IMG/VR virus record: IMGVR_UViG_3300044641_001047
Coordinates: 1-64,000 of that record
Direction: 5' to 3' (one strand)
Origin: a virus
DNA: 64,000 bases
This document shows positions 1-64,000 of this stretch, one piece after another (positions within the stretch are counted from its first letter, which is position 1; the number at the start of each line of letters is the position of its first letter). Position numbers and translations under genes: made by a program. The notes under the pieces were generated by a model. That model ran no database searches. It was not told the origin of the DNA and saw nothing but the letters and a program-made list of their open reading frames with translations.

Positions 1-62
1 GTTGTGAACATTTAAAGGGTCAAGTCATGGAACTTGATTGGACTAAAATTTATATTGACTAA
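1..62 (+). CDS. C-terminal fragment of an upstream gene (partial)
   Basis: An open frame enters from the left edge in frame 3 and stops at the TAA at 60-62. The readable end is CEHLKGQVMELDWTKIYID. Only about 19 residues are visible, so no family can be named. It lies 14 bases before the next start and points the same way, so it is probably the preceding gene of the replication block. A chance short open frame is possible because the fragment is so small. Confidence 0.5.
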   Translation, partial: CEHLKGQVMELDWTKIYID

Positions 63-76
63 ACACATTAAATCAA

Positions 77-427
77 ATGGCAATTGAAGCTACCGTTGCA
101 CAAGATGTTGCAACACAACCAACCACAGTAATTACTGTATCATCAGTTCTTGGAGATTTGAATAACGGCCTAGACAGAGCCGCTATTGCTAAGAAGTATA
201 ACTTATCAGCAGCAGAAGTTGCAGAGGTATTCAAGCACCCAAAGCTCAAAGGTCTACGTGCTCGTCGTAAGATTACACGTATCTCTATTGTAGATGACAC
301 AGTAGAAAATCCAGTAACAATCCCAACCATTCAACCAGTTACAGAAGGTAACCAGTTGGAGGTGGTTACAAATCCTAACCAACTCGACCTGCTTGATTTG
401 ATTGTTGATGCAGAAGCAGAGATGTGA
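77..427 (+). CDS. Small protein with helix-turn-helix-like segment
   Basis: This 116-aa protein is not recognised as a named family. Residues about 32-62 (LDRAAIAKKYNLSAAEVAEV and a following basic stretch with KGLRARRK) look like a helix-turn-helix of the kind found in resolvases and sigma region 4, followed by a basic patch, which suggests DNA binding. The C-terminal third is acidic and ends in VDAEAEM. Several arginines use CGT, the codon preferred by the highly expressed genes of this window. It sits directly before the candidate single-strand DNA-binding protein, 51 bases away and co-oriented, so a role in DNA metabolism or early regulation is inferred. It ends in TGA, showing that TGA is a stop here. 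Confidence 0.6.
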   Translation: MAIEATVAQDVATQPTTVITVSSVLGDLNNGLDRAAIAKKYNLSAAEVAEVFKHPKLKGLRARRKITRISIVDDTVENPVTIPTIQPVTEGNQLEVVTNPNQLDLLDLIVDAEAEM

Positions 428-478
428 AGGGAAAGGGACATAGTTTATAAAATGTTTTACCGTTAAAAATTATTAAAA

Positions 479-1243
479 ATGGCTATTCAATCGAATAATT
501 CAGAAGAAGTTGTAGCAGGTGGTGGTATAACCCTATATACAGGTATTGCCCCAGTATCAGTAGTTGCAGTTAATCCTAGCTTAGATGAGCTCTCAGATCT
601 AGGTATTAATCTCAGAAACGAACCAGAGTATAAGGTGACTCTTAACGAAGAGGACTATAATAAGCTAGTATTCTGGCTTAAGTCTGACGTTCCTGGTCTA
701 TCTTTTACTACAAGATTTGAGATCCTCATGCAGTCTAAGCATCGTGCATCTAAGGATGGAAGCAAGTTCATGTGGGCTAACAACATTGGTCAGACTACAT
801 GGAGTGCAGACGTTCCTGCCTATGACTGGTGGAAGAATAAAGATAAAACCAGAAAAGCTTATGTTGGTGAGGATACTTTGATTAACTTTGCTAAAGCTTG
901 GGCTAACGTGGCTAATGGTGGAGAGGTATCATTTGATACTATCGATGCTATTGCTCAGGGAGATGTAAGAGAGTTGCAAGAGTATGTTAAGGTACTCAGT
1001 GCTAACAAATTACGTGTCCTTGTAGGTGTTAAAGATGGCAAGTATCAAGCTGTCTATAACCGTCACTTCGGTCGTCTCAAGCCAATGAGAGATGACATGT
1101 TTATCAAGGCCTTGAATGAGGACTATGGTTCCTTCAATGCTGAGTATAACAAGGATCTCAAACTACAGGTTTATTCCCCAACTATGATTGTGGCTGACCC
1201 TGTAACTGCAGCAGCTGAATCAGCTGATGCTTGGGATGTATAA
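479..1243 (+). CDS. Candidate single-stranded DNA-binding protein
   Basis: This 254-aa protein has a mixed alpha/beta central region with many aromatic and basic residues (for example NNIGQTTWSADVPAYDWW near 96-113 and AVYNRHFGRLKPMRDDMF near 191-208). The C-terminus (AAAESADAWDV) is acidic and ends in a hydrophobic residue, like the protein-interaction tail of many single-strand binding proteins. Replication blocks of crAss-like phages usually encode one, and this gene lies just before the primase. It uses CGT and AAC codons more than its neighbours, which fits an abundant protein. It is closed by a strong terminator, so it can be expressed separately from the primase. No diagnostic OB-fold motif was seen; the call is an inference. 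Confidence 0.45.
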   Translation: MAIQSNNSEEVVAGGGITLYTGIAPVSVVAVNPSLDELSDLGINLRNEPEYKVTLNEEDYNKLVFWLKSDVPGLSFTTRFEILMQSKHRASKDGSKFMWANNIGQTTWSADVPAYDWWKNKDKTRKAYVGEDTLINFAKAWANVANGGEVSFDTIDAIAQGDVRELQEYVKVLSANKLRVLVGVKDGKYQAVYNRHFGRLKPMRDDMFIKALNEDYGSFNAEYNKDLKLQVYSPTMIVADPVTAAAESADAWDV

Positions 1244-1300
1244 TGTGTTTGTGTTTGTTTATTGTGTATATTGTTATTGTTTTGATTAAGAGAGAAGATA

Positions 1301-1330
1301 GGGGGCTAACGAGCCCCCTTCTTTATTTTT
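1301..1330 (+). terminator. Rho-independent terminator after candidate SSB
   Basis: GGGGGCT at 1301-1307 pairs with AGCCCCC at 1312-1318 around the 4-base loop AACG, and TTCTTTATTTTT follows. It lies about 57 bases after the stop codon and just before the primase start, separating the two transcription units. Confidence 0.85.
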
Positions 1331-1336
1331 GTAACT
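1324..1336 (+). promoter_or_regulatory. TAnnTTTG element 5 bases before primase start
   Basis: TATTTTTG (1324-1331) is followed by TAACT and the primase ATG at 1337. It matches the Bacteroidota -7 promoter box TAnnTTTG and sits just after a terminator, where a new promoter would be expected. The same arrangement, TAnnTTTGTAnnnATG, precedes three left-pointing genes in this window. No clear TTTG box is seen at -33. Confidence 0.45.
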
Positions 1337-2320
1337 ATGATTCAGATAAGGAACAGCGATGCTTACTTGGATAAGGACTCTGTTCTCTGTAAGATTTCAG
1401 AGTACGACATCTTTAAGTTCTATTGTCACAACTTTAAGAAGAACGGTGACAAGTTTTGTAGTGAACTCAGACAAGATAGATCCCCAACTTGCTCGATAAT
1501 CCAGTACAATGGTAAGCTATTGTATAAGGACTTCGGTAATGGGGAGAGCCATGATTGTTTTAGTTACGTGCAACGTAAGTATAATCTGACATTTATAGAA
1601 GCACTTAAGGTAATAGATGCTGACTTTGGGCTAGGACTCCACATGGGGACTGTGACTAAGGCTGAGATGGCTATTACCTATGGGGATCAAGTTATTGAGG
1701 AAAGAAAGCCCACGGTGCTTACTAAACGTAGTAGAAGGTGGACTGAAGAAGATGTTAAATTCTGGGGTAAGTTTGGGATAGACTTAGAGTTATTGACTAA
1801 ATTTGCTGTAGAGCCGATCGATTACTTTTGGATCAATGAGGTTCGGTATAGCTGCCACACTCTGGCTTATGCATATAATATCAACGGGAGATATAAGATC
1901 TACAGACCGTTGGAAACAGAGGGTAAGTGGTTCAGTAATACTACTAAAAATGATATCCAAGGCTATGGCCAATTGAAAGACAGTGGAGACATTGTCTTTC
2001 TTGCTTCATCACTAAAGGATGTTATGACCTTGAATGCTCTGGGATTCGAGGGAGTAGCAATGCAGAGTGAGATGCAGATGCCTAGTCAGAAGTTTATTGA
2101 TCATCTCAAGACGAGATTTGACTTAGTGGTTGTGCTGTATGATAATGACTTCAATTCTGATACAAATCCAGGCCAGACTATGGCTAATAAGATTTGCAAT
2201 TCGTATCAGTTAATCAACGTCATCATCCCAGCTCATTATAAATCTAAGGATATATCAGATCTTGTTAGAGATCATGGAAAAGATTGTGCAAAAAGAATAA
2301 TTAACATTCAACTACCGTAA
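1337..2320 (+). CDS. DnaG-type primase
   Basis: This 327-aa protein would make RNA primers for phage replication. The N-terminal part has a degenerate zinc-binding-like region (KFCSELRQDRSPTCSI near 38-53), resembling the CPFHxDxxPS pattern of CHC2 primase domains but with fewer cysteines. The Toprim core is at about 218-275: FLASSLKDVMTL forms the first motif, and the DxD motif reads VVVLYDNDF with D269 and D271. The usual first-motif glutamate is replaced by serine. It is shorter than cellular DnaG (about 580 aa), and no helicase domain is present. It leads a packed set of replication genes, and the next start follows its TAA directly. Confidence 0.8.
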   Translation: MIQIRNSDAYLDKDSVLCKISEYDIFKFYCHNFKKNGDKFCSELRQDRSPTCSIIQYNGKLLYKDFGNGESHDCFSYVQRKYNLTFIEALKVIDADFGLGLHMGTVTKAEMAITYGDQVIEERKPTVLTKRSRRWTEEDVKFWGKFGIDLELLTKFAVEPIDYFWINEVRYSCHTLAYAYNINGRYKIYRPLETEGKWFSNTTKNDIQGYGQLKDSGDIVFLASSLKDVMTLNALGFEGVAMQSEMQMPSQKFIDHLKTRFDLVVVLYDNDFNSDTNPGQTMANKICNSYQLINVIIPAHYKSKDISDLVRDHGKDCAKRIINIQLP

Positions 2321-2548
2321 ATGACTGATTCTAAATACTATACAGACCCAGAGACTAGGGAGAAGATTGACACTATACTAAAAAATTGTGCAAATCTGTT
2401 CAGTAACCTAGGTACTTACACTACTTTTGATGTACAAGACATCAGAATTGCAAAACAACTAGAACGAAAATGGCTAAACGAAATACAAGAACTAGATCCA
2501 ATACTGTTCGAAAAGCTGGTCCCAAGAAAGGAAGCCGCGGAAAAATAA
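2321..2548 (+). CDS. Small hypothetical protein overlapping the nuclease gene
   Basis: This 75-aa protein starts immediately after the primase stop (TAAATG), which suggests translational coupling. It is mostly helical by composition and charged, with no recognised domain. Its last 26 codons share 79 bases in another frame with the start of the following PD-(D/E)XK nuclease gene. Both frames look genuine: this one by its tight junction with the primase, the next by its catalytic motifs. A role as a partner or regulator of the nuclease is possible but unsupported. Confidence 0.6.
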   Translation: MTDSKYYTDPETREKIDTILKNCANLFSNLGTYTTFDVQDIRIAKQLERKWLNEIQELDPILFEKLVPRKEAAEK

Positions 2549-2964
2549 AGGCTACTCAAAAGGTAGTAGACGGCATACAGTTTAAGTCAATGTTGGAGGT
2601 GTTTACGTATCGTAAGCTATTAGAGTTTGAGTTAAGATTCGAGTACGAACAAAAGAAGTTCGTCATTATGCAAGGGTTTGAGTATCCTGAGTGTTCTTGG
2701 GAGACTAAGCCTAGTGGGGACTATGAGGATAAGGGCCATGGAAAGGTTCGAGATATCACATATACCCCAGACTTTATTGGGTATGATGCAAAGGGGAAGA
2801 TTAAGTGGGTCATTGAGTGTAAAGGATTTGCCAACGATAGATTCCCCAATACATGGAAACTATTCAAGCAGACTCTAATACGAGAAGGAACACCAGTCCC
2901 CTTGTATCTCCCTAAAAATCAGAAGCAGGTCTTGGAGTCAATCGAAAAGATACTAGCTTTATAA
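2470..2964 (+). CDS. PD-(D/E)XK endonuclease (DUF1064 / Holliday-junction nuclease-like)
   Basis: This 164-aa protein has the layout of small phage PD-(D/E)XK nucleases. A basic N-terminal tail of about 30 residues precedes GIQFKSMLEVFTYRKL with the first acidic residue (E43), then DITYTPDF and VIECKG, giving the P-D...E-x-K catalytic set. Such enzymes cut branched or recombining DNA and occur in most crAss-like replication blocks. The chosen start lies inside the previous gene; no later methionine would keep the first helix, so the 79-base overlap is accepted. A terminator follows. Whether it is a junction resolvase or another endonuclease cannot be decided from motifs. Confidence 0.75.
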   Translation: MAKRNTRTRSNTVRKAGPKKGSRGKIKATQKVVDGIQFKSMLEVFTYRKLLEFELRFEYEQKKFVIMQGFEYPECSWETKPSGDYEDKGHGKVRDITYTPDFIGYDAKGKIKWVIECKGFANDRFPNTWKLFKQTLIREGTPVPLYLPKNQKQVLESIEKILAL

Positions 2965-2982
2965 TCAACTATTTAACTAACT

Positions 2983-3017
2983 AAAGGTCTGGAGAAATCT
3001 GGGCCTTTTTTATTTTA
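2983..3017 (+). terminator. Probable rho-independent terminator
   Basis: AAAGGTC (2983-2989) can pair with GGCCTTT (3002-3008), including one G-T pair, around a 12-base loop, and the T-rich run TTTATTTTAT follows. It is weaker than the other terminators of the window and sits between the nuclease and RIIA-like genes. Confidence 0.6.
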
Positions 3018-3022
3018 TCCTA

Positions 3023-5809
3023 ATGAGTATAAAAACTATTGAAGACAACTACATTGGGATGGATAAGGGTGTGGCTAAGAGGATTAACAAGGGAGCTGAG
3101 AAGCTCGTCTTTGATATCCTACAGGCTACTCAGTATTCCACCCCTATCCCTTCAACCGTCAGAGAGCTGGTAACAAATGCCTGCGATGCTCAACGAGAGA
3201 AGGAGATTGCTATTGAGATTCTTACTGGGGTTAAACAAGCATCAGACTACTACATAACCAGAGATGGGGAGCAGTATTCTGATTCTAACTTTGACCCTAG
3301 CTACTATTCTATCTCTAACCTTGATATTGTACGTAATCATATCGAGATAACTTATCAGCACAATGATGGCATTGGCTATTGTGATAAGCTATCTATCAAA
3401 GACTATGGTGTAGGTATCGGGGCTAAAAGATTAGAAGGTATCCTTGAGCTAGGCTATTCTACTAAACGTAACACAAGTCAGAACTTCGGTGCTTTTGGCT
3501 TGGGTGCTAAGGTAGCACTGTCAACTGGTGTAGACTTCTATACTATTGAGACGGTGTACAATGGTAAAAGATTCAAGGCTAATTGTTTTAACTATAAGAC
3601 TGACTTCATCATCCCGAAGTTCAATCTTACGACAGGCCAGATTAACCCATCAATTACTTTGTCTGATGGATCTACAGTATATTATGAGGATACTACTGAT
3701 CTTAACTGGACTGAGGTAAGCTTTGGTGTTAAGTCCCACAACTCAGCTAGATTCAATGAGGCTATAGAAGAGCAGCTCAACTATCTTGACAATGTTCGTT
3801 TCTATGTAGAAATGAATGGTCACAAGATGGAACAGAAGATTAAGAGTGAGATCATCTATAACTCTAAGAACCTAATTGTCTCTACTAATAACTATTTGAG
3901 AAAACCTCATATCGTTATTGTAAAGGAAGAGGGAGCTGAGACTGGGATTAACTATGGCTATGTAGACTTTAGAGAGTTAGAGATGCAGGATCTGTATGGT
4001 CCTGTAGGCTTGAAGTGTCCAATTAAACAGTCCTACATTGATGAGGAAGGGCAAGAAGTAATCATTCAGGATGGTGTCGAGGTAACTCCATCACGAGAGA
4101 AGGTTATCTGGAGTGATTCGACTAAGGCTTTTATTCAGAAGCTTATCGATGCAGCTGCAGATGAGGTAACCGAACTCGTGGAGAAAGAGTTATTAGAGAC
4201 AGACTTCCTTAAATGGTTAGATACTTGCAGACAAATCATTGGTGGTAAGACAGGAAGTAAATATTCAGATGATCCAAGTGAAAGAACCCTTGCAATATTA
4301 TCAAACATCATTGATACTAAGTCGATCAAGCCTAAGTATTCTCCTAATCCGACTATTAAATTTACTAGCATTCCATCAACTCTTAATGGTTTTAGCTTAA
4401 AAATTCATAATAAGAAGATTAATAGAACTAGTAAGTCTACTGGATTAGTTACGGAGTTTGAGTATACCTCAGATAAGATAGACCACTGGGAACAGATCGG
4501 GGATAGGAAAGTATTCTATCGTACAGGTAATGCTAATAAGTACAAGGACTTCTACTTATATCAGAATTATGGTCCATTTGTAACTATTAAGAGGACTAGT
4601 CTTAGTTACTTACAGGATCATATGGATAGTCCTGGTATACCTGATACAGATATAGCTCATTACCAAGCAGAGTATACTAGGAAGAAGTCTAATCAAGATT
4701 TGATAGAGCCGTTGATCAAAGCATCAGAACTTTATGAGAGTTATGATGACATTGTTCTTCCTGATGATATCAAAGCTCAATTTGATGGGGCTGAAGCTAG
4801 TGCTTCAATTGTTAGTACTGGAGATCTAACTCCAGAGGAAAGACGTAAGCTTAACTCTCAGATTGTAGGTTATACTCTTCGTCCTGATAACAGTAGAAAT
4901 GCTGGTAATTCTTACAAGGATTTCATATGGGATAAGGTAGAGCCAACTCTCAACACAGTAATCAAGAGTCAAATTCCGACTTACTATGGTACTGACGAAG
5001 ATGCTGAGAAGTTGAAGATGGCTGCTGCTATTCTTAGTAAGTTTAATCCTGCTTTCACTAAGATATACAATCATAATTCGTGGTTACCTTATGGTGAGTA
5101 TAATGACACTGTATATTACTTTGATGTCTTACCTAGTAGATTCTTAAGGAATATCCCTACTCTAAAGGTTCCATTTGATAGTCTTAAGGAGCATACTCAG
5201 ATTCTAAAACTTAGTGAAGCTAATACTAAACATGTAAGAGATCTGGATAATTACAAACACATCGATGAGTTCTTTAGAACTGTAGATGCTGAGGGTAATT
5301 ATACTTGTCACCCAGCTGTTAATATGCTTGCTAATTATTACTGGGCTGATCAGTTCCCAATCTGGCAGAGCTTTACTTCATTCGATGAGTGCTTTCAACT
5401 TGACTTTATAGATGAGAGGTATAATAAGATTCATTCTTATCTTCTAGACATCTATAAGAAGTTTGACTCTATTGTATTTACAAAGACTAATCCTGAAGAT
5501 TTGCTTGTAGATCTAAAGAGTGACCTTACTAATCTTACTGCTTTTGAATTGTTTTCTGCAGCTGACATATCTGATGATATGAGGGCTGAGTTATCTGCTA
5601 AGTTCTTTGTGTTGTCTGATATCCCAGGAGTAAAAGTCTTGGATCATAAATTTATGGAGGTTATGAGATTTGCTGATGAGTTCACTAAGGACACCAGAGA
5701 TCTTCTTCCACATTTAAGTTTCTATGGCAAACCTCATACACACGAGCAGATAAAAATCTATCTGAAAACCTTACAGGTATTGGAAATTCCTATCCCTGAG
5801 CTCAATTAA
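3023..5809 (+). CDS. rIIA: RIIA-like protein with GHKL ATPase domain
   Basis: This 928-aa protein begins with a GHKL ATP-binding fold. The N box is in VRELVTNACDAQ (E48, N52, D55), the G1 box is KDYGVGI (D127, G129, G131) and the G2 box is GAFGLGAK (156-163). This arrangement, followed by a long divergent region and paired with an RIIB-like gene immediately downstream, matches phage RIIA proteins. Those are membrane-associated in T4 and linked to lysis timing and defence against superinfection. Homologues are reported in crAss-like genomes. The remaining about 750 residues show no recognised domain. Family assignment is firm; the biological role in this host is unknown. Confidence 0.75.
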   Translation: MSIKTIEDNYIGMDKGVAKRINKGAEKLVFDILQATQYSTPIPSTVRELVTNACDAQREKEIAIEILTGVKQASDYYITRDGEQYSDSNFDPSYYSISNLDIVRNHIEITYQHNDGIGYCDKLSIKDYGVGIGAKRLEGILELGYSTKRNTSQNFGAFGLGAKVALSTGVDFYTIETVYNGKRFKANCFNYKTDFIIPKFNLTTGQINPSITLSDGSTVYYEDTTDLNWTEVSFGVKSHNSARFNEAIEEQLNYLDNVRFYVEMNGHKMEQKIKSEIIYNSKNLIVSTNNYLRKPHIVIVKEEGAETGINYGYVDFRELEMQDLYGPVGLKCPIKQSYIDEEGQEVIIQDGVEVTPSREKVIWSDSTKAFIQKLIDAAADEVTELVEKELLETDFLKWLDTCRQIIGGKTGSKYSDDPSERTLAILSNIIDTKSIKPKYSPNPTIKFTSIPSTLNGFSLKIHNKKINRTSKSTGLVTEFEYTSDKIDHWEQIGDRKVFYRTGNANKYKDFYLYQNYGPFVTIKRTSLSYLQDHMDSPGIPDTDIAHYQAEYTRKKSNQDLIEPLIKASELYESYDDIVLPDDIKAQFDGAEASASIVSTGDLTPEERRKLNSQIVGYTLRPDNSRNAGNSYKDFIWDKVEPTLNTVIKSQIPTYYGTDEDAEKLKMAAAILSKFNPAFTKIYNHNSWLPYGEYNDTVYYFDVLPSRFLRNIPTLKVPFDSLKEHTQILKLSEANTKHVRDLDNYKHIDEFFRTVDAEGNYTCHPAVNMLANYYWADQFPIWQSFTSFDECFQLDFIDERYNKIHSYLLDIYKKFDSIVFTKTNPEDLLVDLKSDLTNLTAFELFSAADISDDMRAELSAKFFVLSDIPGVKVLDHKFMEVMRFADEFTKDTRDLLPHLSFYGKPHTHEQIKIYLKTLQVLEIPIPELN

Positions 5810-5838
5810 TTTCGTATCTTTATAGTAAATAATTAAAC

Positions 5839-7008
5839 ATGATTTATATCAATGTAATTGACGACAGGATCTGCGGATCCTATGGAGACACTCCGTTCTC
5901 TGTTCAGTATAGCCCTGAACTGTATGAGAAACTGAGTAAACTTTCTGAACTTGCTAATGATGCTACCACATTTGAGGAGTATCAAAAGTTTCTTGATGAG
6001 TTCGGACTGAACACCCAGGAGGATTATGCCACTCTTATCATGGATAAGTGTGACTTTATCTTCGTAAACAAAGCTACTGGGGAGTTCTTTCTAGAACATG
6101 GAGGAACTGTGTCTACTATTCCAATGCCTGAGGCTTTGGTAGAAAGAATCTATGAGTCCATTGACAGAGGGATTGATTTTACCCCACTAGTTAAGATGTG
6201 GACTAGATGGCTTCGTAACCCTATCCTCAGAAAGAAGATGAAGGATGGAAGAGGTAAGGAATTCTCTGAGAGATTCTTCAACTTTGTAAATCTTAAGTAT
6301 GTACACCCTGTACTATTTAAGAAGTATACAGAGGAGATGGGCTTCTCTGATGAGAAGGCTATCGATGCTGCTACTATGTATCAGATGAAGATTACTAAAG
6401 AGGGTCTCTTGAATGGTTACAAAGTATCCAGAGAGATTCTACATAAGTACAACCCTGAGACTGGGCAAGTTGAAGATCGTTACAAGAGAACTTTTAATGT
6501 AGATACTGGTGAGATTGTATCAGAAGGATTGCCAGATCTAGTTGAGGAGAGATTGTTCGAGCCAGCAGTTATGGGGAGTGGTGGAGATGCATTCTATTGT
6601 GAAGGAGGAAATGGTTATGGAGCTCCAGGCCACTTCATCAAGGTAGGTTGTGTACATCGTCTCGATTCTTGGGATAAAGTAAACACTAATGATCATCTAT
6701 CTTGTGTTCCAGGTTTGCACATCGGAGGGTTGAAGTATATCTCTGGATACTGCGGTGAGATTCACAACGTGTTTGTTGACCCAATGCACATCGGTGCTAT
6801 TCCTGATGATGAGACTGGTGCTATTCGATGTTTACAGTATTTCGTTCATTCATCTCTTGTAGGTGTTAATGGTGCTATCTATCACTCTTCTACTTATGCA
6901 GCTATGACAGATGCTGAGTGGGATAAGATGAGAGAAGAAGCTGTTGCTCTATCTATGGAGCAGGTAAAGAAACTTCAAGCAGAACAGGATGAACTAAATT
7001 CATTATAA
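5839..7008 (+). CDS. rIIB: RIIB-like protein
   Basis: This 389-aa protein follows the RIIA-like gene by 29 bases. It carries features of phage RIIB proteins: a helical segment with IDFTPLVKMWTRWLRNP near 113-129, and the conserved SCVPGLHIGGLKYISGY near 288-304, close to the GLHVG signature of the family. A long acidic helix rich in Q and E ends the protein. Its pairing with the GHKL protein supports both calls. In T4 the RII proteins act together at the membrane, where they affect lysis and exclusion by resident prophages. Function in a gut phage is inferred only by analogy. Confidence 0.75.
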   Translation: MIYINVIDDRICGSYGDTPFSVQYSPELYEKLSKLSELANDATTFEEYQKFLDEFGLNTQEDYATLIMDKCDFIFVNKATGEFFLEHGGTVSTIPMPEALVERIYESIDRGIDFTPLVKMWTRWLRNPILRKKMKDGRGKEFSERFFNFVNLKYVHPVLFKKYTEEMGFSDEKAIDAATMYQMKITKEGLLNGYKVSREILHKYNPETGQVEDRYKRTFNVDTGEIVSEGLPDLVEERLFEPAVMGSGGDAFYCEGGNGYGAPGHFIKVGCVHRLDSWDKVNTNDHLSCVPGLHIGGLKYISGYCGEIHNVFVDPMHIGAIPDDETGAIRCLQYFVHSSLVGVNGAIYHSSTYAAMTDAEWDKMREEAVALSMEQVKKLQAEQDELNSL

Positions 7009-7011
7009 GCT

Positions 7012-7827
7012 ATGATCGACCGTATAGACACAGAAGGACAAGAGAGTACGATTTGTCTAATTGACGGGGATAGCTTATTATATTACGAGATGGATAAGCC
7101 TACTCTGGAGGAAGGTCTGAAAGGACTGGACTCCAGAGTAGAGACTATCCTGACTAATTGTAATGCTAATGCTTACGTTGGTTTTCTAACAGGGAAGAGT
7201 GGATATAGATATCAAGTCTCCCCAACATATAAAGCTAACCGTAAGCATCGTCCCAAACCAATTATCTTCTATGCACTCAGAGAGTACTTGAAGCAGAGGT
7301 ATACATTCAAAGAGTTCGAAGGATTAGAAGCTGATGATCTCGTTGCTTACTATGGAGTAAACAACAATGATTGGAAAGTTGTAATCTGTTCTCCCGATAA
7401 GGATGTACTGCATCAGTGCATAGGCAAGCATTTTAATTATCAGAAAGTAGAGTTTGTGACAACTAGTGAAACAGATGCCGAGAAATTTTTATGGAAACAA
7501 GTCTTAATGGGGGATAGCACGGATAACATCCAAGGCATCCCAGGTGTAGGAATCAAGACGGCAGAGAATTGGCTGAAGGATCGTGAGAAAGAAATCGAAG
7601 GGTTTGTGTTGAGAAAATATGTAGAAAAGTTCGGTGTAGTTGAAGGCTTGGAACAGTTCTTCATTAACTTTCGACTGGTGTATCTCCTTAAGACTAAGGA
7701 CGACATACTACGAGAAGTTAAACTGGAACTACCTGAATTACAGTCTTTAATATGTATTAACTCTAAACCTGAAGAGAATGAGCCAACAGAATCAGCCCCT
7801 GAATCTCCCTCCTGGGAAACCTGGTAA
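7012..7827 (+). CDS. 5'-3' exonuclease / flap endonuclease
   Basis: This 271-aa enzyme belongs to the FEN/5'-3' exonuclease family (T4 RNase H and T5 D15 type) that removes RNA primers and flaps. All metal-binding clusters are visible: D18 and D20 in CLIDGDSLLYYE, E106, D108 and D109 in FEGLEADDL, D129 and D131 in CSPDKDV, D168 and D171 in MGDSTDNI. The helix-three-turn-helix GIPGVGIKTAENWL at 175-188 binds DNA. The helical arch region contains SPTYKANRKHRPKP. It starts 3 bases after the RIIB-like gene, and its last 50 bases overlap the next gene. Confidence 0.9.
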   Translation: MIDRIDTEGQESTICLIDGDSLLYYEMDKPTLEEGLKGLDSRVETILTNCNANAYVGFLTGKSGYRYQVSPTYKANRKHRPKPIIFYALREYLKQRYTFKEFEGLEADDLVAYYGVNNNDWKVVICSPDKDVLHQCIGKHFNYQKVEFVTTSETDAEKFLWKQVLMGDSTDNIQGIPGVGIKTAENWLKDREKEIEGFVLRKYVEKFGVVEGLEQFFINFRLVYLLKTKDDILREVKLELPELQSLICINSKPEENEPTESAPESPSWETW

Positions 7828-8614
7828 ATCCTTTCTAACCATTGTCAATGCTAGAACAGTAAGACTGTCTGGTGATATAAAACAATTCAAGCCAATCTAT
7901 AATGACTCTGATGAGATCATTAAGCTAGAGGGAACAGAGTTGGATTACTATATCGGACAGGTTATTAGACCCAAGGTAAAAACTCCTTACAAGATTAATG
8001 TAATTCAGAAACTGACTGCAGGAGGAGATCCAAAGAATCCTGCACAAGGCTATGACTTATCTATTGCTAAGACAAACTTGTCCTCAATCTTTGCTGCTCC
8101 TTTATTAGGAGGTAACAGAGAGTTATTCTTGTGGGATAAGTATTTCATTAATGCTTTTGTAGAAACACCAGATGAGAAGAACATCATTGCAATGCTGTAC
8201 AGATTCTCAGGGGATGTTTTGTTCTTGAAGTTCGAAGCTGCACTATGTGCATTCAGAACATTTAAGTACAAGATTGATACTGACTCGAGTCATGTACTAT
8301 TTGTGTTTGAAGTTCCAGAGACATCACAAAGTGCCTATGAACACTTGATGAATAGTGAGTATTCTAAGATTGATGACTTCTTGAAGTTAAAGATTCTAGA
8401 TTACCACGGGTTTAATATGGATGGTCAGACTGCTAGAGTTCTATTCAAGTCTCAGATTCTAAAAGCTGAGCTTGAGGAGAAGCTAGACTGTACTATCCCT
8501 GCAGAGAATGAGCTGCACTCAGCACTTGATATGGTCCAAGAAAGATTTGATCCACAGTATTATTACACACCAAAATCAATTGTAGAAAGAAAGTCTAATG
8601 TCAAAAGTACTTGA
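7778..8614 (+). CDS. Conserved hypothetical protein of the replication block
   Basis: This 278-aa protein is not recognised. It is a soluble mixed-fold protein without transmembrane segments. The first 16 residues are rich in Q, P and G (MSQQNQPLNLPPGKPGK), and a hydrophobic core with VLFLKFEAALCAFRTFKY lies near 149-166. Its first 50 bases overlap the flap endonuclease gene and its last 17 overlap uracil-DNA glycosylase, so it sits in a run of translationally linked DNA-metabolism genes. A replication or repair accessory role is inferred from context only. The next in-frame methionine is over 130 codons later, which supports the start used. Confidence 0.65.
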   Translation: MSQQNQPLNLPPGKPGKSFLTIVNARTVRLSGDIKQFKPIYNDSDEIIKLEGTELDYYIGQVIRPKVKTPYKINVIQKLTAGGDPKNPAQGYDLSIAKTNLSSIFAAPLLGGNRELFLWDKYFINAFVETPDEKNIIAMLYRFSGDVLFLKFEAALCAFRTFKYKIDTDSSHVLFVFEVPETSQSAYEHLMNSEYSKIDDFLKLKILDYHGFNMDGQTARVLFKSQILKAELEEKLDCTIPAENELHSALDMVQERFDPQYYYTPKSIVERKSNVKST

Positions 8615-9359
8615 ACAATTAGGGGATTGGGCTCCAGTATACATGCAGGTTACTGAAGAGCTCGGTCTTGAATACGAAGTGCTCAAGTCAACTTTAAAAG
8701 CAGAAAGAGCCTCTAGGACTGTTTACCCAAGCAGTCCAGAGGTTCTTCGAGCTTTTGAGCTGACACAACTCAAAGATTTAAAAGCAGTCATCATTGGCCA
8801 AGATCCGTATCACAATGGAGCTGCAACAGGTCTAGCCTTCGGGGTTAGAGAAGGGTTTAAGATTAACCCAAGTCTTAGAGTTATTTATAAAGAGCTATGT
8901 TTGGAACACGGAGAAGAAGAACTACCTAACTTTGATTTCAGCTTAGAGAGCTGGGCCAAACAAGGTGTACTACTTCTCAATACAACATTAACTGTGGTAA
9001 AGGGTCATCCTAACTCTCATGAAAGTCTGTGGAGAGGCTTTGTAGATAAGATGGTAGGTAAGATGATCCAAGAAAAAGACAATGTTGTATTTCTCTTATG
9101 GGGTAAATATGCACAGAACAGATTCGATTCTTTAGTTAAATCTACGAATATGTACTATGGTAAATCCCATGTTGTAATTACTGCCCCACATCCTGCAGCT
9201 GAGGTATACGGAAGTATGAAAGCTGGATTTGTTGGGAGTAATTGTTTTATGAAAGCTAATGATAACCTTTCTTATCCTATTGATTGGGTAGGCTCATATG
9301 AACCTGAGCATCAACTGCCTCAAGATACATGGGATGGGGGACAAATACAAGAACCGTAA
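8598..9359 (+). CDS. ung: Uracil-DNA glycosylase, family 1
   Basis: This 253-aa enzyme removes uracil from DNA. The water-activating loop GQDPYH is at 67-72 (catalytic D69), followed by the uracil-binding region GAATGLAFGV, the DNA-binding segment WAKQGVLLLNTTLTV at 119-133, and the family pattern FLLWGKYAQ at 165-173. The leucine-loop histidine is H198 in APHPAAEVYG, where most family members have HPSPLS, so that loop is altered. Length is close to cellular Ung (about 230 aa). Phages encode it to purge uracil or counter its incorporation. It overlaps both neighbours and is part of the replication transcription unit. Confidence 0.92.
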   Translation: MSKVLEQLGDWAPVYMQVTEELGLEYEVLKSTLKAERASRTVYPSSPEVLRAFELTQLKDLKAVIIGQDPYHNGAATGLAFGVREGFKINPSLRVIYKELCLEHGEEELPNFDFSLESWAKQGVLLLNTTLTVVKGHPNSHESLWRGFVDKMVGKMIQEKDNVVFLLWGKYAQNRFDSLVKSTNMYYGKSHVVITAPHPAAEVYGSMKAGFVGSNCFMKANDNLSYPIDWVGSYEPEHQLPQDTWDGGQIQEP

Positions 9360-9574
9360 TGTCAAAGCAAACAGCAGTGGAGTGGTTAGAACTCGAATTA
9401 AAAAAACTACCTTTTGTAGATGTAGTTGAAGTCTTTCAAAAAGCCAAAGCAATGGAGAAGGAGCAGATTAATGAAGCCTTCTCTGATGGATTTCATTGTG
9501 GGTATGAAGGCATAGAAGATACAGAAGATTATTATTCTGAAAACTACGGAAATAAGCATGAATCAACCAAGTAA
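9359..9574 (+). CDS. Small hypothetical protein, common in Bacteroidota phages
   Basis: I place the start at 9359, giving 71 aa, because this ATG overlaps the stop of uracil-DNA glycosylase as TAATG. An earlier ATG at 9329 would add 10 residues inside the upstream gene. The sequence opens MSKQTAVEWLELELKKL and has a central AKAMEKEQINEAFSDG, a pattern I recognise as recurrent in small accessory proteins of Bacteroidota phages, without a known function. The C-terminus is acidic and tyrosine-rich (EDYYSENYG). It overlaps the following gene by 17 bases. Confidence 0.65.
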   Translation: MSKQTAVEWLELELKKLPFVDVVEVFQKAKAMEKEQINEAFSDGFHCGYEGIEDTEDYYSENYGNKHESTK

Positions 9575-9770
9575 CTTATTAGCATCAGTAATCATGGATC
9601 TGAAGATCCGTGAAGAAAGAGGATTAGCAACATACGGTACAACTATGGATAGGAAGGACCTATCTAAACAAGAGTGGCTGCAACATGCCTATGAAGAAGC
9701 TCTTGATTTAGTTCTGTACCTTAAGAAGCTGATGGAGGAGAATGATAAGCTCAAAATAAAAGAGCAATAG
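9558..9770 (+). CDS. MazG-like small helical protein
   Basis: This 70-aa protein contains REERGLATYGTTMDRKDL followed by WLQHAYEEALDLVLYLKKL (residues about 18-58). The E-E-x-x-D pattern on a helix following an R...G...YG segment resembles the metal-binding helix of MazG-type nucleotide pyrophosphohydrolases, in a minimal form often seen in phages. If active it would hydrolyse a nucleotide, but a full four-helix catalytic core would need a dimer or tetramer. It is the last gene of the right-pointing block and ends in TAG two bases before a terminator stem. Confidence 0.55.
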   Translation: MNQPSNLLASVIMDLKIREERGLATYGTTMDRKDLSKQEWLQHAYEEALDLVLYLKKLMEENDKLKIKEQ

Positions 9771-9771
9771 G

Positions 9772-9793
9772 AAAGGGGCGAAAGCCCCTTTTT
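9772..9793 (+). terminator. Terminator between the converging blocks
   Basis: AAAGGGGC (9772-9779) pairs with GCCCCTTT (9784-9791) around the loop GAAA, and the T-run continues to 9793. It ends the right-pointing replication transcripts. Read on the other strand the stem is followed by TTTCC, so it is less suited to stop leftward transcripts, which would need it because the last leftward stop codon is at 9802-9804. Confidence 0.85.
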
Positions 9794-9801
9794 ATAGCCC
9801 A

Positions 9802-12800
9802 TTACATTGGAGCTCCTGTAAAGAATTTCAGTGCTTCCTCTGGAGTCTGTGACTGTTCGATACCTCTTAAGATTGGTATAAGTTTTTCAGTCATAGCTGC
9901 AGTTTTAGAATCTCCTCTAACATGAACACCAGACTTTCTTTGATAATAAATATCTTTTTCTATCCCATCTAATTCGTACCCGAATAATTCTCCTGTCCTG
10001 TAAGGCAGTTCTCTTACCACAAGTTGCTTTAACAATTTAGCAGCATCTACAATTGGACGTAGAGTTGCACTTGGAGACATGATGAATCTATACATATCAG
10101 GTATTCCAATTACTGGGATAAACTGCCCTAATTCTGCATTCATTCTCAAAGCTTGATAAGCAAGGAATGGAGTTACATATTCATCATCATCGTCATCTTT
10201 GAGAGAGCTGACAAGTAAACTTCCAATTGCCATAGTTGCAAGCCACATACTAAGTTCTGTTGCAGTTTGTTTTACATTAGCTTTCTCCATCGGAGTCATA
10301 GCCTTGAACACAGACCCGAATTTAAATCCTCCTTGTACTACTTCGTTTATATATCTGCCAAAGCTTATATACATACCTTCAGAGATTGTATCGGTCTCAA
10401 GATCTAAGTGTAGCTGATCTCCGTATCCAAATCTCTTTCTAAGACCAGGTTGGAAGTATCGTCTGAACAGCAAAGCCATCTTACCATACCATCTTCTGTT
10501 TGCCATTGGGTCATCAAACTTAGTCTTGATCTGGTTAGTTCTTTTGTACATCCCCGATACAAGGTTGATGTAGTTTATCTTCTTAAAGTTTGCAACTTTA
10601 GGGTCTATTCTCCATTTACCTTTTTCATCTTGAATATAAACTTCGTATAGATTAGCAGGCTTGCCCTCTTCATTTAAAATAACATTGCCTGCTTTATCTT
10701 TAAGTTTACCTCTGTACGAGTCGGCTAGTGCTAGTCCTCTAGTTACAGCAGTTTCGTGTTCTGCTGCACTTTGCAAGAAGAACAAAGAGCTCTTATCTAT
10801 AGCTTTAACAATTCTATTTCCAGTTCTCTTATCTCTAAAGTCTTCTAGGCTATCTTGAAGGAGATCAAAGTCATCTATAAATCTGGCAAGCTTCGAAGTC
10901 TTTTTAAATTTACCAGCATCAGTTACAGACTCTCCACTAAAAAGTGCTTTTGTATATGTACTCTTTGCCCAGAATAAGTTTGACTTATTTACAAATCTTC
11001 CTGAGATTGCCTCTTCTATAATTTTTTCATTATCGATAAAGTATTGGTTGGCTGCTTGAAGAGCATTCAGTGCCAAAGCATTCATAGCTGTGAAACTTAC
11101 TATCTTGTTAGATAGTTTATTTACACTAATTGTTTTTCCAAATATGTTTAACTCTTGCTTAAGCTCTTCTTCACCAAAGAATATTCTATCTATAAATTCT
11201 GTAAGATGTTTGAAGTTATTAGACTGCTCATCTAGTCTTCTACTTTGACGAGACAGCCCAAGTTTATTAGCAGCATGGCTGGCAAATGGAATGTTATTGG
11301 CTGTTACGTCAAGTACTTCTCTACGTTCAATGATATCTCTCATCACGATTACAGAGCCAGCAATTTCTGACTTTCTTTTAAACATATTTGCCATTCCAGC
11401 AAATGTTATTATCGTGCTCCCGATATCGTGGCTAACATACTTAGCATCTGTTGGGGTCGTAAAGTTGATAGGTATGATTTTATTTCTCTGCTCTTTGTTA
11501 GCATTTATAGATGCCCCATATGCATCATCAGTCTCAAGAAACGTAAACCCTCTAGTTGTGTAGTCCTTAAGAGAAGAGAATACATTGTAGTTATCTTGCT
11601 GAAGTCTTTCAAATCCTTCTGATTCTACAGACGGCACTGCATAAGATATAGTATCCCAATCATTTTTAATTTGATTATTAGGACCTAGGTATTTCTGCAT
11701 TCTAGTGTAAACCTCAATAAGCTTATCATAGTAAGCTTTAGTTGCTGGATTACCATTCTGTATTGCCTCATACTTTGGGTTAAGATACTTATCATTAGGG
11801 CGTACAACTGTTCCCTTGAACTGATCATTCAATTTGTCATACATAGCATTAGCTTGAGACCTAAGTTCTATAAGTCTAGCTTCTGCAATAGCATGCTTAT
11901 CTGCATCTGGTTCTCTCCCTGAAATATAGTGCTTTTGTACAAGAGCTTTTACCTCTTCAATTTTCTTCCCTATCTTATCAAACTCTTTCTTACCTTCTTC
12001 TGTTAATCTTGTATTGGTCTTATACCAACTAGCTACATCTCTGTAGTATGCTGCTCCCTTTGCTGACCTTTTCCATTTGAGATACTCATCTCTGTCTACG
12101 TTCTTTGGCTTACCGTGCTTTTCAGCAAGGCTCTTCTTCATAGCATAGAGCTCAGAGTTAAACTTAGTCACATCGTACTTCTGTACAAGTGTTAAGATCT
12201 CCATTGGCTTTCGTCTTCCTGACTCAGGATCAAGAACGTAGTAAGTATGTGTCTCAAGTATGTCAGAGTTAAACTCTACTGGGTTGATTCCAGTTCCTTT
12301 AACTGCAGCAAATGCTTCGTAGGATGGAGCTAGCTCATCAACAATTTCTCTTACATCGTCAGATGCTTGGTACAGTTTGCTTTTAACCATAGATCCAAAC
12401 AGCTGAATAGATATCTGAGAAGAGTACATTATAGGATCCATGTACACTGAGTATCCACTCTTATCTGTCTGTGCATCTCTTAGCTCACTGATCAAAGTCT
12501 CTCTACCAACTATCTTATTTTTAATCTGCTCTGTATTAAGTTTAACAACAGCAGCTTTAAATTCTTCTTTGGTTAATTTTTTATCTTCAAGTTGCTTTTT
12601 TAACCTCTTATACCTATCATCTTTTCTTAGATTAAATGTCCGTTGATTGTCGGTCATGTTCTGAACAAGATCTTTAATCTCCTCGTTTATTCCATCTGTC
12701 ATGTAGTCAAGTAGAAGGTCAACTTGGAGGGGAATGGCTTCGTCTATATAAAATTTTTGCTGACGCTCTAGTTTATTTATAGATTCTAAAAGCTTCTTTT

Positions 12801-14364
12801 CTACTACTGATAATGCAGAGTTAGACTTATTGCTTTTAGCAAGCTCTTCTTGCTTACTTATAATAATGTTCTTTAGTCTCCCTATAACACTATCTTCAGC
12901 AAATGTCCCAGCTGTTAGATCTTTAATATTATTCCCAAGATTAAATAACTGATTAGATAATGCATGTTTTTCTGCTTCCTCTAATTTATCGTACTTGCCA
13001 TCAAATCTTTTTATTTTATCTACGATCTCTTGGTTCTTAGCTGTTACACGGCCTACATAGTTTACAAATCCTGCAAAAGCTTCTATCCTATTGAGGGTTG
13101 TATATTTGTTTTTAGATTGTTCATCTTTAAACTTATAACGTAACTCTTTGAATTTCTCAAGCTGAGCCTTTAGTTCTATAACATCCTCATCACTCTTGAA
13201 AGGATTAGACTCAAGTTTATCTAGCTGTTGTTGTAAAGTTTCACTTGTTACTTCAAGGAAGTCATTAAACTCCCTCATCTTTTTATCGAGTTCTCTACTT
13301 TGCTGAGTTTCCTTTGAAAGCTCCCCTACAAGTTCTTCTTTAGATAATCTACGACTAAGAAGTTTGGTAACCAGCTGATCTACTGCAGAGTCTGATATCC
13401 CGAATATCTCTTTAATTCTTCTGATCAGTTTGTTAACAGCTGTCTGCAATTTGTTACTAGGCTTAGCAACTCTTTTAGCCCCTTCTCTTCCCAACATAGT
13501 TATAAGAGTTTCTTTTGCCGCAGCCTCATCTGTAAATCCATAGACTTCTTTAACCTCTTCAAACAATGCAGACTTTTTTGCAATCTCCATTGCTTGTTTA
13601 ACCAATGGGTTGTCTACCCCAAGAAGGTCTATAAGTATATGACTGAACTCGTGTATGTGAGTATCAGCTGTCATCTTCAGAGGGTTAAGAACTACCTTAG
13701 CAGTATTCTGATCTACTCTGCTAACCTCTCCCTTACTGTCTATATCGGTGCTAAACTCTACCTCGACAGTCATACCTACCTCAGCAAATGTTTCTTTAAG
13801 ATGCTGTAGCTGTTCCTCAAGGTTTGGAATGTCTTCAAATGGAGCATCACTCTTAAGAGCCTTAGATTTATCAATAGGTTTTTGCTCAAACAATGCCAGC
13901 TGCTTCCCTTCTCTAAGAGATTTAATCTGAGAGAGTATAATATTCTCATCCTTAGTAGGAATAACAGCTTGCCTTGAAACAGATATAGCTCCTTCATAAT
14001 AAGACGGATTAATAGACAGTTTTGCTGAATACCCCCCTAATTTAGTATGTCTTATAGAATCAGGGATAAGAAAATTTTGAGACATCGATTTAAGTGAATT
14101 CCCAAAATGCAGTAGTACTGTATTGTTTATTCTCTCAACTATGGTTCCTTTTCCATTTGGGTGCCCTTTATATATAATGCTTCCGTCATTATCGTATTTA
14201 AAGTGTTGTGGGAATCCATCTACCAAAGCATCTTTGATAATTCTGTTTGCCTTATCTAAAGGAACAGATGAGTCTAAGCTCTCAATTGCACTGAAAACTT
14301 TTTCATATGCTGGAGATGGCTCTGGATATTGACTTAAATATGTTTCGTAAACTTTACAGCCCAT
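9802..14364 (-). CDS. Giant virion-associated protein with HExxH metallopeptidase motif
   Basis: This 1520-aa protein is the last gene of the structural block. Residues 234-250 read DTHIHEFSHILIDLLGV; H238-E239-x-x-H242 in a hydrophobic helix is the zinc-binding signature of zincin metallopeptidases, and the downstream helix DEAAAKETLITML could supply a third acidic ligand. Most of the rest is charged and probably helical, with a coiled-coil-rich region at about 350-640. Near the C-terminus LSMWLATMAIGSLLVSSL is a candidate membrane segment, followed by the acidic run DDDDDE. By size and place it is a presumptive cargo protein stored in the virion and ejected with the RNA polymerase. Its role is unknown. 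Confidence 0.8.
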   Translation of the reverse strand: MGCKVYETYLSQYPEPSPAYEKVFSAIESLDSSVPLDKANRIIKDALVDGFPQHFKYDNDGSIIYKGHPNGKGTIVERINNTVLLHFGNSLKSMSQNFLIPDSIRHTKLGGYSAKLSINPSYYEGAISVSRQAVIPTKDENIILSQIKSLREGKQLALFEQKPIDKSKALKSDAPFEDIPNLEEQLQHLKETFAEVGMTVEVEFSTDIDSKGEVSRVDQNTAKVVLNPLKMTADTHIHEFSHILIDLLGVDNPLVKQAMEIAKKSALFEEVKEVYGFTDEAAAKETLITMLGREGAKRVAKPSNKLQTAVNKLIRRIKEIFGISDSAVDQLVTKLLSRRLSKEELVGELSKETQQSRELDKKMREFNDFLEVTSETLQQQLDKLESNPFKSDEDVIELKAQLEKFKELRYKFKDEQSKNKYTTLNRIEAFAGFVNYVGRVTAKNQEIVDKIKRFDGKYDKLEEAEKHALSNQLFNLGNNIKDLTAGTFAEDSVIGRLKNIIISKQEELAKSNKSNSALSVVEKKLLESINKLERQQKFYIDEAIPLQVDLLLDYMTDGINEEIKDLVQNMTDNQRTFNLRKDDRYKRLKKQLEDKKLTKEEFKAAVVKLNTEQIKNKIVGRETLISELRDAQTDKSGYSVYMDPIMYSSQISIQLFGSMVKSKLYQASDDVREIVDELAPSYEAFAAVKGTGINPVEFNSDILETHTYYVLDPESGRRKPMEILTLVQKYDVTKFNSELYAMKKSLAEKHGKPKNVDRDEYLKWKRSAKGAAYYRDVASWYKTNTRLTEEGKKEFDKIGKKIEEVKALVQKHYISGREPDADKHAIAEARLIELRSQANAMYDKLNDQFKGTVVRPNDKYLNPKYEAIQNGNPATKAYYDKLIEVYTRMQKYLGPNNQIKNDWDTISYAVPSVESEGFERLQQDNYNVFSSLKDYTTRGFTFLETDDAYGASINANKEQRNKIIPINFTTPTDAKYVSHDIGSTIITFAGMANMFKRKSEIAGSVIVMRDIIERREVLDVTANNIPFASHAANKLGLSRQSRRLDEQSNNFKHLTEFIDRIFFGEEELKQELNIFGKTISVNKLSNKIVSFTAMNALALNALQAANQYFIDNEKIIEEAISGRFVNKSNLFWAKSTYTKALFSGESVTDAGKFKKTSKLARFIDDFDLLQDSLEDFRDKRTGNRIVKAIDKSSLFFLQSAAEHETAVTRGLALADSYRGKLKDKAGNVILNEEGKPANLYEVYIQDEKGKWRIDPKVANFKKINYINLVSGMYKRTNQIKTKFDDPMANRRWYGKMALLFRRYFQPGLRKRFGYGDQLHLDLETDTISEGMYISFGRYINEVVQGGFKFGSVFKAMTPMEKANVKQTATELSMWLATMAIGSLLVSSLKDDDDDEYVTPFLAYQALRMNAELGQFIPVIGIPDMYRFIMSPSATLRPIVDAAKLLKQLVVRELPYRTGELFGYELDGIEKDIYYQRKSGVHVRGDSKTAAMTEKLIPILRGIEQSQTPEEALKFFTGAPM

Positions 14365-14374
14365 GTTATTTATT

Positions 14375-17300
14375 TTAAAGCATACATATTTGGGTGATGT
14401 CCCCTTTTTTCTCTTCGTCCATTGTGTTATCTAAGAAGACATCTAACTTCTCTATTACAGAATCTATTGGCTTACTTTTTCCTACAACTCTTGGGTAAAG
14501 AGTAGCTCCCCCAACAAGGTGTTTTTTTTCGTTAGTAGTTTTACCTAACACCATATACTTTCCTATTTTTCCATCTTTTGATATACTACCAAGAATATAA
14601 ACATCAGAGTCTGTTTTAGTTCTAACTACAAGAGCTGAAGGAATAGATGAGTATTCTTCTAAATTGATATCAATTTCTTTATCAGGCTTTCCTACTTCAT
14701 CAAAGTTTTTACGTTGTAAAAGGTTACTTCCACCAGGTCTCATCTCCCCAAATATTCTTAGGAATCTAAGCATATCCTCCCCCTCAAAGTACCTACCATT
14801 AGCCATTTTCATTGCCTGCTCATGAAGATAATCAGAAATGCTTATAGGTTCTAGATCTTCAGCGGTTCTATCCATAGGTTGGGTAAGGAATCTTGGGGGT
14901 AACAAGTCTGCAAAGTTAAATGGAGTTTGCTTAAATCCATTGGCAATAAGTGTATGCATTGCTAATTTATTACCTAAAGTCTTGATATCTTCAACTCCTT
15001 TCTTACGTTCAGCTATTTCTTTTTCTGTTGCCCCCTTTCTAAGTCTTGGTAAAAACTTCTCAGGTCTGTACAACATATCAGTAAGGTCATTGATGATTCT
15101 ATCCTTCTCATTTACTGTATACTGTTGCTGAGCATCAAACTGCAAGCTTCTAAAAGTCTTACTATTCTTGTTATCAGGATCTTCAGTAATCTTTACAAAG
15201 AACTCATTACCTGCAAGCTTAGGGTATTTCTTTAAAATCATGGACATCTGCTTAAGCAGTGTTGACTTGTTTTTACTTGTACGATAGTTCTCATCACTAT
15301 ACCCTTTACCAAAAAATGCTTTGAGTGGAGAGTCCTGCCTTGTAAGAATTGTGAATATTATTGCAGAGTTTATATCTCTGTGCTGATCACTTGTAAATGT
15401 ATTAGTAGGTGGAGCTGCTATCTTTCTCAAAGTATTCTTAAATCCTATGAACTCAGATGATAATGTCATTGGGAACAGTATTGATGCTACCCCTAATGTT
15501 TCAGATATCATTTTATAGTAGCCTCTCTGTAATCCATATGGAGAATCTTCATCAAGAACTTGTTCGATTATACTCTCTGACATATTTCTTCCGTATAGAG
15601 CTATAGGGGCATTGTCTACAAATCCATCTTTAGGGTTTGCAAACTTTTCCATTCTCTCCATATAGGCCTGCATAGCTTCTACTCTATTCAAACCATCCAT
15701 GCTATCAGGAGTAATGACCTTAAACATTTCTACAATCTGTCTTCCTCCAGAGTACATCTTCATAAAGTTTCTTAAAGCTACTGCAGGGGGTAGAGTAAAA
15801 TTCATTATATCCTCTCTAGACATTGCAGTAGTCCTTTCAATTCTTTTATAATTATTTGCTATCTCAGTCTCTGGGTTTATACCGTGTAGAGCAGCAGCTT
15901 GACGATACCCATTGTTAACCATTGCAAGGTTATTGTTGTACTTATCAGACATTATGTTTACAAAATCTCTGATGATAGGCTGGTTAAGGAAGAAGTGCAT
16001 TAACTCTGTATCACCGTAGAAATTAATCCATAGAACTTCTACAGGGAAAGTAACTTCATTATCATTGATGATGTAGTGGAATGGATTCTTAGAAGCATCC
16101 ACGGCAGCATTAAGATATCGAGAGATAATTTTATCTGTAAATTCCAAGTGATCGTATGCTGCAAATGGGTTATCTACTTGAGTAAGAAACTTAGTATTTA
16201 TTTTCTCTCCTGCTATCTTAACAGCAAATGAGTCAAATAGATTTATGTCTAAGTGTTGAGCTACATTCCTTCCTGCAAGAGCATTAGACCACTTACCTCT
16301 CAGCTTGTTACCAAGAAGGTTTCTAACAGCACTGTTGGTATGGTACATACCCCCTGTAAACATTGGGATATCTTCAAGGTCAGGCATTTTTTCAAGGATA
16401 CTGTCTTTGATATTACCAAGTGCAGCTGTGTCCAAAGGGCTAAGAGTTTCAGAGAAGTGAATAGGGCTACTGAGTACAGCCTCCATTGTATCAATGAAGA
16501 TATTATTAAGCTGCTTCTCATTTAGTTTTGTAACCAATTCAGGATTGCTGGCAAGTTCTGCATAATTAGCAGATTCTTTAACCATAACCCCATCCTTCAT
16601 GCTAACCTCAGGGAAAAGCAAAAACATTTTATCGACGTCAAAGTCAGATCCCATAAGCTTAACAAGCTGTGGTGGGACTACAATTGCTTTAGCATAATTA
16701 TCAGGTAGGACAGCTTTAATCTTTAGAATAACCATAGATGCCTTATCCTGGTTGGGGATACGATAACCAATAATTCTTCTAAGCTCTTCTGGGATGTTAT
16801 CTAAATTGATCTCCCCTTCAGGTAAGTTAAACTTTCTAAGTACATCAGCTCTTATCATTATCTCTGCATGTGCCAATCTGACTCCATACTTTGTATTGTT
16901 TGGATCATCTTCAATCTCCAAGAACTTAAGGGTTTCATTAGTCTCAAACCCACCAAGAGCTGCAGTCTGCACAGCCTCTGTCCCAGATAGCCTTTGCTTA
17001 AATACATTGTTGTTGTATATGCTAAGCAAAGCTGATTGAAACTTTTTACCAAATACAGGGTAGTCAAGTGGAATTGCAAATCTTGGGATAAGAGTATCAG
17101 GATCTATAGTGATATCAAGAGCATCTAGATAGTTCTGGCTCATATCTCTTTCGATAGCCTGCTTCTCAAGAATGGTACGTATATTTTTAAGCAGTTCTAG
17201 CTTAGCATTTATAAAATCTTCTGAGCTCTTAAGGTGACTGATATTAACCTTACCCTTAACCTTATGCCCTTCTACAAGATTAGCAATTGCTTTACGGAAT

Positions 17301-20300
17301 TTATCTAATCCAATCTCCTTATCTACACTTTCCATATCCCGTCGAATCTTCTCTTCGATGGCATTGTGGTAGATTTGAGTCATTACATCTCCGACAACTT
17401 CTACAGAACCTTCTAGACCTGAGTTATAGTAATAGAGTCCAGCAGGATCTACGTTAGCAATAGAGTTTTTCTTAGCCTGTCTGTTAAAGATTACATCACT
17501 TGTACCTTTAGGATCAGGTATTATCTGTGGGAATCTTAGTTTAGAAGAGTCTTGTTTAATGATTACAACGTCTTCCATCATACCAGGTCTGTACCTTTCT
17601 ACCTCTTGTCCATTCTCATAAACAATCTCAGTATTCTTTGACAGATTGTAAGGCTCAGTCTTTAAACTCTTCTTAGTACTGAATGCATTAAATACATGGA
17701 CAGGCTGCAGATCATTTCTTCCTGCATAAGCCCCAGACAACTCCATACGTTGTCTTACATCATCCATGATTGGGAAGCTTCTTGTATAATCTTCTACAAG
17801 TGGGAAGTAGGCATTCTTCTGAATCTCTGTCAGAAGTACTCCACCTACACTTTTAACATCTTCATAGTAAGGCTTAAGAGGTTTAATGATTACAGGATCT
17901 CCAGCTTTCATTCCTTTAGGGACAAAGTTTTCTTGATATACAATACCTCCAATACTTCCTCTTTTCTTATATGCTCTGAATGCTTCTATCTCATTTTCTC
18001 CCCACTCTCCTAATCCTTCAGCTATGTATCGATACATATCAATACTGATAATAGCCAGACCATCGGTATCTTCAAAGGTGCCAGGGTTATAGCCTAGCAT
18101 GAATGCTATGTCATCATCTGTATATGGGTCTCCAGTCTTAGGGTTAATTATAGATTTAAGTTTTCCCATAGTACGAGATACATACGATTTTGAAAACTCT
18201 TCTATTGCTTTAGTTATATTACCCCTTGGGTCAAGGAATGTAGATTCATTGAATTCTGGGATCATACCATACTCTTCAACTCCGTCAGCTGGTTTTACTC
18301 CGAGTGTACCTCTGATAGCAGTCAATGTACCTGGAGTTCCAAGTAGTCGTTGACGTTTAGTAAAGGCATCTAGAGAAGCAAAAGCAGCTCTGTTACCACG
18401 AGTAAGCTTTATAATTTCTGCAGTCCCTACATCCTCATGAATAATAAACTCTTTTAGAAGACCTTTTATTGTAAGGACTTTCTTCATCACAGCAGTATCT
18501 TCTTTACTCAGTCCTTCCAAAGCTTCTGCTTCATCAGCTTCCTTTAACTTTGAAAACCTTTTAGCTTCTTTAAGATCTACATCCCCATATCTTCCAGACT
18601 GTATAATCTTTTTTGCCATTACTTCTGCAGCTTGATCGTAGAATAGAGTAAGATTTGAAATCATCTGTGACATTAAATTCTCAAACTGCTTTAAATCTCC
18701 AGTAGGAGTTTCACCAGCTTTTTTAACTTTAATGTAATCTTCTACATAGTCAGACATTTTCATCTGAACCCCATTAGATTTAATCATATAGTCCTGGACA
18801 ATCCTTTCACCAGTCTTACTATTAATTCCATCTAATTGCATGTACTTACCTGACCCGTCTATACCAAGCATTTTACCTGTATGATAATCAATAGCTTTAG
18901 TAGCATTTGGATCATCAATAGTCCTTTGAGCTTGTCTGATTCTCAATAGGTCTTGAAGAATCATATCTCTAAATACCAGAGAATTAGTCTTATAGTCTAG
19001 TTTAGTGTTACCATGGCCTCTAAGTCTAGGCATAAGCATAAACTCTAGATCCTCACGGTCTGCTTGAGTTGGAATAGCACAATAGAAATAATCTTCTTTT
19101 CCATTATTTATAAAGTGATACAGCCTTGTAAATATGTGGTCAATAGTATTGAAGTTTCCATATGCTTCTCCCTCTGCCTCATCAGCTCTTTTGATTACGT
19201 CTGCACTTACAGTACGTAGATCACTGAGATATTGAGGGTTTAGGATCATATGTCTATAGATCATACTATATCCATCCGTACCACTTTTATGATCATGAAT
19301 GTGAAATGGGTCAGTCTTTTGCAACTTAAGTGCATTCTCCCCATTCTTCTCTACATCGGTTTTAATATTAATAATTATGTCGTCAACAGGAGTTCTATGT
19401 TGAATAGGCCATATAGCCTTCCCTTCTCCATTAACGTGGCTCTCTGCAGAGTTAGACATAAACAGTGGGGCCAAGCTTCCTAGGAACTTTACACCAGATT
19501 TCTCTGTATCAAAGAATGGTGTTATATCCTTTTTAGTGTCTCCAAAAAGAGGAACCCCTTTAGAGTCTGTCTCAACTTCAACAAAAGAACTAATTATCGA
19601 GTAAAGACCAGAGTTTTCTACGATATAATCGAAGAGGCCTTTACCATTTAATTTTTCAAGACCCTTTTTCTTCTGCCTTACATACATACCTGCACTCATA
19701 AGACTCTGCAGGTTGTCAATTGTCTCATCTATATTGTAGTCATTCCCAAAGTTAATTCCTAAATTCCATAAAGTGTTAGCTAAAGCTATCACTGCTACTG
19801 ATGGCTCCCCTTCTTTACTAGGAAGAAAGTCTTTGTCCTGACTTGATCTCTTCTTACGAATCTCTGAAAGAGTTTTAAATGACTCTTTTACTGCTTCAAG
19901 TTTACTTTTATTTACAGTAAATGTAGATTTATCTTCTCCCTGTTCATTTTCTTCTACATTTTTATTGTATAGGGCTCTACTTTCAGAGTTTTCAATTGCC
20001 TGCCCATCTACTTGTATTGCATTATTTCTCCATTTTCTTACAGCTTTCTGCTCTGTAGTAGTAACATTAGAGTCAAAGATTTTACTCTTCTTCCCCATAA
20101 TTACAATATGTGTCTTATTTACTGTAGTAGCAAAGTTGCTGAACAGTGCAGACTTCTCCTTAGGACTCATTCTTCTTATGCCACGAGCAATAGATTTATA
20201 GTCATCTCTATGCAGGGCAAAGTTTTCAAGCTTTATCATCATTTCCTCAAACGTCCCTGTATCTGACCACAGTTCTAATAGCTGCTTGTATACAAAATTA

Positions 20301-21823
20301 GGATCATGGTATTTAGGACGATTGCTAAATATTGCATTCTTCTTTTCTGTTGTGATAACTTTCCCACCAGACTGCACTGTCTCTGTAATAGGGAAACGAC
20401 GTAGCATTATCTTGACAGCTTGAGATAATCTTTCTTTGTGAGGTCTCTCAATTCTTTGCTGATTATGCAAGTGCTCTTGAGCTTCTTTGGCATCCAGCTC
20501 TCTAATTTCATCGTCCCCTTCTTCAATGTCTACAAGGGTGACTTTTCCACTTTTGATTATATAGCCATAGTTTCTGAGGTTTCTTTCAACCTCATCTCTC
20601 CATGCTCTGGTTATTACGTTGCCTGTCTTAGCCTCATACTTACCCCTCCAGTTATCAATAACTTTGTAGATATACTCTCGAATCTGTCTTTGGTTCTTTG
20701 CAGCAGCCAGATCTTCTTCTGACATACCTTCTACAATTGGAGGGAAGTTGTTTAACTTAAGTCCAAACTTAGCTTTGTGCTCTTTAAAAACTTTAGCAGC
20801 CTCATCCATCTTATCTTTGAACTCAGGCCTCTTAGTATTCTCATAAGCAATTCTGTACTTATTGTATTCTTTTTCTAAAGTAAGTGCCTCTCTGAGTGGA
20901 GTGATATCTTTTCCCTTAGCTTCTCTTCCATCCTTGTATCTATAAAGATGGCTAAGCAATCCATGTACAATAGTTCCAGCAGTTTTATTATCCCCAAGTA
21001 TGAGATTGATATCTGGGTTCTTCCAGTTTTGAATATCCTGAACCACCATATCAGAGATACCTTCTATGATCTCCTCTACAACTTCAGATGGCATTCCCTG
21101 TACGTGCATTTCAGGACTAATGTCACTCTTCATAAGCTCAGGGTTACGAAGAATCTTTCTCCCCAAAAGGTCGTAGTTGGTTTTGCTATTTCTAAGAAGA
21201 GAGTAAGTCTGCTTAAGAGTTACATTATCTGTAAGCATAGCTTTTATGAAATCAAATAGGTCACTAAACCACTGCTTAATCTTCTGTGGAATAGTCTTAC
21301 TGCTTTCTCCCTCTGTAAGCATGTGCATTCTGAATCCTTCAGCCATCTTCTCCTCGAGTACAAGGTTGTAGGCTTCTTCATCAGATATATCGGGGAACTG
21401 ATTCTTTCTAGCTGTTACTTCTTCATCGGTTGGCTTACCAAATTCTCTCGATGTCTCAGCATATAGGAGAGATCTCTGAGCATCAGACAGCATTGTACGG
21501 AACATCAAGTGATATCCCTCGTGGAACTCAGCACCAACCTCTGCAGCCTTCCATACATTAATTGCCCCGTTGGTTACGTGGCCATGCACAATTCTGTTAC
21601 CAATTTGCTTTATGTAGTCGTAATAAAATATTTTATCCTCACCAAAGGTGTTTTTAACCCATGCAGTAGCTTTTTCTCTTCCTATACTTTCTGGAGTTTG
21701 GCCATAAAATTCAAGGGGCACTTCTCCGTTATATATACTCCATAGAGTATACGGATTTTCTACACCAGATTCTACCAGCTCTTTCCATTCAGGAAGACTT
21801 TCAATAGGACAAGATATACCCAT
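14375..21823 (-). CDS. Giant crAss-type virion RNA polymerase with N-terminal HExxH site
   Basis: This 2482-aa protein contains LMGSDFDVDKMFLLFPE with D1727, D1729 and D1731. That matches the D-x-D-x-D metal-binding loop of the single-chain, two-barrel RNA polymerases of crAss-like phages (characterised for phage phi14:2 gp66), which enter the host with the DNA and transcribe early genes. Residues 100-111 read FHEGYHLMFRTM; H101-E102-x-x-H105 plus LEEKMAEGF near 156-164 resembles a gluzincin-type metallopeptidase site, suggesting a protease domain at the front of the polymerase. It lies between two other giant proteins with 2- and 10-base gaps. Length exceeds phi14:2 gp66 (about 2180 aa). The polymerase call is strong; the protease activity is inferred. 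Confidence 0.88.
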   Translation of the reverse strand: MGISCPIESLPEWKELVESGVENPYTLWSIYNGEVPLEFYGQTPESIGREKATAWVKNTFGEDKIFYYDYIKQIGNRIVHGHVTNGAINVWKAAEVGAEFHEGYHLMFRTMLSDAQRSLLYAETSREFGKPTDEEVTARKNQFPDISDEEAYNLVLEEKMAEGFRMHMLTEGESSKTIPQKIKQWFSDLFDFIKAMLTDNVTLKQTYSLLRNSKTNYDLLGRKILRNPELMKSDISPEMHVQGMPSEVVEEIIEGISDMVVQDIQNWKNPDINLILGDNKTAGTIVHGLLSHLYRYKDGREAKGKDITPLREALTLEKEYNKYRIAYENTKRPEFKDKMDEAAKVFKEHKAKFGLKLNNFPPIVEGMSEEDLAAAKNQRQIREYIYKVIDNWRGKYEAKTGNVITRAWRDEVERNLRNYGYIIKSGKVTLVDIEEGDDEIRELDAKEAQEHLHNQQRIERPHKERLSQAVKIMLRRFPITETVQSGGKVITTEKKNAIFSNRPKYHDPNFVYKQLLELWSDTGTFEEMMIKLENFALHRDDYKSIARGIRRMSPKEKSALFSNFATTVNKTHIVIMGKKSKIFDSNVTTTEQKAVRKWRNNAIQVDGQAIENSESRALYNKNVEENEQGEDKSTFTVNKSKLEAVKESFKTLSEIRKKRSSQDKDFLPSKEGEPSVAVIALANTLWNLGINFGNDYNIDETIDNLQSLMSAGMYVRQKKKGLEKLNGKGLFDYIVENSGLYSIISSFVEVETDSKGVPLFGDTKKDITPFFDTEKSGVKFLGSLAPLFMSNSAESHVNGEGKAIWPIQHRTPVDDIIINIKTDVEKNGENALKLQKTDPFHIHDHKSGTDGYSMIYRHMILNPQYLSDLRTVSADVIKRADEAEGEAYGNFNTIDHIFTRLYHFINNGKEDYFYCAIPTQADREDLEFMLMPRLRGHGNTKLDYKTNSLVFRDMILQDLLRIRQAQRTIDDPNATKAIDYHTGKMLGIDGSGKYMQLDGINSKTGERIVQDYMIKSNGVQMKMSDYVEDYIKVKKAGETPTGDLKQFENLMSQMISNLTLFYDQAAEVMAKKIIQSGRYGDVDLKEAKRFSKLKEADEAEALEGLSKEDTAVMKKVLTIKGLLKEFIIHEDVGTAEIIKLTRGNRAAFASLDAFTKRQRLLGTPGTLTAIRGTLGVKPADGVEEYGMIPEFNESTFLDPRGNITKAIEEFSKSYVSRTMGKLKSIINPKTGDPYTDDDIAFMLGYNPGTFEDTDGLAIISIDMYRYIAEGLGEWGENEIEAFRAYKKRGSIGGIVYQENFVPKGMKAGDPVIIKPLKPYYEDVKSVGGVLLTEIQKNAYFPLVEDYTRSFPIMDDVRQRMELSGAYAGRNDLQPVHVFNAFSTKKSLKTEPYNLSKNTEIVYENGQEVERYRPGMMEDVVIIKQDSSKLRFPQIIPDPKGTSDVIFNRQAKKNSIANVDPAGLYYYNSGLEGSVEVVGDVMTQIYHNAIEEKIRRDMESVDKEIGLDKFRKAIANLVEGHKVKGKVNISHLKSSEDFINAKLELLKNIRTILEKQAIERDMSQNYLDALDITIDPDTLIPRFAIPLDYPVFGKKFQSALLSIYNNNVFKQRLSGTEAVQTAALGGFETNETLKFLEIEDDPNNTKYGVRLAHAEIMIRADVLRKFNLPEGEINLDNIPEELRRIIGYRIPNQDKASMVILKIKAVLPDNYAKAIVVPPQLVKLMGSDFDVDKMFLLFPEVSMKDGVMVKESANYAELASNPELVTKLNEKQLNNIFIDTMEAVLSSPIHFSETLSPLDTAALGNIKDSILEKMPDLEDIPMFTGGMYHTNSAVRNLLGNKLRGKWSNALAGRNVAQHLDINLFDSFAVKIAGEKINTKFLTQVDNPFAAYDHLEFTDKIISRYLNAAVDASKNPFHYIINDNEVTFPVEVLWINFYGDTELMHFFLNQPIIRDFVNIMSDKYNNNLAMVNNGYRQAAALHGINPETEIANNYKRIERTTAMSREDIMNFTLPPAVALRNFMKMYSGGRQIVEMFKVITPDSMDGLNRVEAMQAYMERMEKFANPKDGFVDNAPIALYGRNMSESIIEQVLDEDSPYGLQRGYYKMISETLGVASILFPMTLSSEFIGFKNTLRKIAAPPTNTFTSDQHRDINSAIIFTILTRQDSPLKAFFGKGYSDENYRTSKNKSTLLKQMSMILKKYPKLAGNEFFVKITEDPDNKNSKTFRSLQFDAQQQYTVNEKDRIINDLTDMLYRPEKFLPRLRKGATEKEIAERKKGVEDIKTLGNKLAMHTLIANGFKQTPFNFADLLPPRFLTQPMDRTAEDLEPISISDYLHEQAMKMANGRYFEGEDMLRFLRIFGEMRPGGSNLLQRKNFDEVGKPDKEIDINLEEYSSIPSALVVRTKTDSDVYILGSISKDGKIGKYMVLGKTTNEKKHLVGGATLYPRVVGKSKPIDSVIEKLDVFLDNTMDEEKKGDITQICML

Positions 21824-21825
21824 GT

Positions 21826-24800
21826 TTATTTTTTCTTTTTATTACAAAGTTTATTTACAACTTCCTCTTGTATTTTTTTAGCTTCTTTTTCATTAATATC
21901 TATATCCAACATTTGTTTTACAAAAAATACAAAAGAGGCATTGTCCATAGCACCCATTTGAATTATTTGAGCTTTTAATTGAGCAGCACCATCACCCGAT
22001 GGGCCATTTGAAGCTTTTGCAGATATTATAGATTTTGCAATATTATCCTTAGTAATCTCACCTCCGTCCTCAGTTGAAGTATCTTCATCCTCATCTTCAT
22101 CTTCTTCAACTTCTCTTACCTTCTTAGTAATATTCTTTACAGGACTCTTCTTTTTAGAGTGGTTGGCAATAGCTGGATCGGAGCTTTTCTTAGCCTCTTT
22201 GTAGGCAAAGCTTACTTTTTTGTCTAGTACGTCTCCAAAATTAAGATTCAAAGTAAACTTCTTTTCTACAAAGTTACTAACTTTTAAGATAGTTCCATCA
22301 TCATCATACCTTAAAGGTATAAGTAAGGTACTTCCTTTTCTAACCATTGTAGATACATTGTTCTGTTTAGCATGCCCGTTGAACATATAAGCATAAACAC
22401 TTAGCTGTGCACCATGCTGGTCTCTCTTTGATCTACCATACTTAGTCTCCTCGTAGTTTTCAAGTCCAGAAGCTGTAAGAGTTTTTATATCATATATACG
22501 GTACTCCCCTTTTCTATCCTTAGTAAGAATGTCAAAGGTTCCAGCTATGTTTGGGTAGTTAGGATCAGTGTTGTATACAACCATCTCTACAGCAATTACT
22601 GTTTCTCCTCTTCCCCTTAGCATGCTTTGGATAGCTTTAGCTTGAGTTATAAGGTCGAGATAAGCTACTGAGGACACACCAGCTGGTTTAGTAGCAGGCT
22701 TACCCATAAGTAGGTTTTCAACTAAAGAGTGTACTAACTTACCAGCAGATGATGAGGCTTTCTGAGTTTCAGCAGATCCAGTAAATGGTTCTGATGTCAT
22801 CTTGGATGCCCTTTCGTATTCCTCCCCATTGATAATGTAATGAGTTTCCTCCCCTGTCACGGGATCTTTTTTCATTTCTTCACGGTGTTGATTCTTCTTT
22901 ATATCAGTAAGAATCTCTACCATAGGATCCCCTTTCTCCTCTTCTACCTCAGCAATAGTTCCACTAAGTCCTTGGCTTTTAATCTTTTTGCCAACAACTA
23001 CTTTTTCGTCATCTTCTTCTGTCTCTACAGTTTTAGTTCTTCTACGATTGATAGCCTTTTCCAGAGAGCTTGAATTGCTATCAGTATCTTCTTGTTCTTC
23101 TTCCTCTTCCTCCTCTATTCTCTTAGCTACTTCTCCAATTTCGTCATCATCTAGCAAAGCATTAGTAGAGTCAACTTGGTTGTCCTCCTCATCCATATCG
23201 GATTCGTTTGTATAATCCTCCTGCTCTTTAACTAAAGGTTCTTGTTTGGTAATCTTAGCTTTAGTTACTGTTCTAGAAGTTGTTGGCTTTTCATTTTCTG
23301 CAGCCTGTGCCTTGAATCCTTTTTCATCTGTAATCTCCCCAAAGTTCATCACCACATCAAAGTATGGGGAGAATGTTTTAGGGTTAAGATACACATCAGA
23401 GCTAAGTATACCTGAGTGTCCCTGATCTTTTTCCATATCAGAGATTTCATCAGGGTGAGTTAAATAGTCTAAGTAAGAAGCATATACTAAGCCAGTTACT
23501 TTACTTTCGTATTCGGGGTTTTCAGTTAGAAGGTTAATATCTACTTGATACCTTCTCTTCATTATAGCCTCTTTAAATGCAGAAGCTATTGATCCCATAT
23601 GAGCAGTCCAGTCACTTCTTCCTTCTATTGGTTCAAAGTTTAGACCTCCTTCTTCACCTCTTACTGCTTCTACAAATTGGAATTTAACAAAGCTATCAGG
23701 TTCAGTTAAAGCTAGAGCTAATTGGTCAGAGCTAATAGTAATATAAGTTTCTGCAGAAGGTAGCCAGAAGGTATAGCCTCTTGGAGCTTCTGGGTCAGAC
23801 TTCTCACCATATACTTGTTCAAAAATTAGGTTCCTATTTGCATCATCAATAGCAGCTTCTGCAACTTCGTTGAAACCTACAATCTCTGCTACATCTCCAG
23901 CTCTATCATCTGTAATAGCTTCTACTACTGCATTGTATCCAACCTCAGTCATTTTCTTGGTAGTAGCCCTTATATAAGACAGATCTCCATTTGGGGTACG
24001 AACCAAGATTGCCACTTTACCTAAGTCAGCAGTTGACAATCGTGACAGCAAGTCACCTGGGATTGTTTCATCCTCTTTAAGAACATCCCCTCGGTTTGTC
24101 ACCTCCCACTTTGGTTCTTTTTTGTAGGTTCTAGCAACAAGCAATGTAGGGGTATAAAGTATATTCCCATCTTCATCTACTGGGACAGGATCAAAGAAGA
24201 ATACATTGCCATCCTCAGTCGCTGCATTAGCAATGTTCTGAGAGTCTACATATTTATTAGTAAGAATGGTTGTAGGAATTTTGCCGTTATCCCAAAGATT
24301 GTAGATAGTCTCCCTATCCATAGATCTGCTAGGATTAGAAGGGTTATAACCTTCAAGCAATCCAACTCTTTTAAATCCATCTTTTGTTCTAACTGCTACA
24401 AATATTGGAATGTTTTTCCAGTATTCTGACTCAGATACATTTGGATTATTTTTTACAAATTTCTGCCACCACTCAGTTTCTGGATTAACTTCAAATCGTA
24501 CTTCTGCACCATTTTCTACTATGTCAGAATCAGTCAATAGCTCAGGGAAAATTTGAATTGGAACCCATTTACCATTTTTTAATTCAAACTGTTGTCTTCC
24601 ATCTTTGCCATTAGTTCCATAGTAAGAACTATTAGGAATCGGAGTACCATCCTCGTCAACAAGAATATTATCATAACCGTTAGCATACTCATGTTGGGTT
24701 TTAATTACTGCGATGCTACTCTGGTTCTCTGAATTTTTAACTTCTTCATGAACCGTTTTCTTTCTAAATTGAATGTTACCCTCATCCTCTTCTGGATCTG

Positions 24801-27800
24801 AATCATCAGGCGTCTCTTCTTCTTCCGTTTCAAAACTTTTTGAATTGAATATATCTTGTGTTTCTCCAGTTTCTATGAATACTGGGTTGTCAATTATTTC
24901 AGGGAGTAATGGTGCTACTTCATTTACGTCCACTGTTTCGCCTTCAGGTACTTGAACAGCTCCTTGATTCGTTGTTCCAGATCCTTGTTCTTGAGCAAGT
25001 TGCGAAGCTCTTTGGGAGTCTTGTACATCTTTGCTAGCTTGACTTGATTTTCTATATTCATACTCTTCGGTTAACTTGTTTTTATGACTCTGTTGAATTT
25101 CTCTTTCAGCTCTTGCAACTTCTAAATCTTTTGTAAGCTTTTCAATCTTTTCTCCGTTTACAGGAGAAGCCATTCCTAGTTTTATACTTGCATCTAATGC
25201 TGCAATTTGCTGCTCAAGCCCTATAATAGTTTCGTTTGCAAGATCGATTAAAAGTTCAGCTTCCCCAATTTTATTTTTAATTTCATTCTCAGCTTCCTCA
25301 GACATTTGACCACCTTGATCTTCCGTAGGTTCACTAACAGGAGACAACTGTGTTCTTTTAAAGTAATCTTTAGTTATGGCTTGGAATGCTTTAAGAGTTG
25401 TAGAATACATTGCTCTTGCTCTCTGCACATCTGGATCTTGGTTCATTTCGGCCATGGTCTTACCCTGCCTCATGAACTTCTCCTTAGCCATATTATAAAC
25501 AGAAAGGATGTCAAGAAGATGAGTTCTATGACTATCCATCAACTTCTGTAAAGCTTTATCAGTTATAACATTAGGATCGTACTTAGCCTTACTTCTTAAT
25601 GCCTCAGATAAATTTTGCAATGCATTAAGTCTAGATTGAATCTGCTTTCTAAGTTCTACTTCACTAAGTCCTAAGCTTTCTATAGTTCCTTGAGACTGAT
25701 AAGCCATCAGGATTATCTCTGCAAGTTCTTTTGCAACAGTATCTTTAAACTCAACTGTTTGGTTTTGCTCATTGTGCAGTACTACTTGAGATACTATAAT
25801 AGAACCTGTAAGAGCACTAGCGGGTTTATATTCTGTTATACCCTCTGTCTTAATATCTTCTAGCATCTGTGGATAAGATGCAGCATGCCTATCTATTGTC
25901 TCATCGGATACATTTGCTCTGTTAACTCCTGCTGCGATATCTGCTTTTATTCTTTGTTTAGCTAATTCAGCATTTAAAGGCATTAACTTATACTGAATAT
26001 TAGCACCAGGTATTGCTTTTTTAACAGCCTCTATAAACGGTCTTCTTTTTTCTTTAGTTAAATTGGTGGTATCAAATACCACCTGTTTACCATTCTTCAC
26101 AGCTTCTACTGCTCTTTTAGCAGCTTCAATGTAAATTTCTTTATCTTTAGATTTATCATTTATATCTCCTGTAAACTCAGCTCTCATATCATCAGGAGAA
26201 ATAACTACTAAATTTTCTTGAGGTAAACTTTTTATAAAAGTAGATTTCCCACTTCCAGAAGTTCCTATAGGTAAAATAATATCAGCTTTAGTAGTCGTAG
26301 AGGTGCTGCTTGTTTTAGGTTTAGAAGAAGTAATCTTTTTACCTAATTGTTGTTCTACATGCTTTCCAATTATGTCAACAAATTCATTTGCTAACTGATT
26401 AGTAAGTGCAGCATATCTTTTTTCTACAGCTACAGTTCTTCTATCAGCAGAAGATATATCAGTAGTATTTATTTTACTTAACTCTCCTGCTAAAGGTCTT
26501 AATGCATCTAGTCTTTTTTTATCCTCTTCACTAAGAAAATCAAACTCATTAAGATTTAAGTCTGCTAATACAATTAAATTATCAGCAACTTTTCCCATTG
26601 AAGCTTTAAAAGCATTTAATCTACCTTTAGGCCTAGCTCCTTCATAAAAATCAGATGGCAATACTACTTTAGCATTTCCATAGCCATCTAATCTTTCATT
26701 AAGTCCTTCTATAGGTGTTTTTGTGTTATCATCTGCAGCAGGAGTTTCAGACTGCATGTCCCATTCATAGCCATACCTAATAGCATCTACTGGGTTTTCA
26801 TTAAGGTTCTGATATACTGTCCCGTTAACTCTTATTGTTCTTCCATCGGTACTAAGTAATGCAAAGCTATTTTCATAAACCTTCCCACTTAAATCTGGAT
26901 CTGCTTTCTCATCAGCTTCTTCAGAGAATCCTTTCTTAAGTGCATCTTCTGCTTCTTTCTTAGCAGCTGCTTCAGCAGGAGTTAACTCTCCTTCTTTTAT
27001 ATCTTTCTGCTCAAGACTTTCATTTTTCTTAGCTTCAAGAACAGCAAGTAGTGCTGCAGCTTTAGCAGGAGATTCTTCTTCAATACTTTCAATATCTGCA
27101 ACTAACTCTTCAAGAACCTCCAGTGGGATGTCTTGATAGTCTTTCATGTACTTATCCTCTATAGCCTTAAGCTCTTTATATTTCTTTCTAACCTTAGCTT
27201 TCATTTCAGGACTAAGGTTTTCATGATCTATAAGTTCATCAAGTTCTCTAGTAGAATCTGCATTGTCAACAATTGAGTCAGCTTCTTTATTTGACTTTGC
27301 TACTTTAGCTCGTTGCTCAGCAGCTTGTTTAGCAGCTAGAACAATTTCTCTTTTTTCTGGAGATTTTATCAGCTCGTCAAATGCAGTAGATGCAAGTTCT
27401 CTTGTATATATTCCTGTAATAAAGTCAGCAAGAGCCTTATCAAAGTCCATCTTCTGCAGCTTATCTAAGGTTTCAGATTCTTCTACTGCTGTCCTAAGAG
27501 CTCCAGTTAAACTTTCATTCTCTTTAATATTCTTCTTCTTTGCAGCCTCTTCCGTGGTTGGGTCAGGCTTTGGTTCCCCTTCTTTCTTCTCTTGCTCCTC
27601 TACATCACTAACACTTACGTCAACCAAAGATTTAGGGAGAACTAGATTACCCTGTGCATCTGCTGTTATTTGGTTTCTTTTTATTAGAGTTACAAGTTTA
27701 TTTCTGTCAAAATTTTTAAGAGCTGGAGATAGAGATACTAGTTTTTCATATGCATCGTTAATCTCCTCATCTCTAGTCTCCATACTAATCATGTTAGTAA

Positions 27801-29766
27801 GGAGTATATTTTTAAGTCTTTGATTGTATAGATCTTGGGCAGCTTTTTGAATTTTCTGCTCTTTGTTCATGGTTAGTTTAGCAAGTCCAGATTGATTAGG
27901 GCTCATAAATTGAATAATGTTATCCAATCTTTTCCCCATATCTGAATACTTCTTCATCTCTCCTTTCCACTCTTCTACAATCCCTGACTGAGTTTTACCT
28001 CCTGATTGCTCCAGTAATGGCTTAGACTTATCATAGCCATTTAAATCCATGAAGTCAGCTTCAGGCATTTTGGCCATGTCATCTAGTTTCTCATAAGCTA
28101 GATCTATAGCATCGAGATTATCAAACATGATTGCATGCTGAGCCATGAAGTTTTTACGTAGCTCGTTTGCAAGCTTGTAGTTACCAAGATCAGTAGCAGC
28201 TTTTAGAGCAGCAGAGAATTGTGCTAATTCCTTTTTCTGCTCAAAGCTCTTTCTCATGTTTAAGAAAGTCTCAGAGTTTGTAATGGCCAACAGCTTTTCT
28301 GTATTAGCTTTAACCATTGCTCTTTGTTTAGCAGCTGTTCCAAATGATGTGCTGGTTGCACCCATACCTCCACCAATAAGAGCACCTAGCAGCATGCTCT
28401 CTATTCCATCTGCAGTTCCAAAGGTTTTAGATAGCCCTCTTACTGCAGCTCCTGTCATATCTTCTACCCCAGAATCAAATTTATTCTTGTAGTAATCTAT
28501 TGCAGTCTCTCCAATCATGAACTGAGCACCTTCTTGGAAAGCCTCTGTTAAAGAATTCTCATAGATAGGGGCTGTATATTTTTGAGCTCTATTTAAAAAT
28601 CTTCCAACTCCCGTTGTTGGAAGAGATACTATTCTTTTACCTGCTTGGTCTAAAACAGTTTCTGCTGTAGCTCTTTCCCCAATTTTAACTCCTCTTGCAG
28701 CATTGCCAAACATTAAAAGATTGCTAGTCATAAGAACAGGCATATTCCACCCAAAAGTAAAGTTCTCTACAGCTCTAGCTTCTTCATTTATCCTCTCTCT
28801 ATCACTAGCAGGCATATCCTCTAATGACATTCCTGGGTTATTCTCAAGCCACTCAGACTCTCTTTCCTGAATAAATTGTTTAGACTTTTCTCTAGCTTCT
28901 ACAGAAGACTCAGCAAGAGACATCATGGCCCCTACTTCTAGAGTTTTAGCAGCATTTAAGGTTCTAGCTATATTCCCATATTTAGCAATATCAGCGGTAA
29001 GTTTTGTACCAGTAGCTATCATTTTAGAGGCAGCATATATATTCTTCATAGCCTCCCCTGTAGACACAAGTTTACCTACTTGTCCTGCTCTTCCTGCTGC
29101 AGCCATAGCTTTACCAGCTAAATTAACACCTCTTCCTAATAGCCCAGCTCCACCACTCATCCATGCAGTTGCTAATGATCCTAGTGAATATCCTAATCCA
29201 TTGGCAAATTTATCTGTCCAAAAGTTAGCACTTCCTAAGTTATCCAGCATGCTACGGTCTGGATCTAACTCTGCTTTAGTGTAGTAGTGTGGAAGGTTTT
29301 CACTCATCCATTCATTTGCACTATCTACACTTCTTCCTACAGGATTATTTGCATATGTACCTCCAGCAAGCATAGAGCCTATTCCCCCGATAATACCTAT
29401 GGTATTTTCTGCTACTGCCCCTACTATAGTGGCCCCCATTTTAAGAGCACCGTATCCTAACTTTTGACCAATGCCTTGGTTCTCTGCTCGAATCTCATTC
29501 CAGTCTGCATATGGACTAAGAGGGACTTTATAGCTAGCATAGTTAGCTATTGGATCAGTATAGACATTTGTAAGATCTATAGATCGTGCTTGTAAGTCTA
29601 GACCAGAAAGTTCGTATGGAGATTCCTTAGCCTTAGGGGCAAGTGGTTCACCTACAAATTCTGAGAAGCTACTTAGAGCATCTTTTGGCTTAGATAATTC
29701 TTTTACTGGTAGTCCAGTAAACTTACTAAAACTTTCTAATGGTGCACTTTCTGTTGGTTCTGCCAT
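21826..29766 (-). CDS. Giant cargo protein with polynucleotide-kinase-like and RecB/Cas4-like nuclease domains
   Basis: This 2646-aa protein has two recognisable enzyme domains. At 1165-1310, LPIGTSGSGKSTF (P-loop 1168-1176), VVISPDDMRAEF, VVFDTTNLTKEKRR and a later basic lid segment match the AAA_33 / T4 polynucleotide kinase type. At about 2340-2480, LVHSLVE, AGTFDIL (D2412), YRIYDIKT (D2426, K2428) and GAQLSVYAYMF give the H...D...DxK...Q...Y set of RecB/AddB/Cas4 nucleases. Two short N-terminal repeats (SFSKFTGLP at 12-20, SFSEFVGEP at 33-41) and a glycine-rich hydrophobic region near 100-135 come first. Acidic linkers separate the domains. It lies directly upstream of the RNA polymerase, so it is probably ejected with it. 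Confidence 0.82.
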   Translation of the reverse strand: MAEPTESAPLESFSKFTGLPVKELSKPKDALSSFSEFVGEPLAPKAKESPYELSGLDLQARSIDLTNVYTDPIANYASYKVPLSPYADWNEIRAENQGIGQKLGYGALKMGATIVGAVAENTIGIIGGIGSMLAGGTYANNPVGRSVDSANEWMSENLPHYYTKAELDPDRSMLDNLGSANFWTDKFANGLGYSLGSLATAWMSGGAGLLGRGVNLAGKAMAAAGRAGQVGKLVSTGEAMKNIYAASKMIATGTKLTADIAKYGNIARTLNAAKTLEVGAMMSLAESSVEAREKSKQFIQERESEWLENNPGMSLEDMPASDRERINEEARAVENFTFGWNMPVLMTSNLLMFGNAARGVKIGERATAETVLDQAGKRIVSLPTTGVGRFLNRAQKYTAPIYENSLTEAFQEGAQFMIGETAIDYYKNKFDSGVEDMTGAAVRGLSKTFGTADGIESMLLGALIGGGMGATSTSFGTAAKQRAMVKANTEKLLAITNSETFLNMRKSFEQKKELAQFSAALKAATDLGNYKLANELRKNFMAQHAIMFDNLDAIDLAYEKLDDMAKMPEADFMDLNGYDKSKPLLEQSGGKTQSGIVEEWKGEMKKYSDMGKRLDNIIQFMSPNQSGLAKLTMNKEQKIQKAAQDLYNQRLKNILLTNMISMETRDEEINDAYEKLVSLSPALKNFDRNKLVTLIKRNQITADAQGNLVLPKSLVDVSVSDVEEQEKKEGEPKPDPTTEEAAKKKNIKENESLTGALRTAVEESETLDKLQKMDFDKALADFITGIYTRELASTAFDELIKSPEKREIVLAAKQAAEQRAKVAKSNKEADSIVDNADSTRELDELIDHENLSPEMKAKVRKKYKELKAIEDKYMKDYQDIPLEVLEELVADIESIEEESPAKAAALLAVLEAKKNESLEQKDIKEGELTPAEAAAKKEAEDALKKGFSEEADEKADPDLSGKVYENSFALLSTDGRTIRVNGTVYQNLNENPVDAIRYGYEWDMQSETPAADDNTKTPIEGLNERLDGYGNAKVVLPSDFYEGARPKGRLNAFKASMGKVADNLIVLADLNLNEFDFLSEEDKKRLDALRPLAGELSKINTTDISSADRRTVAVEKRYAALTNQLANEFVDIIGKHVEQQLGKKITSSKPKTSSTSTTTKADIILPIGTSGSGKSTFIKSLPQENLVVISPDDMRAEFTGDINDKSKDKEIYIEAAKRAVEAVKNGKQVVFDTTNLTKEKRRPFIEAVKKAIPGANIQYKLMPLNAELAKQRIKADIAAGVNRANVSDETIDRHAASYPQMLEDIKTEGITEYKPASALTGSIIVSQVVLHNEQNQTVEFKDTVAKELAEIILMAYQSQGTIESLGLSEVELRKQIQSRLNALQNLSEALRSKAKYDPNVITDKALQKLMDSHRTHLLDILSVYNMAKEKFMRQGKTMAEMNQDPDVQRARAMYSTTLKAFQAITKDYFKRTQLSPVSEPTEDQGGQMSEEAENEIKNKIGEAELLIDLANETIIGLEQQIAALDASIKLGMASPVNGEKIEKLTKDLEVARAEREIQQSHKNKLTEEYEYRKSSQASKDVQDSQRASQLAQEQGSGTTNQGAVQVPEGETVDVNEVAPLLPEIIDNPVFIETGETQDIFNSKSFETEEEETPDDSDPEEDEGNIQFRKKTVHEEVKNSENQSSIAVIKTQHEYANGYDNILVDEDGTPIPNSSYYGTNGKDGRQQFELKNGKWVPIQIFPELLTDSDIVENGAEVRFEVNPETEWWQKFVKNNPNVSESEYWKNIPIFVAVRTKDGFKRVGLLEGYNPSNPSRSMDRETIYNLWDNGKIPTTILTNKYVDSQNIANAATEDGNVFFFDPVPVDEDGNILYTPTLLVARTYKKEPKWEVTNRGDVLKEDETIPGDLLSRLSTADLGKVAILVRTPNGDLSYIRATTKKMTEVGYNAVVEAITDDRAGDVAEIVGFNEVAEAAIDDANRNLIFEQVYGEKSDPEAPRGYTFWLPSAETYITISSDQLALALTEPDSFVKFQFVEAVRGEEGGLNFEPIEGRSDWTAHMGSIASAFKEAIMKRRYQVDINLLTENPEYESKVTGLVYASYLDYLTHPDEISDMEKDQGHSGILSSDVYLNPKTFSPYFDVVMNFGEITDEKGFKAQAAENEKPTTSRTVTKAKITKQEPLVKEQEDYTNESDMDEEDNQVDSTNALLDDDEIGEVAKRIEEEEEEEQEDTDSNSSSLEKAINRRRTKTVETEEDDEKVVVGKKIKSQGLSGTIAEVEEEKGDPMVEILTDIKKNQHREEMKKDPVTGEETHYIINGEEYERASKMTSEPFTGSAETQKASSSAGKLVHSLVENLLMGKPATKPAGVSSVAYLDLITQAKAIQSMLRGRGETVIAVEMVVYNTDPNYPNIAGTFDILTKDRKGEYRIYDIKTLTASGLENYEETKYGRSKRDQHGAQLSVYAYMFNGHAKQNNVSTMVRKGSTLLIPLRYDDDGTILKVSNFVEKKFTLNLNFGDVLDKKVSFAYKEAKKSSDPAIANHSKKKSPVKNITKKVREVEEDEDEDEDTSTEDGGEITKDNIAKSIISAKASNGPSGDGAAQLKAQIIQMGAMDNASFVFFVKQMLDIDINEKEAKKIQEEVVNKLCNKKKK

Positions 29767-29767
29767 G

Positions 29768-32059
29768 TTAAAACTTTATTTTTCCTGTTCCTACTATTTG
29801 CTGTACATCTGGATCGTCGATTGCTCTAAACATTGTACTTGGGTTTCCATTTGCACTTTGGAATATAGGAGCACCTAAGTCATCAGAGAAACTTATTGTT
29901 GGATTATTATCTCCAACACTTCTAATAGTTAGTTTTCCAGGTACCTCTCTTGTATAAGTTTGATTCGTAAGCCTGTCTACTTCAGATTTTTCTATATAGA
30001 TATCTCTAGTGTAAATTTTAGGATTATTTACATTCCCACCTCTTGGGGCTTCCATTTGAACTACACTAGCAAGTATAACAGTTGGGTCACTAAGCTTTCT
30101 TAAAATTGGCAAGTTAGCAGTTAAGTAAGCCCCATCTACGTGTACTGTCTTGAATTTATTAACAGCATCTGGATTTTTAGTTTCTAGGATCATTTCCCAC
30201 GTATTGGTATTTGGATCCCATCCGTAATCTTTAACTACGAATCCATCTAGTATAGCAGGATTTGTTATCTTTTGTCCTGCAGATACGTCGTAAGCAGTAG
30301 GAATTGCTACAGCACTTATTGACTTTCCTAGTAAAAAGTCATCTAGAGCTTTTGTAATGGCTATATTTTCCTGGGCATTACCAGTTTGAATTGTTCCATA
30401 GTTGAATACAGAAGATGTTTTAATCTCTGCAAACTTTGCATCAATTTTATCTTTATATACAGATTTAAATTTGTCTACAACTACTTCCGAAGTATTTAGT
30501 TGTTCACCTATAGTTGCATCATAGTTATAGGTTCCTGTACCATATAAGTGAGCTTCAAGTGCTGTAGCACCGTATTTACTATTAAATATTTTCTCGAAGT
30601 CTTTATAATCTTGATCGTCTTTATTATCAAAGGTCGTTAAAATTCTCTGGTATATTTCACCTGGAGATGCCCCTTGCATTTGATCTTTAAATATACTTAC
30701 AATTTTAGGATCTTGTTTTTCCAAATCATCCATAGAAATAGAAGAGCCAGAGGCTTCATTTATTAAGTATTTCTGGTGATTTATCTTTGCAGTATTTGCT
30801 CTTTTTTCGGCAAGCAAGTTTTCTTTTTGTTTTTGAGATAGATTACTTCCTGGACCTACTTCTATGTCGATGTCCCTATTTCTAGCTTCTAGAGAGGAAA
30901 TGGTTTGCATTTTTTCACTAAGTGTTGCCCCACCTACCATATTTGCTGTTACCTCAGAATTTTTATAGATTGGTACATTGTTCTTAGCTGCCTCCATAGC
31001 TTCTTTTCTACGTTCCATGTAAATAGGATCATACTCGTATATAGTACTAGACTTAGTATTTTTATATGCATACTGCATTGCTAAATCCCTTGTAGGATTA
31101 ATTATCTCCTGTTCTATTTTGGATTTTACGTAATTATAAGATGTAGTAGGATCTTTAGCTGCTTCTGTGGCACTGTTTATCTCAGACTGCATTATATTTA
31201 TAGCCTTTTGATACTGTGCTTTTTCAGAAGCAGACATCGTTTTAGAAGCCATCTCTTTCTTATAACCTTCTATTATTTTACCATACTGGTCAATTGTAGC
31301 CTGTATGGTTTGTGGCATAGCTCCTGATTTTTGAATATCATATGTCCTCATATCAGCTTTTTGCTGAACGGCCATTTTAACATCAGGATCAGCCATTACA
31401 TAGTCAAAAGCTTTTTGAACCTCTTCTGGGGTAACCTGTTCAACTCCGTATTCGTTAGTTACTGTATACTTTCCGTCAGGTCCTACCGAAAGTTTGTTAC
31501 TTTTATTGTCGTACTTATCTGGTTTTATAATAGCTAAAGCTTTTGTTAGCTTATCCATTACATCTACATCATTGTAGATGGTAGGGGCAGAAAACATTGA
31601 ACCCTCTTTTACTCTTCCAGTATTAGGATCCATCTCGAATCCTTTATAGTCTCTGGTTATATATGAACCAGATCTAGCATAGGTTTCAGCATCAATGCTT
31701 TTCTTATCATACCTATCTTGTAGATCCTTTAGAGCAGCTTGATATCTATCGTAGTTTTCTTTTATAGGGGCATACTTTTTACTAAAATCTTTTGCTGCTC
31801 TGTGTACAGCAAACCCAAGATTCTCATAGTCACCTCTCTCTGATAGAGATGTTAGAGTTTTATCTATCTCACCCTGCAGTTCTTTTTTTCTATTAACATC
31901 ATTCTCAAATGGCAAAGCAGCCTGCATTTGATCTACTGCCAAGGCTAACTCATCATTTGCTTTAAAATTATCTAGATACCTATTACGTAGTATTTCAGAG
32001 ATCTTTACAGATTGAGGATCTACATAAGTACTGACATACTCACCAAACTGATACGGCAT
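29768..32059 (-). CDS. Putative cargo / ejection protein
   Basis: This 763-aa protein has no recognised domain. The first 150 residues are highly helical (for example RNRYLDNFKANDELALAV), as is the middle (about 250-420), consistent with coiled coils; the C-terminal third is more beta-like. No signal peptide or clear membrane segment is seen. It lies 1 base from the 2646-aa gene and 5 bases from the 999-aa gene, within the row of giant genes that in crAss-like phages encodes proteins carried in the capsid and tail. Cargo function is inferred from position. Confidence 0.65.
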   Translation of the reverse strand: MPYQFGEYVSTYVDPQSVKISEILRNRYLDNFKANDELALAVDQMQAALPFENDVNRKKELQGEIDKTLTSLSERGDYENLGFAVHRAAKDFSKKYAPIKENYDRYQAALKDLQDRYDKKSIDAETYARSGSYITRDYKGFEMDPNTGRVKEGSMFSAPTIYNDVDVMDKLTKALAIIKPDKYDNKSNKLSVGPDGKYTVTNEYGVEQVTPEEVQKAFDYVMADPDVKMAVQQKADMRTYDIQKSGAMPQTIQATIDQYGKIIEGYKKEMASKTMSASEKAQYQKAINIMQSEINSATEAAKDPTTSYNYVKSKIEQEIINPTRDLAMQYAYKNTKSSTIYEYDPIYMERRKEAMEAAKNNVPIYKNSEVTANMVGGATLSEKMQTISSLEARNRDIDIEVGPGSNLSQKQKENLLAEKRANTAKINHQKYLINEASGSSISMDDLEKQDPKIVSIFKDQMQGASPGEIYQRILTTFDNKDDQDYKDFEKIFNSKYGATALEAHLYGTGTYNYDATIGEQLNTSEVVVDKFKSVYKDKIDAKFAEIKTSSVFNYGTIQTGNAQENIAITKALDDFLLGKSISAVAIPTAYDVSAGQKITNPAILDGFVVKDYGWDPNTNTWEMILETKNPDAVNKFKTVHVDGAYLTANLPILRKLSDPTVILASVVQMEAPRGGNVNNPKIYTRDIYIEKSEVDRLTNQTYTREVPGKLTIRSVGDNNPTISFSDDLGAPIFQSANGNPSTMFRAIDDPDVQQIVGTGKIKF

Positions 32060-32064
32060 AGCTT

Positions 32065-35064
32065 TTAGATATTAAATGTTTTTTTACCCTTTGATAATTG
32101 GCCGAGACGACTTGTATATTTTCTAGCTCCCCCCATCTTTTGAGTATTCTTATCCTCTTCTTCTTTTTTACCAAACATGCTTTGATTAACAGTATTAGAA
32201 GCAATCTTTTTCAATTTATCATCACTCATACCATAGTAAGGAGAGTCTTTTCTTTTAGATTCTCTTTTAAGATTCTCGTAAACAGTCCTACGATTGTATG
32301 ATCCTGTTTCATCAAGTGCATCAGCAAGACGTTCTTGAGCTCTATAGGATCTCTCATCTTTAACAATACCAGCAATACGGCCTGCTGCTTTATCTAAAGC
32401 ACCAAGAATCTCTTCCCTCTTATATCTCTTCTCATCAATCTTCAATTTAGCTTCTTGAATACCAGCTTCAAGATTAGCTTTATTAACTGCAAGTCTATTT
32501 TCTACATTAGCCATGTTAGCTCTTTGGGCCATAGCTGCATTAGTTGTAGATGCCTCTTGTCCAAGCTTTGCTTCTTCTGCAGCAAGTTGCTTATTAGCTT
32601 CTTGCTCTTGATTAGCAATTGTAAGCATCTGAGTATTTTGTGCTGTATTAGCAGCCATCATAGCAGCTATACCTCCAGGACCTGCATTGGTATTTTGAAT
32701 TGCATTTTTAATTGCTACAGTATTTCTTTCTGCTGCAGCTCTTTCAGCATTCATATTAACTCTAGGAAGAATGGCACCTCTAACACTACCAGCTCCAACA
32801 TTTCCTCCACCTACCATTCTAGGGAGATTACCTTCGGTCTTATATTTATTAAATAATGCATATCCTACAGGAACTAATTGTCCAAGACCTGCAAGTAAAG
32901 AACCGTTAATTCCTCTTCTAGTATCTGCTACTTGTAAATCAGTAGTTTTTTCAGATTTTGGTAAGCCTGTATCTTTAGTTAAGTCTATTTCAGCTTTTTT
33001 AATAGGCTCGTCTAATCCTCCTTTTGTTGGTATATCTTTTAGATTTGCTACATAAAGTCTAGATGTAGCAGTCTGCTCACCAAATTTACCATCTTCTTTA
33101 AGTTTTTCCCCACTTCTAACTCGGCTATTATATTCTTTTTGGAAGTTTAGAACTTGATCTTTATTAGAAGGATCAAAGTTTGAAAAGTCAAACCAAGGAT
33201 TAGCAGCCTTCATATCTGCATATTGTGCCTCAGTAACATTTCCGTAGAATTTAGCACCTTCATGTTGACCACTAGGAACTCCCTGCATAGATGTACTTGT
33301 ACCATATTCACCTGCTGCAAGAGGTCGTGTTCCTTCTGGGAATCCTGCAGTTTGGTATGTTTTAACCATACCACTATTAGTAGTACGTTTGCCAGGAGCA
33401 GCAGACTGTTGATCACGTGGAGCCATAGCATTAGCTTTATTAACATCTCTAAGTGTTACATTAGCTGCATCCATGTTAGATTGGGCCATAGCTGATTGTT
33501 CTGGTCCAGCCATTTTGTAATGGTGAATACCACCATAAGCTGCTATTTGCTCAGGGCCTCTATCTGGTTCTTTCTTGCTAGCTACAGCTTCTTGCATTTT
33601 AGCAAGTCTTTGGATGTCTGCCTGACTGCCACCAGATTTTAGAATCTCTTTATGTCTTTTAGCAAATGACTTACCACCAAGTTTAAGGTAAGATGAGAAG
33701 AAGTAATCATTAGGCTTACCACCATTCATCATTACCTGATCCATAGTCTCTCCACCTTCTACTTCAGTTTTAGGATCAATCATTATTCCTCCTTGAGAGT
33801 GTTTTCTTCCAACAAACTCTACTGCATCAGAACCTTTGATAGGGACAATTTGTCCCCCTGGAACTTTTCTAGCTCCACCAGTTTCTCCATAGAAAGAACT
33901 AGTAGGCTGCATGTTCATATTAGTTGAAGTATTGTACCCAAAGCCAGTTTGCATTCCCATAAGTCTAGATCCAGTAAATGCTTGATTATATCTTTGGGCT
34001 AAGATATCTTTCTGCTTTGTAAGCTCTGCTTTTCTTTTTCTTTCAGCTTCTGCTCTTTCTGCTTCAAGTCTTCTTTGCTCTTCAGCGTATTCATCAGCAA
34101 TTCTTTTAGACTCTTTGTTTTCTTTTCTTGCCTTAATCAATCCACCTATTGCTCCTACTGCTCCACCAATTATTGCTCCTCCTACTGTTCCTATTGGACC
34201 ACCAGCACTACCGATTATAGATCCCAGTGCTGCTCCTCCTCCAACTCCCGCACCAGCAACTTTCATTGCTTCTCCTAGTGTATTTCTTCTCCCTTCTTTT
34301 CCAGTAAATGTAGTAGGGTCATTATCGTCTCCACTTTTTTCAACTAACATTCCCCCAATATTTAAACCTAGGCCAATACCTGCAGTTGCTAATCCAGTTC
34401 CTATGCTAGCTCCTGTACCAGCTACATTTGCACCTGTACTAGCGGCAGTTGAACCTGCTGTATTAGTTAGTCCAGGTACAATTACATTTCCAACATCATC
34501 CACAAGTTGGGTAGCCGCTGCACTTGCCATTCCAGAACCACTTGCTGCAGCTGTTGATAAAGCAGGAGTAGCTGCATTAATAGCTGTAGGGGCTGCTGAA
34601 CTTACTCCACTAGCTATTGCAGAGGTGGCTCCAGTAGTTAGTGCATTAGTAGCAGTTTTTGTAGCAGCTTCCTCTGCAGCTTTTTGTGCAGCTTTTTGTT
34701 TAAAGTAGCTTGTAGTTAACTCTAGTCCTGAGGTTAGCCCAGATGAAAGAGAGGAATTAACTTCTTGTTGATTAGCAAGTTTTGTCTCAGCTTTAACTTG
34801 ATCTAAAGCTGCTTTTTCACTTGCTTCTCTTGCTTTTCTATCTGCATCTACTTTAATTTGTTCAGCAGCTGCAAAGTCCCCTAAGGATATAGCTTCTTTA
34901 TAAGCTCTGTCAGCCTCTTGTGCAGATTGCTCAGAGAAAGTACCACTTATATAGTAAGGATTGGCTACTTGTTGATAGGTTGAAGAGTTAGCTCCAGCGA
35001 ACTGATACTTCTTAACTAATTGTTTAGTAGCTGGTTTAGATTTAGTTATGGTTTTTCTAGCCAT
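32065..35064 (-). CDS. Cargo protein with glycine-zipper membrane segment and peptidoglycan-binding-like repeat
   Basis: This 999-aa protein has an alanine-rich helical N-terminal third. A long glycine zipper follows at about 268-308 (GGGAALGSIIGSAGG and GGAIIGGAVGAIGGLI), the kind of segment that packs or forms pores in membranes, then a charged coiled coil rich in E, R and A. Residues 636-672 (VLNFQKEYNS ... EDGKFGEQTATSRLY) fit the PG_binding_1 pattern. Short elements such as GGIHHYKMAG, VKTYQTAGFPEGT and GGARKYTSR recur. As the first cargo gene after the muzzle candidate, it may help DNA or cargo cross the envelope. The domains are recognised by eye and the role is inferred. Confidence 0.72.
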   Translation of the reverse strand: MARKTITKSKPATKQLVKKYQFAGANSSTYQQVANPYYISGTFSEQSAQEADRAYKEAISLGDFAAAEQIKVDADRKAREASEKAALDQVKAETKLANQQEVNSSLSSGLTSGLELTTSYFKQKAAQKAAEEAATKTATNALTTGATSAIASGVSSAAPTAINAATPALSTAAASGSGMASAAATQLVDDVGNVIVPGLTNTAGSTAASTGANVAGTGASIGTGLATAGIGLGLNIGGMLVEKSGDDNDPTTFTGKEGRRNTLGEAMKVAGAGVGGGAALGSIIGSAGGPIGTVGGAIIGGAVGAIGGLIKARKENKESKRIADEYAEEQRRLEAERAEAERKRKAELTKQKDILAQRYNQAFTGSRLMGMQTGFGYNTSTNMNMQPTSSFYGETGGARKVPGGQIVPIKGSDAVEFVGRKHSQGGIMIDPKTEVEGGETMDQVMMNGGKPNDYFFSSYLKLGGKSFAKRHKEILKSGGSQADIQRLAKMQEAVASKKEPDRGPEQIAAYGGIHHYKMAGPEQSAMAQSNMDAANVTLRDVNKANAMAPRDQQSAAPGKRTTNSGMVKTYQTAGFPEGTRPLAAGEYGTSTSMQGVPSGQHEGAKFYGNVTEAQYADMKAANPWFDFSNFDPSNKDQVLNFQKEYNSRVRSGEKLKEDGKFGEQTATSRLYVANLKDIPTKGGLDEPIKKAEIDLTKDTGLPKSEKTTDLQVADTRRGINGSLLAGLGQLVPVGYALFNKYKTEGNLPRMVGGGNVGAGSVRGAILPRVNMNAERAAAERNTVAIKNAIQNTNAGPGGIAAMMAANTAQNTQMLTIANQEQEANKQLAAEEAKLGQEASTTNAAMAQRANMANVENRLAVNKANLEAGIQEAKLKIDEKRYKREEILGALDKAAGRIAGIVKDERSYRAQERLADALDETGSYNRRTVYENLKRESKRKDSPYYGMSDDKLKKIASNTVNQSMFGKKEEEDKNTQKMGGARKYTSRLGQLSKGKKTFNI

Positions 35065-35075
35065 TTCGTTAAAGG

Positions 35076-38000
35076 TTATCTAGGTGATACTCTCAGGGCA
35101 GCCGTCACAGTATACAAATTTATCAAATTTTTCGATAAGTTGTTAGCTATTAAACGAATTCCTAAAAATTTATCTACGAACTTTCTTTGTTCGTACCAAG
35201 GTTTATTAGAGTCTATATAATTTGAGTTTATAATTCCTTCAGATAGGAACATAGGTTCAGTTGCAATTGGAGCAGAAGTACTTGTGTAAGGAGTTCCTTG
35301 TACGTTAATCTGTCCTACAGCTAATCCACTGTTACTTACTATTTTAGAAAGGTCCCTGAATGCATTCACATTCCAAGTGTTATCTGTCTTCCTGATATTA
35401 TTCAAATAAACAAAGTCTATCTCTCCAGATATCTGAGTAGTATTGTATACATAGAAGCTTGTGAATCCAGGGCTGAATTGTTGTTCTACAGGAAGAGATG
35501 TGTTAAACTTAGTAAACACATCAGCCGTATACTTAAATCCTGAGTATACAGCATTTACTGGAGCTGTAAAGATACAGTCTATTTCAAAGTTGTAGACTGT
35601 ACCATAAAATCTTCCAGGGTTACTTATATCACTATGTTCATATATACTTGAGGTAAGTCCACCAGGGCTAAGTACTGTACTAAAGCTATACATGTATTTA
35701 GAGTTATAGCCATACAATAGAGGTATATAAGAGTGTCTACTAGCCCATACTGATAGGCTATTAGAGAACGATATTGTCCATCCACCTCTTTCAAAGTATA
35801 GTCCTACCTCTAATGGAATCAATACTCCTCCTGGTAAATTAAAAGTAGCCTTGCCCCTTGAGTATGTTATTGACCCTTGAGTAAACTCATCTATAAATAG
35901 TTGAGTAGGTACAAGTTCTCTTTTAGTAATAAGAGTACGTTTAAACAGAGGATCATAACTAACAAGAAATCCAAAGTCTCCCGTAGGAGCATCGGTAGGT
36001 ATTCCTGCATAATCTGGATCCCATCCATAAGCTTCTAAAGCAAATGGAATGTTCTCCCTAGCCCAAGCATTTATTCCTAGCTGAGTTAAGTCAATAACTT
36101 CATCTTTGACTAAGAAGATTTTACGAGACTTTCTAGCTACAAAGATATACCCATCCTTGGTTACCAATGATCCCATCTTGTTGTATAGGCCGTTGTAACC
36201 TTCTATACTCTGTATGAATTCATCAGGTTCTTGAGCAAACAAGTCTCCAGATCCAATGTAAGCCTGAGTAGCATCCCCAAGTTCAATGTTCTGTTTACCC
36301 TTAGTTCTAAATAAGCTTCTCTCAGTGTGGATGTAAAGGAGAGCTTTTAAGTTGAAGATGTTGGTGATAGGCCCTTTGTTAACTGCAAAGTCTTTGTATT
36401 GAATACCAAGGAAGTATCTATAGGTATCATTAAAGTTACCATCTTGAGTGGCAGATCTAATTACTCTATTAGGGTAAGCAATAGTAACAGTAGTTTCTTT
36501 TGGGAATGCTATTGGTACTCTAATGTCTTGAAGAGCTGAGTAATGATCTTCATACAAGATATTGTCCATTTTAGTTAAGTCTCCGAGAGGGCTTCTATAC
36601 AATACGTCAGCTGCTACATATTTATCGAAGAACATACTGTTTATTTCACTGACTCCTAGTTCAGGATCTCCTGCATGTCGGTAGTTAATGTTATCATCAG
36701 ATTCTACCATATATTGGTAAACTGTAGTGAAGACTTCGAATCCTGATGTACTCCAGTTGTTGTTGTTAAAAATAGAGTTTTTTCTAGCTCCATTAAATTC
36801 ATTTCCAGCTCCTTCTATGACAGAGGGAGTAGCAGTAGAATCAGGAGCTCCTCCCCACCAAAGTACATTGTAATCTACTGCAGTTTGATCGTAGATGTTG
36901 TTTAGATAGCTAGGAGTTTTACCAGTATTCATATCTAGAGGGATATCCCCCCATAGATATGCCATATAGGTTCTTAGATTTATCAAAGTTGAATTCGATG
37001 TTGCTTGGTAAACAGCTTCATTATTTACCCCTTTTTTAAATCTTCCTAGACCATAGAGGTTAGATGTGGTTCTATAGCTATATCTGCAGATATAGGTATC
37101 TCCTCCAAGGATATCTCCAGATTCTGAAGAAGACGATGCATCTCCATAATAATAGTTGCCATCAGCATCTATTCCAGTTGTTATATCTGCAGTTGAGAGA
37201 CTTTTATAGTAACCAGTCCAAACCAGCTGCTGCTTATCAAATGGTTCGAATACATCAGTTTTATTTGAACACAGATTGATTAAATAGGTATTAGGTCTAG
37301 CTTTAGGATTGTTATTTGCGTTTCCTGGAGCATTTGAAACAGCTCCACCTACAACCTGATAATGGTACTGGCCAGCTGGGGGAATAGTAGATAGTACTAG
37401 ATATCCATCATGATCATTTTGACTAAGATTATAAGTATTTAGTACTGTGGCACTAAATGTTGGTCCATCTACTGAATTAACGGTATGTCCTGGAATTATA
37501 TTATTAATATTCCCAGGAGGGTTACTCCATTGAATATCTAACACAAACTGGCCATATGCACTAGCTAGTCTTCCTACTATATTTGCTATAACACTTGAAC
37601 CAGAAGATATAGGAGGAGTTTGAATATTAAATGGTTGTCTAAGACTGCTGTGCCCAGACATCATTACTTTAAGAAATTCATTTTCTACAAAGTACCAATA
37701 CCCATCACCTGTGTTAGTACTACTAACACTACTACTCCATACATTTCCTCTTCTAAAGTTTATATCATGACCGCCAACTAATGTATAAGATGAGCTTGCA
37801 ATAGTATTATCAAGTACATCACCACTACTTATGTTAAATTGTGGATATATTCTTAGACTCCAAATTAAGTTACTTAATCCTACATAGCTCCACTCGTTAG
37901 TTATATATCCCCCTAGCATCGGAAGACCTGAAGCCAAGCTAATAGCTATACAGCTTTCCCCAAATGAATTGTATAAATATGTGGCACCTTTAAATCCAGT

Positions 38001-40943
38001 AGCTGTAGTTGATTTTAAAATACTTAGACCATTAACATAGGTAGCCCCATCTTGCTCAATCATTAATACAGTCTGAGTATTAGATAAAAGAGAAGATTGG
38101 GAGGCTGCTAAGCTAGGATATTGGTTTATATCCCCTATATATCTTTCTGCACCTGAACCTGGTTCTGTCCACAGTATTCCTCTGTCTACTTGATTACCAG
38201 TAGAGTCATTAAAAGCTCCTGGGGTGTAATATCTAGCTGCTATAAAGACATTTCCCCAAAGAAGTTTAGGACCTGGGTTGTCAAAGTAATCACTTTCAGG
38301 GTTATCTATATTAAAATCGAACATGTTGCCTAGGTCTTCATGTATCCAAGCAAATGTGTCTTCTCCTATCCCAGATCTAAATGCCCTGTAATATTGATTA
38401 CGAGTATCACTGTTAGTAGCATCTGGAGTGTGAAATCTTAGTGCTCCTTTATACCCACCTCTCCAGCTCTCCATTAAACATATGTATTGTATGTCAATGT
38501 GAGTAGCAGTAGCAATTGTAGGACGTTTTCTTAAAAGATTGAAATCATGGAACTTAAATACAGGGTTGCCTATATAGTTCATTTGAGGAGTATCGTCATC
38601 AAAATTCCTCATCTCAGAAGTATACCCATATATTCGTAGAGTATCAGGGACTTGTGTCCATAAACTATCTGATATTGCTAATCCTCCATACTTAAGGTGT
38701 CCGTCTAGTGACCATATATTAAAGAATGGTCCAGTCCTTGCATTTTTAGTTGAGTTTGATAAGTTAGAGGCTAAGTGTGAGGTTGCAGGGTGTGCCCCAC
38801 TTTGACCAATGATTGTTTTATTACCTTGAGTTCTCTTAGCGTAGTAAACCTTATAACCTTGAACCTGGTTAAGTATAAACTTTGGAATTTTTAAATTCGT
38901 AAGTTTAATTCCAAGTATTCTAACCTGATCATTAAATACCCTATATCCATCTGCATTAGATAAGTAATTAGGATCATCTAATGGAATATCTCCAAAGTAA
39001 GTATCTCTAACCATATGGCTATATGCACTATTGTGGTTAGAAGGCATTTTATGATGCCTAATATTGCTATTAATTAGTGATGACAGATAAACAGATTGCC
39101 CAGAAGCATCTACTCCCCATACTTCAAAGTTTTTGTTATCTGGATAGAATTCATTTAAGTTTTGCCAATATCCCATGTTAGAAACAGTAGGCACTGTCCC
39201 CATGTAACTTGTATCAAAGTATTGGTATACTCTAGAGTTAGGATCGTAGCTTTTTATTTCTCCTGTTTTTATGCCTAATCCTATAGCTCCTAAATTAAAT
39301 CCTACCCCTGTTTCAAAAGTTGTCCAATCATCTTCAAATGCATCTACTTTATCCCTCCCAGGAATATGATAAGCAAATGATTCACTTCCATCTTTTAAAA
39401 TAAACGAAATATAAAATGCATAGACTTCTCCTCTTCTGTATCCTTTTTTCTTAAATAAGTTATTAGGATCTCTATATCCTGCAGACTTACCTTGTTGAAT
39501 AGGCATAATAACACTAGTTACATAAGCTTCTGATACCCCATCTAATGCTTGAAATTGAGTATGCCTTATATTAGTTGTTAACTCTCCCATTGGTCCAACA
39601 ATTGCACCATTTACTGTACTACTTAATGAATTCCAAGTAGTCGGAGAGCTGCCAGGATAACTAGATGCATCAGGATAAACTAACTGAGAGTAACCCTCAT
39701 TTAAGGTGTAGATATCATATCTTCTAGGATCAAATGGGCTTACTAATTCTACTACAGGTTCTATCTTAATATTATTAGCAAATCTCTGATATCCTAAATC
39801 TGGACGACTAGTGAGATTAGCAGCATATAACATATTATCTAATTGGGTAATTGACTTAGCAGTTAAGAATCTAACTTTATCAATTACTGCCTCTCTAATA
39901 TCAGATGCTGCGACTTTCTCTAGGCCACTGTATACAACATTTACTGTGCTCCCTGTGATATTTACATTTTCTAACTTATAGACAAATTGAGATTTACCAC
40001 TATATTGAACTACGTAAGGTACTAAATACTTGTATTCTTGATTGATATTAGTCAATCTCCACTGAATTGACTTATCAGTTTGTGTTCCGTTAGGGGCTCC
40101 AGTTATTGTCTCTCTAGGAAAGCTATCATCATTAGCTGGGACAATGTAAACTGGGTTAGATACAGTAAGTACATTGGTCTCTGTCCTATCATCATCAGCA
40201 TATCCTACCCCTAGATAGTATGCTCCTGTAATTACCCCTCCACCTTTTAATATAACAATATCGTCAAATTCTGGTATTCTCCCAGAATCCATAAATAGAT
40301 TCAAAAACTCTACTCTACTAAAATTACCATATAAGTTAGTTGGATCTAATGTTGTAACTAAAGATGCTTCTTGTTTAGTTATATTAAATACTCGTGGAGG
40401 ATTATATTCAGATACATATTCTATGCTAGTAGCAGGATCAGCAATAAATGTATACTTATTGTCTGTAAAGTATATAATCTCCTCTTGAGTTGGAGACTCT
40501 CTTAATTCAGCTGTAACTGGATGATTAACATCAAAGTTTAAGTGACCTAAGGGGTTTATGGTACCTGGAGATGTAGATACAACATTAGTTGTATAGTAAA
40601 GTATTGTAGCTAATCTTGTAGCTACGTTCACTTTATGAATTGTAGATACTGTTACTACTATACCACCAATAGTGGTAAATTCCCCAGCTCCAAATATTAT
40701 GAAGTTGTCATCTAGCAATGCTATTTGTCCAACAGCATTTATTGGTACACTTGTAAAAGCTCCACCAAATGTTGGGACAGTTACATTAAGTGTTCCTACA
40801 GAAATAGTTCCATACTCATTGGCTACATTAAGCTTTAAATCGTCTACAATAAGATTGAGGGCATCTCTGTAAGTGCCATCTACCTGGTCCATACGACCAG
40901 TATCTTTTAACATACCTTTTAAAGGCTTAAATGAATCTGCCAT
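35076..40943 (-). CDS. Large tail protein, muzzle-like candidate
   Basis: This 1955-aa protein is rich in beta-strand-forming residues, aromatic residues, N, S and T, and has no coiled coil or signal peptide. It opens MADSFKPLKGMLKDTGRMDQ, a lead-in I associate with large tail proteins of Bacteroidota podoviruses. It lies between the connector and ring candidates and the cargo genes, the place where crAss-like phages encode the large tail-tip muzzle that closes the tail and contacts the cell. No enzyme motif was found. A receptor-binding tail protein is the main alternative. Confidence 0.6.
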   Translation of the reverse strand: MADSFKPLKGMLKDTGRMDQVDGTYRDALNLIVDDLKLNVANEYGTISVGTLNVTVPTFGGAFTSVPINAVGQIALLDDNFIIFGAGEFTTIGGIVVTVSTIHKVNVATRLATILYYTTNVVSTSPGTINPLGHLNFDVNHPVTAELRESPTQEEIIYFTDNKYTFIADPATSIEYVSEYNPPRVFNITKQEASLVTTLDPTNLYGNFSRVEFLNLFMDSGRIPEFDDIVILKGGGVITGAYYLGVGYADDDRTETNVLTVSNPVYIVPANDDSFPRETITGAPNGTQTDKSIQWRLTNINQEYKYLVPYVVQYSGKSQFVYKLENVNITGSTVNVVYSGLEKVAASDIREAVIDKVRFLTAKSITQLDNMLYAANLTSRPDLGYQRFANNIKIEPVVELVSPFDPRRYDIYTLNEGYSQLVYPDASSYPGSSPTTWNSLSSTVNGAIVGPMGELTTNIRHTQFQALDGVSEAYVTSVIMPIQQGKSAGYRDPNNLFKKKGYRRGEVYAFYISFILKDGSESFAYHIPGRDKVDAFEDDWTTFETGVGFNLGAIGLGIKTGEIKSYDPNSRVYQYFDTSYMGTVPTVSNMGYWQNLNEFYPDNKNFEVWGVDASGQSVYLSSLINSNIRHHKMPSNHNSAYSHMVRDTYFGDIPLDDPNYLSNADGYRVFNDQVRILGIKLTNLKIPKFILNQVQGYKVYYAKRTQGNKTIIGQSGAHPATSHLASNLSNSTKNARTGPFFNIWSLDGHLKYGGLAISDSLWTQVPDTLRIYGYTSEMRNFDDDTPQMNYIGNPVFKFHDFNLLRKRPTIATATHIDIQYICLMESWRGGYKGALRFHTPDATNSDTRNQYYRAFRSGIGEDTFAWIHEDLGNMFDFNIDNPESDYFDNPGPKLLWGNVFIAARYYTPGAFNDSTGNQVDRGILWTEPGSGAERYIGDINQYPSLAASQSSLLSNTQTVLMIEQDGATYVNGLSILKSTTATGFKGATYLYNSFGESCIAISLASGLPMLGGYITNEWSYVGLSNLIWSLRIYPQFNISSGDVLDNTIASSSYTLVGGHDINFRRGNVWSSSVSSTNTGDGYWYFVENEFLKVMMSGHSSLRQPFNIQTPPISSGSSVIANIVGRLASAYGQFVLDIQWSNPPGNINNIIPGHTVNSVDGPTFSATVLNTYNLSQNDHDGYLVLSTIPPAGQYHYQVVGGAVSNAPGNANNNPKARPNTYLINLCSNKTDVFEPFDKQQLVWTGYYKSLSTADITTGIDADGNYYYGDASSSSESGDILGGDTYICRYSYRTTSNLYGLGRFKKGVNNEAVYQATSNSTLINLRTYMAYLWGDIPLDMNTGKTPSYLNNIYDQTAVDYNVLWWGGAPDSTATPSVIEGAGNEFNGARKNSIFNNNNWSTSGFEVFTTVYQYMVESDDNINYRHAGDPELGVSEINSMFFDKYVAADVLYRSPLGDLTKMDNILYEDHYSALQDIRVPIAFPKETTVTIAYPNRVIRSATQDGNFNDTYRYFLGIQYKDFAVNKGPITNIFNLKALLYIHTERSLFRTKGKQNIELGDATQAYIGSGDLFAQEPDEFIQSIEGYNGLYNKMGSLVTKDGYIFVARKSRKIFLVKDEVIDLTQLGINAWARENIPFALEAYGWDPDYAGIPTDAPTGDFGFLVSYDPLFKRTLITKRELVPTQLFIDEFTQGSITYSRGKATFNLPGGVLIPLEVGLYFERGGWTISFSNSLSVWASRHSYIPLLYGYNSKYMYSFSTVLSPGGLTSSIYEHSDISNPGRFYGTVYNFEIDCIFTAPVNAVYSGFKYTADVFTKFNTSLPVEQQFSPGFTSFYVYNTTQISGEIDFVYLNNIRKTDNTWNVNAFRDLSKIVSNSGLAVGQINVQGTPYTSTSAPIATEPMFLSEGIINSNYIDSNKPWYEQRKFVDKFLGIRLIANNLSKNLINLYTVTAALRVSPR

Positions 40944-40945
40944 AT

Positions 40946-41842
40946 TTATAGAATTCCGTAGTTAGTATATCTTCCTCTATCTAAAGTCTCTCTAGTTCCA
41001 AGGTTTTCAAAGAAGTTAGCATGTCTGTTGAGGTTAGGAACAAGACGAACCCACTGGTTCATGAATGATTCGTACTTATCAATGCTTGGGAAGTTAGATT
41101 GGTTTCTAGCTTGTGAGCAGTAGAACTTCCACTTGTTATCAGCAAAGTCATACCCGATACCGTTCATAGATGGGGTATATCCTCCAAGCAACATCTGCTT
41201 GTATACATACCAGAATAAAGCTTCTTTAAAGCTTACATTATCTGGGATCATTGGGTAGCAGTCTTCATCAATTGGGAATGCAGTGTAGCTTAAGCATACA
41301 GCTCCGTCTTGGAATGAAGTCTTAATGTAATCCCCATCGATGGTATAGTTAGGCTTAACTACACCGTATAGGTTCTTACAATCTTCACATTCTAAACTGT
41401 TAGAGAATGTGGTAGTTCCATATTGCAATGGAGTAAGTGGTTGACCTGTATTCATGTACAGGTTCTCAAGCACAACTATCCTAGAGTTTAACTCTCTAAG
41501 TTGATAGTTATATGCAATCTTATCGTTTGGGTCAGATACGATTTGAGCATTTAAAGTCTTTACTTGATCTAATAGTTCAGTAAGCTCTACAGATATAGAA
41601 GGGTTAACAGAGTTGTTAACTGCTACTTGCTGTACATAGTAGAGGTCCATTGGGAGTAGAGCCTTAAAGTTCTTAATAGGCAAAACACAGCCCTTTTGAC
41701 TGAGCTGTGGTGCAGAGCCTATATGCTCTAATGCTTCCCCCATCCATTCTACTGCATCATCAATCCAGTTATCTCCAGGAGGTTTTAAGTCCCTCATAAC
41801 TTTTCTGATAATGACCTTACTTGATATTAGTTTGTACAGCAT
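40946..41842 (-). CDS. Conserved structural protein, ring or tail adaptor candidate
   Basis: This 298-aa protein ends 2 bases before the muzzle candidate. It begins with a basic helical stretch, then DAVEWMGEALEHIG, a long helix near 88-130 (ELLDQVKTLNAQIVSD), a cysteine pair in SLECEDCKNLYG and the aromatic segment EALFWYVYKQMLLGGY near 208-223. The close of the protein, YESFMNQWVRLVPNLNRH, is basic. This pattern recurs in crAss-like and related Bacteroidota phages beside the tail genes, and a ring or adaptor protein of the neck is inferred. A second ATG 15 codons in is a possible start. Confidence 0.55.
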   Translation of the reverse strand: MLYKLISSKVIIRKVMRDLKPPGDNWIDDAVEWMGEALEHIGSAPQLSQKGCVLPIKNFKALLPMDLYYVQQVAVNNSVNPSISVELTELLDQVKTLNAQIVSDPNDKIAYNYQLRELNSRIVVLENLYMNTGQPLTPLQYGTTTFSNSLECEDCKNLYGVVKPNYTIDGDYIKTSFQDGAVCLSYTAFPIDEDCYPMIPDNVSFKEALFWYVYKQMLLGGYTPSMNGIGYDFADNKWKFYCSQARNQSNFPSIDKYESFMNQWVRLVPNLNRHANFFENLGTRETLDRGRYTNYGIL

Positions 41843-41845
41843 CTT

Positions 41846-42352
41846 TTAATGTTTATGAAACCCAGGTACGTATTTCTTAAACCGTAAGTAGGCTAGGTCA
41901 TCAGTGTGTAAAAGGGCAGTAAGCTTTTCCTTATTGCCCTTCACACCTCTAGTAGCATCAAACCTATATGCGGTTTTATTTTTAATCTTAGCACGGCTCT
42001 TGGTCCAGTGGAACTTACAGTAGAATTTATCTGTATAGTAAATGTGCCACTTTTCCCCTTCCCCTGTTCGGCTATCATAAAGCTCTACACCTTTGTCAAG
42101 TAGTTCCTTCTTGTATTTCGTAGTCTCTCCCCAGTCAATCTGTGGTTTTCTTGGGTCCCTTTCTACTCTTCTAACTGATACTGTACCTAGGTTATTCTGC
42201 AAATTGAATTCGTATCCGTTAAGTAACTCATTAAATATTGCAATGTTAAACTCAGAACATATGTCAGAAAATACTCGGTAATCTATCTTGTCTTCAGTGT
42301 TTTCGTCGTAGTCTTTAAATATAGCTCTAATTGTATGTGATTTGGTTTGCAT
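41846..42352 (-). CDS. Conserved hypothetical protein of the tail region
   Basis: This 168-aa protein is of a type that recurs in Bacteroidota phages near the tail genes. Recognisable stretches are RVFSDICSEFNIAIFNELL near 26-44, the DWGETTKYKKELLDKGVELY segment, and WHIYYTDKFYCKFHWTK near 102-118. It is basic in its C-terminal half (TRGVKGNKEKL) and ends GFHKH. No catalytic motif is apparent. Nucleic-acid or core-protein contact is possible from the charge, but the function is unknown. Confidence 0.55.
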   Translation of the reverse strand: MQTKSHTIRAIFKDYDENTEDKIDYRVFSDICSEFNIAIFNELLNGYEFNLQNNLGTVSVRRVERDPRKPQIDWGETTKYKKELLDKGVELYDSRTGEGEKWHIYYTDKFYCKFHWTKSRAKIKNKTAYRFDATRGVKGNKEKLTALLHTDDLAYLRFKKYVPGFHKH

Positions 42353-42357
42353 AAGTA

Positions 42358-42930
42358 TTAATCAAAGCATATCTCTCCTCTGTTGCATTTACCAATGTTC
42401 TTTCTAGCTTTTTTGGTACGTTTAACATTAGGCCCTGTATCACGAGTTCCTGATGAACCCTTCTTCGGTTTCTTTGGACCCATAGCCTCCATCATATCCA
42501 TACCAGCATCGTTAGCACTAGTAGAATCAGACATGCCACCAAGACCTTTTTTGCCTGCAGCAGCCATTTCTTGAAACTTAGATTTGCCATACTTTTTTCT
42601 TCCTATAGAAGCAGCAATAGCTTTAGCAGAATCTTCCGATTTACCTTTACCTTTAAGTTTGCTAACCATAGCAGCAAATCTTCCACCACCACCTGGCTCC
42701 ATAGACTTGCCACCAGACTTCTTCATATCTACACCTCTACCTTTCAATACGTCTGCTTTGGTTACTTTACCATCACCAGTAAGGTCAGGGAATCCACCTG
42801 CTTTATACTTCATTCCACCATAGCCTTTTTTCATCAGCTTGTTTCCAAAAGTAATTTCTTTTGACTCCTCCATGAAGGAGCTTTTCTTTTTAGAGGACTT
42901 CTTGCCTCCCTTTTTATACATTGGTACCAT
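42358..42930 (-). CDS. Basic glycine-rich protein with EF-hand-like loop
   Basis: This 190-aa protein is strongly basic and rich in K, G and S. Residues 49-60 (DLTGDGKVTKAD) have the D-x-[ST]-x-D-G-x-[IV]-x-x-x-D spacing of an EF-hand or dockerin calcium loop. Around it lie GGMKYKAGGFP, a motif shared with larger structural proteins here, and SFMEESKEITFG (18-29), nearly repeated in the next gene upstream. A later helical unit contains AKAIAASIGRKKYGKSKF. It ends in a cysteine-containing tail (GKCNRGEICFD). A DNA-contacting minor virion protein is plausible, but no named family is recognised. Confidence 0.55.
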   Translation of the reverse strand: MVPMYKKGGKKSSKKKSSFMEESKEITFGNKLMKKGYGGMKYKAGGFPDLTGDGKVTKADVLKGRGVDMKKSGGKSMEPGGGGRFAAMVSKLKGKGKSEDSAKAIAASIGRKKYGKSKFQEMAAAGKKGLGGMSDSTSANDAGMDMMEAMGPKKPKKGSSGTRDTGPNVKRTKKARKNIGKCNRGEICFD

Positions 42931-42941
42931 CTTATTCTTTA

Positions 42942-43181
42942 TTAACAGTTTTTACCACCCATTCTTTTCTTAGACTTACCTCCGAACTTAAGTTCCTTGG
43001 ATTCCTCTAGAAAATTATACATTGATTTACCACCAGTCTTTTTAGAGGAGGCTTTAATTTTCTTTTCTTGTTTAAGCATCTCTTTAGTTGGTTCTTTACC
43101 AGAGCCTTTGTTTGCCCTGATATTATCCCATAGACCTCTTTGACTAGTAGAGCCATCAGCTCTTTTAAGCATTTTCTTCAT
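42942..43181 (-). CDS. Small basic protein related to its neighbour
   Basis: This 79-aa protein is lysine-rich. It contains LWDNIRANKGSGKEPTKEML and, at 56-67, NFLEESKELKFG, which closely matches SFMEESKEITFG in the following 190-aa protein. The two genes are 11 bases apart, so a local duplication of a short binding element is likely. The N-terminus overlaps the end of the membrane-protein gene by 17 bases. The C-terminus reads KKRMGGKNC. Role unknown; a minor virion or DNA-condensing protein is possible. Confidence 0.5.
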   Translation of the reverse strand: MKKMLKRADGSTSQRGLWDNIRANKGSGKEPTKEMLKQEKKIKASSKKTGGKSMYNFLEESKELKFGGKSKKRMGGKNC

Positions 43182-43395
43182 TTTCTGTAAGTTTTTTATC
43201 GTACATGGCTCTCTGCTTTCTTGCAGTCAAAGCACGTTCTATGTTAAACCAAATAAGGGTAATACCCCCTACTATTCCTAATCCCCAGGTTATAGCATTG
43301 GACATCATTGCTACAGTCCATCCAGCCCATACAGCATTAAGTCCGATCCATTCAAGTTGGTGAGTCATATTGTCATCAAATTCTAAGTTTCTCAT
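43165..43395 (-). CDS. Small membrane protein, holin-like candidate
   Basis: This 76-aa protein has a hydrophobic central region from about 18 to 55 (LNAVWAGWTVAMMSN and ITWGLGIVGGITLIWF) that can form one long or two short membrane helices. A basic, polar C-terminal tail follows (ERALTARKQRAMYDKK). Size and layout fit a holin, which would permeabilise the inner membrane at lysis. No endolysin gene was seen beside it, so the call rests only on topology. A small membrane-bound assembly factor is the alternative. Confidence 0.45.
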   Translation of the reverse strand: MRNLEFDDNMTHQLEWIGLNAVWAGWTVAMMSNAITWGLGIVGGITLIWFNIERALTARKQRAMYDKKLTENEENA

Positions 43396-43398
43396 TGT

Positions 43399-43665
43399 TT
43401 ACCAGTTTGAGCAGCTCCCACATCTCCAGACACGAAGAGCTTTGTTTATTCTTGAATTTGGGTCGTTTGCAGTTTTGCTTGATGTCAGCTTAGACTTCAT
43501 CCCACACATCCTGTTACAGAATGAGTTACGTCGTTTTCCACCCTTAGGTTGTGGGGCCCCTAGTTTAGATCCAGGGTTAGCGGCACGGTAAGAAGCTCTG
43601 CCTTTTGCATTTAATCCTCCTTTTGGATTCTTACCTTCTGATCGTTGCCAAGCTGGTGATGCCAT
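43399..43665 (-). CDS. DUF6321-like small basic protein
   Basis: This 88-aa protein has the stretches AWQRSEGKNPKGGLNAKGR, APQPKGGKRRNSFCNRMCGM and LTSSKTANDPNSRINKAL. These match a small family widespread in tailed phages that I recognise as DUF6321. The family is strongly basic and of unknown function. This copy carries four cysteines (NRMCGM and WRCGSC regions plus the FC pair), which might bind metal. Its start is preceded by TAACTTTG plus 5 bases, the same start-proximal element as at three other genes, suggesting its own transcript. Confidence 0.65.
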   Translation of the reverse strand: MASPAWQRSEGKNPKGGLNAKGRASYRAANPGSKLGAPQPKGGKRRNSFCNRMCGMKSKLTSSKTANDPNSRINKALRVWRCGSCSNW

Positions 43666-43670
43666 CGTTA

Positions 43671-43678
43671 CAAAGTTA
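43671..43678 (-). promoter_or_regulatory. TAnnTTTG element 5 bases before the DUF6321-like gene
   Basis: On the minus strand TAACTTTG is followed by TAACG and the ATG at 43665. It fits the Bacteroidota -7 box and the four-copy pattern TAnnTTTGTAnnnATG. It falls in the 21-base gap after the preceding 240-aa gene. No -33 box is evident. Confidence 0.4.
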
Positions 43679-43686
43679 ATTTAAAA

Positions 43687-44409
43687 CTACTGAGGTTGGT
43701 TATCGTAGTTAGAATTTTGTTGAGCTGTTTGTGGAGCCTGAGGAGTTAAGTCCTGAGTTCTATCTGCAGTGGTATCTGTAAATGTACCAGCAAGTAATCT
43801 TAGTTCTCCAGCCATCATGCCTTGGGTAATGGCTTGTACCATGTCCATCGGCATAGGAAAGGGAGTGTCATCAGTATAACAAGGCAAACCATTACAATCA
43901 CTAAATTTAGCAACTTCCTCTGGATTTTCGAATATACCTCTGACATTGACATAGTCTGCACCTTTATTATTTAGAATGTATAAGTAATCTTCAATCATGT
44001 AAGCCTTCATGTTCTTCCCAGTGAATTTATCAGCTGAGATATAAGCTACTTCAAAAGGCTTAATCATCTGCACCCTTGCAGTTCCTGTGATATCTCCTAC
44101 GTAGGTAATAGCTTCTTCGAAGTTAAACCTTACAGTTCTAGGGATAGGCTTAACACTTCTCCAGGCTGGGCAGTCTATATTAATGTTACAACACTTAGAT
44201 AAGTCAACTCTCTCAAGTTGCACACATCTTAAATCTTGCTCTAAATGCCTTGTTACCAGTCCATTTCTGGCATAGTCTCTACGAATGAATACAGCACGGT
44301 AGTGCTTAATATTAAACTTAATCTGATCGAGAGAGACGTTATCATCGTTTGAGGACCTACCCCCTCGAAAGGCATTTAGAAGGTTATATGCAATCTCATC
44401 TAAGGTCAT
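43687..44409 (-). CDS. Neck or ring protein candidate
   Basis: This 240-aa protein begins with a helical N-terminus (TLDEIAYNLLNAFRGGRSSND), followed by IKHYRAVFIRRDYARNG, a beta-rich middle and the closing segment PFPMPMDMVQAITQGMM with GELRLLAG. The tail of about 30 residues is disordered and rich in Q, T and N. This architecture is common to head-tail connector or ring proteins of Bacteroidota podoviruses, and it lies between the fibre and muzzle genes. The starting helix, basic strand and late helix resemble adaptor proteins, but no named match was confirmed. Confidence 0.5.
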   Translation of the reverse strand: MTLDEIAYNLLNAFRGGRSSNDDNVSLDQIKFNIKHYRAVFIRRDYARNGLVTRHLEQDLRCVQLERVDLSKCCNINIDCPAWRSVKPIPRTVRFNFEEAITYVGDITGTARVQMIKPFEVAYISADKFTGKNMKAYMIEDYLYILNNKGADYVNVRGIFENPEEVAKFSDCNGLPCYTDDTPFPMPMDMVQAITQGMMAGELRLLAGTFTDTTADRTQDLTPQAPQTAQQNSNYDNQPQ

Positions 44410-44420
44410 CTATGAATGTT

Positions 44421-44720
44421 TTAATTACTTATTTTATTAGTCATTTCTTCCTTAGCTTTCACCAGGTCGATACATTTTTCGTATTCTTCGTTCTGTTCAA
44501 AATAACTTATCATAAGGTCTGCAACATTCAAAAAGTCCTCGAGCCTGCTAGGGTTAAATGGAAATATAACCACAAGCTTCTCGGCAGTTAATTCAGCTAA
44601 TGTTCTTTTAGCTGTGATTAACTTGTATCCATTGTTGTAACAAGCATCTATTGATGCTACTTTATCGAAGAACTCTTCCATATCCTGGTCGAATTCTTCG
44701 TCGTATTCATCTTGACTCAT
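44421..44720 (-). CDS. Small acidic helical protein
   Basis: This 99-aa protein is acidic at its N-terminus (DEYDEEFDQDMEEFFDKV) and appears all-helical. Its start overlaps the stop of the metallophosphoesterase gene as ATGA, so the two are probably translated together. No domain is recognised. A chaperone or assembly partner for a neighbouring protein is a guess from size and charge. Confidence 0.5.
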   Translation of the reverse strand: MSQDEYDEEFDQDMEEFFDKVASIDACYNNGYKLITAKRTLAELTAEKLVVIFPFNPSRLEDFLNVADLMISYFEQNEEYEKCIDLVKAKEEMTNKISN

Positions 44721-45868
44721 TTTACAATAGTTTGTAGATAACCCTCCAGCCCATTAGTTTTACTCCAGATATAAGCCTGGCCTGTTCTAAGAGCTGAGTA
44801 TCCCATTGTTCTGTGCCAGTCATCATTAGCACAGATGGAGGGGATAAATCTTACTTTAATTCCACGGTATTCATTAACCATTTCCTTGTGTAAGTGCCCA
44901 CAGTGCACCTCTCTAACTGAGCATCTGGCAAACATCTCTGGTTGCTCAGTTGCCATAATCAGTGGCATTTCACTTGGCTTCTCCTTATCCCCGTGAGTAT
45001 ACATTATCATGTTTACCCCGTACTCTACATACTTCCTACTTTCCATGCTGTTATCTACAACGACATTTTTATCGTTACGATACCATCCTTTGATGACATC
45101 CCCAGCATAGAACATTCTTTCAAAATCGTGATTCCCTGATATAACTACTACATGAACTGGAGCTTTAGTCTTTAGAAAGTCTATAGCTTTAGTCATCAAG
45201 TTGCAATATCCCTGGAAGCTTTCTCTCCATCCTATTGCATCATGCTGAAAAGTTCCTTTGGTTGTAGTCAACCTCAGTCCTTCAGAATTCATTCCGTCAT
45301 TCCCGATAGGAAGAATGAATTTCTCAATATTCAATCCTTTTGCTTTATCTACTAAGTTGTAGACTGTGCTCATGAATTGTTCTTCAACTGCCTGCATGGA
45401 TAGCTCCGTTAGCTTACCATAGTGTATATCAGGAAGAGAAATCTCGTAGGCTACTCCTTCATCTCCTGCTTGGAATGGGGCTGACTGCTTGTATACAGTT
45501 GGACTAAATATAGCAGCAAACTCCTCAATCTCCATCTTTATCTCAGCCATTGAGATTTTATCACCCTTTGTAACTACAGAGAACCGTTGTTCTCCTCCCA
45601 TTGTTTGCCAGAATTTAACAGATGATACATCATCTCTGTTAATTCCGTTTTCTAACAGATAGCTTTCAAACTCAGTTATTACACTGTCGTTTTCGTTAGA
45701 GTTATCAGTGAGGCCAAGTCTAGCTTGCTTAAGCAGTTTCTTAGCCTCCCTGATTGCCTCTAATGCTATCTTTTCTTCAACATCGAACGTGGTAGATACT
45801 CTGCTAGGGCCACTTTTAAGGTAACCTGGTTTTAGCTTTAGTATGTCTACCAGTTCTTTTAAACTCAT
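44717..45868 (-). CDS. Calcineurin-like metallophosphoesterase
   Basis: This 383-aa protein has the full metallophosphoesterase set: D147-x-H149 in LPDIHYGK, GND at 189-191, GNHD at 245-248, H292 in YTHGDK, and GHLH at 324-327. It therefore hydrolyses a phosphoester, probably with two Mn or other divalent ions. The family includes SbcD/Mre11 nucleases, but no SbcC partner lies nearby. The first 130 residues form a helical extension beginning MSLKELVDILKLKPGY with no known domain. It is embedded among structural genes, and its start overlaps the previous stop as TAATG. Substrate unknown. Confidence 0.85.
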   Translation of the reverse strand: MSLKELVDILKLKPGYLKSGPSRVSTTFDVEEKIALEAIREAKKLLKQARLGLTDNSNENDSVITEFESYLLENGINRDDVSSVKFWQTMGGEQRFSVVTKGDKISMAEIKMEIEEFAAIFSPTVYKQSAPFQAGDEGVAYEISLPDIHYGKLTELSMQAVEEQFMSTVYNLVDKAKGLNIEKFILPIGNDGMNSEGLRLTTTKGTFQHDAIGWRESFQGYCNLMTKAIDFLKTKAPVHVVVISGNHDFERMFYAGDVIKGWYRNDKNVVVDNSMESRKYVEYGVNMIMYTHGDKEKPSEMPLIMATEQPEMFARCSVREVHCGHLHKEMVNEYRGIKVRFIPSICANDDWHRTMGYSALRTGQAYIWSKTNGLEGYLQTIVK

Positions 45869-46293
45869 TAATGTACGATTTTGATTAGAGCTTCTAACTG
45901 CTCAGCTGATAAATCTTCTGGCAGATGAGCTTCGTTAACCATTTTCAATTCCAAAGTAGCAGTCTCATCTAGCTTTGAATTAACTAGTTCCATCTGCTTC
46001 TTTCTTTCTTCAATTACCTCTGAATGCTCTTCTTCAAATTTCTTCAAGCCTTCTCCGTCCTCAGCTTGAATGTACTTTTGAGCTTCCAAAGAGAGTAACA
46101 TAAATGCTTCTGAGGGTTTAGCTTGCTCTTCAATTGGATCTAAATGAGCTTTGATAACCTCAGAGTTTTTAACTACTGCCTTAGCATAAGCTACTCCTTT
46201 AGTTGATCTTGTCTCATTCAGAGTTTTAAAGATGTTCAAAAACTCTCTGTTCGTCGCTGTTACGTGTACTCCGTACTTCTCTGTCTGGTTCAT
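45868..46293 (-). CDS. Helical hypothetical protein
   Basis: This 141-aa protein is charged and predicted helical, with coiled-coil-like stretches (GLKKFEEEHSEVIEERKK near 78-95). It ends SAEQLEALIKIVH, which looks like a small amphipathic helix. It is coupled to the metallophosphoesterase gene by TAATG. No family is recognised. An assembly chaperone is a possibility given its place between fibre and enzyme genes. Confidence 0.5.
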   Translation of the reverse strand: MNQTEKYGVHVTATNREFLNIFKTLNETRSTKGVAYAKAVVKNSEVIKAHLDPIEEQAKPSEAFMLLSLEAQKYIQAEDGEGLKKFEEEHSEVIEERKKQMELVNSKLDETATLELKMVNEAHLPEDLSAEQLEALIKIVH

Positions 46294-46320
46294 TTATATT
46301 TGGTTTTAAAAAATTTGCAA

Positions 46321-46758
46321 TTATTGGTTATATATCTCTGCAGTTAGTTTATATCTTGCCGAGCTATTAGCAGGCGGTACTACTGCTGCTGTCATTAAAT
46401 ATTCAACTTCTACTTTTTTTATTATAAAAAATGCTCTGTTACCTCCAGTAATAGCTAAATAATCTGTAGCCGCTGTTCTTACTAATGTTCCTAGTGCCTC
46501 GTCTATATCGGTTGTAAATTTGCCGTCAGTTACACCCACTAACAGAAATCCAACTATTTCTTTCATTGAAACACCACTAGCACCTGTATAAACAGATGCT
46601 CCAGCCGCAGCAAATTCTTGAGGAGTTTTTATTAAAAAATTTGACCCAGTAGAAGAAATTATCATTCCACATACACTTGGGAAATCTCCTTGATCTATAG
46701 AATTAGTATTAGTAACTATGTTACTTAGTAAATTATCGGTTGTTGAATTATAAGCCAT
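46321..46758 (-). CDS. Small structural protein candidate
   Basis: This 145-aa protein has the composition of a virion protein: rich in T, S, A and V and beta-type, with few charged residues. It opens MAYNSTTDNLLSNIVTNTNS and contains TPQEFAAAGASVYTG and FLLVGVTDGKF. It follows the 427-aa fibre candidate by 18 bases and may be a fibre partner or decoration protein. No domain is recognised. Confidence 0.5.
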   Translation of the reverse strand: MAYNSTTDNLLSNIVTNTNSIDQGDFPSVCGMIISSTGSNFLIKTPQEFAAAGASVYTGASGVSMKEIVGFLLVGVTDGKFTTDIDEALGTLVRTAATDYLAITGGNRAFFIIKKVEVEYLMTAAVVPPANSSARYKLTAEIYNQ

Positions 46759-46776
46759 TATTTTAAATTTTAAAGT

Positions 46777-48060
46777 TTATTCTGCTGTGGCGTATACTCT
46801 AATCCAAGCATCTACACCGTTAATTTTAACTTTGATAGCTCCAGTCTTAGCAGCAGCTGATGCTGTAGAACTAGAGAGTGAGTTAGCACTAGCTGCTCCA
46901 CTAGTTCCGACAAAGTTAATGAAAGATTCGTCTGTGTCAAGTTGCTCAATTACGGCTACGGGAATATTAGCAGTAGTACCATCTTGTTTAGCATGTAAAG
47001 GACTTGAAGGTGCATCTGTATTAATACCTACACGTCTGCTTGCCCCTTTAAGAGTCATAATTTTTTGAGCAACTGCTGATGAATCGTATCCCCAGAAAGT
47101 ATAATCTCCTGATGAACCTGTACCATCATGGTTACCTACATAAAATTCTACTTCTCCACCTGCATTAGCTCCTTGAGAGTTACCAGCTTTAATATACAAT
47201 GCTCCACCTTTGTTAGATGCGTTAGCAGTTCCACCTTGTACGTACAATGGAGCAGGAGCACCGCTAGATGTTAGCAACATTCCAATTACCTGGGCAGAGT
47301 TACCATTTAAAAATATATTGCTAGATACGTTTAAATCTCCTGAGAAGAATGGAGTTGGGCTACCGCTACCAATAAATGTTTGACCATTAGTATTTACTTT
47401 AATACCTCTATTACCACTATCTCCATTTAACCATCCAAATCCATAGATGTTGTATGTAGATGCATTCAAAGCATTTGCTAGAGTAGCTATAGTAGCAGCA
47501 ATTGTTATTGTTCCAGATCCGTTAGTAATAGTGATATTAGAACCAGCTGTTAAGTTAGCCATTACTGGAGCTAGACCAGTTCTTCCTATTATAATTTGAC
47601 CGTTAGTTCCAAATGCCAAAGATGTTAGAGCCCCTAAGCTATTAGCATATAAGAAGGTGTTAGTTCCTAGAGTACTTACTCCAGTACCTCCATTAGCAAT
47701 TGGTAGAACTCCTGTAACATCAGAAGTTAGATTAGCTGTAGTTAAGAAACCAGCCGTACTATTATCACAGTTAGCAAGATCTATATTAGCCTCATTAACC
47801 TGAAGAGTGATGTTATTACTAGCTGTAGCAACAGTTAGAATATTATTTAGAGATTTAATCCCTTTGAAGTTAAGTGTGTTTTTGCTAGTAATGTTTACAA
47901 ACAAAGACTCACTGCTAGTTCCAAGTGTGTTGACAATTGGGAATAGATCTTGAAGCAAGAACTTATTATTAGCAGGGGTAGATGCATTTGCTGTTAACAA
48001 GTAGTCATTAGCAGTTACACTTGTTTTGGCTAAGGCTGTTAGGCTGGTTATAGTTGCCAT
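46777..48060 (-). CDS. Fibre-like structural protein
   Basis: This 427-aa protein looks like a trimeric fibre. It is rich in N, T, S, A and G, with short beta repeats (for example GSNITITNGSGTITIAAT near 167-184). It carries the VTGVLPIANGGTGVSTLG element seen in many phage tail and side-tail fibres. The C-terminal domain has RVGINTDAPSSPLHAKQD and a final GAIKVKINGVDAWIRVYA. Such ends often carry a trimerisation or receptor-binding unit. It could be a head fibre or a tail fibre; crAss-like phages have both, and position does not decide. Confidence 0.6.
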   Translation of the reverse strand: MATITSLTALAKTSVTANDYLLTANASTPANNKFLLQDLFPIVNTLGTSSESLFVNITSKNTLNFKGIKSLNNILTVATASNNITLQVNEANIDLANCDNSTAGFLTTANLTSDVTGVLPIANGGTGVSTLGTNTFLYANSLGALTSLAFGTNGQIIIGRTGLAPVMANLTAGSNITITNGSGTITIAATIATLANALNASTYNIYGFGWLNGDSGNRGIKVNTNGQTFIGSGSPTPFFSGDLNVSSNIFLNGNSAQVIGMLLTSSGAPAPLYVQGGTANASNKGGALYIKAGNSQGANAGGEVEFYVGNHDGTGSSGDYTFWGYDSSAVAQKIMTLKGASRRVGINTDAPSSPLHAKQDGTTANIPVAVIEQLDTDESFINFVGTSGAASANSLSSSTASAAAKTGAIKVKINGVDAWIRVYATAE

Positions 48061-48062
48061 TT

Positions 48063-49589
48063 TTATATAGTAATTTTTTGATTAAACTCAGTGGTTATAT
48101 CTATTCCTGTCTCACTCTTTAAGTCTGATGTTGCAATATCCAATCCTACACCTCCTGTAGAACCACTAGTTGATCCAGATGATCCAGTTGTGCTGCTAGT
48201 AATTGATGTAGATGCTGAACAGTCTGCACAGAATCTATTTGCAAAGTTTATAAAAGTCTCTAAGTAAGTTGTAGTACTTTCTGCATCTTGAACTAAGCAG
48301 ATATCATATCCAGTATAAGTTGTAGAAAATGCAGAGTCTAGAAGTATTGTACTTTGGCTAGTTCCAGAGTCAAATGTTACATCTATCATTTTTCTAGAAG
48401 CAAGTACCACTGAAGTAGATGGGTTTACTACTTGAAGATTAAATGTTTCAAATGGAGTGTAATCCCCATTAATAGTTAATGGATTGGCAGTGTTTATAGT
48501 TAAGCCACTAACACTACACGGGATAGGCTCGTAAGTAGCTGTTACCACATCCTTTCTATCGTAAATGCAATCCAGGGCTCTGTCTTTATCTTTTTGAGCT
48601 AATAGCTCTGTGATAAGTTTAAGTTTAGTGAGCTCTCTATAGTCACAGTTAACTCCCCCAATAACTTTATTGTAGAATGTAGTTCCTTTTTCTGCTAAGC
48701 AGTTTTGATATTGAGAAAGCTTAGTATTGTAATCTACCCCGTTAAGTGTAAGTGGAACTTCAGCTATTTCTGAGTATGGGATTACAACAATTGGATCTCC
48801 CCCAACAGCTGTACGATATGCACATACATTATCAATGAATCTACCTTTACCTCCAGATGTGGAACCGTAGCATTGGTTTGGATCATACATCTCTATTTTA
48901 AGAGTAGTATTTCCTTCACAGGTAAGCTCTACTTCTAAGTTTTGTAAAGCCGCTCCAGTGTCATCTAGTAGATGCGTATAAACTTTTGTACCAGCATATA
49001 TTTTTAAATATGCTTGAGAAATTTGAAATGGGGTGCAATAGCCTGCTCTTGTACTTGTAGCATAGTCAAGACTTATTACAAAGGTATCTCCTACAGTTAA
49101 TACATTTGTTTGAGTTATGGAGCTTAAAAGAGCAGTATTAAATTTTACTGATCCTCCGTAGTCTCCAGCCCATGCCCCATTTGCAACAGTCCAACCTGTA
49201 GGATCTGAGTCAAAAGTCCCGTTACTATTAAGACAAGTTAAAGAAGGCCCTTGATCAATTGCAACATCTATAGCAAAAGATGTAAATGCTCTTCCAACTT
49301 CTACCCACCCAGTTGTAGGTGGGCATATATTATTGGCTGTCCCAGTATCTACAGAGTAAGCCTCTTTAATTCCTGAGTTATTTAGTACAACCCATTGAGA
49401 GCCTGTATAAGTGATAGTATATGTATCTCTCCCTACAGCAAAGACGTAGTCATATCCTGTTAAAGAGTTTACATTAACTACTGCAGTAGCAGAGACTGTT
49501 ATTAATTCACCAGTAGAAACTAATTTAACAGTTACTTCTACTCCATTGCATGGAATATTATCTTGTATACAATCTAAACAAATTGGCAT
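48063..49589 (-). CDS. Modular beta-rich surface protein candidate
   Basis: This 508-aa protein begins with a small cysteine-containing segment (MPICLDCIQDNIPCNG). A region at about 117-255 (NGTFDSDPTGWTVANGAWAG, then strands with SVKFNT and TFVISLDYAT) resembles a carbohydrate-binding jelly-roll module. The C-terminus is a flexible stretch of S, T and G (SSTTGSSGSTSGSTGG) before a short conserved end. It lies next to the fibre candidate and may be a surface attachment protein, perhaps for mucus or capsule sugars. The jelly-roll reading is by eye only. Confidence 0.55.
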   Translation of the reverse strand: MPICLDCIQDNIPCNGVEVTVKLVSTGELITVSATAVVNVNSLTGYDYVFAVGRDTYTITYTGSQWVVLNNSGIKEAYSVDTGTANNICPPTTGWVEVGRAFTSFAIDVAIDQGPSLTCLNSNGTFDSDPTGWTVANGAWAGDYGGSVKFNTALLSSITQTNVLTVGDTFVISLDYATSTRAGYCTPFQISQAYLKIYAGTKVYTHLLDDTGAALQNLEVELTCEGNTTLKIEMYDPNQCYGSTSGGKGRFIDNVCAYRTAVGGDPIVVIPYSEIAEVPLTLNGVDYNTKLSQYQNCLAEKGTTFYNKVIGGVNCDYRELTKLKLITELLAQKDKDRALDCIYDRKDVVTATYEPIPCSVSGLTINTANPLTINGDYTPFETFNLQVVNPSTSVVLASRKMIDVTFDSGTSQSTILLDSAFSTTYTGYDICLVQDAESTTTYLETFINFANRFCADCSASTSITSSTTGSSGSTSGSTGGVGLDIATSDLKSETGIDITTEFNQKITI

Positions 49590-49598
49590 GTTTATATA

Positions 49599-50084
49599 TT
49601 AGCAACCACATGCACAGGTCTCTATGCAGAAGTCTTTTGCTTTATTGTATTTGTTAATAGCGTCAGTTATATTAGTAGCTGAGTAAGTAGCATGTTGTGC
49701 TGACTTAATCAACAGATCAATCTTCTCGGCCTTTCTTAGGTCTTCATCACATCTATCACAGTGACAGTGACAGTCAATGGCAGATTGAACTAGAGCTGCA
49801 ATGCAGCAGTAAATTTCACAAGCTCCTACTGAATAGCTTGTAGGATTAGAACTATCTACGGTATCTGTAATGCTAATTACCCCATTAAACAACTCTCCAG
49901 CTGTCTCGTTATCTAGAATCCAGGTGTAGGCTCCTCCAGTTGTGGATACAGTACCTGAATCTTTTGTAGTTTCAGTTATAAAGTTGTAGTATACAAGCTT
50001 AGCAGTTGCTGCAGCTCCAGAGATTACAACAGTTAGCTTTTTACAATCAGGGGAGATAGTTATTGAGTCTATTACTGTAGCCAT
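49599..50084 (-). CDS. Cysteine-rich small virion protein candidate
   Basis: I place the start at the ATG at 50084, giving 161 aa beginning MATVIDSITISPDCKKL. A longer frame from 50132 would begin inside a transcription terminator. The N-terminal half is beta-rich (ITISPDCKKLTVVISGAA). The C-terminal half is helical with two cysteine and histidine clusters: CEIYCC with DCHCHCDRCDED (about 93-116) and CIETCACGC at the very end. These could bind zinc or form disulfides. It lies between two candidate surface or capsid genes. Function unknown. Confidence 0.6.
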   Translation of the reverse strand: MATVIDSITISPDCKKLTVVISGAAATAKLVYYNFITETTKDSGTVSTTGGAYTWILDNETAGELFNGVISITDTVDSSNPTSYSVGACEIYCCIAALVQSAIDCHCHCDRCDEDLRKAEKIDLLIKSAQHATYSATNITDAINKYNKAKDFCIETCACGC

Positions 50085-50106
50085 TAGATAGTTTTTGTAA
50101 AGATAG

Positions 50107-50133
50107 TAAAAAGCAGGGGATTGCTCCCCCACT
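50107..50133 (-). terminator. Terminator after the 337-aa structural gene
   Basis: On the minus strand AGTGGGGGA pairs with TCCCCTGCT around the loop GCAA (9 pairs with two G-T pairs), then a T-run follows. It begins 20 bases after the stop codon at 50154. It lies inside the longer version of the next frame, which decides that gene's start. Confidence 0.8.
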
Positions 50134-50153
50134 TTTTAATGATTAATTTTAGA

Positions 50154-51167
50154 TTAGAACAATCTTTCAACTGCAGCAGTGCCCCAGTCTGAAGTGTCGC
50201 TATTCAAGAACACCAAGTCAGCCTTAGTAGATCCTTCTGCAGCTACTTTGCTGTAGATCTTAATAGTGTTCAATTCACCTGCACGGGCAATACCTGTGTC
50301 AGCTGGGTGATTGTGTACGTACTGAATTTGAACAACTTCGTAAGTATTTCCACTAACTGCAAACTCAGGGAATGCAAATGGGAAGTACATACGGTTGAAG
50401 TTTCCGTAACGAGCACGTTGTGATTTCTCGTCAGACAAAACCTGCCAGTAGTTACCAGCTCCATCATTGTAACCAGTCATAGTTGGTGCAGCCAAAGTAC
50501 CAGACTTGTCGCTGTAAGCAAGAGTGATATCAAATACAACTCCAGCATGACGAGCAGTCAATACCATGTCAGTACCATTATCAGTGGTAGTAAACAAAGA
50601 ATTCAAAGTAGGATTAGCTGCAATTTTAGCAATAATCTGATCGTACAAAGTAGCCTCTGTTCCACCATGTTCAGAACTACCAACTTCAATGTTGAAGATC
50701 ATACGACCTGCAGAGAAGTTACCGAGCAATGGAAATTCTTTACCACCACCAGACAAATCTAATGCAGTACCATTTTGATAGTAGTTAGCATAAGCAGTTG
50801 GAGCAGTACGAAGTGCAATACGTACCATTACATCTTTGGTAGATGTCGGAGCTCCTACATTAATAGCTGCTGAATGTCTAACTGATGCAGCGTAGATATC
50901 ATACTTAATTCTCTTTATATCTTTGATATCGATAATAGGAGAAGCAATAGGATTTCCAGAAGGCATAGTTTGCACAATTTGGATAGGACCAACTGCTGCT
51001 GTCAAAGAAGTTGTCAGGTATGCTCCAGTAGCAAGATCCCACACACCAACTTTAGAAGCAGACGCTGCTGCATTAACTGAAAAAGTAGAGCCTGTGATCA
51101 AGCTTCCGTTGGTAGTATCGCTAATGTCGTTAGCTACAAATACCTGATTTAAATTAGAAGGTGCCAT
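50154..51167 (-). CDS. Abundant virion protein, possible auxiliary capsid protein
   Basis: This 337-aa protein is beta-rich with few cysteines and opens MAPSNLNQVFVANDISDTTN. Its codon use resembles that of the major capsid protein: arginine mostly CGT, asparagine AAC, tyrosine TAC, for example CGTTACGGAAACTTCAACCG. Neighbouring genes prefer AGA. Like the major capsid gene it is followed, about 20 bases after its stop, by a strong hairpin and T-run. Both features point to very high expression, so a major or auxiliary capsid (decoration) or tube protein is inferred. No fold is recognised. Confidence 0.6.
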   Translation of the reverse strand: MAPSNLNQVFVANDISDTTNGSLITGSTFSVNAAASASKVGVWDLATGAYLTTSLTAAVGPIQIVQTMPSGNPIASPIIDIKDIKRIKYDIYAASVRHSAAINVGAPTSTKDVMVRIALRTAPTAYANYYQNGTALDLSGGGKEFPLLGNFSAGRMIFNIEVGSSEHGGTEATLYDQIIAKIAANPTLNSLFTTTDNGTDMVLTARHAGVVFDITLAYSDKSGTLAAPTMTGYNDGAGNYWQVLSDEKSQRARYGNFNRMYFPFAFPEFAVSGNTYEVVQIQYVHNHPADTGIARAGELNTIKIYSKVAAEGSTKADLVFLNSDTSDWGTAAVERLF

Positions 51168-51202
51168 TTTTTATTAATTTAGGCGTTAAACATTGATTTT
51201 AG

Positions 51203-52372
51203 TTATTCACTTTCGAGGTTTTCCATCGATTGCGAGTTATACCTTTGGGATTCGATACCCTCCAGTATGCTTTTAATAGTCATTTCTACAATCTCCTGGT
51301 GAGTGTGCTCAGCAAGCTCACATCCAACCCCTGAAGTTATAGAGATGGCTTTTGGTTTTCTTATATAAACGATGAATACTTTAGGGACAATGAATGTATT
51401 GTCTGAGTAAACATCGATAAAGTTCTCTTTTACAGAATAAGGGATATAGTCGAAAGATGTTCTATTAAAGGGATCTTTCATGATAGTTGGGATGTCATCA
51501 CTTTGAGCAAACCAACATTGACTTATTCTTTCTAATGGTCTTGGGGCAGCTATACCTTTTATATCTCTTGTAGTTACCCCAAAAGTCTTTAAATTATCTT
51601 CTTCTCTATATGTCCATCCAGTACCTGATGGAGTTGTCCAGCTAGTTCTGATATATCCTCCAGTTAAGGGGTCTGGGTACATATCATTTAAAGTCCCAAT
51701 ATAGATGTGATTACTATCTACAGGGGGATCAAGTGCAGCTCCTGTATCATTTAAGGTTTCTACTACATTAGCATTATAAGATGGGAAGAAGTTATTTAAG
51801 TAGTTATTAGTCTTAATTAACTCATCTCTAGATATCTCCTGACCTGCTGGGGTATTCATCATACTTACCCACACTGATCCATCATAATAAGCTATGTCTG
51901 TAAGAACGTGTCCTGCAACTGGGGGAGTTAAATCTAACTTAACCCAACTGTAGTTATTCTTATTTAGGGCTATTGCATATGCTATATTCCCGTTACATAC
52001 GTAATTAACTTGAGCAGAAACAGATACAAGGAAAAGGTAATCCAAAGGTAGGGTTGCCCTTTCCACGTAAATGTTAGTATTGCTAGTATTATAAATGTAA
52101 GTACCTATTGCATCAGTGAGGAATCCTCCAGAAGAGATAGTACTAGAACTAGTAGTAACTACTAGATTTCTTAAGTCATCTATTCTCTTCTGAGATTGCT
52201 CAAAGCCCTTACCTTGTCTGTTAGATGATGGGTTATACCGTTGCTTAATGAATCTCATCATAGCAATGTTTAACTCAAAATCTATCTCTTGAGGTAAGAG
52301 TACGTCAGCCTGGAAGGATGCAATCTTTTGCACCCCCAGGTTGACAGCTATATGCATTTCGTTTACAGTCAT
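51203..52372 (-). CDS. Head-tail connector or structural protein candidate
   Basis: This 389-aa protein begins MTVNEMHIAVNLGVQKIASF and continues with QEIDFELNIAMMRFIKQRY near 28-46, an N-terminal helical lead-in recurrent in structural proteins of Bacteroidota phages. The central region is beta-rich and the C-terminus helical (ECELAEHTHQE-like segment, then TIKSILEGIESQRY). It starts 7 bases after the preceding 268-aa gene. Place after the capsid gene and composition suggest a connector or neck protein. Confidence 0.55.
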   Translation of the reverse strand: MTVNEMHIAVNLGVQKIASFQADVLLPQEIDFELNIAMMRFIKQRYNPSSNRQGKGFEQSQKRIDDLRNLVVTTSSSTISSGGFLTDAIGTYIYNTSNTNIYVERATLPLDYLFLVSVSAQVNYVCNGNIAYAIALNKNNYSWVKLDLTPPVAGHVLTDIAYYDGSVWVSMMNTPAGQEISRDELIKTNNYLNNFFPSYNANVVETLNDTGAALDPPVDSNHIYIGTLNDMYPDPLTGGYIRTSWTTPSGTGWTYREEDNLKTFGVTTRDIKGIAAPRPLERISQCWFAQSDDIPTIMKDPFNRTSFDYIPYSVKENFIDVYSDNTFIVPKVFIVYIRKPKAISITSGVGCELAEHTHQEIVEMTIKSILEGIESQRYNSQSMENLESE

Positions 52373-52379
52373 CTAGTAA

Positions 52380-53186
52380 TTAAGATACTTCTTTGAGCCT
52401 TGCTCTCATTGTATTTACTTGACCAGAGTTCTTCTTATTCTTGAAGTAAACAATTGCATCTTTCATATCTTCTCCGATTGTTTCGTCTTGGAAAATAACT
52501 TGATTTCCAATTCGACGGAGGATATCCTTTGCAACCATTTCTTCAATCTCTGCCTGAACTTCTAAGTTGTCGTCCATGCAGTATTTCAAGAATTTCTCTG
52601 GGTTACTTCCTTTGTAATCGTACAGGGTATTTTCGATTTCCATGTCTGAGAGTCTTTCTGGATCTCCGTCCACAAGTACTCTAAGCAACATTTTCATCTT
52701 CTCGACGTTGCCAGTGAGTTTAATAAACTCTTTGTCAGCATCTTTTCTAACCTGCACTTTAGCATTCTTCTTAAGAAGGTCTTTCTGTGGATCGTAGATA
52801 TAAAATCTTTTATTCGAATCCAGTTTCATTTCTTCTTCAGAAGTTGCCACATGTCTGTGCTTGAGGCACCACTTATAATAAATGTAATCCATTGCATTAA
52901 TTGGACTGCCATCATCATAAGTACCGATCTCAAGTTCTGCCCCTTCAAAAGGAACTTTAAGGCTAAGGCTAGCCCAGAAGTCTTTTGTTTTTGAAGGCCA
53001 ATCTTGATGACCAGCTGGTACATCAATAAAGTTTTTCAATAATTTTGCTTCTTCTTCTCCGTCAACTCCTTTGAGTGGGAGACGATCTACATACATAGAT
53101 CCAAGTTTAACTTTTGCTCCAGCTCTGATTTCCTTTGGAAGGTGATTCAGAACTTCTTTGCGTCTAATAATAACTTTACGTTCCAT
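52380..53186 (-). CDS. Conserved structural-block protein next to the capsid gene
   Basis: This 268-aa protein is charged, and about half of it is helical. It opens MERKVIIRRKEVLNHLPKEI, has a beta-type first half (LKVPFEGAELEIGTYDDG) and a helical second half with KYCMDDNLEVQAEIEEMV. Codon use is not biased like the capsid gene, so it is likely made in lower amount. It is separated from the capsid gene by a terminator and a second inverted repeat. Function unknown; an assembly or minor capsid role is inferred from position. Confidence 0.5.
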   Translation of the reverse strand: MERKVIIRRKEVLNHLPKEIRAGAKVKLGSMYVDRLPLKGVDGEEEAKLLKNFIDVPAGHQDWPSKTKDFWASLSLKVPFEGAELEIGTYDDGSPINAMDYIYYKWCLKHRHVATSEEEMKLDSNKRFYIYDPQKDLLKKNAKVQVRKDADKEFIKLTGNVEKMKMLLRVLVDGDPERLSDMEIENTLYDYKGSNPEKFLKYCMDDNLEVQAEIEEMVAKDILRRIGNQVIFQDETIGEDMKDAIVYFKNKKNSGQVNTMRARLKEVS

Positions 53187-53212
53187 AATTTTAGTTCTTT
53201 TTATTAGTTAAG

Positions 53213-53234
53213 CTTAGGAAAAGAATAACCTAAG
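53213..53234. other. Inverted repeat in the gap after the capsid gene
   Basis: CTTAGG (53213-53218) and CCTAAG (53229-53234) form a perfect 6-base inverted repeat with a 10-base loop, between the capsid terminator and the next start at 53186. It may be a small RNA hairpin affecting read-through or the start of the following message. It is short and could be chance. Confidence 0.3.
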
Positions 53235-53247
53235 GTTTTATATATTT

Positions 53248-53277
53248 TTAAAAGGGGGCTTTAACACCCCCTTTTTA
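53248..53277 (-). terminator. Terminator after the major capsid gene
   Basis: On the minus strand AAAAAGGGGG pairs with CCCCCTTTT around an 8-base loop, and a T/A-rich run follows. It begins about 20 bases after the capsid stop codon. As downstream structural genes lie in the same direction, it probably ends part of the transcripts and raises the dose of capsid message. Confidence 0.8.
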
Positions 53278-53295
53278 TTGCAAACCAAACACAAA

Positions 53296-54720
53296 TTACG
53301 ATGCAGTACATTGAAGGTCAAGGCTAGTATCGAAACGACGAAGTAGGATACCAGCAGTCTTCAACATATGAACAGAAGCACCGTCTATGTCACTTGCACG
53401 AGTGTCAGTTTCTGTGAATCCTTTTGGAACAACAGAACCTGCTACACACCAGCGCAGAAGTTCACGACCTTTCTTATTTACCATTTGCAGGTTGTTCTCA
53501 CCATCATAAGTAGACTGGTCAACAAAAGTCATACGGTAAGACTCAAGTGGAAGACCAGTTACTGGGTGCTTCTTAGAAGCTTGAGCCACAGGACCGTGAT
53601 CGAACAAAGGAGATTTAACTACATTAACTCTGTGACCATCTACGTGATCGTAGCTAGTGAAGTAACCAGTAATACCGAGGTTACGACCGCTACCAGTGAT
53701 GAACGTAGGTTGAGTGGTCTGGAGGTAAGTGTTTGCACCATAGTATGACTTAAGTGCTTTATCGAATTCACGAGCACCACCAATACCAGTGTACAAAGTA
53801 ACTTGCTTGTCAGTAGCATCAGTCATACCATAGAACAAGTCTCCGATAGTCTCCTCAAGTTTAGCTTGAGTAAGAGTAGAGTAAGTGTCTTTGTTGATGA
53901 TCTGCTCAAACAAACCAGGACCAGAGATTACAGGTTGACCGTTCTCATCGAGCATAGTGCTAACACCATTAGCATCGTGAGTCTTCTGGCCATACCAGTA
54001 GTACATTTCACACTCTTCTTTAAACTTAAGCATGTGACGGTACTCTTCGTAATCCATCCACAACTTAGTCTTAGAACCCTCTTTCAAAGGCAATTCGAAC
54101 TGAGCTACATAGTCTTTAGCATTTCCAGAGAAGTGGTAAGACTTACGTACAGTACCAATCTTAGAACGAACAAGACCTGGAGCAGTCCAGTTAGATGCAT
54201 TACCACGTGAGAAGTCAATACCCACGTTAGCATACAACATACCCCAAAGAGCACCTGGAGAAGCATCTGCAACAGATACTGAAGCAGTATCAGGAGATAC
54301 AATCTTCAAAGTGTATTTCCAACCAGCACCATCAGCTACTGGCTCGTTCATAATACGAGCAAGAACACCAGACTGAGATACCAAGGTGTAAGGGAAAATG
54401 AACCACTTATCAGGGAAGGTAAGGGTGAATGGGGCACCACCTGCACCAACTGCAGCACCAGGTGCAGCAGAGACAACAGGACGAACATTGATTTCGTGTG
54501 TTTTAACACGATACTCATACTCGAAACGGTCGATAGAACGAGTATTGCCGACACCTTCAGTCAAGAAGGAGAGTGGGAATTTCTTTTCTTCACGACCTGC
54601 CAAGTGAGTGATAATCGGAGACAACTCCGCTGGACGTTCCATAAGTGCATTTGCCAACGAGTTACTGTCGGTCATCTGCGAATCGTTATAGTACGTCTTA
54701 AGTACTTGCATTAATGACAT
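53296..54720 (-). CDS. Major capsid protein
   Basis: This 474-aa protein is the main shell protein of the head (HK97 fold expected for the group). It opens MSLMQVLKTYYNDSQMTDSN. Supporting points are the length, its position after the acidic scaffold-like gene, the composition, and segments I associate with crAss capsid proteins such as KLWMDYEEYRHMLKFKEECE and MYYWYGQKTHD near 225-256. Codon choice is strongly biased (CGT, AAC, ATC, TTC), as expected for the most abundant phage protein. A terminator hairpin follows its stop. No maturation cleavage site could be placed. Confidence 0.82.
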   Translation of the reverse strand: MSLMQVLKTYYNDSQMTDSNSLANALMERPAELSPIITHLAGREEKKFPLSFLTEGVGNTRSIDRFEYEYRVKTHEINVRPVVSAAPGAAVGAGGAPFTLTFPDKWFIFPYTLVSQSGVLARIMNEPVADGAGWKYTLKIVSPDTASVSVADASPGALWGMLYANVGIDFSRGNASNWTAPGLVRSKIGTVRKSYHFSGNAKDYVAQFELPLKEGSKTKLWMDYEEYRHMLKFKEECEMYYWYGQKTHDANGVSTMLDENGQPVISGPGLFEQIINKDTYSTLTQAKLEETIGDLFYGMTDATDKQVTLYTGIGGAREFDKALKSYYGANTYLQTTQPTFITGSGRNLGITGYFTSYDHVDGHRVNVVKSPLFDHGPVAQASKKHPVTGLPLESYRMTFVDQSTYDGENNLQMVNKKGRELLRWCVAGSVVPKGFTETDTRASDIDGASVHMLKTAGILLRRFDTSLDLQCTAS

Positions 54721-54758
54721 GATTCTATAATTTTAAAAAGTTAATTGTTGTTTAAATC

Positions 54759-55907
54759 TTATTCAAACAGCTTCTTCATATCCAGTTGGTCTGGATCAAA
54801 TTTCTTTGCTTTGCCTTTTTCAATCTTTCCGTAGTTCTTAACTCTCTCTTCGTTACGTTGGATTTTATCTCTCAAGCTCTTTACACTTTCGGTCTTAGCC
54901 TTAGTAGTGATGATATCTTGAAGATTCATTCCTTTGTACATCAAGTAGTCAATAGCCAGTTTAACATCGAGCTCTGAATTAGCATAATCCATGTCTCTAC
55001 GTGTTCTGCCTGATTTATCTACAGGTGCGGAAATATAATCAAAGAACTTAGCTTTCTCTTTTTCAGGAATTCTGATTCCAGCAAACTCTTTACCTTGGTC
55101 AATTGTAGAGGCTACATTCTCCCAAAATTCTTGTTGCTGTTTTTCTTGCTCCTGTCTTTCACGTTTCTGTTGCTCTACTATCTGTTCTCTTTCTTTAGAC
55201 TGAATAGTAGCTAATTGTTTTTGAGCAACTATTGCTTTGTCATAGAGTTTACCAGAGTCCTCGTAGTCCTCGAGCATATCTTTAATGAACTCTTCATCGT
55301 GTCCTTTAGTTTTAAAGTATTCAGACACAAATGCTTTTTGAGTTCTTGCATCATTCTGATCGATCTCATATTGAGAGTAATCCAAATTTGGATTATAAGC
55401 TTGGAAGAACTTTTCAGAATCTCCACCTGCAAGTACAAAGTCAAGATGCTTTTGTACTAGTGGGAATTGCTGAAACAACTCATTAAGCTGATCCTCTGCA
55501 ATATTCTGAGCAATGTCTTTAGTAAATTCTACTAAACCTTCCTCAGTATCAGCATACGTATTTTCAATATCGTAACCCAGTGCCTTTGCAATGGATTCTG
55601 CTACAGACCCAGACTCTTCTGAATCTTCTTCATCAGATTCATCATCATCTTCTTGGTCTTCTCTAGCATACTTTTTTGATTGGAGTTCTTCATCGTCTTC
55701 GTCGTCTTCGTCTGTACGTTTTCTACTGGACTTGGACTCGGGTTCGGACTCGGACTCTGAATCGTCTGATTCTTCTTCTGATTCTTCTTCATTTTCAAGT
55801 TCGTCTTTTGTTGTTTCCTCTTTTTCATCAAGAGTGTTCAGACCATCACCAATAAAATCGTCGAAGGTGATGTCTGCAATGTTCAATTTTTGTTCTTTGG
55901 TTGCCAT
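54759..55907 (-). CDS. Acidic scaffold-like protein
   Basis: This 382-aa protein directly precedes the major capsid gene, the usual place of a scaffolding protein. Residues about 25-105 are almost entirely E, D, S and K (runs such as ESEEESDDSESESEPESKSS), the centre is a compact helical region, and a glutamine-rich coiled coil follows (EQIVEQQKRERQEQEKQQQE at about 235-254). The C-terminal stretch is basic (KGKAKKFDPDQLDMKKLFE), a feature of scaffolds that bind capsid protein. Such proteins guide head assembly and leave or are digested. No protease domain is visible. Confidence 0.7.
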   Translation of the reverse strand: MATKEQKLNIADITFDDFIGDGLNTLDEKEETTKDELENEEESEEESDDSESESEPESKSSRKRTDEDDEDDEELQSKKYAREDQEDDDESDEEDSEESGSVAESIAKALGYDIENTYADTEEGLVEFTKDIAQNIAEDQLNELFQQFPLVQKHLDFVLAGGDSEKFFQAYNPNLDYSQYEIDQNDARTQKAFVSEYFKTKGHDEEFIKDMLEDYEDSGKLYDKAIVAQKQLATIQSKEREQIVEQQKRERQEQEKQQQEFWENVASTIDQGKEFAGIRIPEKEKAKFFDYISAPVDKSGRTRRDMDYANSELDVKLAIDYLMYKGMNLQDIITTKAKTESVKSLRDKIQRNEERVKNYGKIEKGKAKKFDPDQLDMKKLFE

Positions 55908-55912
55908 ATTTA

Positions 55913-55920
55913 CAAAGGTA
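55913..55920 (-). promoter_or_regulatory. TAnnTTTG element 5 bases before the scaffold-like gene
   Basis: On the minus strand TACCTTTG is followed by TAAAT and the ATG at 55907, matching the pattern TAnnTTTGTAnnnATG. It lies in a 43-base gap after the 1048-aa gene. It could drive the scaffold and capsid genes. Confidence 0.45.
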
Positions 55921-55950
55921 TTGGTTTACTTATAGTTAAAAAGTATAAAT

Positions 55951-58900
55951 TTATCTTTTATACTTAGCTTTATTGTATAGCACTCTGTTCTTTAATCCCC
56001 CCTTAATGTACCTCTTTCTAGAGTCCTCTGGGAGCCCAGATTTCCATTCGTACATAGCTGTTTCTTGTTTAGTTTGGTATGATCCACCCATCTGCTTTAC
56101 TGTATAGTTGTCTGCATCTTGATACTCACGTACTCCCCCATCTTTCTTTTTAATAGCCTCAAAAGAGTTATTAAGTTTCTCAACACCATATTGAGGTAGC
56201 ATTATATCATTTGTAGCTGGATCTATGTACGGAGGATTAGTTCCTAGATTTAAAGATGTTTTATTCTTACGTTGAATTCTATTCAAGTTTGAGTTTACGA
56301 ACTTCAACACGTCCTCTGTAGACTGTCCAGATTGAGATAAAAATCCAGCACTATTCATTGGTTTATAACCTAGAAATACAGGTTTAGATAAACCTTGTGT
56401 ACCAGCATTTTTAAATACAAAGTCCATTTGAGGTAGATATGAGTTATAACTTGTATTTGTAGAACCTGTTATAACCGAACCTACTGGAGCATCTTTAATA
56501 TGAGTTTCAATTTGATTCTTTACAAATGAAAGCATATCTTTTTTGTTACTAAAAGATCTAGCATCTAACGAAGGTACTGCCTTAATACTAGCATTACTTT
56601 CACGTTGTTTAAACAAACCTTTTGCACTTTTATATACATCCCTTAGAGATACGGGATCAAGTTGAATATCTGCAATATTTTGATCTATCCCATACCAACC
56701 ATAATCCACCAATCTTTCCAATCTTTCCATGTCTCGATCTGAAATTGTTCTTACAACTTGTGGATTATCAATGGTATTGTTTAGAGTAACATTTCTTCTA
56801 ATATATGCAGGAACACTATAATCAGGTCCACCCTCTACACTACTCCATCCAGTTCCAGTTATATCAATCTCTGGCGGAGGAGGGGGGAGCTCTTCATTCA
56901 TATTGATCATATCCTCAAAGTTTGCATCGTAGTCAGCTTCTGACATCCTCTGTGGTTGTATTTCAGATCTATTACTAAATCTACGTAGATCTATTCTCCG
57001 TGGATCTGGGCTAGATACTATATTTTCTATTTTTTCTGGCTCTGCCTGGTGTGGATGGTGAATTATTTCTTCTCTACTTACTCCAAAAATCTGACGAATC
57101 TCGTCATCTGTCAGTGATGATTTTGTTACAAATTGCTTAATAGCTTCTTCTTTATTAGCACTATTGTACGCTGTTAATGACATCCCTTCATCTATTTGCT
57201 TTAATCTTGAAAATTCTTCAGGGGTAAGAACATTAGTTAACTCAGCTTTTTTAGGAGATGCTGCAAAAATTCCTTGTTTATATTTTAAAAAATCATCTAA
57301 GCCTCTTATTCCTTTTTTGTAAGTCTTTTTTGTAGCATTTCCTATGCCCCCAAATATTTCATCTCCAGTAAGAAATAAAGGATCTGTACCAGCAGTCATT
57401 ACCCCGCTAGCAATGGAAGCTTCTGTAGGAGATGTACCTGCAAGATCACTACTTACAAAATAGGGAGAGGGTGTACGTCCTTTAACTGCATCTAGAAATT
57501 CTCCTTTCACTGCTCCTCTTACTAAGTTTCCAGGGTATTCAAAAGGAGCAGCTAAGTTTCCAAGAGTCTCAAGATTAAGGTCAAGATTAAGTTTTGGGGA
57601 ACTTGATGGTGTAGGTACTAAGTCTTTAAGGCCTGTAACAAATCTTGCTCCTACAGAAGGCTCAAATCTGTTAGCATACTCAGACTTTTTTATAAACTTT
57701 ATTTGCTCAGGAGTAAGATTTTCTGGATCTTCTTTTAGATATTGTTTAGCTAATGTATTATAGGCAAATTGATTTGCTCTTTTAATTACATTCTTTCTAT
57801 CATATCCTAGCTTATCATACCAATGTCTAAAGAACTTTTTATCTTTAGCAATATACTCATCCCGTAACTTATTCCTTTCTATTTCTTCAGCTGTCCAGTC
57901 AGGAGTTATAGTTACTTCTGGCTGACTGTATTGTGCCTCATATGTACCTTCCTCAGTCTCTGATTCAAAGAAAGGTTGGTCAGGATCTCTTCTTTTACTC
58001 CCAGTTTGATACTTACGTATTCCTCCAGAGTTAAATTTTATTTTTTTAGACACATATAAATCAGATGGAACTCCTTCAATAGGTCTCCACACTCCTGAAA
58101 GTTTTTCATCTTCTTTTGCATAGTGTGTAAACTTTCCCTCAGGCCCATATTCCTTTACACTGTAAGGAGACTTATCATAGACTTTTCGGTATTTAGGATT
58201 TAAATCTGATACTGTGTACTCACGAACAAGTTTATCTTTTGATTGGTCAGCTTTAGTTAAATCTACATCCTTATAAGCAATAGGTTTTAATTGCTCATAT
58301 ACTGGCTCCTCTGTCGGTTTTTTATATTTTTTTAAACTATAATCACTCCCACTTGCAGTTTTAAATCTGTAAACTCCTACTGATCTAGCATTTTTAGCAT
58401 CGAAGTTATAATACTGGTCTTCTACATCTTTTCTGCTAATATTTAATCCAAAACTCTTCCATTTTTTATAATCTTCATCTATAGCTTGGTCATTAGTAAG
58501 CTCTCTATATGGCGTCGAAGTATCTATTAGTGTCCCTAAGTCTGTTTTCTTTTCTTTTAATATTTTTTTAAGCCCTTTTGTTGTAAAATTATAAGTATCT
58601 AAACTATCATTATAAGCTCGATTAGCTTCTGCAAATTTTAAGGGATCGTTATAGATTTTTTGATGAAATCCTCCTTTCTGCATTCTAGCAGGAGATTCAA
58701 TTACTGTTCCTTCGTAAGGCCCAGTAGGAAGATTAGCTATCCCAGGAGGGACAGCTTTATAAGACTCTACTAAGTTACCTTGATTATCAATCTTATCTAT
58801 ATTGATAGGGACTTTCATCCCCATAGTATTAAAACTCTGCCCAGGTTGCACATTAGGGAAGGCCATAGATTGGTTAATTTGCCCTTGTTCGTGATACGGG

Positions 58901-59097
58901 CGTAATCCTTGCCCTTGTTCTTCTGGAGTTTGAGCAACTTGCATTTGAGGCTGCATAGCAGCTTGTTGTTGCTGATTTACAAACTCCCCAATTAAATCTC
59001 TACCTTGCTCGTAAGCAGTAAAAGCATCTAAGATACTACCAGGATATCCAGTAGATCTAGCTCTATCTAATAACTGTCTTCTGGTAGAGTTATCCAT
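55951..59097 (-). CDS. Large unrecognised head-block protein
   Basis: This 1048-aa protein lies between the Dps-like gene and the scaffold-like gene. The N-terminal 60 residues are Q-rich (NQQQQAAMQPQMQVAQTPEE). A segment at about 95-135 (INIDKIDNQGNLVESYKAV and GTVIESPARMQKGG) resembles an element common to Bacteroidota phage structural proteins. Basic motifs FNSGGIRKYQTGSKRR and KKDGGVREYQDAD recur, and a proline run (ELPPPPPEID) links two parts. The C-terminus is strongly basic. A minor capsid or internal protein is inferred. No enzymatic motif was confirmed. It is coupled to the upstream gene through TAATG. Confidence 0.55.
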   Translation of the reverse strand: MDNSTRRQLLDRARSTGYPGSILDAFTAYEQGRDLIGEFVNQQQQAAMQPQMQVAQTPEEQGQGLRPYHEQGQINQSMAFPNVQPGQSFNTMGMKVPINIDKIDNQGNLVESYKAVPPGIANLPTGPYEGTVIESPARMQKGGFHQKIYNDPLKFAEANRAYNDSLDTYNFTTKGLKKILKEKKTDLGTLIDTSTPYRELTNDQAIDEDYKKWKSFGLNISRKDVEDQYYNFDAKNARSVGVYRFKTASGSDYSLKKYKKPTEEPVYEQLKPIAYKDVDLTKADQSKDKLVREYTVSDLNPKYRKVYDKSPYSVKEYGPEGKFTHYAKEDEKLSGVWRPIEGVPSDLYVSKKIKFNSGGIRKYQTGSKRRDPDQPFFESETEEGTYEAQYSQPEVTITPDWTAEEIERNKLRDEYIAKDKKFFRHWYDKLGYDRKNVIKRANQFAYNTLAKQYLKEDPENLTPEQIKFIKKSEYANRFEPSVGARFVTGLKDLVPTPSSSPKLNLDLNLETLGNLAAPFEYPGNLVRGAVKGEFLDAVKGRTPSPYFVSSDLAGTSPTEASIASGVMTAGTDPLFLTGDEIFGGIGNATKKTYKKGIRGLDDFLKYKQGIFAASPKKAELTNVLTPEEFSRLKQIDEGMSLTAYNSANKEEAIKQFVTKSSLTDDEIRQIFGVSREEIIHHPHQAEPEKIENIVSSPDPRRIDLRRFSNRSEIQPQRMSEADYDANFEDMINMNEELPPPPPEIDITGTGWSSVEGGPDYSVPAYIRRNVTLNNTIDNPQVVRTISDRDMERLERLVDYGWYGIDQNIADIQLDPVSLRDVYKSAKGLFKQRESNASIKAVPSLDARSFSNKKDMLSFVKNQIETHIKDAPVGSVITGSTNTSYNSYLPQMDFVFKNAGTQGLSKPVFLGYKPMNSAGFLSQSGQSTEDVLKFVNSNLNRIQRKNKTSLNLGTNPPYIDPATNDIMLPQYGVEKLNNSFEAIKKKDGGVREYQDADNYTVKQMGGSYQTKQETAMYEWKSGLPEDSRKRYIKGGLKNRVLYNKAKYKR

Positions 59098-59504
59098 TAA
59101 GACAAGAATTTAAGTTTATATTTAGCAGAGTTAAGAGCAGACTTGATGTTATCTAAATCGTTAACTATCTCAGAGAACTCACATCCGTCTTGAACTCTAG
59201 TTATTTTAGTATGCAATTGATCAATATAATTAATTGCATCTTTTACTGACCTCATAGTTGGGGCAGATATATTATCTGGGTAATCTGGAATTGTACCAGT
59301 TGCTCCTTGATATCCTTCGGCTACTGCATCTGCAAGTCCTGGGAGTGCATCATAAAGTTCGTTAAGTGCTTTGTGTGCAGCATAAGAACCTGCCCCTGTT
59401 ACTGTTAGATGTAAAACGTGGAACTTAGTTGCAGCATCCATCAATTCTACGGCTAATGCTGGGATAGATTCTTTTTTAGATTTCATCTTTTCTATATAGC
59501 TCAT
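59097..59504 (-). CDS. Dps-like four-helix protein (DUF5856-like)
   Basis: This 135-aa protein reads as a ferritin-like bundle. The stretch KFHVLHLTVTGAGSYAAH with KALNELYDALPGLADAVAEG carries H32, H44, N48, D59 and E63. Their spacing (12, 4, 11, 4) equals that of the E. coli Dps ferroxidase residues H51, H63, D67, D78 and E82, with D67 replaced by N48. The sequence also recalls the phage family DUF5856. It would bind iron, DNA or both, or serve only as a structural bundle. Its start overlaps the portal stop as ATGA and its stop overlaps the next start as TAATG. Length is shorter than cellular Dps (about 167 aa). Confidence 0.7.
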   Translation of the reverse strand: MSYIEKMKSKKESIPALAVELMDAATKFHVLHLTVTGAGSYAAHKALNELYDALPGLADAVAEGYQGATGTIPDYPDNISAPTMRSVKDAINYIDQLHTKITRVQDGCEFSEIVNDLDNIKSALNSAKYKLKFLS

Positions 59505-61708
59505 TCTGCTAGATTTTGGTTAGCCTTCATTTCAATTTCTTTTTCTTTTAAGGCTAATTGTTGTTGTTTAATTTGAAAGTCCTGCATCATCTTTTCAAGA
59601 TTATTGCTAGTTGACTTATCTTGTGCTTCAGCTGCAATCAAAGCTTTCTCAATCTCTAGCTGTCTATCTTTTTCTTTATCTAAAGCTGCTTGCTGAACTT
59701 GTTGTTGTTGTAGCTGTAACTCTGCTTGCTGTTGTTGCTGTTGAGCTTGCTCTTGTGCCTTTCTCAATTCGTCAGCTTGCTTTTCAGCTTGCTTAATCTT
59801 ATCCTTAATTTGAGAGAAGCTATCACTTTCAAATATAGATATAACTGTTGACATAGGTACACCGTTCTGTACAGCTGCTTGTGCCAAGCCTTCAATCTTC
59901 TGTTTCTTCTCTGCATCTTTCCCTGCATCAGAAACAAATATTCCGTACTCTGCCTCCATGTGAGTTACTGGTTCTACATCAATCTCGTCCATACTGCCAT
60001 CAGGCATTACGTACATAGCCTTCTTTCCATTGAGCCAAGCCTCCTTTGAGTAATCCAAAAGTCCTTGGAGCTCTCTTCTTTCAAAGTTAGCAAATTTTCT
60101 AAAGATATCCTCTGTAATGTGAGAAGACTGCACAATGCTCTGCTGAGACGTAGCTTTTCCTTCATAAGAACTCATTTGGCCCTGTCTCTGCCTAGTCACT
60201 CCACTAACTTTCTCCCACTCGACCATAATAGACTCTAGCAAGGTAAGGTATTGAGATATCGTCTTAATAGACATATCTAATACTGACTGATGCTGAGGAG
60301 ATAACTGAATTCCTTCTTTGTTGTAATCTACCCAAGCTATACCTGTACCCTCTACAAAATACATGAACTTATCCATGTCCCAGTTCTTAGGGATCATGTT
60401 AATGTCGAACTGAGCAATGATATCTTTACTACGTGCAATAGCTAGTTCAAGACGGTATTTGTAAATATTGTAATTGAGCTGATAAGCTATTCCTAAGCTT
60501 ACCAAAGAAATACTCTGAGAGTTAATGTCAGAGTATTTTCTTCCATTGATTGGGAGTTTACATCTAGAAGGATTGTCTAAGCTGCTTCGTTGGTTCTTAT
60601 ATGGACGAACATTGATGAAGAATCTTCTATCAATTCTAGTTCCCTCCCATACTTCGTTTACCCACTCCCATTCCATCTTAGCATTAAGATCTTTGAGTTC
60701 TTGAGGTAATTTGTATCCCTCTTCTACGTCAAACATCTCAGTATTTCCTGTATTAGGATCGTCATAAGTCACAAATCCAATACGCTTCCTACTCTTCCAG
60801 TAAACCGTTATTATCTCAATTAACCTATTACGGTATATGTTGTCATCTGCTCCACTTGCTTCTGCTCTATACAAGAGATAAGCTTCAGCTGATGTATGTG
60901 TTGGAGATTCTAACTCAAGAACCTGCTCATCAGATAAGTATTCCCCAAATATGTCAATGATGGTAGATGCGTGAGAATATTTTCTAATGATGGCCCAGTC
61001 GGCATCTTCAACAAAATCGATGTCAGGATCTTTGTCATAGTCGATATCTAAAGGATTAACTACTTCGTAAAATACTTCATCTCTTCTTACCCCCTTATGT
61101 GAATATGTCTCCCCTGTAACCAGGAAGTGGAAGAACAGCTTTTGAAATTTATCATATACTTCATTGTAGTACATCATATAATTCAAGGCCGCCTGCCCCA
61201 TCACTGCTCTGTGGTCTACATAACTTCTTTCAAATTCCTCTGCTACTTGTTTTGGGAGAGGGGGCTCTTGCTGCTCTGGGAGTTCTACCTCTTGTTGTTT
61301 AGCTAGCTCAGCTAGGAACTTAGCCTTAAGGTTAGATAAGATTAAGTTCTTCAATGCCTCTTCTTTCATACTGATTGAATCAGCATTCTGCACAGTAACC
61401 GTGTACTCTAAAGGACGTTTAGACTTCTCCCCAAGCAACAGATCGATGATGGGCTTAATGATCGGGTAGTTACGGAGCTTTGATGGAAAGTGGCTTCTAG
61501 TTTTGCCATAGGGTTTAAGGACATAGTTGTAGTCCTCCTCGTCGATTACCCCGTTATAGTAATCATATAGAGATTTAAGGTAGCTGCGTCGTTCGCTAAT
61601 GCCAAACTTAGATAGGTTAATAAAGGCATTGACACAGTCTTCTTTCCACTTGTCATCTTTCTGAGAGAAGGGGATTCGTTGCTTGGGGATTGTAGCTTGT
61701 CCGAACAT
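59501..61708 (-). CDS. Portal protein
   Basis: This 735-aa protein follows the large terminase and has the portal layout: a helical wing (ERRSYLKSLYDYYNGVIDEE near 39-58), a beta-rich stem region with MEWEWVNEVWEGTRIDRR, and a long clip and crown helix region. It ends in a glutamine-rich coiled coil (EQAQQQQQQAELQLQQQQVQ). Twelve copies would form the ring through which DNA is pumped. Length and order match crAss-like portals. It is preceded by a TAnnTTTG element, so it may have its own promoter. Overlap with the next gene suggests coupled translation. Confidence 0.85.
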   Translation of the reverse strand: MFGQATIPKQRIPFSQKDDKWKEDCVNAFINLSKFGISERRSYLKSLYDYYNGVIDEEDYNYVLKPYGKTRSHFPSKLRNYPIIKPIIDLLLGEKSKRPLEYTVTVQNADSISMKEEALKNLILSNLKAKFLAELAKQQEVELPEQQEPPLPKQVAEEFERSYVDHRAVMGQAALNYMMYYNEVYDKFQKLFFHFLVTGETYSHKGVRRDEVFYEVVNPLDIDYDKDPDIDFVEDADWAIIRKYSHASTIIDIFGEYLSDEQVLELESPTHTSAEAYLLYRAEASGADDNIYRNRLIEIITVYWKSRKRIGFVTYDDPNTGNTEMFDVEEGYKLPQELKDLNAKMEWEWVNEVWEGTRIDRRFFINVRPYKNQRSSLDNPSRCKLPINGRKYSDINSQSISLVSLGIAYQLNYNIYKYRLELAIARSKDIIAQFDINMIPKNWDMDKFMYFVEGTGIAWVDYNKEGIQLSPQHQSVLDMSIKTISQYLTLLESIMVEWEKVSGVTRQRQGQMSSYEGKATSQQSIVQSSHITEDIFRKFANFERRELQGLLDYSKEAWLNGKKAMYVMPDGSMDEIDVEPVTHMEAEYGIFVSDAGKDAEKKQKIEGLAQAAVQNGVPMSTVISIFESDSFSQIKDKIKQAEKQADELRKAQEQAQQQQQQAELQLQQQQVQQAALDKEKDRQLEIEKALIAAEAQDKSTSNNLEKMMQDFQIKQQQLALKEKEIEMKANQNLAE

Positions 61709-61713
61709 TAATA

Positions 61714-61721
61714 CAAAAGTA
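61714..61721 (-). promoter_or_regulatory. TAnnTTTG element 5 bases before the portal gene
   Basis: On the minus strand TACTTTTG is followed by TATTA and the portal ATG at 61708, matching TAnnTTTGTAnnnATG. It lies in an 86-base gap after the large terminase gene, the longest gap before a left-pointing gene apart from that after the capsid gene. A transcript starting here would have almost no leader. Confidence 0.45.
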
Positions 61722-61758
61722 GGTTTGTTTTACAGCGGGTCTTTAAAATAAGTTGATT

Positions 61759-61782
61759 TGTGATGTTGTTTATTATATCACA
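61759..61782. other. Inverted repeat upstream of the portal gene
   Basis: TGTGAT (61759-61764) and ATCACA (61777-61782) form a perfect 6-base palindrome with a 12-base A/T spacer, just after the terminase stop. It could be an operator half-site pair or a weak hairpin. No T-run follows on either strand, so it is not a good terminator. Confidence 0.3.
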
Positions 61783-61794
61783 CTCTTACTTCTC

Positions 61795-63762
61795 TTATTT
61801 ATACATCTTATCAAACCAATCATTGCTAGAGTTATCAGTGTCATTAAAGCTTAACTCCTTGTTGTACAGTTCTCTAGTGTGGTACATCCCCACCATCAAA
61901 GCCATAACACGGTCAAAGTTACCTTTCCTATTAAACTTGATTAACTCTTGCAGCAATGCAAGGTCGTAAATCTTTTGCAAGTTAAGGGTAATATTGCCTT
62001 CTTCGTCAGCTCCCCTACCAGAAATTAACCAGTCTCTGATATAAAGTTCTCCCTGAGACTTTCTCTGCTCGGTCATGTGCATACCAAACTGACGTTTAAC
62101 ATTCTTACTTCGTAGTTCTTTCTTATCCAGCATTTCGAATTCCTCTTGCAGCAAGTGCATTTTACGAAATCTTTTGGCATAAGCTATTACTTCTCCTCGG
62201 TCATTTTCAAATCCTATCTTAGCATTGTAGTATTCTGCTAGCATAAATAGAGTTCTATTGTACTCATCCTGAGTCTGAGGACGGCCTACGTAAGATGCTA
62301 CGATTAAGTCATCTGGCTTAGACATGTTGTTGGGTACCTTAATAACATAAGCTGCTCCAAGAGAGCTCGAGCTTTCTGCCTTTCCCTGTGCATAGGGGTC
62401 ATGGCAAATAACGTAGAGATTCTTTGGGGTTACTTCTTCTACCTCTGTTTTAAATGGAGGTTCGTAGATTACTACAGCCCCAGTTAAGTCATCATCTTTT
62501 CTATGAGGGAATTTAGATATAGGACGTAGATTATTGTTAGGGGTGAAGTCAGCTTTCCCTTTAGAGTTGTAATACATCTCTCCTACTACCCCGATACTAT
62601 CCAGATTACCAGATATGACTTTGTTGTACTGTTCTTTCAGGGAGTTAACGTCAAATGTATTGGCTGTTACTTGAAGTGTTGCTTCTTGAGGAGTAAAAGG
62701 ATGTTCAGCTATATACTGATCGTAGGACTTAGGGTCATTCCCTTTCTTTTTCTTTTCTCTCTGCTCTTCTTCGTACTCAACTGCTTCGTTAACTAAGCTA
62801 TTCCCATTCTCGTCTATAAATCCATCTAGATTCTTGTAGATTGGAACGAAGTAACCACAGATTGTCCCCATAGCCCCAGCATCCCAGTCGTTCTCAAACC
62901 CTAAACAGTTGTAAGCATCAGGGTGATAGAACAATTCTTCTAATCCCTCGAATCCAGGGCCCTCTTCTCCACCAGTTCCAAAGGCAATCATAGTTCCCAG
63001 TGTCTTAGAACCCTGTCTCATTGTAGGCATAGCTACCTCCCAAGCTTTAAGTAAGCCTGAGAATGAACCTGATTCTTCAAAGAAGATTAATTCCCCTGCT
63101 TTACCACGTATCTTGTCTGGGTCATCCTTTAGAGATACCCCAATTATCTGTGATTTAAACCCTAGAGTTACGTCAGCTCCGTTTACATTCTTCTTATACC
63201 CTGATTGCTTGTGCATCTCACGGTCAATCAGACGTGGCTGTGTCCAAGCTGTGTTATCGTCTATGAAAGATATGATATCCCAAGCCTTAGACAGCATTCC
63301 ATCCCCAGTTAAGTACTGCTTATCCGATGCAAATACGAAGTTCTTACTATTCCGTAGGTGAAAGTAGTTCCTACATAGCATAGCTGCAGCTTTATAAGAG
63401 AATCCCTTACGTCTAGCCTTTAATACAACCATGTGTTTGTTCTCTCTTCTAGCCTTATCTACAGCATTAAAGTATTCAAAATCCCCATCATAAAAGGCTG
63501 GAAATGTCCTATCTCTCCTAGATATTATCTCCCCATCTGGCTGCTCTTCATCTATAATCCTGTCAATAGGACAGTAGTTAAGGTAGAAATAGTGGAATCC
63601 TGATATCTTAACCCCATTTACCTCATAGCCATGCATGCATCTAAACTGTTCCCTATCCCAATAGTCGTAGTATTGCTTAGTTCCAGGTAGGGCATCAGTA
63701 TAATGCCCATATTCGATATAGTGCTTAGCAACTTCTGAGAATAGATGGGTATCCTTTAACAT
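61795..63762 (-). CDS. terL: Terminase large subunit
   Basis: This 655-aa motor protein packages DNA into the head. The ATPase part has a deviant Walker A, KARRKGFSYK (115-124), and Walker B, LIFFEE (225-230, catalytic E229 or E230). The nuclease part has VICHDPYAQG with D455, KIGFENDRGEV with E519 and D521, and NFDRVMALM with D617. These form the RNase H-like metal centre that cuts concatemers. Size and motifs fit crAss-like TerL proteins. The start overlaps the stop of the upstream gene as TAATG, which suggests coupling to the small subunit. Confidence 0.92.
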   Translation of the reverse strand: MLKDTHLFSEVAKHYIEYGHYTDALPGTKQYYDYWDREQFRCMHGYEVNGVKISGFHYFYLNYCPIDRIIDEEQPDGEIISRRDRTFPAFYDGDFEYFNAVDKARRENKHMVVLKARRKGFSYKAAAMLCRNYFHLRNSKNFVFASDKQYLTGDGMLSKAWDIISFIDDNTAWTQPRLIDREMHKQSGYKKNVNGADVTLGFKSQIIGVSLKDDPDKIRGKAGELIFFEESGSFSGLLKAWEVAMPTMRQGSKTLGTMIAFGTGGEEGPGFEGLEELFYHPDAYNCLGFENDWDAGAMGTICGYFVPIYKNLDGFIDENGNSLVNEAVEYEEEQREKKKKGNDPKSYDQYIAEHPFTPQEATLQVTANTFDVNSLKEQYNKVISGNLDSIGVVGEMYYNSKGKADFTPNNNLRPISKFPHRKDDDLTGAVVIYEPPFKTEVEEVTPKNLYVICHDPYAQGKAESSSSLGAAYVIKVPNNMSKPDDLIVASYVGRPQTQDEYNRTLFMLAEYYNAKIGFENDRGEVIAYAKRFRKMHLLQEEFEMLDKKELRSKNVKRQFGMHMTEQRKSQGELYIRDWLISGRGADEEGNITLNLQKIYDLALLQELIKFNRKGNFDRVMALMVGMYHTRELYNKELSFNDTDNSSNDWFDKMYK

Positions 63763-64000
63763 TATTCACTGTATTTGTTAGTCTTAACCCCTGCTCTGTT
63801 AGGATTGTCCTTAGCCTGTTGCTTCTGTACCAGTTCTTCTAGTCTATCTAATCCTTCGATTACCTCTCCAATCTTAGATAGGTTAGCAACAAGGTCTTTT
63901 GCTTGGTAGAGAAGCTTCCCGTTCTCATCCATAGCTGTTAAGTCTATGTCTTTGAAGTACTTTTCTAGCTTGTTAACTGCAGACCTAGCAGACTTAAGTA
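63762..64000 (-). CDS. Probable terminase small subunit, C-terminal part (partial)
   Basis: An open frame enters from the right edge and ends in TAA at 63762-63764, overlapping the TerL start. About 78 residues are visible and they are helical and charged: NKLEKYFKDIDLTAMDENG, then LVANLSKIGEVIEGLDRLEE and the ending GVKTNKYSE. The place directly upstream of TerL, the coupling and the oligomerisation-like helices fit a small terminase, which recognises the phage DNA. The N-terminal DNA-binding part is outside the window, so this is inferred. Confidence 0.6.
   Translation of the reverse strand, partial: LKSARSAVNKLEKYFKDIDLTAMDENGKLLYQAKDLVANLSKIGEVIEGLDRLEELVQKQQAKDNPNRAGVKTNKYSE

Follow-up and report, generated by a model that had tools for sequence, protein, structure and literature searches.

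The window analysed here is a stretch of 64,000 nucleotides that covers the greater part of a 76.5 kb IMG/VR record (76,496 bases) of a crAss-like phage, an assignment given by matches of its portal, major head protein, and large terminase to PHROG families. Identity of its portal to those of named Crassvirales in the phage collection does not exceed about 32%, and a search for the portal in bacterial genomes, made for host identification, returned no matches. Replication genes occupy the + strand (77-9770), and virion genes occupy the − strand from 63762 down to 9802. Four genes are central to this analysis. The DNA primase gene (1337..2320, +) encodes 327 aa and matches PHROG 12622 DNA primase (E 8e-48). 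On the − strand, the portal protein gene (59501..61708, 735 aa) matches PHROG 6547 portal (E 2.9e-121). A gene of 382 aa (54759..55907, −) lies between the portal gene and the major head protein gene (53296-54720; PHROG 11589), which adjoins it as the next gene; it is scaffold-like by position, and PHROG and Pfam searches with it gave no matches. The fourth gene (43399..43665, −; 88 aa) carries the DUF6321 domain (PF19846, E 1.2e-18). Elsewhere, a giant protein of 2646 aa (21826-29766, −) has an AAA_33 domain (Pfam, E 5e-16) that spans residues 1164-1298, and a small open reading frame (77-427, +) has a weak match to DUF433 that falls below the cutoff (E 9e-4). The base frequencies of the window are 0.278 for A, 0.345 for T, and 0.175 for G; an initial annotation of this DNA had T and G close to these values and had placed A too high, at about 0.33.

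An exact motif beside four start codons

The sequence TAnnTTTGTAnnnATG is present in exactly four copies in the window, compared with 0.08 expected, and every copy lies at a gene start, taken as the first ATG of a called gene. The copies span 1324-1339 (+) at the primase and, on the − strand, 43663-43678 at DUF6321, 55905-55920 at the scaffold-like gene, and 61706-61721 at the portal. No further copy lies in the other 12 kb of the record, the reversed control pattern has no match in the record, and none of 100 shuffled windows contains four copies. The initial annotation had described four exact sites at gene starts on both strands; all four are exact, and the full record has no others. Each copy begins with an eight-base box that ends 5 nt before the ATG: TATTTTTG at the primase (1324..1331, +), TAACTTTG at DUF6321 (43671..43678, −), TACCTTTG at the scaffold-like gene (55913..55920, −), and TACTTTTG at the portal (61714..61721, −). 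The equation of this box with the −7 element of Bacteroidota promoters holds, as TAnnTTTG is exact at 4/4 sites. By itself, TAnnTTTG is not enriched in the window (73 found, 67 expected). Thus, it is the position of the box beside the start codon that forms the signal, and the idea of a start-linked signal is borne out, only the copies next to an ATG being special.

The motif was noticed after looking, which favors chance as its source, and the initial annotation had cautioned that such a choice overstates significance. A position-weight model was trained on relatives, a set from which this phage and its kin at 95% identity had been left out. The four starts score 10.0-13.7 in this model, and the next called gene scores 4.4. 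Since these four genes also come out of a model trained independently of them, most of this objection is removed.

The primase copy directly follows the GC-rich hairpin GGGGGCTAACGAGCCCCC (1301..1318, +), which is predicted to act as an intrinsic terminator for the unit upstream. The 60 nt before the primase ATG fold to −22 kcal/mol, and the T-tract of the terminator (1301-1330 region) overlaps the −7 box. In relatives, a hairpin occupies this position too, its stem built from other base pairs. A hairpin retained with different stems indicates that the primase start region probably combines the end of one unit with the start of the next. Window positions 1301-1330 have the form of a compact end-and-start module.

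Enrichment and conservation among related phages

Placement of the box was counted in a clade set of 11 related genomes with 657 called genes in 148 families. The consensus TAHHTTTG ends 4-6 nt before the ATG in 8 of the 148 families, compared with a mean of 0.79 in Markov controls; the maximum over 1000 such controls is five families, and other 3-nt distance bins hold 1.5 families on average. The motif count in related phages therefore supports what had been seen in the single genome. At the two free positions of the box, G is found in 0/33 boxes at gaps of 4-6 nt and in 9/55 boxes further upstream. The intergenic gap before genes with a box has a median of 42.5 nt compared with 6 for other genes (Mann–Whitney P 1e-9, a value that is only indicative because related genes are not independent). 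Larger gaps before these genes are as expected for starts of transcription units.

Conservation is strongest at the virion genes. In about 76 relatives of the portal gene, TAnTTTTGTAnTA or a near variant stands directly before the ATG with a gap of 5 and sometimes 6 nt, and the DNA further upstream of the box differs. Box and gap remain fixed among relatives down to about 77% amino acid identity, and the box is present in 11/11 portal family members of the clade genomes. In 16 non-redundant portal relatives whose gap is 5 nt, neither the box nor the TA after it varies, while the upstream 47 nt average 60% identity; two further patches are kept there, approximately TAAAA at −24 to −20 and AAAA at −51 to −48. 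Portal relatives at 66-70% identity carry related but changed boxes, such as TAATTTTGCAAGGAT-ATG or TAATTTAGCAAGG-ATG. In distant portal relatives (L126-L143), an altered box is followed by CAAGGAT or CAAGG directly before the ATG, placing AAGG near the start, and the box of many such relatives begins with the TAA stop codon of the terminase. The scaffold-like gene has the box 4-5 nt before its ATG in all 11 clade genomes, and the box persists with a gap of 4 in relatives at 44% protein identity. A conserved hairpin before the head gene was considered and rejected; one of its arms consists of the C-terminal codons of the preceding gene, and its pairing is inconsistent. In the DUF6321 family, 8/10 members have the box, and some relatives have it with gaps of 4-6 at giant genes of the virion polymerase region. 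The primase shows a like arrangement (gap 4-6) in many relatives. The box is often missing in primase relatives at about 70% identity and below, which makes this site less conserved than the portal and head sites. Box, gap, conservation, base preferences, and the tie to unit boundaries are direct observations on these genomes.

These comparisons also bear on the explanation that similar A/T-rich start regions arose by chance or were inherited without function. The clade genomes are related, and genome counts are accordingly not independent, a circumstance that would suit frozen ancestry. However, the motif is common to unrelated gene families, box and gap are constant despite divergence of the DNA upstream of them, and the same four genes emerge from the model trained without this phage. 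Chance or ancestry is therefore an extremely improbable source of the motif.

The box as a putative leaderless promoter

In Flavobacterium johnsoniae, ribosome and RNA profiling has located transcript starts 4-5 nt beyond the −7 box and has led to a revised consensus, TAHHTTTG (PMC6847099). With this spacing, the four messages would begin at the A of the ATG or one base earlier. From the position and form of the boxes, it is probable that the four are −7 elements of leaderless promoters, read by the host polymerase with sigma-A, that open transcription units; here we infer the acting polymerase, the RNA start point, and leaderless translation. In the proposed mechanism, each box would serve as a −7 element for host RNA polymerase carrying the primary sigma factor (sigma-A / sigma-ABfr), and transcription would begin 4-5 nt past it, so that the first base would be the A of the ATG or lie one or two bases earlier. 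The predicted RNA starts are 1336 or 1337 for the primase, 43666 or 43665 for DUF6321, 55908 or 55907 for the scaffold-like gene, and 61709 or 61708 for the portal. The resulting messages, that of the primase included, would be leaderless and translated from a 5′-terminal AUG; the nearly leaderless messages proposed in the initial annotation are thus what the F. johnsoniae spacing would predict. The primase promoter would open the primase unit downstream of the terminator, and three nested late (virion) operon units would begin at the portal, the scaffold-like head gene, and DUF6321, which would lead the third of these units. Intergenic DNA before DUF6321 and the giant genes amounts to only 12-26 nt, so leadered read-through messages probably exist as well. 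Late genes of crAss-like phages are probably transcribed by the host polymerase, as judged in reviews and from RNA-seq of cultured phages (PMC10136315; PMC8375218), which fits a host-type box.

The motif could also be a translation signal in longer leadered messages, acting through ribosome contact or a low-structure start context, with no promoter involved. A signal at a fixed distance from the ATG, as found here, could in principle act in translation; Bacteroidota do not use Shine–Dalgarno signals and rely instead on sequence near the start codon (PMC6847099), and several of the boxes lie in short gaps inside co-directional gene runs. However, only four called genes have the motif, all after larger gaps than usual, and at the primase the preceding terminator makes a fresh transcription start necessary. 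The known Kozak-like signal of Flavobacterium is an A at −3, whereas the 16 portal starts have T in 11, G in 3, and A in only 2. In addition, the same box precedes the groES-like gene with an ordinary leader. A translation signal of this kind is accordingly very unlikely.

The groES-like gene of relatives (2830-3105 in L084) has a canonical leadered Bacteroidota promoter and offers a useful in-genome contrast: TTG or TTTG stands about 19 nt upstream of TATATTTG, and a leader of 15-21 nt follows. An upstream box at the gene 32065-35064 (gap 50) was rejected as a promoter, as it falls within the preceding coding sequence. Among non-redundant boxes of the same clade, TTG at the −33 spacing accompanies 3/57 leaderless and 14/43 leadered boxes (Fisher P 4e-4), and TA or TG directly follows 47/57 leaderless and 14/43 leadered boxes (P 5e-7); the difference between the classes is due in part to repeated counting of a few gene families. 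TTTG at a spacing of 17-20 is found at 2/57 leaderless boxes, and the −33 element is not a strict requirement, being weak in F. johnsoniae generally. This comparison is suggestive, though not proof, of a leaderless class that the polymerase reads with no contact at −33.

Both class differences favor a phage-specific promoter class in which a phage sigma or remodelling factor on the host core, or a giant phage polymerase, reads a −7-like box without a −33 element. There is precedent in Thermus phage P23-45: its gp39 shuts down promoters that depend on a −35 element but has much less effect on the extended −10 promoters of the phage itself (PMC7403470). However, the box is identical to the host −7 element, including its ban on G, the class difference is partly an effect of the repeated counting, and the virion polymerase of phi14:2 has been linked to early and not to late genes (PMC10136315). 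Moreover, the −33 element is hardly visible in F. johnsoniae promoters (PMC6847099), so its absence from the phage sites is not odd in itself, which qualifies the remark in the initial annotation that no −33 box is seen. A dedicated phage class is thus unlikely. Of the phage-specific signal that had been suggested, the placement 4-6 nt before the ATG stands, whereas the box itself is like that of host sigma-A. Somewhat less doubtful, though still on the unlikely side, is a two-class system on the host polymerase, with leadered promoters and a −33 element for some genes, leaderless promoters without −33 for the virion genes and primase, and a phage factor that blocks −33 recognition but leaves the leaderless class active. 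If this were true, host promoters would be silenced and virion messages would be translated by a route that uses only the start codon.

Distribution and comparison with known systems

Leaderless promoters of the host type, the reading preferred here, appear to be arranged most regularly in the clade of the window, which consists of lake-water crAss-like phages. A Crassvirales-wide feature was considered and rejected: the gut phages crAss001, DAC15, crAss002, cr106, and cr273 have none or one box at gaps of 4-6, and in the named records the exact pattern is at or near the control level. A feature of host genomes is likewise not supported, with 55 matches in six Bacteroidota genomes (about 27.7 Mb) compared with 44 for the reversed control. 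The Cellulophaga phage phi14:2 has TATATTTG 6 nt before its portal ATG and boxes at two other genes, one with a 5-nt gap. In Flavobacterium phage Fpv1, the gene after the portal has a box with a 7-nt gap and there are two other cases; the portal box is ordinary and leadered. Scattered cases in flavobacterial phages, together with none or one in gut phages, point to a habit of certain environmental crAss-like phages; phi14:2 and Fpv1 differ from the clade of the window in having only a few such sites per genome.

Leaderless messages make up 5.5% in F. psychrophilum (PMC9723704), leaders under 10 nt make up 3.7% in B. thetaiotaomicron (PMC7366714), and a genome survey assigned leaderless genes to 1 of 37 Bacteroidetes/Chlorobi genomes (PMC3160421); the low values in the first two species count against the leaderless reading. 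Because few genes are leaderless in these two mapped Bacteroidota transcriptomes, a phage clade that fixes the arrangement at its key genes would constitute a compact natural system, suited to the study of how leaderless messages are initiated where Shine–Dalgarno pairing is not used. In the literature searched, the scope of which left out the main phi14:2 transcription paper, no paper links leaderless messages with crAss-like phages and none gives a sequence definition of crAss-like late promoters. A precise and testable predicted promoter architecture is now given for the portal, head, and primase genes.

The phage sites share with the Bacteroidota sigma-A promoter the same −7 box, the same exclusion of G, and an A/T-rich upstream region (PMC6847099). 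Unlike those promoters, whose boxes lie tens of bases upstream, the phage boxes lie 4-6 nt before the ATG, are mostly followed by TA, and nearly lack TTG at the −33 spacing. The middle and late promoters of P23-45 may be an analogue, as phage promoters that are independent of an upstream element and are used by the host polymerase during takeover (PMC7403470); they differ in being of the extended −10 type with a known sigma-4 remodelling protein. Promoter boxes a few bases before an open reading frame that give rise to leaderless messages are established in Deinococcus-Thermus (PMC12340547). The −10 box adjacent to the open reading frame there, like that of TA-led genes, would be a parallel to the predicted phage promoters, standing likewise a few bases from the start at a fixed spacing, with leaderless messages and no upstream box (PMC12340547; PMC3160421), although the phylum and the box are different and the arrangement serves about a third of D. 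radiodurans genes compared with a handful of phage genes here.

Follow-up and report, generated by a model that had tools for sequence, protein, structure and literature searches.

The gp47-like gene and its neighbourhood

The window, by which we mean the whole 64,000-nucleotide stretch of DNA analysed here, comes from a virus record of 76,496 bases. The terminase, portal and major capsid protein of this phage match crAss-like families. On the minus strand, an open reading frame encoding 2646 aa runs from an ATG at position 29766 down to 21826 with no internal stop codon. This ORF, its parts and its neighbours are as follows, with the basis of each assignment in brackets.

9802..14364, minus strand: gp49-like RNA-polymerase-associated chain, 1520 aa (crAss001 gp49, 27% identity over 684 columns, E = 9e-38)
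14375..21823, minus strand: predicted virion RNA polymerase chain (gp50-like), 2482 aa (crAss001 gp50 homology; SDFDVDK motif)
16631..16645, minus strand: codons for DFDVD, the catalytic motif of the RNA polymerase chain (motif at residue 1727; also in crAss001 gp50)
21826..29766, minus strand: gp47-like giant cargo protein, 2646 aa (single open frame; crAss001 gp47 homology; synteny)
22207..22896, minus strand: predicted RecB/Cas4-type PD-(D/E)XK nuclease domain, residues 2291–2520 (PF12705, motifs, AF2, Foldseek)
25798..26760, minus strand: lineage-specific insert, residues ~1003–1323, comprising modules A then K (missing from orthologues; GC3)
25816..26295, minus strand: module K, predicted polynucleotide-kinase-type P-loop kinase, residues 1158–1317 (AAA_33, PHROG 505, AF2, Foldseek)
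26302..26742, minus strand: module A, residues 1009–1155, of no known family (shared with L118, L120/L177 and L178)
29768..32059, minus strand: ORF occupying the place of cargo protein 2 (gp46), 763 aa (synteny alone)
32065..35064, minus strand: cargo protein 1 (gp45)-like ORF, 999 aa (weak crAss001 gp45 match and position)

The 2646-aa ORF is 25–32% identical to gp47 of crAss001, with E-values of 9e-18 for the N-terminal part and 3e-12 for the nuclease part. By homology, it is an orthologue of gp47 and a member of the crAss-like gp47 cargo family. The preliminary description had placed it beside a virion RNA polymerase, and this adjacency was confirmed: the ORF at 14375–21823 is 34% identical to crAss001 gp50 around SDFDVDK (E = 1e-21). 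A search against PDB sequences left the polymerase chain unplaced, and its identity rests on the gp50 homology. The 999-aa ORF matched crAss001 gp45 weakly (E = 0.005) over a region that includes the portal-binding segment, and sequence comparison of the 763-aa ORF gave no significant match. Overall, the neighbours match crAss001 gp42, gp43, gp44, gp45 (weakly), gp49 and gp50 in corresponding order, such that the order gp43-gp44-gp45-gp46-gp47 beside gp50 and gp49 is present in the window, gp46 by position only. In crAss001, gp49 and gp50 lie on the opposite strand to gp47; in the window, by contrast, all are on the same strand.

A zincin-like motif, HEGYH, lies at window positions 21509–21523, corresponding to residues 101–105 of the polymerase chain. 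The HExxH segment that ends crAss001 gp47 (HEAFH; residue 2157 in L002) has its counterpart at the start of the polymerase chain in the window (E = 8e-8). Judging from this similarity, the boundary between the gp47 and polymerase chains is shifted around a zincin-like domain. Elsewhere in the window, a 928-aa ORF at 3023–5809 carries an HATPase_c_3 (gyrase B/Hsp90-type ATPase) domain, and the structural block includes a gene for a PHROG 704 DNA-repair exonuclease at 44717–45868. No tRNA genes were found in the window.

A kinase-bearing insert and an ancestral nuclease domain

The preliminary description had also read a P-loop kinase pattern and a separate nuclease pattern in the 2646-aa chain. 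Both sets of motifs are in place: GTSGSGKST at residue 1168, SPDDMR at 1190 and DTTNL at 1232 for the kinase, and D2412, D2426, K2428 and GAQLSVYAYMF at 2452 for the nuclease. The pattern G[TS]SGSGK[ST] occurred in none of 2000 shuffles of the protein, so its presence is not due to chance.

Profile searches and structure prediction bore out the kinase call. Pfam AAA_33 matched residues 1163–1297 at 5.1e-16 (59.7 bits against a cut-off of 27), and module K matched the PHROG 505 polynucleotide kinase family at 2.3e-13. Compared as a single sequence with the sequences of solved structures, K found the kinase domain of Clostridium thermocellum (Cth) Pnkp alone; a K profile added Pnkp1 of Pnkp1-Rnl-Hen1, and these two were the only credible relatives. 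A C-type-lectin match in the profile search was rejected as a repeat artefact. The AlphaFold (AF2) model of K had a mean pLDDT of 88.9. In a Foldseek search with this model, all of the 13 best PDB matches were polynucleotide kinases, headed by the Cth Pnkp kinase (E = 4.6e-9, TM 0.77). In an alignment of 16 K copies (A1), the P-loop, PDxMR, DTTN and three arginines of the lid region, assigned to the lid by alignment only, were invariant. The PDxMR motif aligns with the general-base aspartate and the arginine of Cth Pnkp and T4 Pnk. In the Pnkp enzymes, these two residues have catalytic roles. Together, the sequence and the model suggest, with moderate confidence, that K acts as a 5′-kinase on polynucleotide ends. 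No 3′-phosphatase domain was seen in the 2646-aa chain.

Alignment with orthologues delimited an insert of ~320 aa around K. The flanks align until residues ~1002–1022 and resume at 1321–1324, with almost nothing between in the orthologues, and are 45–48% identical in the closest orthologues found. The insert is absent from crAss001 gp47, from seven IMG/VR orthologues aligned together and from the orthologues of a further alignment. One orthologue lacking it belongs to a genome, G003 (L009), whose terminase is 97% identical to that of the window phage. The GC3 of modules A and K is 0.13 and 0.15, respectively, as compared with 0.25–0.30 in other parts of the gene. The reading frame is continuous across both joints, and no direct repeat of 8 or more bases was found between them. 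An intein was considered and rejected, a splicing (Hint) domain being absent from the Pfam matches of the chain. K is thus a later-acquired insert in a gp47 protein that has an ancestral nuclease at its C-terminus, and this gp47-plus-K arrangement was found in this one record only. Module A, which had no Pfam match, is 68–77% identical in L118 and L120/L177 and also occurs in L178. In two of these phages (L118 and L120), it lies without K at the C-terminal end of the polymerase chain. Because module A occurs alone there, the insert combines two modules whose histories are separate.

The RecB/Cas4-like nuclease call likewise held, on the basis of a profile match and of a predicted fold that was confident in one model of five. 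In a Pfam scan of the full chain, all PD-(D/E)XK families fell below threshold; segment 2291–2520 scanned alone matched PF12705 (PDDEXK_1) with 29.6 bits against a cut-off of 22. The key residues are D2412, D2426, K2428, Q2454 and Y2458. The motifs A-G-x-x-D, Y-D-x-K-T and Q-x-S-x-Y were invariant in alignments of six and of ten relatives (A2 and A4), which took in the window protein, IMG/VR orthologues, crAss001 gp47 and one more distant chain. The best AF2 model had a pLDDT of 88.5 and the other four ~63, which calls for some caution in its use. The top PDB matches of the model were Cas4 SSO0001, EXO5, MGME1, AdnAB and RecE, with AddAB and RecBCD lower; E-values with Cas4, EXO5, MGME1 and AdnAB ranged from 2e-6 to 7e-4, but TM scores were 0.3–0.5. 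A PDB profile search with the nuclease returned nothing credible. Cas4 proper was rejected as an assignment: the four-cysteine iron-sulfur cluster is absent, and the aligned nuclease segment of the window protein contains no cysteine. The domain is missing in orthologues L126–L129, of which L126 is truncated by the contig end. A PD-(D/E)XK domain was described in a large transcription-associated protein of some crAss-like phages by Yutin et al. 2021 (PMC7886860). The nuclease is an old feature of the gp47 family, and this half of the fusion is already known in kind. The domain is presumably catalytically active.

Distribution and spread of module K

To survey relatives in IMG/VR, we used pieces of the terminase, kinase and nuclease as queries; a scan with the whole 2646-aa protein, whose scan patterns are not conserved, retrieved zero relatives. 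K was present in 29 IMG/VR loci and in L121 (~30 contigs), with 58–94% identity over the module in unbroken copies. All of the K-bearing records are incomplete metagenome contigs, and near-duplicates among them (L101/L144, L109/L110 and L147/L148) bring the number of independent events below 30. The bacteria that these phages infect are probably aquatic Bacteroidetes. An alignment with 60-residue flanks revealed that K has abrupt boundaries at both ends. Outside the module, the K-containing chains did not match the window protein, save for weak gp47-like similarity in two hosts. Using the polymerase motif and homology to the window's gp47, gp50 and gp49, we assigned the sites of K as follows.

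In the gp47 slot directly before the polymerase gene: window, L144/L101, L159, L163
N-terminal in the polymerase chain: L111, L155, L156, L157
Within the polymerase core: L121 (40 residues past SDFDIDK; polymerase homology is back ~430 residues later)
C-terminal in the polymerase chain: L110, L145, L146, L147, L149, L151, L152, L165
Between polymerase and gp49 parts: L113 (5316-residue fused frame, incomplete)
In the gp49-like or next chain: L112, L154, L158, L161, L162

Some of these sites may be one ancestral site, since the polymerase C-terminus and the gp49 N-terminus are adjacent in both fused and split forms. At least three sites are clearly different: gp47, the polymerase N-terminus or core, and the polymerase/gp49 junction.

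Several K-bearing chains have further features. An ART-PolyVal domain lies beside K in two hosts (L149 and L154), and zincin-like HExxH motifs occur in K-bearing or neighbouring chains. In L119 and L121, a further insertion of ~140 residues interrupts the kinase near the lid, an insertion within an insertion, and L121 also has a DUF7831 domain after the kinase. L158 carries a UvrD_C_2 helicase fragment (8501–12400) in the chain upstream of the kinase. In L122/L166 (~9914–10604), the kinase is 97% identical to that of the window and is broken by a frameshift, as expected of a decaying copy or else of a sequencing error.

We then compared the kinase with the terminase of the same phages. Among the 45 pairs formed by the ten genomes with both genes, mean identity was 84% for the kinase and 33% for the terminase. 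Genome pairs whose terminases are only 19–30% identical have kinases that are 80–88% identical. At the nucleotide level, K copies are 77–94% identical to that of the window, with a dS of ~0.8 and a dN of ~0.12, indicating that substitutions in K have not reached saturation and that purifying selection acts on it. In 18 of 23 hosts, the GC3 of the kinase was lower than expected from the codon usage of the host chain for the same residues (Wilcoxon p = 7e-5). K is therefore compositionally foreign to most of its hosts. Among GTDB genomes, the kinase had no close relative, and a bacterial source was not found. The simplest account of these sequence comparisons is that K has been transferred horizontally between crAss-like phages.

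In one pair, G022 and G023 (L102 and L103), the terminases are 99% identical and the kinases only 92%, which suggests module replacement or local fast change. The large-terminase frames of G023 and G033 (L139 and L132) are interrupted by ~340–370 extra residues, intein-like in size.

Possible role of K and relation to known systems

Since crAss001 gp47 was detected by mass spectrometry in virions, together with gp45, gp46, gp49 and gp50 (PMC10172136), we strongly infer that its orthologue in the window is packaged and injected. According to the ejection model, virion-polymerase chains enter the cell, probably partly unfolded, and then refold (PMC10172136). A gp47-type cargo protein would share the phage head with the virion RNA polymerase and be ejected into the host cell before the DNA or together with it, and any domain inserted in an ejected virion-polymerase chain would enter the cell along with it. 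In the window phage, K would presumably refold after ejection.

We consider it likely that K is a mobile 5′-end kinase cassette that rides any virion-polymerase cargo chain and functions in early end restoration. In many crAss-like phages, independent insertion events would have placed the cassette in one or another chain of the virion-polymerase complex, these chains serving as interchangeable vehicles that bring it into the cell. Once inside, K would most likely phosphorylate 5′-OH ends of RNA, or of DNA, produced by host nucleases that are active in the first minutes, and the phosphorylated ends would become ligatable before any phage gene is expressed. K occurs in various chains and positions, in one case inside the core of the polymerase, so its exact location seems to matter little; this pattern suits a payload better than a working part of the polymerase. 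RNA is favoured as the substrate on two grounds: the characterized enzymes closest to K work in RNA repair, and infection activates anticodon nucleases such as PrrC, which phages counter with repair enzymes (PMC2610378).

With respect to a sealing partner, RNA ligase PF09414 was found in none of 18 K-bearing contigs, which are incomplete, and DNA ligase in three of the 18, which is not decisive. No RNA-ligase partner of K was found in them, the PF09511 search having had no working positive control. As a phage RNA ligase was not found beside K, a host ligase would need to complete the repair. Alternatively, K could tag 5′-OH RNAs for decay. RNA repair by K might conceivably serve as counter-defence. 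The fuller proposal, that the cassette jumps as a bare protein domain among the giant chains of the polymerase complex and, in the first minutes of infection and ahead of phage gene expression, provides pre-packaged mending or protection of ends as a counter-defence against host ribonucleases or nucleases, is plausible, at slightly under an even chance; K would jump even into the polymerase core because the giant chains are a generic injection vehicle.

K might instead be more than a passenger and serve transcription by the virion polymerase, for example by phosphorylating the 5′-OH of transcripts or primers. Consistent with such a role, K lies in a chain of the transcription block in every classifiable host. 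However, its place varies between the gp47 slot, the N-terminus, core and C-terminus of the polymerase and gp49-like chains, so that the geometry is not fixed, and close relatives of the window phage live without K. We therefore regard a role in transcription as unlikely.

It is rather unlikely, too, that the payload is a kinase for a substrate other than a polynucleotide, be it a zeta-toxin-like small-molecule kinase or one of the tRNA/O-phosphoseryl-tRNA type, that alters host metabolism. Zeta_toxin (PF06414) did score above its cut-off in several K copies, though far more weakly than AAA_33, and phosphoseryl-tRNA kinases appeared at ranks 14–18 of the fold search. Against this, polynucleotide kinases fill every one of the best places in that search ahead of them, the credible relatives of the K profile among PDB sequences are limited to Cth Pnkp and Pnkp1, and PDxMR aligns where Cth Pnkp and T4 Pnk have their general-base aspartate and their arginine.

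The preliminary description had proposed end-repair or host-DNA-processing activities for the chain, and a single enzyme that trims and phosphorylates the ends of phage or host DNA would account for the presence of both domains in the same chain of the window phage. Orthologues have the nuclease without K, however, and many hosts have K without this nuclease; among the examined records, the two co-occur only in the window copy. The kinase and nuclease have thus probably not co-evolved, K being a lineage-specific mobile insert and the nuclease old, and we consider a single enzyme improbable. Finally, a chimeric assembly or a selfish intein, as might be suspected from an arrangement seen in a single record, a base composition unlike the rest of the gene and the abundance of inteins in crAss-like phages (PMC7886860), is very improbable given that the frame is preserved at both joints and that K is embedded in ~30 other contigs with a conserved active site and a dN well below dS.

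Returning to the mobile cassette, the phage enzymes known to repair tRNA or DNA ends are synthesized after infection. If packaged, a kinase would act sooner, prior to the expression of phage genes, when host nuclease defences hit first. From the survey, crAss-like phages may use their giant virion-polymerase proteins as general delivery chains with swappable enzyme domains, which provides a handle on the large size and variability of these proteins. The sites of K also constitute a list of natural insertion points that tolerate a foreign domain.

In the open-licence literature, we found no earlier account linking a polynucleotide kinase with crAss-like phages or with a virion RNA polymerase. 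The closest counterpart of the window protein, crAss001 gp47, has the same N-terminal half, C-terminal PD-(D/E)XK domain and gene order. Unlike the window protein, gp47 and its orthologues, annotated as a putative RNA-polymerase subunit and virion cargo, lack the kinase insert. The polynucleotide kinase of crAss001 is instead a small separate gene, gp61, whose product is 27% identical to K (E = 4e-4). The PD-(D/E)XK proteins of crAss-like transcription blocks (PMC7886860) share the nuclease and the protein class with the window chain; by contrast, the examined text of that paper does not mention a kinase alongside.

Among kinases, the closest solved folds and sequences are those of Cth Pnkp and of Pnkp1 in Pnkp1-Rnl-Hen1 (PMC4411300), with which K shares the P-loop, D-x-x-R and lid. 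Those enzymes are soluble and have phosphatase and ligase partners, whereas K is a kinase domain on its own, embedded in a virion cargo chain. T4 Pnkp (PseT) shares the kinase fold as well (ranks 20 onward in the fold search), and the nearest sequence in a cultured phage is a stand-alone Bacillus phage kinase (36% identity). T4 Pnkp and the stand-alone phage kinases are separate enzymes synthesized after infection; K would come with the virion.

The window chain also resembles the polyvalent proteins, very large multi-enzyme chains that are predicted to be co-injected with DNA (Iyer et al. 2017, PMC5512222). It combines disparate enzymatic domains, the kinase and the nuclease, in one large chain, as polyvalent proteins do, and, going by crAss001, it would be injected with the DNA. 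In the polyvalent concept, a multi-domain chain may, once injected, be cleaved by a peptidase of its own (PMC5512222), and the ART-PolyVal domains and HExxH motifs near K are consistent with that concept. The kinases described for polyvalent proteins, however, are protein kinases in reduced form, and that paper nowhere uses the term "polynucleotide kinase" (PMC5512222); what distinguishes the present system is a polynucleotide-kinase domain that moves among virion-polymerase chains. The window chain with K is best read as a variant of an injected polyvalent protein, in which the kinase half is unexpected and the nuclease half is known in kind.

Follow-up and report, generated by a model that had tools for sequence, protein, structure and literature searches.

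An aromatic-x-x-Gly-Gly box at the termini and module joints of putative virion cargo proteins in crassvirus phages

Encapsulin cargo-loading peptides are short linear tags, usually terminal and attached by a flexible linker, that unrelated cargo proteins of an HK97-fold shell have in common. In T4, the capsid targeting sequence is a short signal common to different internal head proteins; it is N-terminal and is cleaved off by the prohead protease. Polymorphic toxins are built from a conserved carrier module plus modules that can be exchanged. Cryo-EM of crAss001 shows residues 425-552 of the cargo protein C1 (gp45) bound to the portal and residues 214-245 lining the tail barrel (PMC10172136, Bayfield et al. 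2023). Such a location of C1 inside the virion, on the portal and tail barrel, is known for crAss001 only.

The window analysed here is a stretch of 64,000 nucleotides, part of a virus record of 76,496 bases; ORFs were taken from a simple in-house caller. In Pfam, the ORF at 53296-54720 matches the crassvirus major capsid protein (PF23898, Crass_capsid) at 1.5e-82 and that at 40946-41842 matches CrAss_Ring_1 at 8.6e-60. By its major capsid protein, the window is from a crassvirus phage. Comparison of the window DNA from 24000 to 46000 with annotated phages gave no match. A sequence-only reading of the window had proposed a recurring motif, GG-x-[RKH]-x-Y-[QKT], in otherwise unrelated structural proteins, naming a locus that corresponds to the ORF of a 999-aa protein on the minus strand. 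All seven strings listed were found in the predicted 999-aa, 1048-aa and 190-aa proteins, but the motif as written matches four of them: two strings of the 999-aa protein lack the leading GG, and GGMKYKAGG of the 190-aa protein is one residue shorter.

The four strict matches, which fall in the 999-aa and 1048-aa proteins, are the only ones among 41 window proteins and compare with a shuffle mean of 0.09 (none of 500 shuffles contained 4 or more). As the motif had been picked after inspection, this is a post hoc count, and the motif was therefore retested on other contigs. In 16 of these (two of which had been retrieved via the motif itself), the motif occurred 13 times versus 1.7 expected (100 shuffles, maximum 5), and the variant [KR]Y[QEKT].[GA]G 28 times versus 3.4 (100 shuffles, maximum 9). 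A position matrix built on 34 motif instances was run on contigs outside the pattern-found set, and gave 51 matches versus 8 in shuffled proteins at a score of at least 10, and 24 versus 2 at a score of at least 15. Related contigs are not independent of each other, and the shuffles preserve the composition of each protein but not local Gly clustering; scrambled cores and alternative spacings control better for this. The matrix also revealed a second copy of the unit in the upstream context, so that the full motif consists of two overlapping copies of [KR][YFM]xxGG. The motif is thus a variant of the short linear box [KR][YFM]xxGG, which often appears as the overlapping tandem GGx[KR][KR]YQxGG; the form in gut crassviruses is the looser [FY]xxGG. 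As a genome-wide detector, the pattern [KRNH].[FY]..[GA]G was rejected, since it barely exceeds shuffles in many whole proteomes.

An initial DNA pattern for GG[IM]KKYQ.GG with restricted codons was too narrow, returning 2 stretches, and was widened to GG-x-[KR]-[KR]-Y-Q-x-GG. Over IMG/VR this gave 41 stretches, all 41 in frame within an ORF, as compared with 25 stretches (3 in frame) in 257 Gb of bacterial and archaeal genomes, and 5 and 3 stretches (3 of the 8 in frame) for two scrambled cores over IMG/VR; the IMG/VR results are counts of stretches rather than rates per base. Crass_capsid was present in 29 of 40 source records carrying the real motif (the 41st stretch, L060, was omitted, having entered via a capsid match) and in none of the 8 with scrambled cores. 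Crass_capsid was found in every one of the 22 records that reach 16 kb, a threshold chosen after the result was seen; the 11 records lacking it are fragments no longer than 15.3 kb. Masking the motif left 34 carrier proteins in 14 BLAST components at 1e-3, bearing out the claim that the carriers are otherwise unrelated. The codons at the motif vary synonymously across 32 distinct 30-mers, which indicates that the motif acts at the protein level. On the basis of the in-frame, capsid, scrambled-core, masking and codon results, we conclude that this is a protein-level linear motif in unrelated proteins that is close to diagnostic for phages with a crassvirus capsid. The earlier observation is thus real, and stronger than first put. 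The looser [FY]xxGG was mildly raised in control loci, both sets of which had been chosen for GG-rich DNA (37 versus 27.6 in 184 proteins of 25 bacterial or archaeal loci; 12 versus 9.4 in the 8 scrambled-core viral loci).

Synonymous codon differences between instances also bear on a DNA-level explanation, in which the repeated coding sequence serves as a crossover site for recombination and the peptide is incidental. Repeated boxes do flank inserts, but the codon differences had already weakened this alternative, and we consider it extremely unlikely.

To establish which protein families carry boxes, the unit [KR][YFM]xxGG was counted in 14 close relatives, the window itself excluded. As the relatives are not independent, the resulting family ratios are descriptive only. 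The 999-aa, 1048-aa, 190-aa and 79-aa families together hold 48 boxes versus 4.9 expected, as opposed to 6 versus 8.2 for all other late or structural genes and 0 versus 1.2 for early genes. The major capsid protein, portal, ring, auxiliary protein and terminase of these relatives contain no box. Unassigned proteins have 9 versus 2.2 expected; two of the box-bearing ones, found in G026 and G022, are large and are encoded beside the 1048-type gene. In the RNA-polymerase region, the large ORFs contain 0, 3 and 2 boxes versus 0.7, 1.75 and 0.8 expected, and the 763-aa protein 1 versus 0.45. The excess is therefore confined to few families, with no clear one in the RNA-polymerase-region ORFs, and the box is neither a general structural mark nor a general cargo mark. 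Accordingly, the proposal of a motif across structural proteins at large does not hold, and a universal packaging tag is unlikely, given at most a slight excess in the RNA-polymerase-region ORFs and the 763-aa protein. The frequency comparison with non-structural proteins came out as proposed for early genes, but the remaining late and structural genes are no richer than expected. Searches of PHROGs and Pfam with the motif carriers returned scattered matches. The family scan covered 34 of 41 matched loci, the others (L156, L175, L176, L178, L182, L184 and L186) being taken as repeats of listed proteins. The smallest of the three window carriers has these features:

42358..42930, minus strand: 190-aa small box protein, a putative virion protein (box string and family count)
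42793..42819, minus strand: box GGMKYKAGG, aa 38-46 of the 190-aa protein (string match)

The features of the 999-aa protein are as follows:

32065..35064, minus strand: 999-aa C1-type putative cargo protein, homologue of crAss001 gp45 (blastp, profile-profile comparison, AlphaFold)
34993..35013, minus strand: N-terminal box KKYQFAG, aa 18-24 (KKYxx[AG]G in 10 of 12 aligned homologues)
33853..33879, minus strand: GGARKVPGG, aa 396-404, module insertion site in three homologues (alignment)
33565..33837, minus strand: aa 410-500, aligning with the portal-bound gp45 segment 425-552 (blastp)
33505..33534, minus strand: box GGIHHYKMAG, aa 511-520 (string match, alignment)
33343..33363, minus strand: box KTYQTAG, aa 568-574, immediately before the exchangeable module (string match, blastp)
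33004..33318, minus strand: exchangeable module, aa 583-687, phrog_36695 (PHROGs)
32101..32133, minus strand: C-terminal box GGARKYTSRLG, aa 978-988 (string match, alignment)

Matches to gp45 were found by blastp at aa 427-512 (2.6e-4) and aa 800-875 (7.7e-4), and profile-profile comparison with hhalign gave an E-value of 4.8e-6 at a C-terminal helical part; such comparisons of C1-type proteins display the best segment only. Judged by these alignments, the 999-aa protein is a homologue of gp45 (C1), portal-bound segment included. Sequence comparison with solved structures yielded chance matches only. Both termini of the protein carry a conserved box. Of the two aligned rows without the N-terminal copy, L007 is truncated by its contig and L123 has no aligned segment. 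The C-terminal copy follows GG..Y[TV]S[RK][LF]G in all 11 rows of the 12-row alignment that have a C-terminus; the strict spacing GGx[RK]xY is kept in 8 of these, with one residue more or fewer in the remaining 3. Internal boxes coincide with sites of module exchange. In three homologues (L101, L106 and L121), a module is inserted within the box corresponding to aa 396-404, and a DUF2272 domain (4.4e-10) occupies the position of the phrog_36695 segment in relatives. In L153, a further C1-like protein, the box is followed by a phage-lysozyme match that is weak and below cut-off (0.0074). AlphaFold prediction for the 999-aa protein, using 12 sequences, reached a mean pLDDT of 46.5; the segments holding the boxes at aa 18, 511, 568 and 978 score below 50.

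A comparable arrangement is seen in gp45, which carries the FxxGG form, as opposed to the KYQxGG form of the window lineage. Three gp45 boxes, with GG at 209-210, 427-428 and 562-563, flank the edges of the resolved segments 214-245 and 425-552 that are bound to the tail and portal; the remaining gp45 boxes border no resolved segment. Boxes may also adjoin ordered segments merely as linkers do, a point that speaks against docking. In 17 of 18 gut C1-region proteins (cr8_1a, which has no GG, was omitted), [FY]xxGG occurs 46 times versus 7.75 expected, a number reached in 0 of 1000 shuffles, while 208 other ORFs of three gut phages have 21 versus 26.5. Spacings of 0, 1, 3 and 4 residues gave 17, 17, 26 and 14 in the same 17 proteins versus about 7.7 each. 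The three-residue spacing [FY]...GG is thus raised too (26 versus 7.7 in gut, 24 versus 10.5 in freshwater proteins), part of this excess perhaps arising via GGG. A 76-residue module is shared between crAss001 and crAss002 with 68% identity, and starts and stops at or near GG boxes. By eye, the order of the portal-binding segment and this module looks changed between crAss001 and crAss002, and the module appears duplicated in DAC15.

The basic, aromatic and Gly-rich composition of the boxes would suit contact with the packaged DNA in the head, with Lys/Arg-Tyr-Gly boxes acting like RGG repeats. A GG near the C-terminus in 30 of the 31 members of the 1048-aa family, within the last 30 residues and mostly followed by a Lys/Arg-rich tail, is in line with this. 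However, gut boxes retain only aromatic-x-x-GG and their charge is weak (for example FADGG, FAEGG and FAYGG), and the three crAss001 boxes noted above adjoin tail- or portal-bound segments rather than DNA, making nucleic-acid contact highly unlikely.

The 1048-aa protein displays the modular arrangement most clearly:

55951..59097, minus strand: 1048-aa protein, a putative virion protein with conserved N-module, variable centre and conserved C-tail (alignment, AlphaFold)
58675..59097, minus strand: conserved N-module, aa 1-141 (Pfam, alignment, AlphaFold)
58669..58686, minus strand: junction box RMQKGG, aa 138-143 (alignment)
56140..58668, minus strand: variable centre, aa 144-986, absent or replaced in relatives (alignment)
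58000..58038, minus strand: tandem box KFNSGGIRKYQTG, aa 354-366, containing GGIRKYQ at 358-364 (string match)
56119..56139, minus strand: box GGVREYQ, aa 987-993, preceding the conserved C-terminal region (string match)
55996..56013, minus strand: box RYIKGG, aa 1029-1034 (alignment)
55954..55995, minus strand: conserved Lys/Arg-rich C-tail, aa 1035-1048 (alignment)

An alignment of 31 family members shows GG at the junction in all 28 homologues that have the position. The shortest arrangement, L045 (151 aa), connects N-module and tail via a single box; in L013 and L080 (186 aa) a short segment is enclosed by two boxes, and the window protein has some 850 residues at that insert site. In one relative, the centre is a Glucosaminidase domain (5.2e-7). 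The central module of the window protein has one near-identical relative only, and we therefore claim no function for it. A tblastn search with the 1048-aa protein for related phages found none. The only confident AlphaFold unit is aa 1-47, which is helical with a pLDDT of about 97. The rest of the N-module, aa 51-137, is weakly DUF192-like (PF02643, 22.2 versus a gathering score of 27) and has no confident predicted fold; DUF192 exceeds the gathering score in the relatives L149 and L169. With this weak match in Pfam and nothing in PHROGs, the label of head protein originally given to the 1048-aa protein is not borne out. Its boxes again have pLDDT below 50, and the boxes of the 999-aa and 1048-aa proteins thus probably sit in disordered segments. 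Together with the 14 masked components and the codon variety, the low pLDDT at box sites upholds the original view of a linear motif as opposed to a domain. We conclude that boxes mark both termini of C1 and the joints where modules are inserted, lost or exchanged, and that several of the exchanged modules are, by their domain matches, related to peptidoglycan-active enzymes.

A location at termini and module joints would also be expected of processing sites, at which a virion or host protease cuts at GG and frees modules during maturation or after ejection. Virion proteins of adenoviruses and asfarviruses are cut at GG sites. HExxH sites are present in two window ORFs, of 1520 and 2482 aa, and in gp47 of crAss001. 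The latter protein was detected in crAss001 virions by mass spectrometry (PMC10172136), and a packaged HExxH protein leaves room for processing elsewhere in the box or post-ejection. However, the residue most commonly following the box GG is Pro (22 of 134 contexts, 16%, versus 38 of 834 after other GGs in the same proteins), and Pro at P1' blocks most endopeptidases at that bond. Cleavage directly after GG, suggested in the sequence-only reading, is therefore disfavoured; the corresponding gut counts (3 of 46 versus 6 of 165) are too few to tell. Furthermore, the virion of crAss001 contains peptides of gp45 as well as two docked segments of it, located to either side of several boxes, and PMC6235969, in the text available, mentions no cleavage and reports virion bands up to above 300 kDa. 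Processing is distinctly unlikely on these grounds.

The boxes could, alternatively, be pure flexible spacers, mere hinges for module movement and threading that engage no partner. They are Gly-rich, have low pLDDT and are located at joints, as such a spacer would be. On the other hand, the aromatic and basic positions are fixed, the spacing is of two residues, terminal copies occur where no spacer is needed, and the box is near-specific to one phage group. We therefore regard a pure spacer as unlikely.

The box-bearing proteins of crAss-like phages appear to be carried inside the virion, and the anatomy of the box is well supported. We propose, at slightly less than an even chance, that the box is a crassvirus docking and hinge motif at the module joints of virion cargo, the docking part being inferred. 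Each box would act as a docking/hinge peptide, in which the basic and aromatic residues may grip a crassvirus-specific virion surface (the portal wing, tail lumen or capsid interior) and the glycines would give the chain its turning point. Repeated boxes would tether the flexible cargo chain and hold it ready for ejection, the chain later being threaded out via the tail. Because modules join at boxes, new effector modules could be gained without loss of the tether. A broader generalisation is possible but doubtful: the aromatic-x-x-Gly-Gly box may be a common plug-in joint for virion-carried effectors in crassviruses and near relatives, with an order of carrier end, box, any module, box and tail. 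The box would then dock the module in the portal, tail or capsid cargo zone, and enzymes would be swappable like cartridges. The RNA-polymerase-region cargoes and the 763-aa protein lack a clear box excess, an observation that speaks against a general loading tag.

Among described systems, the nearest functional analogues may be encapsulin cargo-loading peptides and the T4 capsid targeting sequence. The box shares with the former a short motif on otherwise unrelated cargo (34 carriers in 14 components), but differs in its multiple and internal copies and in its setting, a tailed crassvirus phage capsid. From the T4 signal it differs in having terminal as well as internal copies, often with Pro at P1'. 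The box is not classed with these tags, because it is not found on all cargo (the RNA-polymerase-region ORFs and the 763-aa protein being the exceptions) and because shell binding, a feature that defines them, is only a putative property of the box. Like polymorphic toxins, box proteins carry exchangeable modules on a conserved carrier, and most of the modules identified in them relate to peptidoglycan-active enzymes; they differ in that both ends are conserved and the joints are marked by a repeated linear box. Searches of the open-access literature turned up no printed description of the box, and the available text of PMC10172136 describes neither boxes nor module exchange.

Crassviruses dominate many human gut viromes, and they load and eject many proteins. 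A tag by which cargo-type proteins can be recognised in DNA sequence alone would allow cargo lists to be drawn up for thousands of uncultured genomes, and the tether points that the box predicts on gp45 can be sought in existing maps. It also points to a hypervariable gene between the portal and capsid genes, seemingly with exchangeable modules that are in part cell-wall-degrading.

The 190-aa protein carries, immediately C-terminal of its box (GGMKYKAGG, an instance of the short linear motif [KR][YFM]xxGG), a 21-residue EF-hand-like element at aa 47-67 (window 42730-42792, minus strand). The Pelagibacter phage HTVC027P, whose record does not class it as a crassvirus, has in its gp44 an element that matches this one with 90.5% identity. 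The EF-hand-like element is thus, next to the box, a second short element that is shared.

HExxH and peptidase-like sites were seen in the following proteins:
Window ORF 9802-14364, giant late ORF: HExxH site at aa 238
Window ORF 14375-21823, giant late ORF: HExxH site at aa 101
Box proteins of two other viral contigs, G058 31651-34569 and G044 25189-27462: zincin-like site; HG...C region, cysteine-peptidase-like by eye

The site at aa 101, when compared by eye, resembles that of crAss001 gp47.

Among C1 (cargo) proteins, that of Bacteroides phage DAC15 (L286 2425-4923) has a module lying between boxes that, by eye, appears to be duplicated in tandem. In Cellulophaga phi17:2, whose own record does not place it under Crassvirales, gp41 (L270 37463-40150) is C1-like: it contains [FY]xxGG boxes and ends with GGKKR.

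The gene of the 1048-aa family (window 55951-59097, minus strand, and relatives) is hypervariable, with both ends conserved. One member has a glucosaminidase as its centre, and natural empty-site versions of the gene occur in three compared loci (L045, L013 and L080). At the C-termini of the family (L031, L032, L046, L048 and others), a box variant with two cysteines, GGxxCYTC, is found, possibly with a metal- or disulfide-related role.
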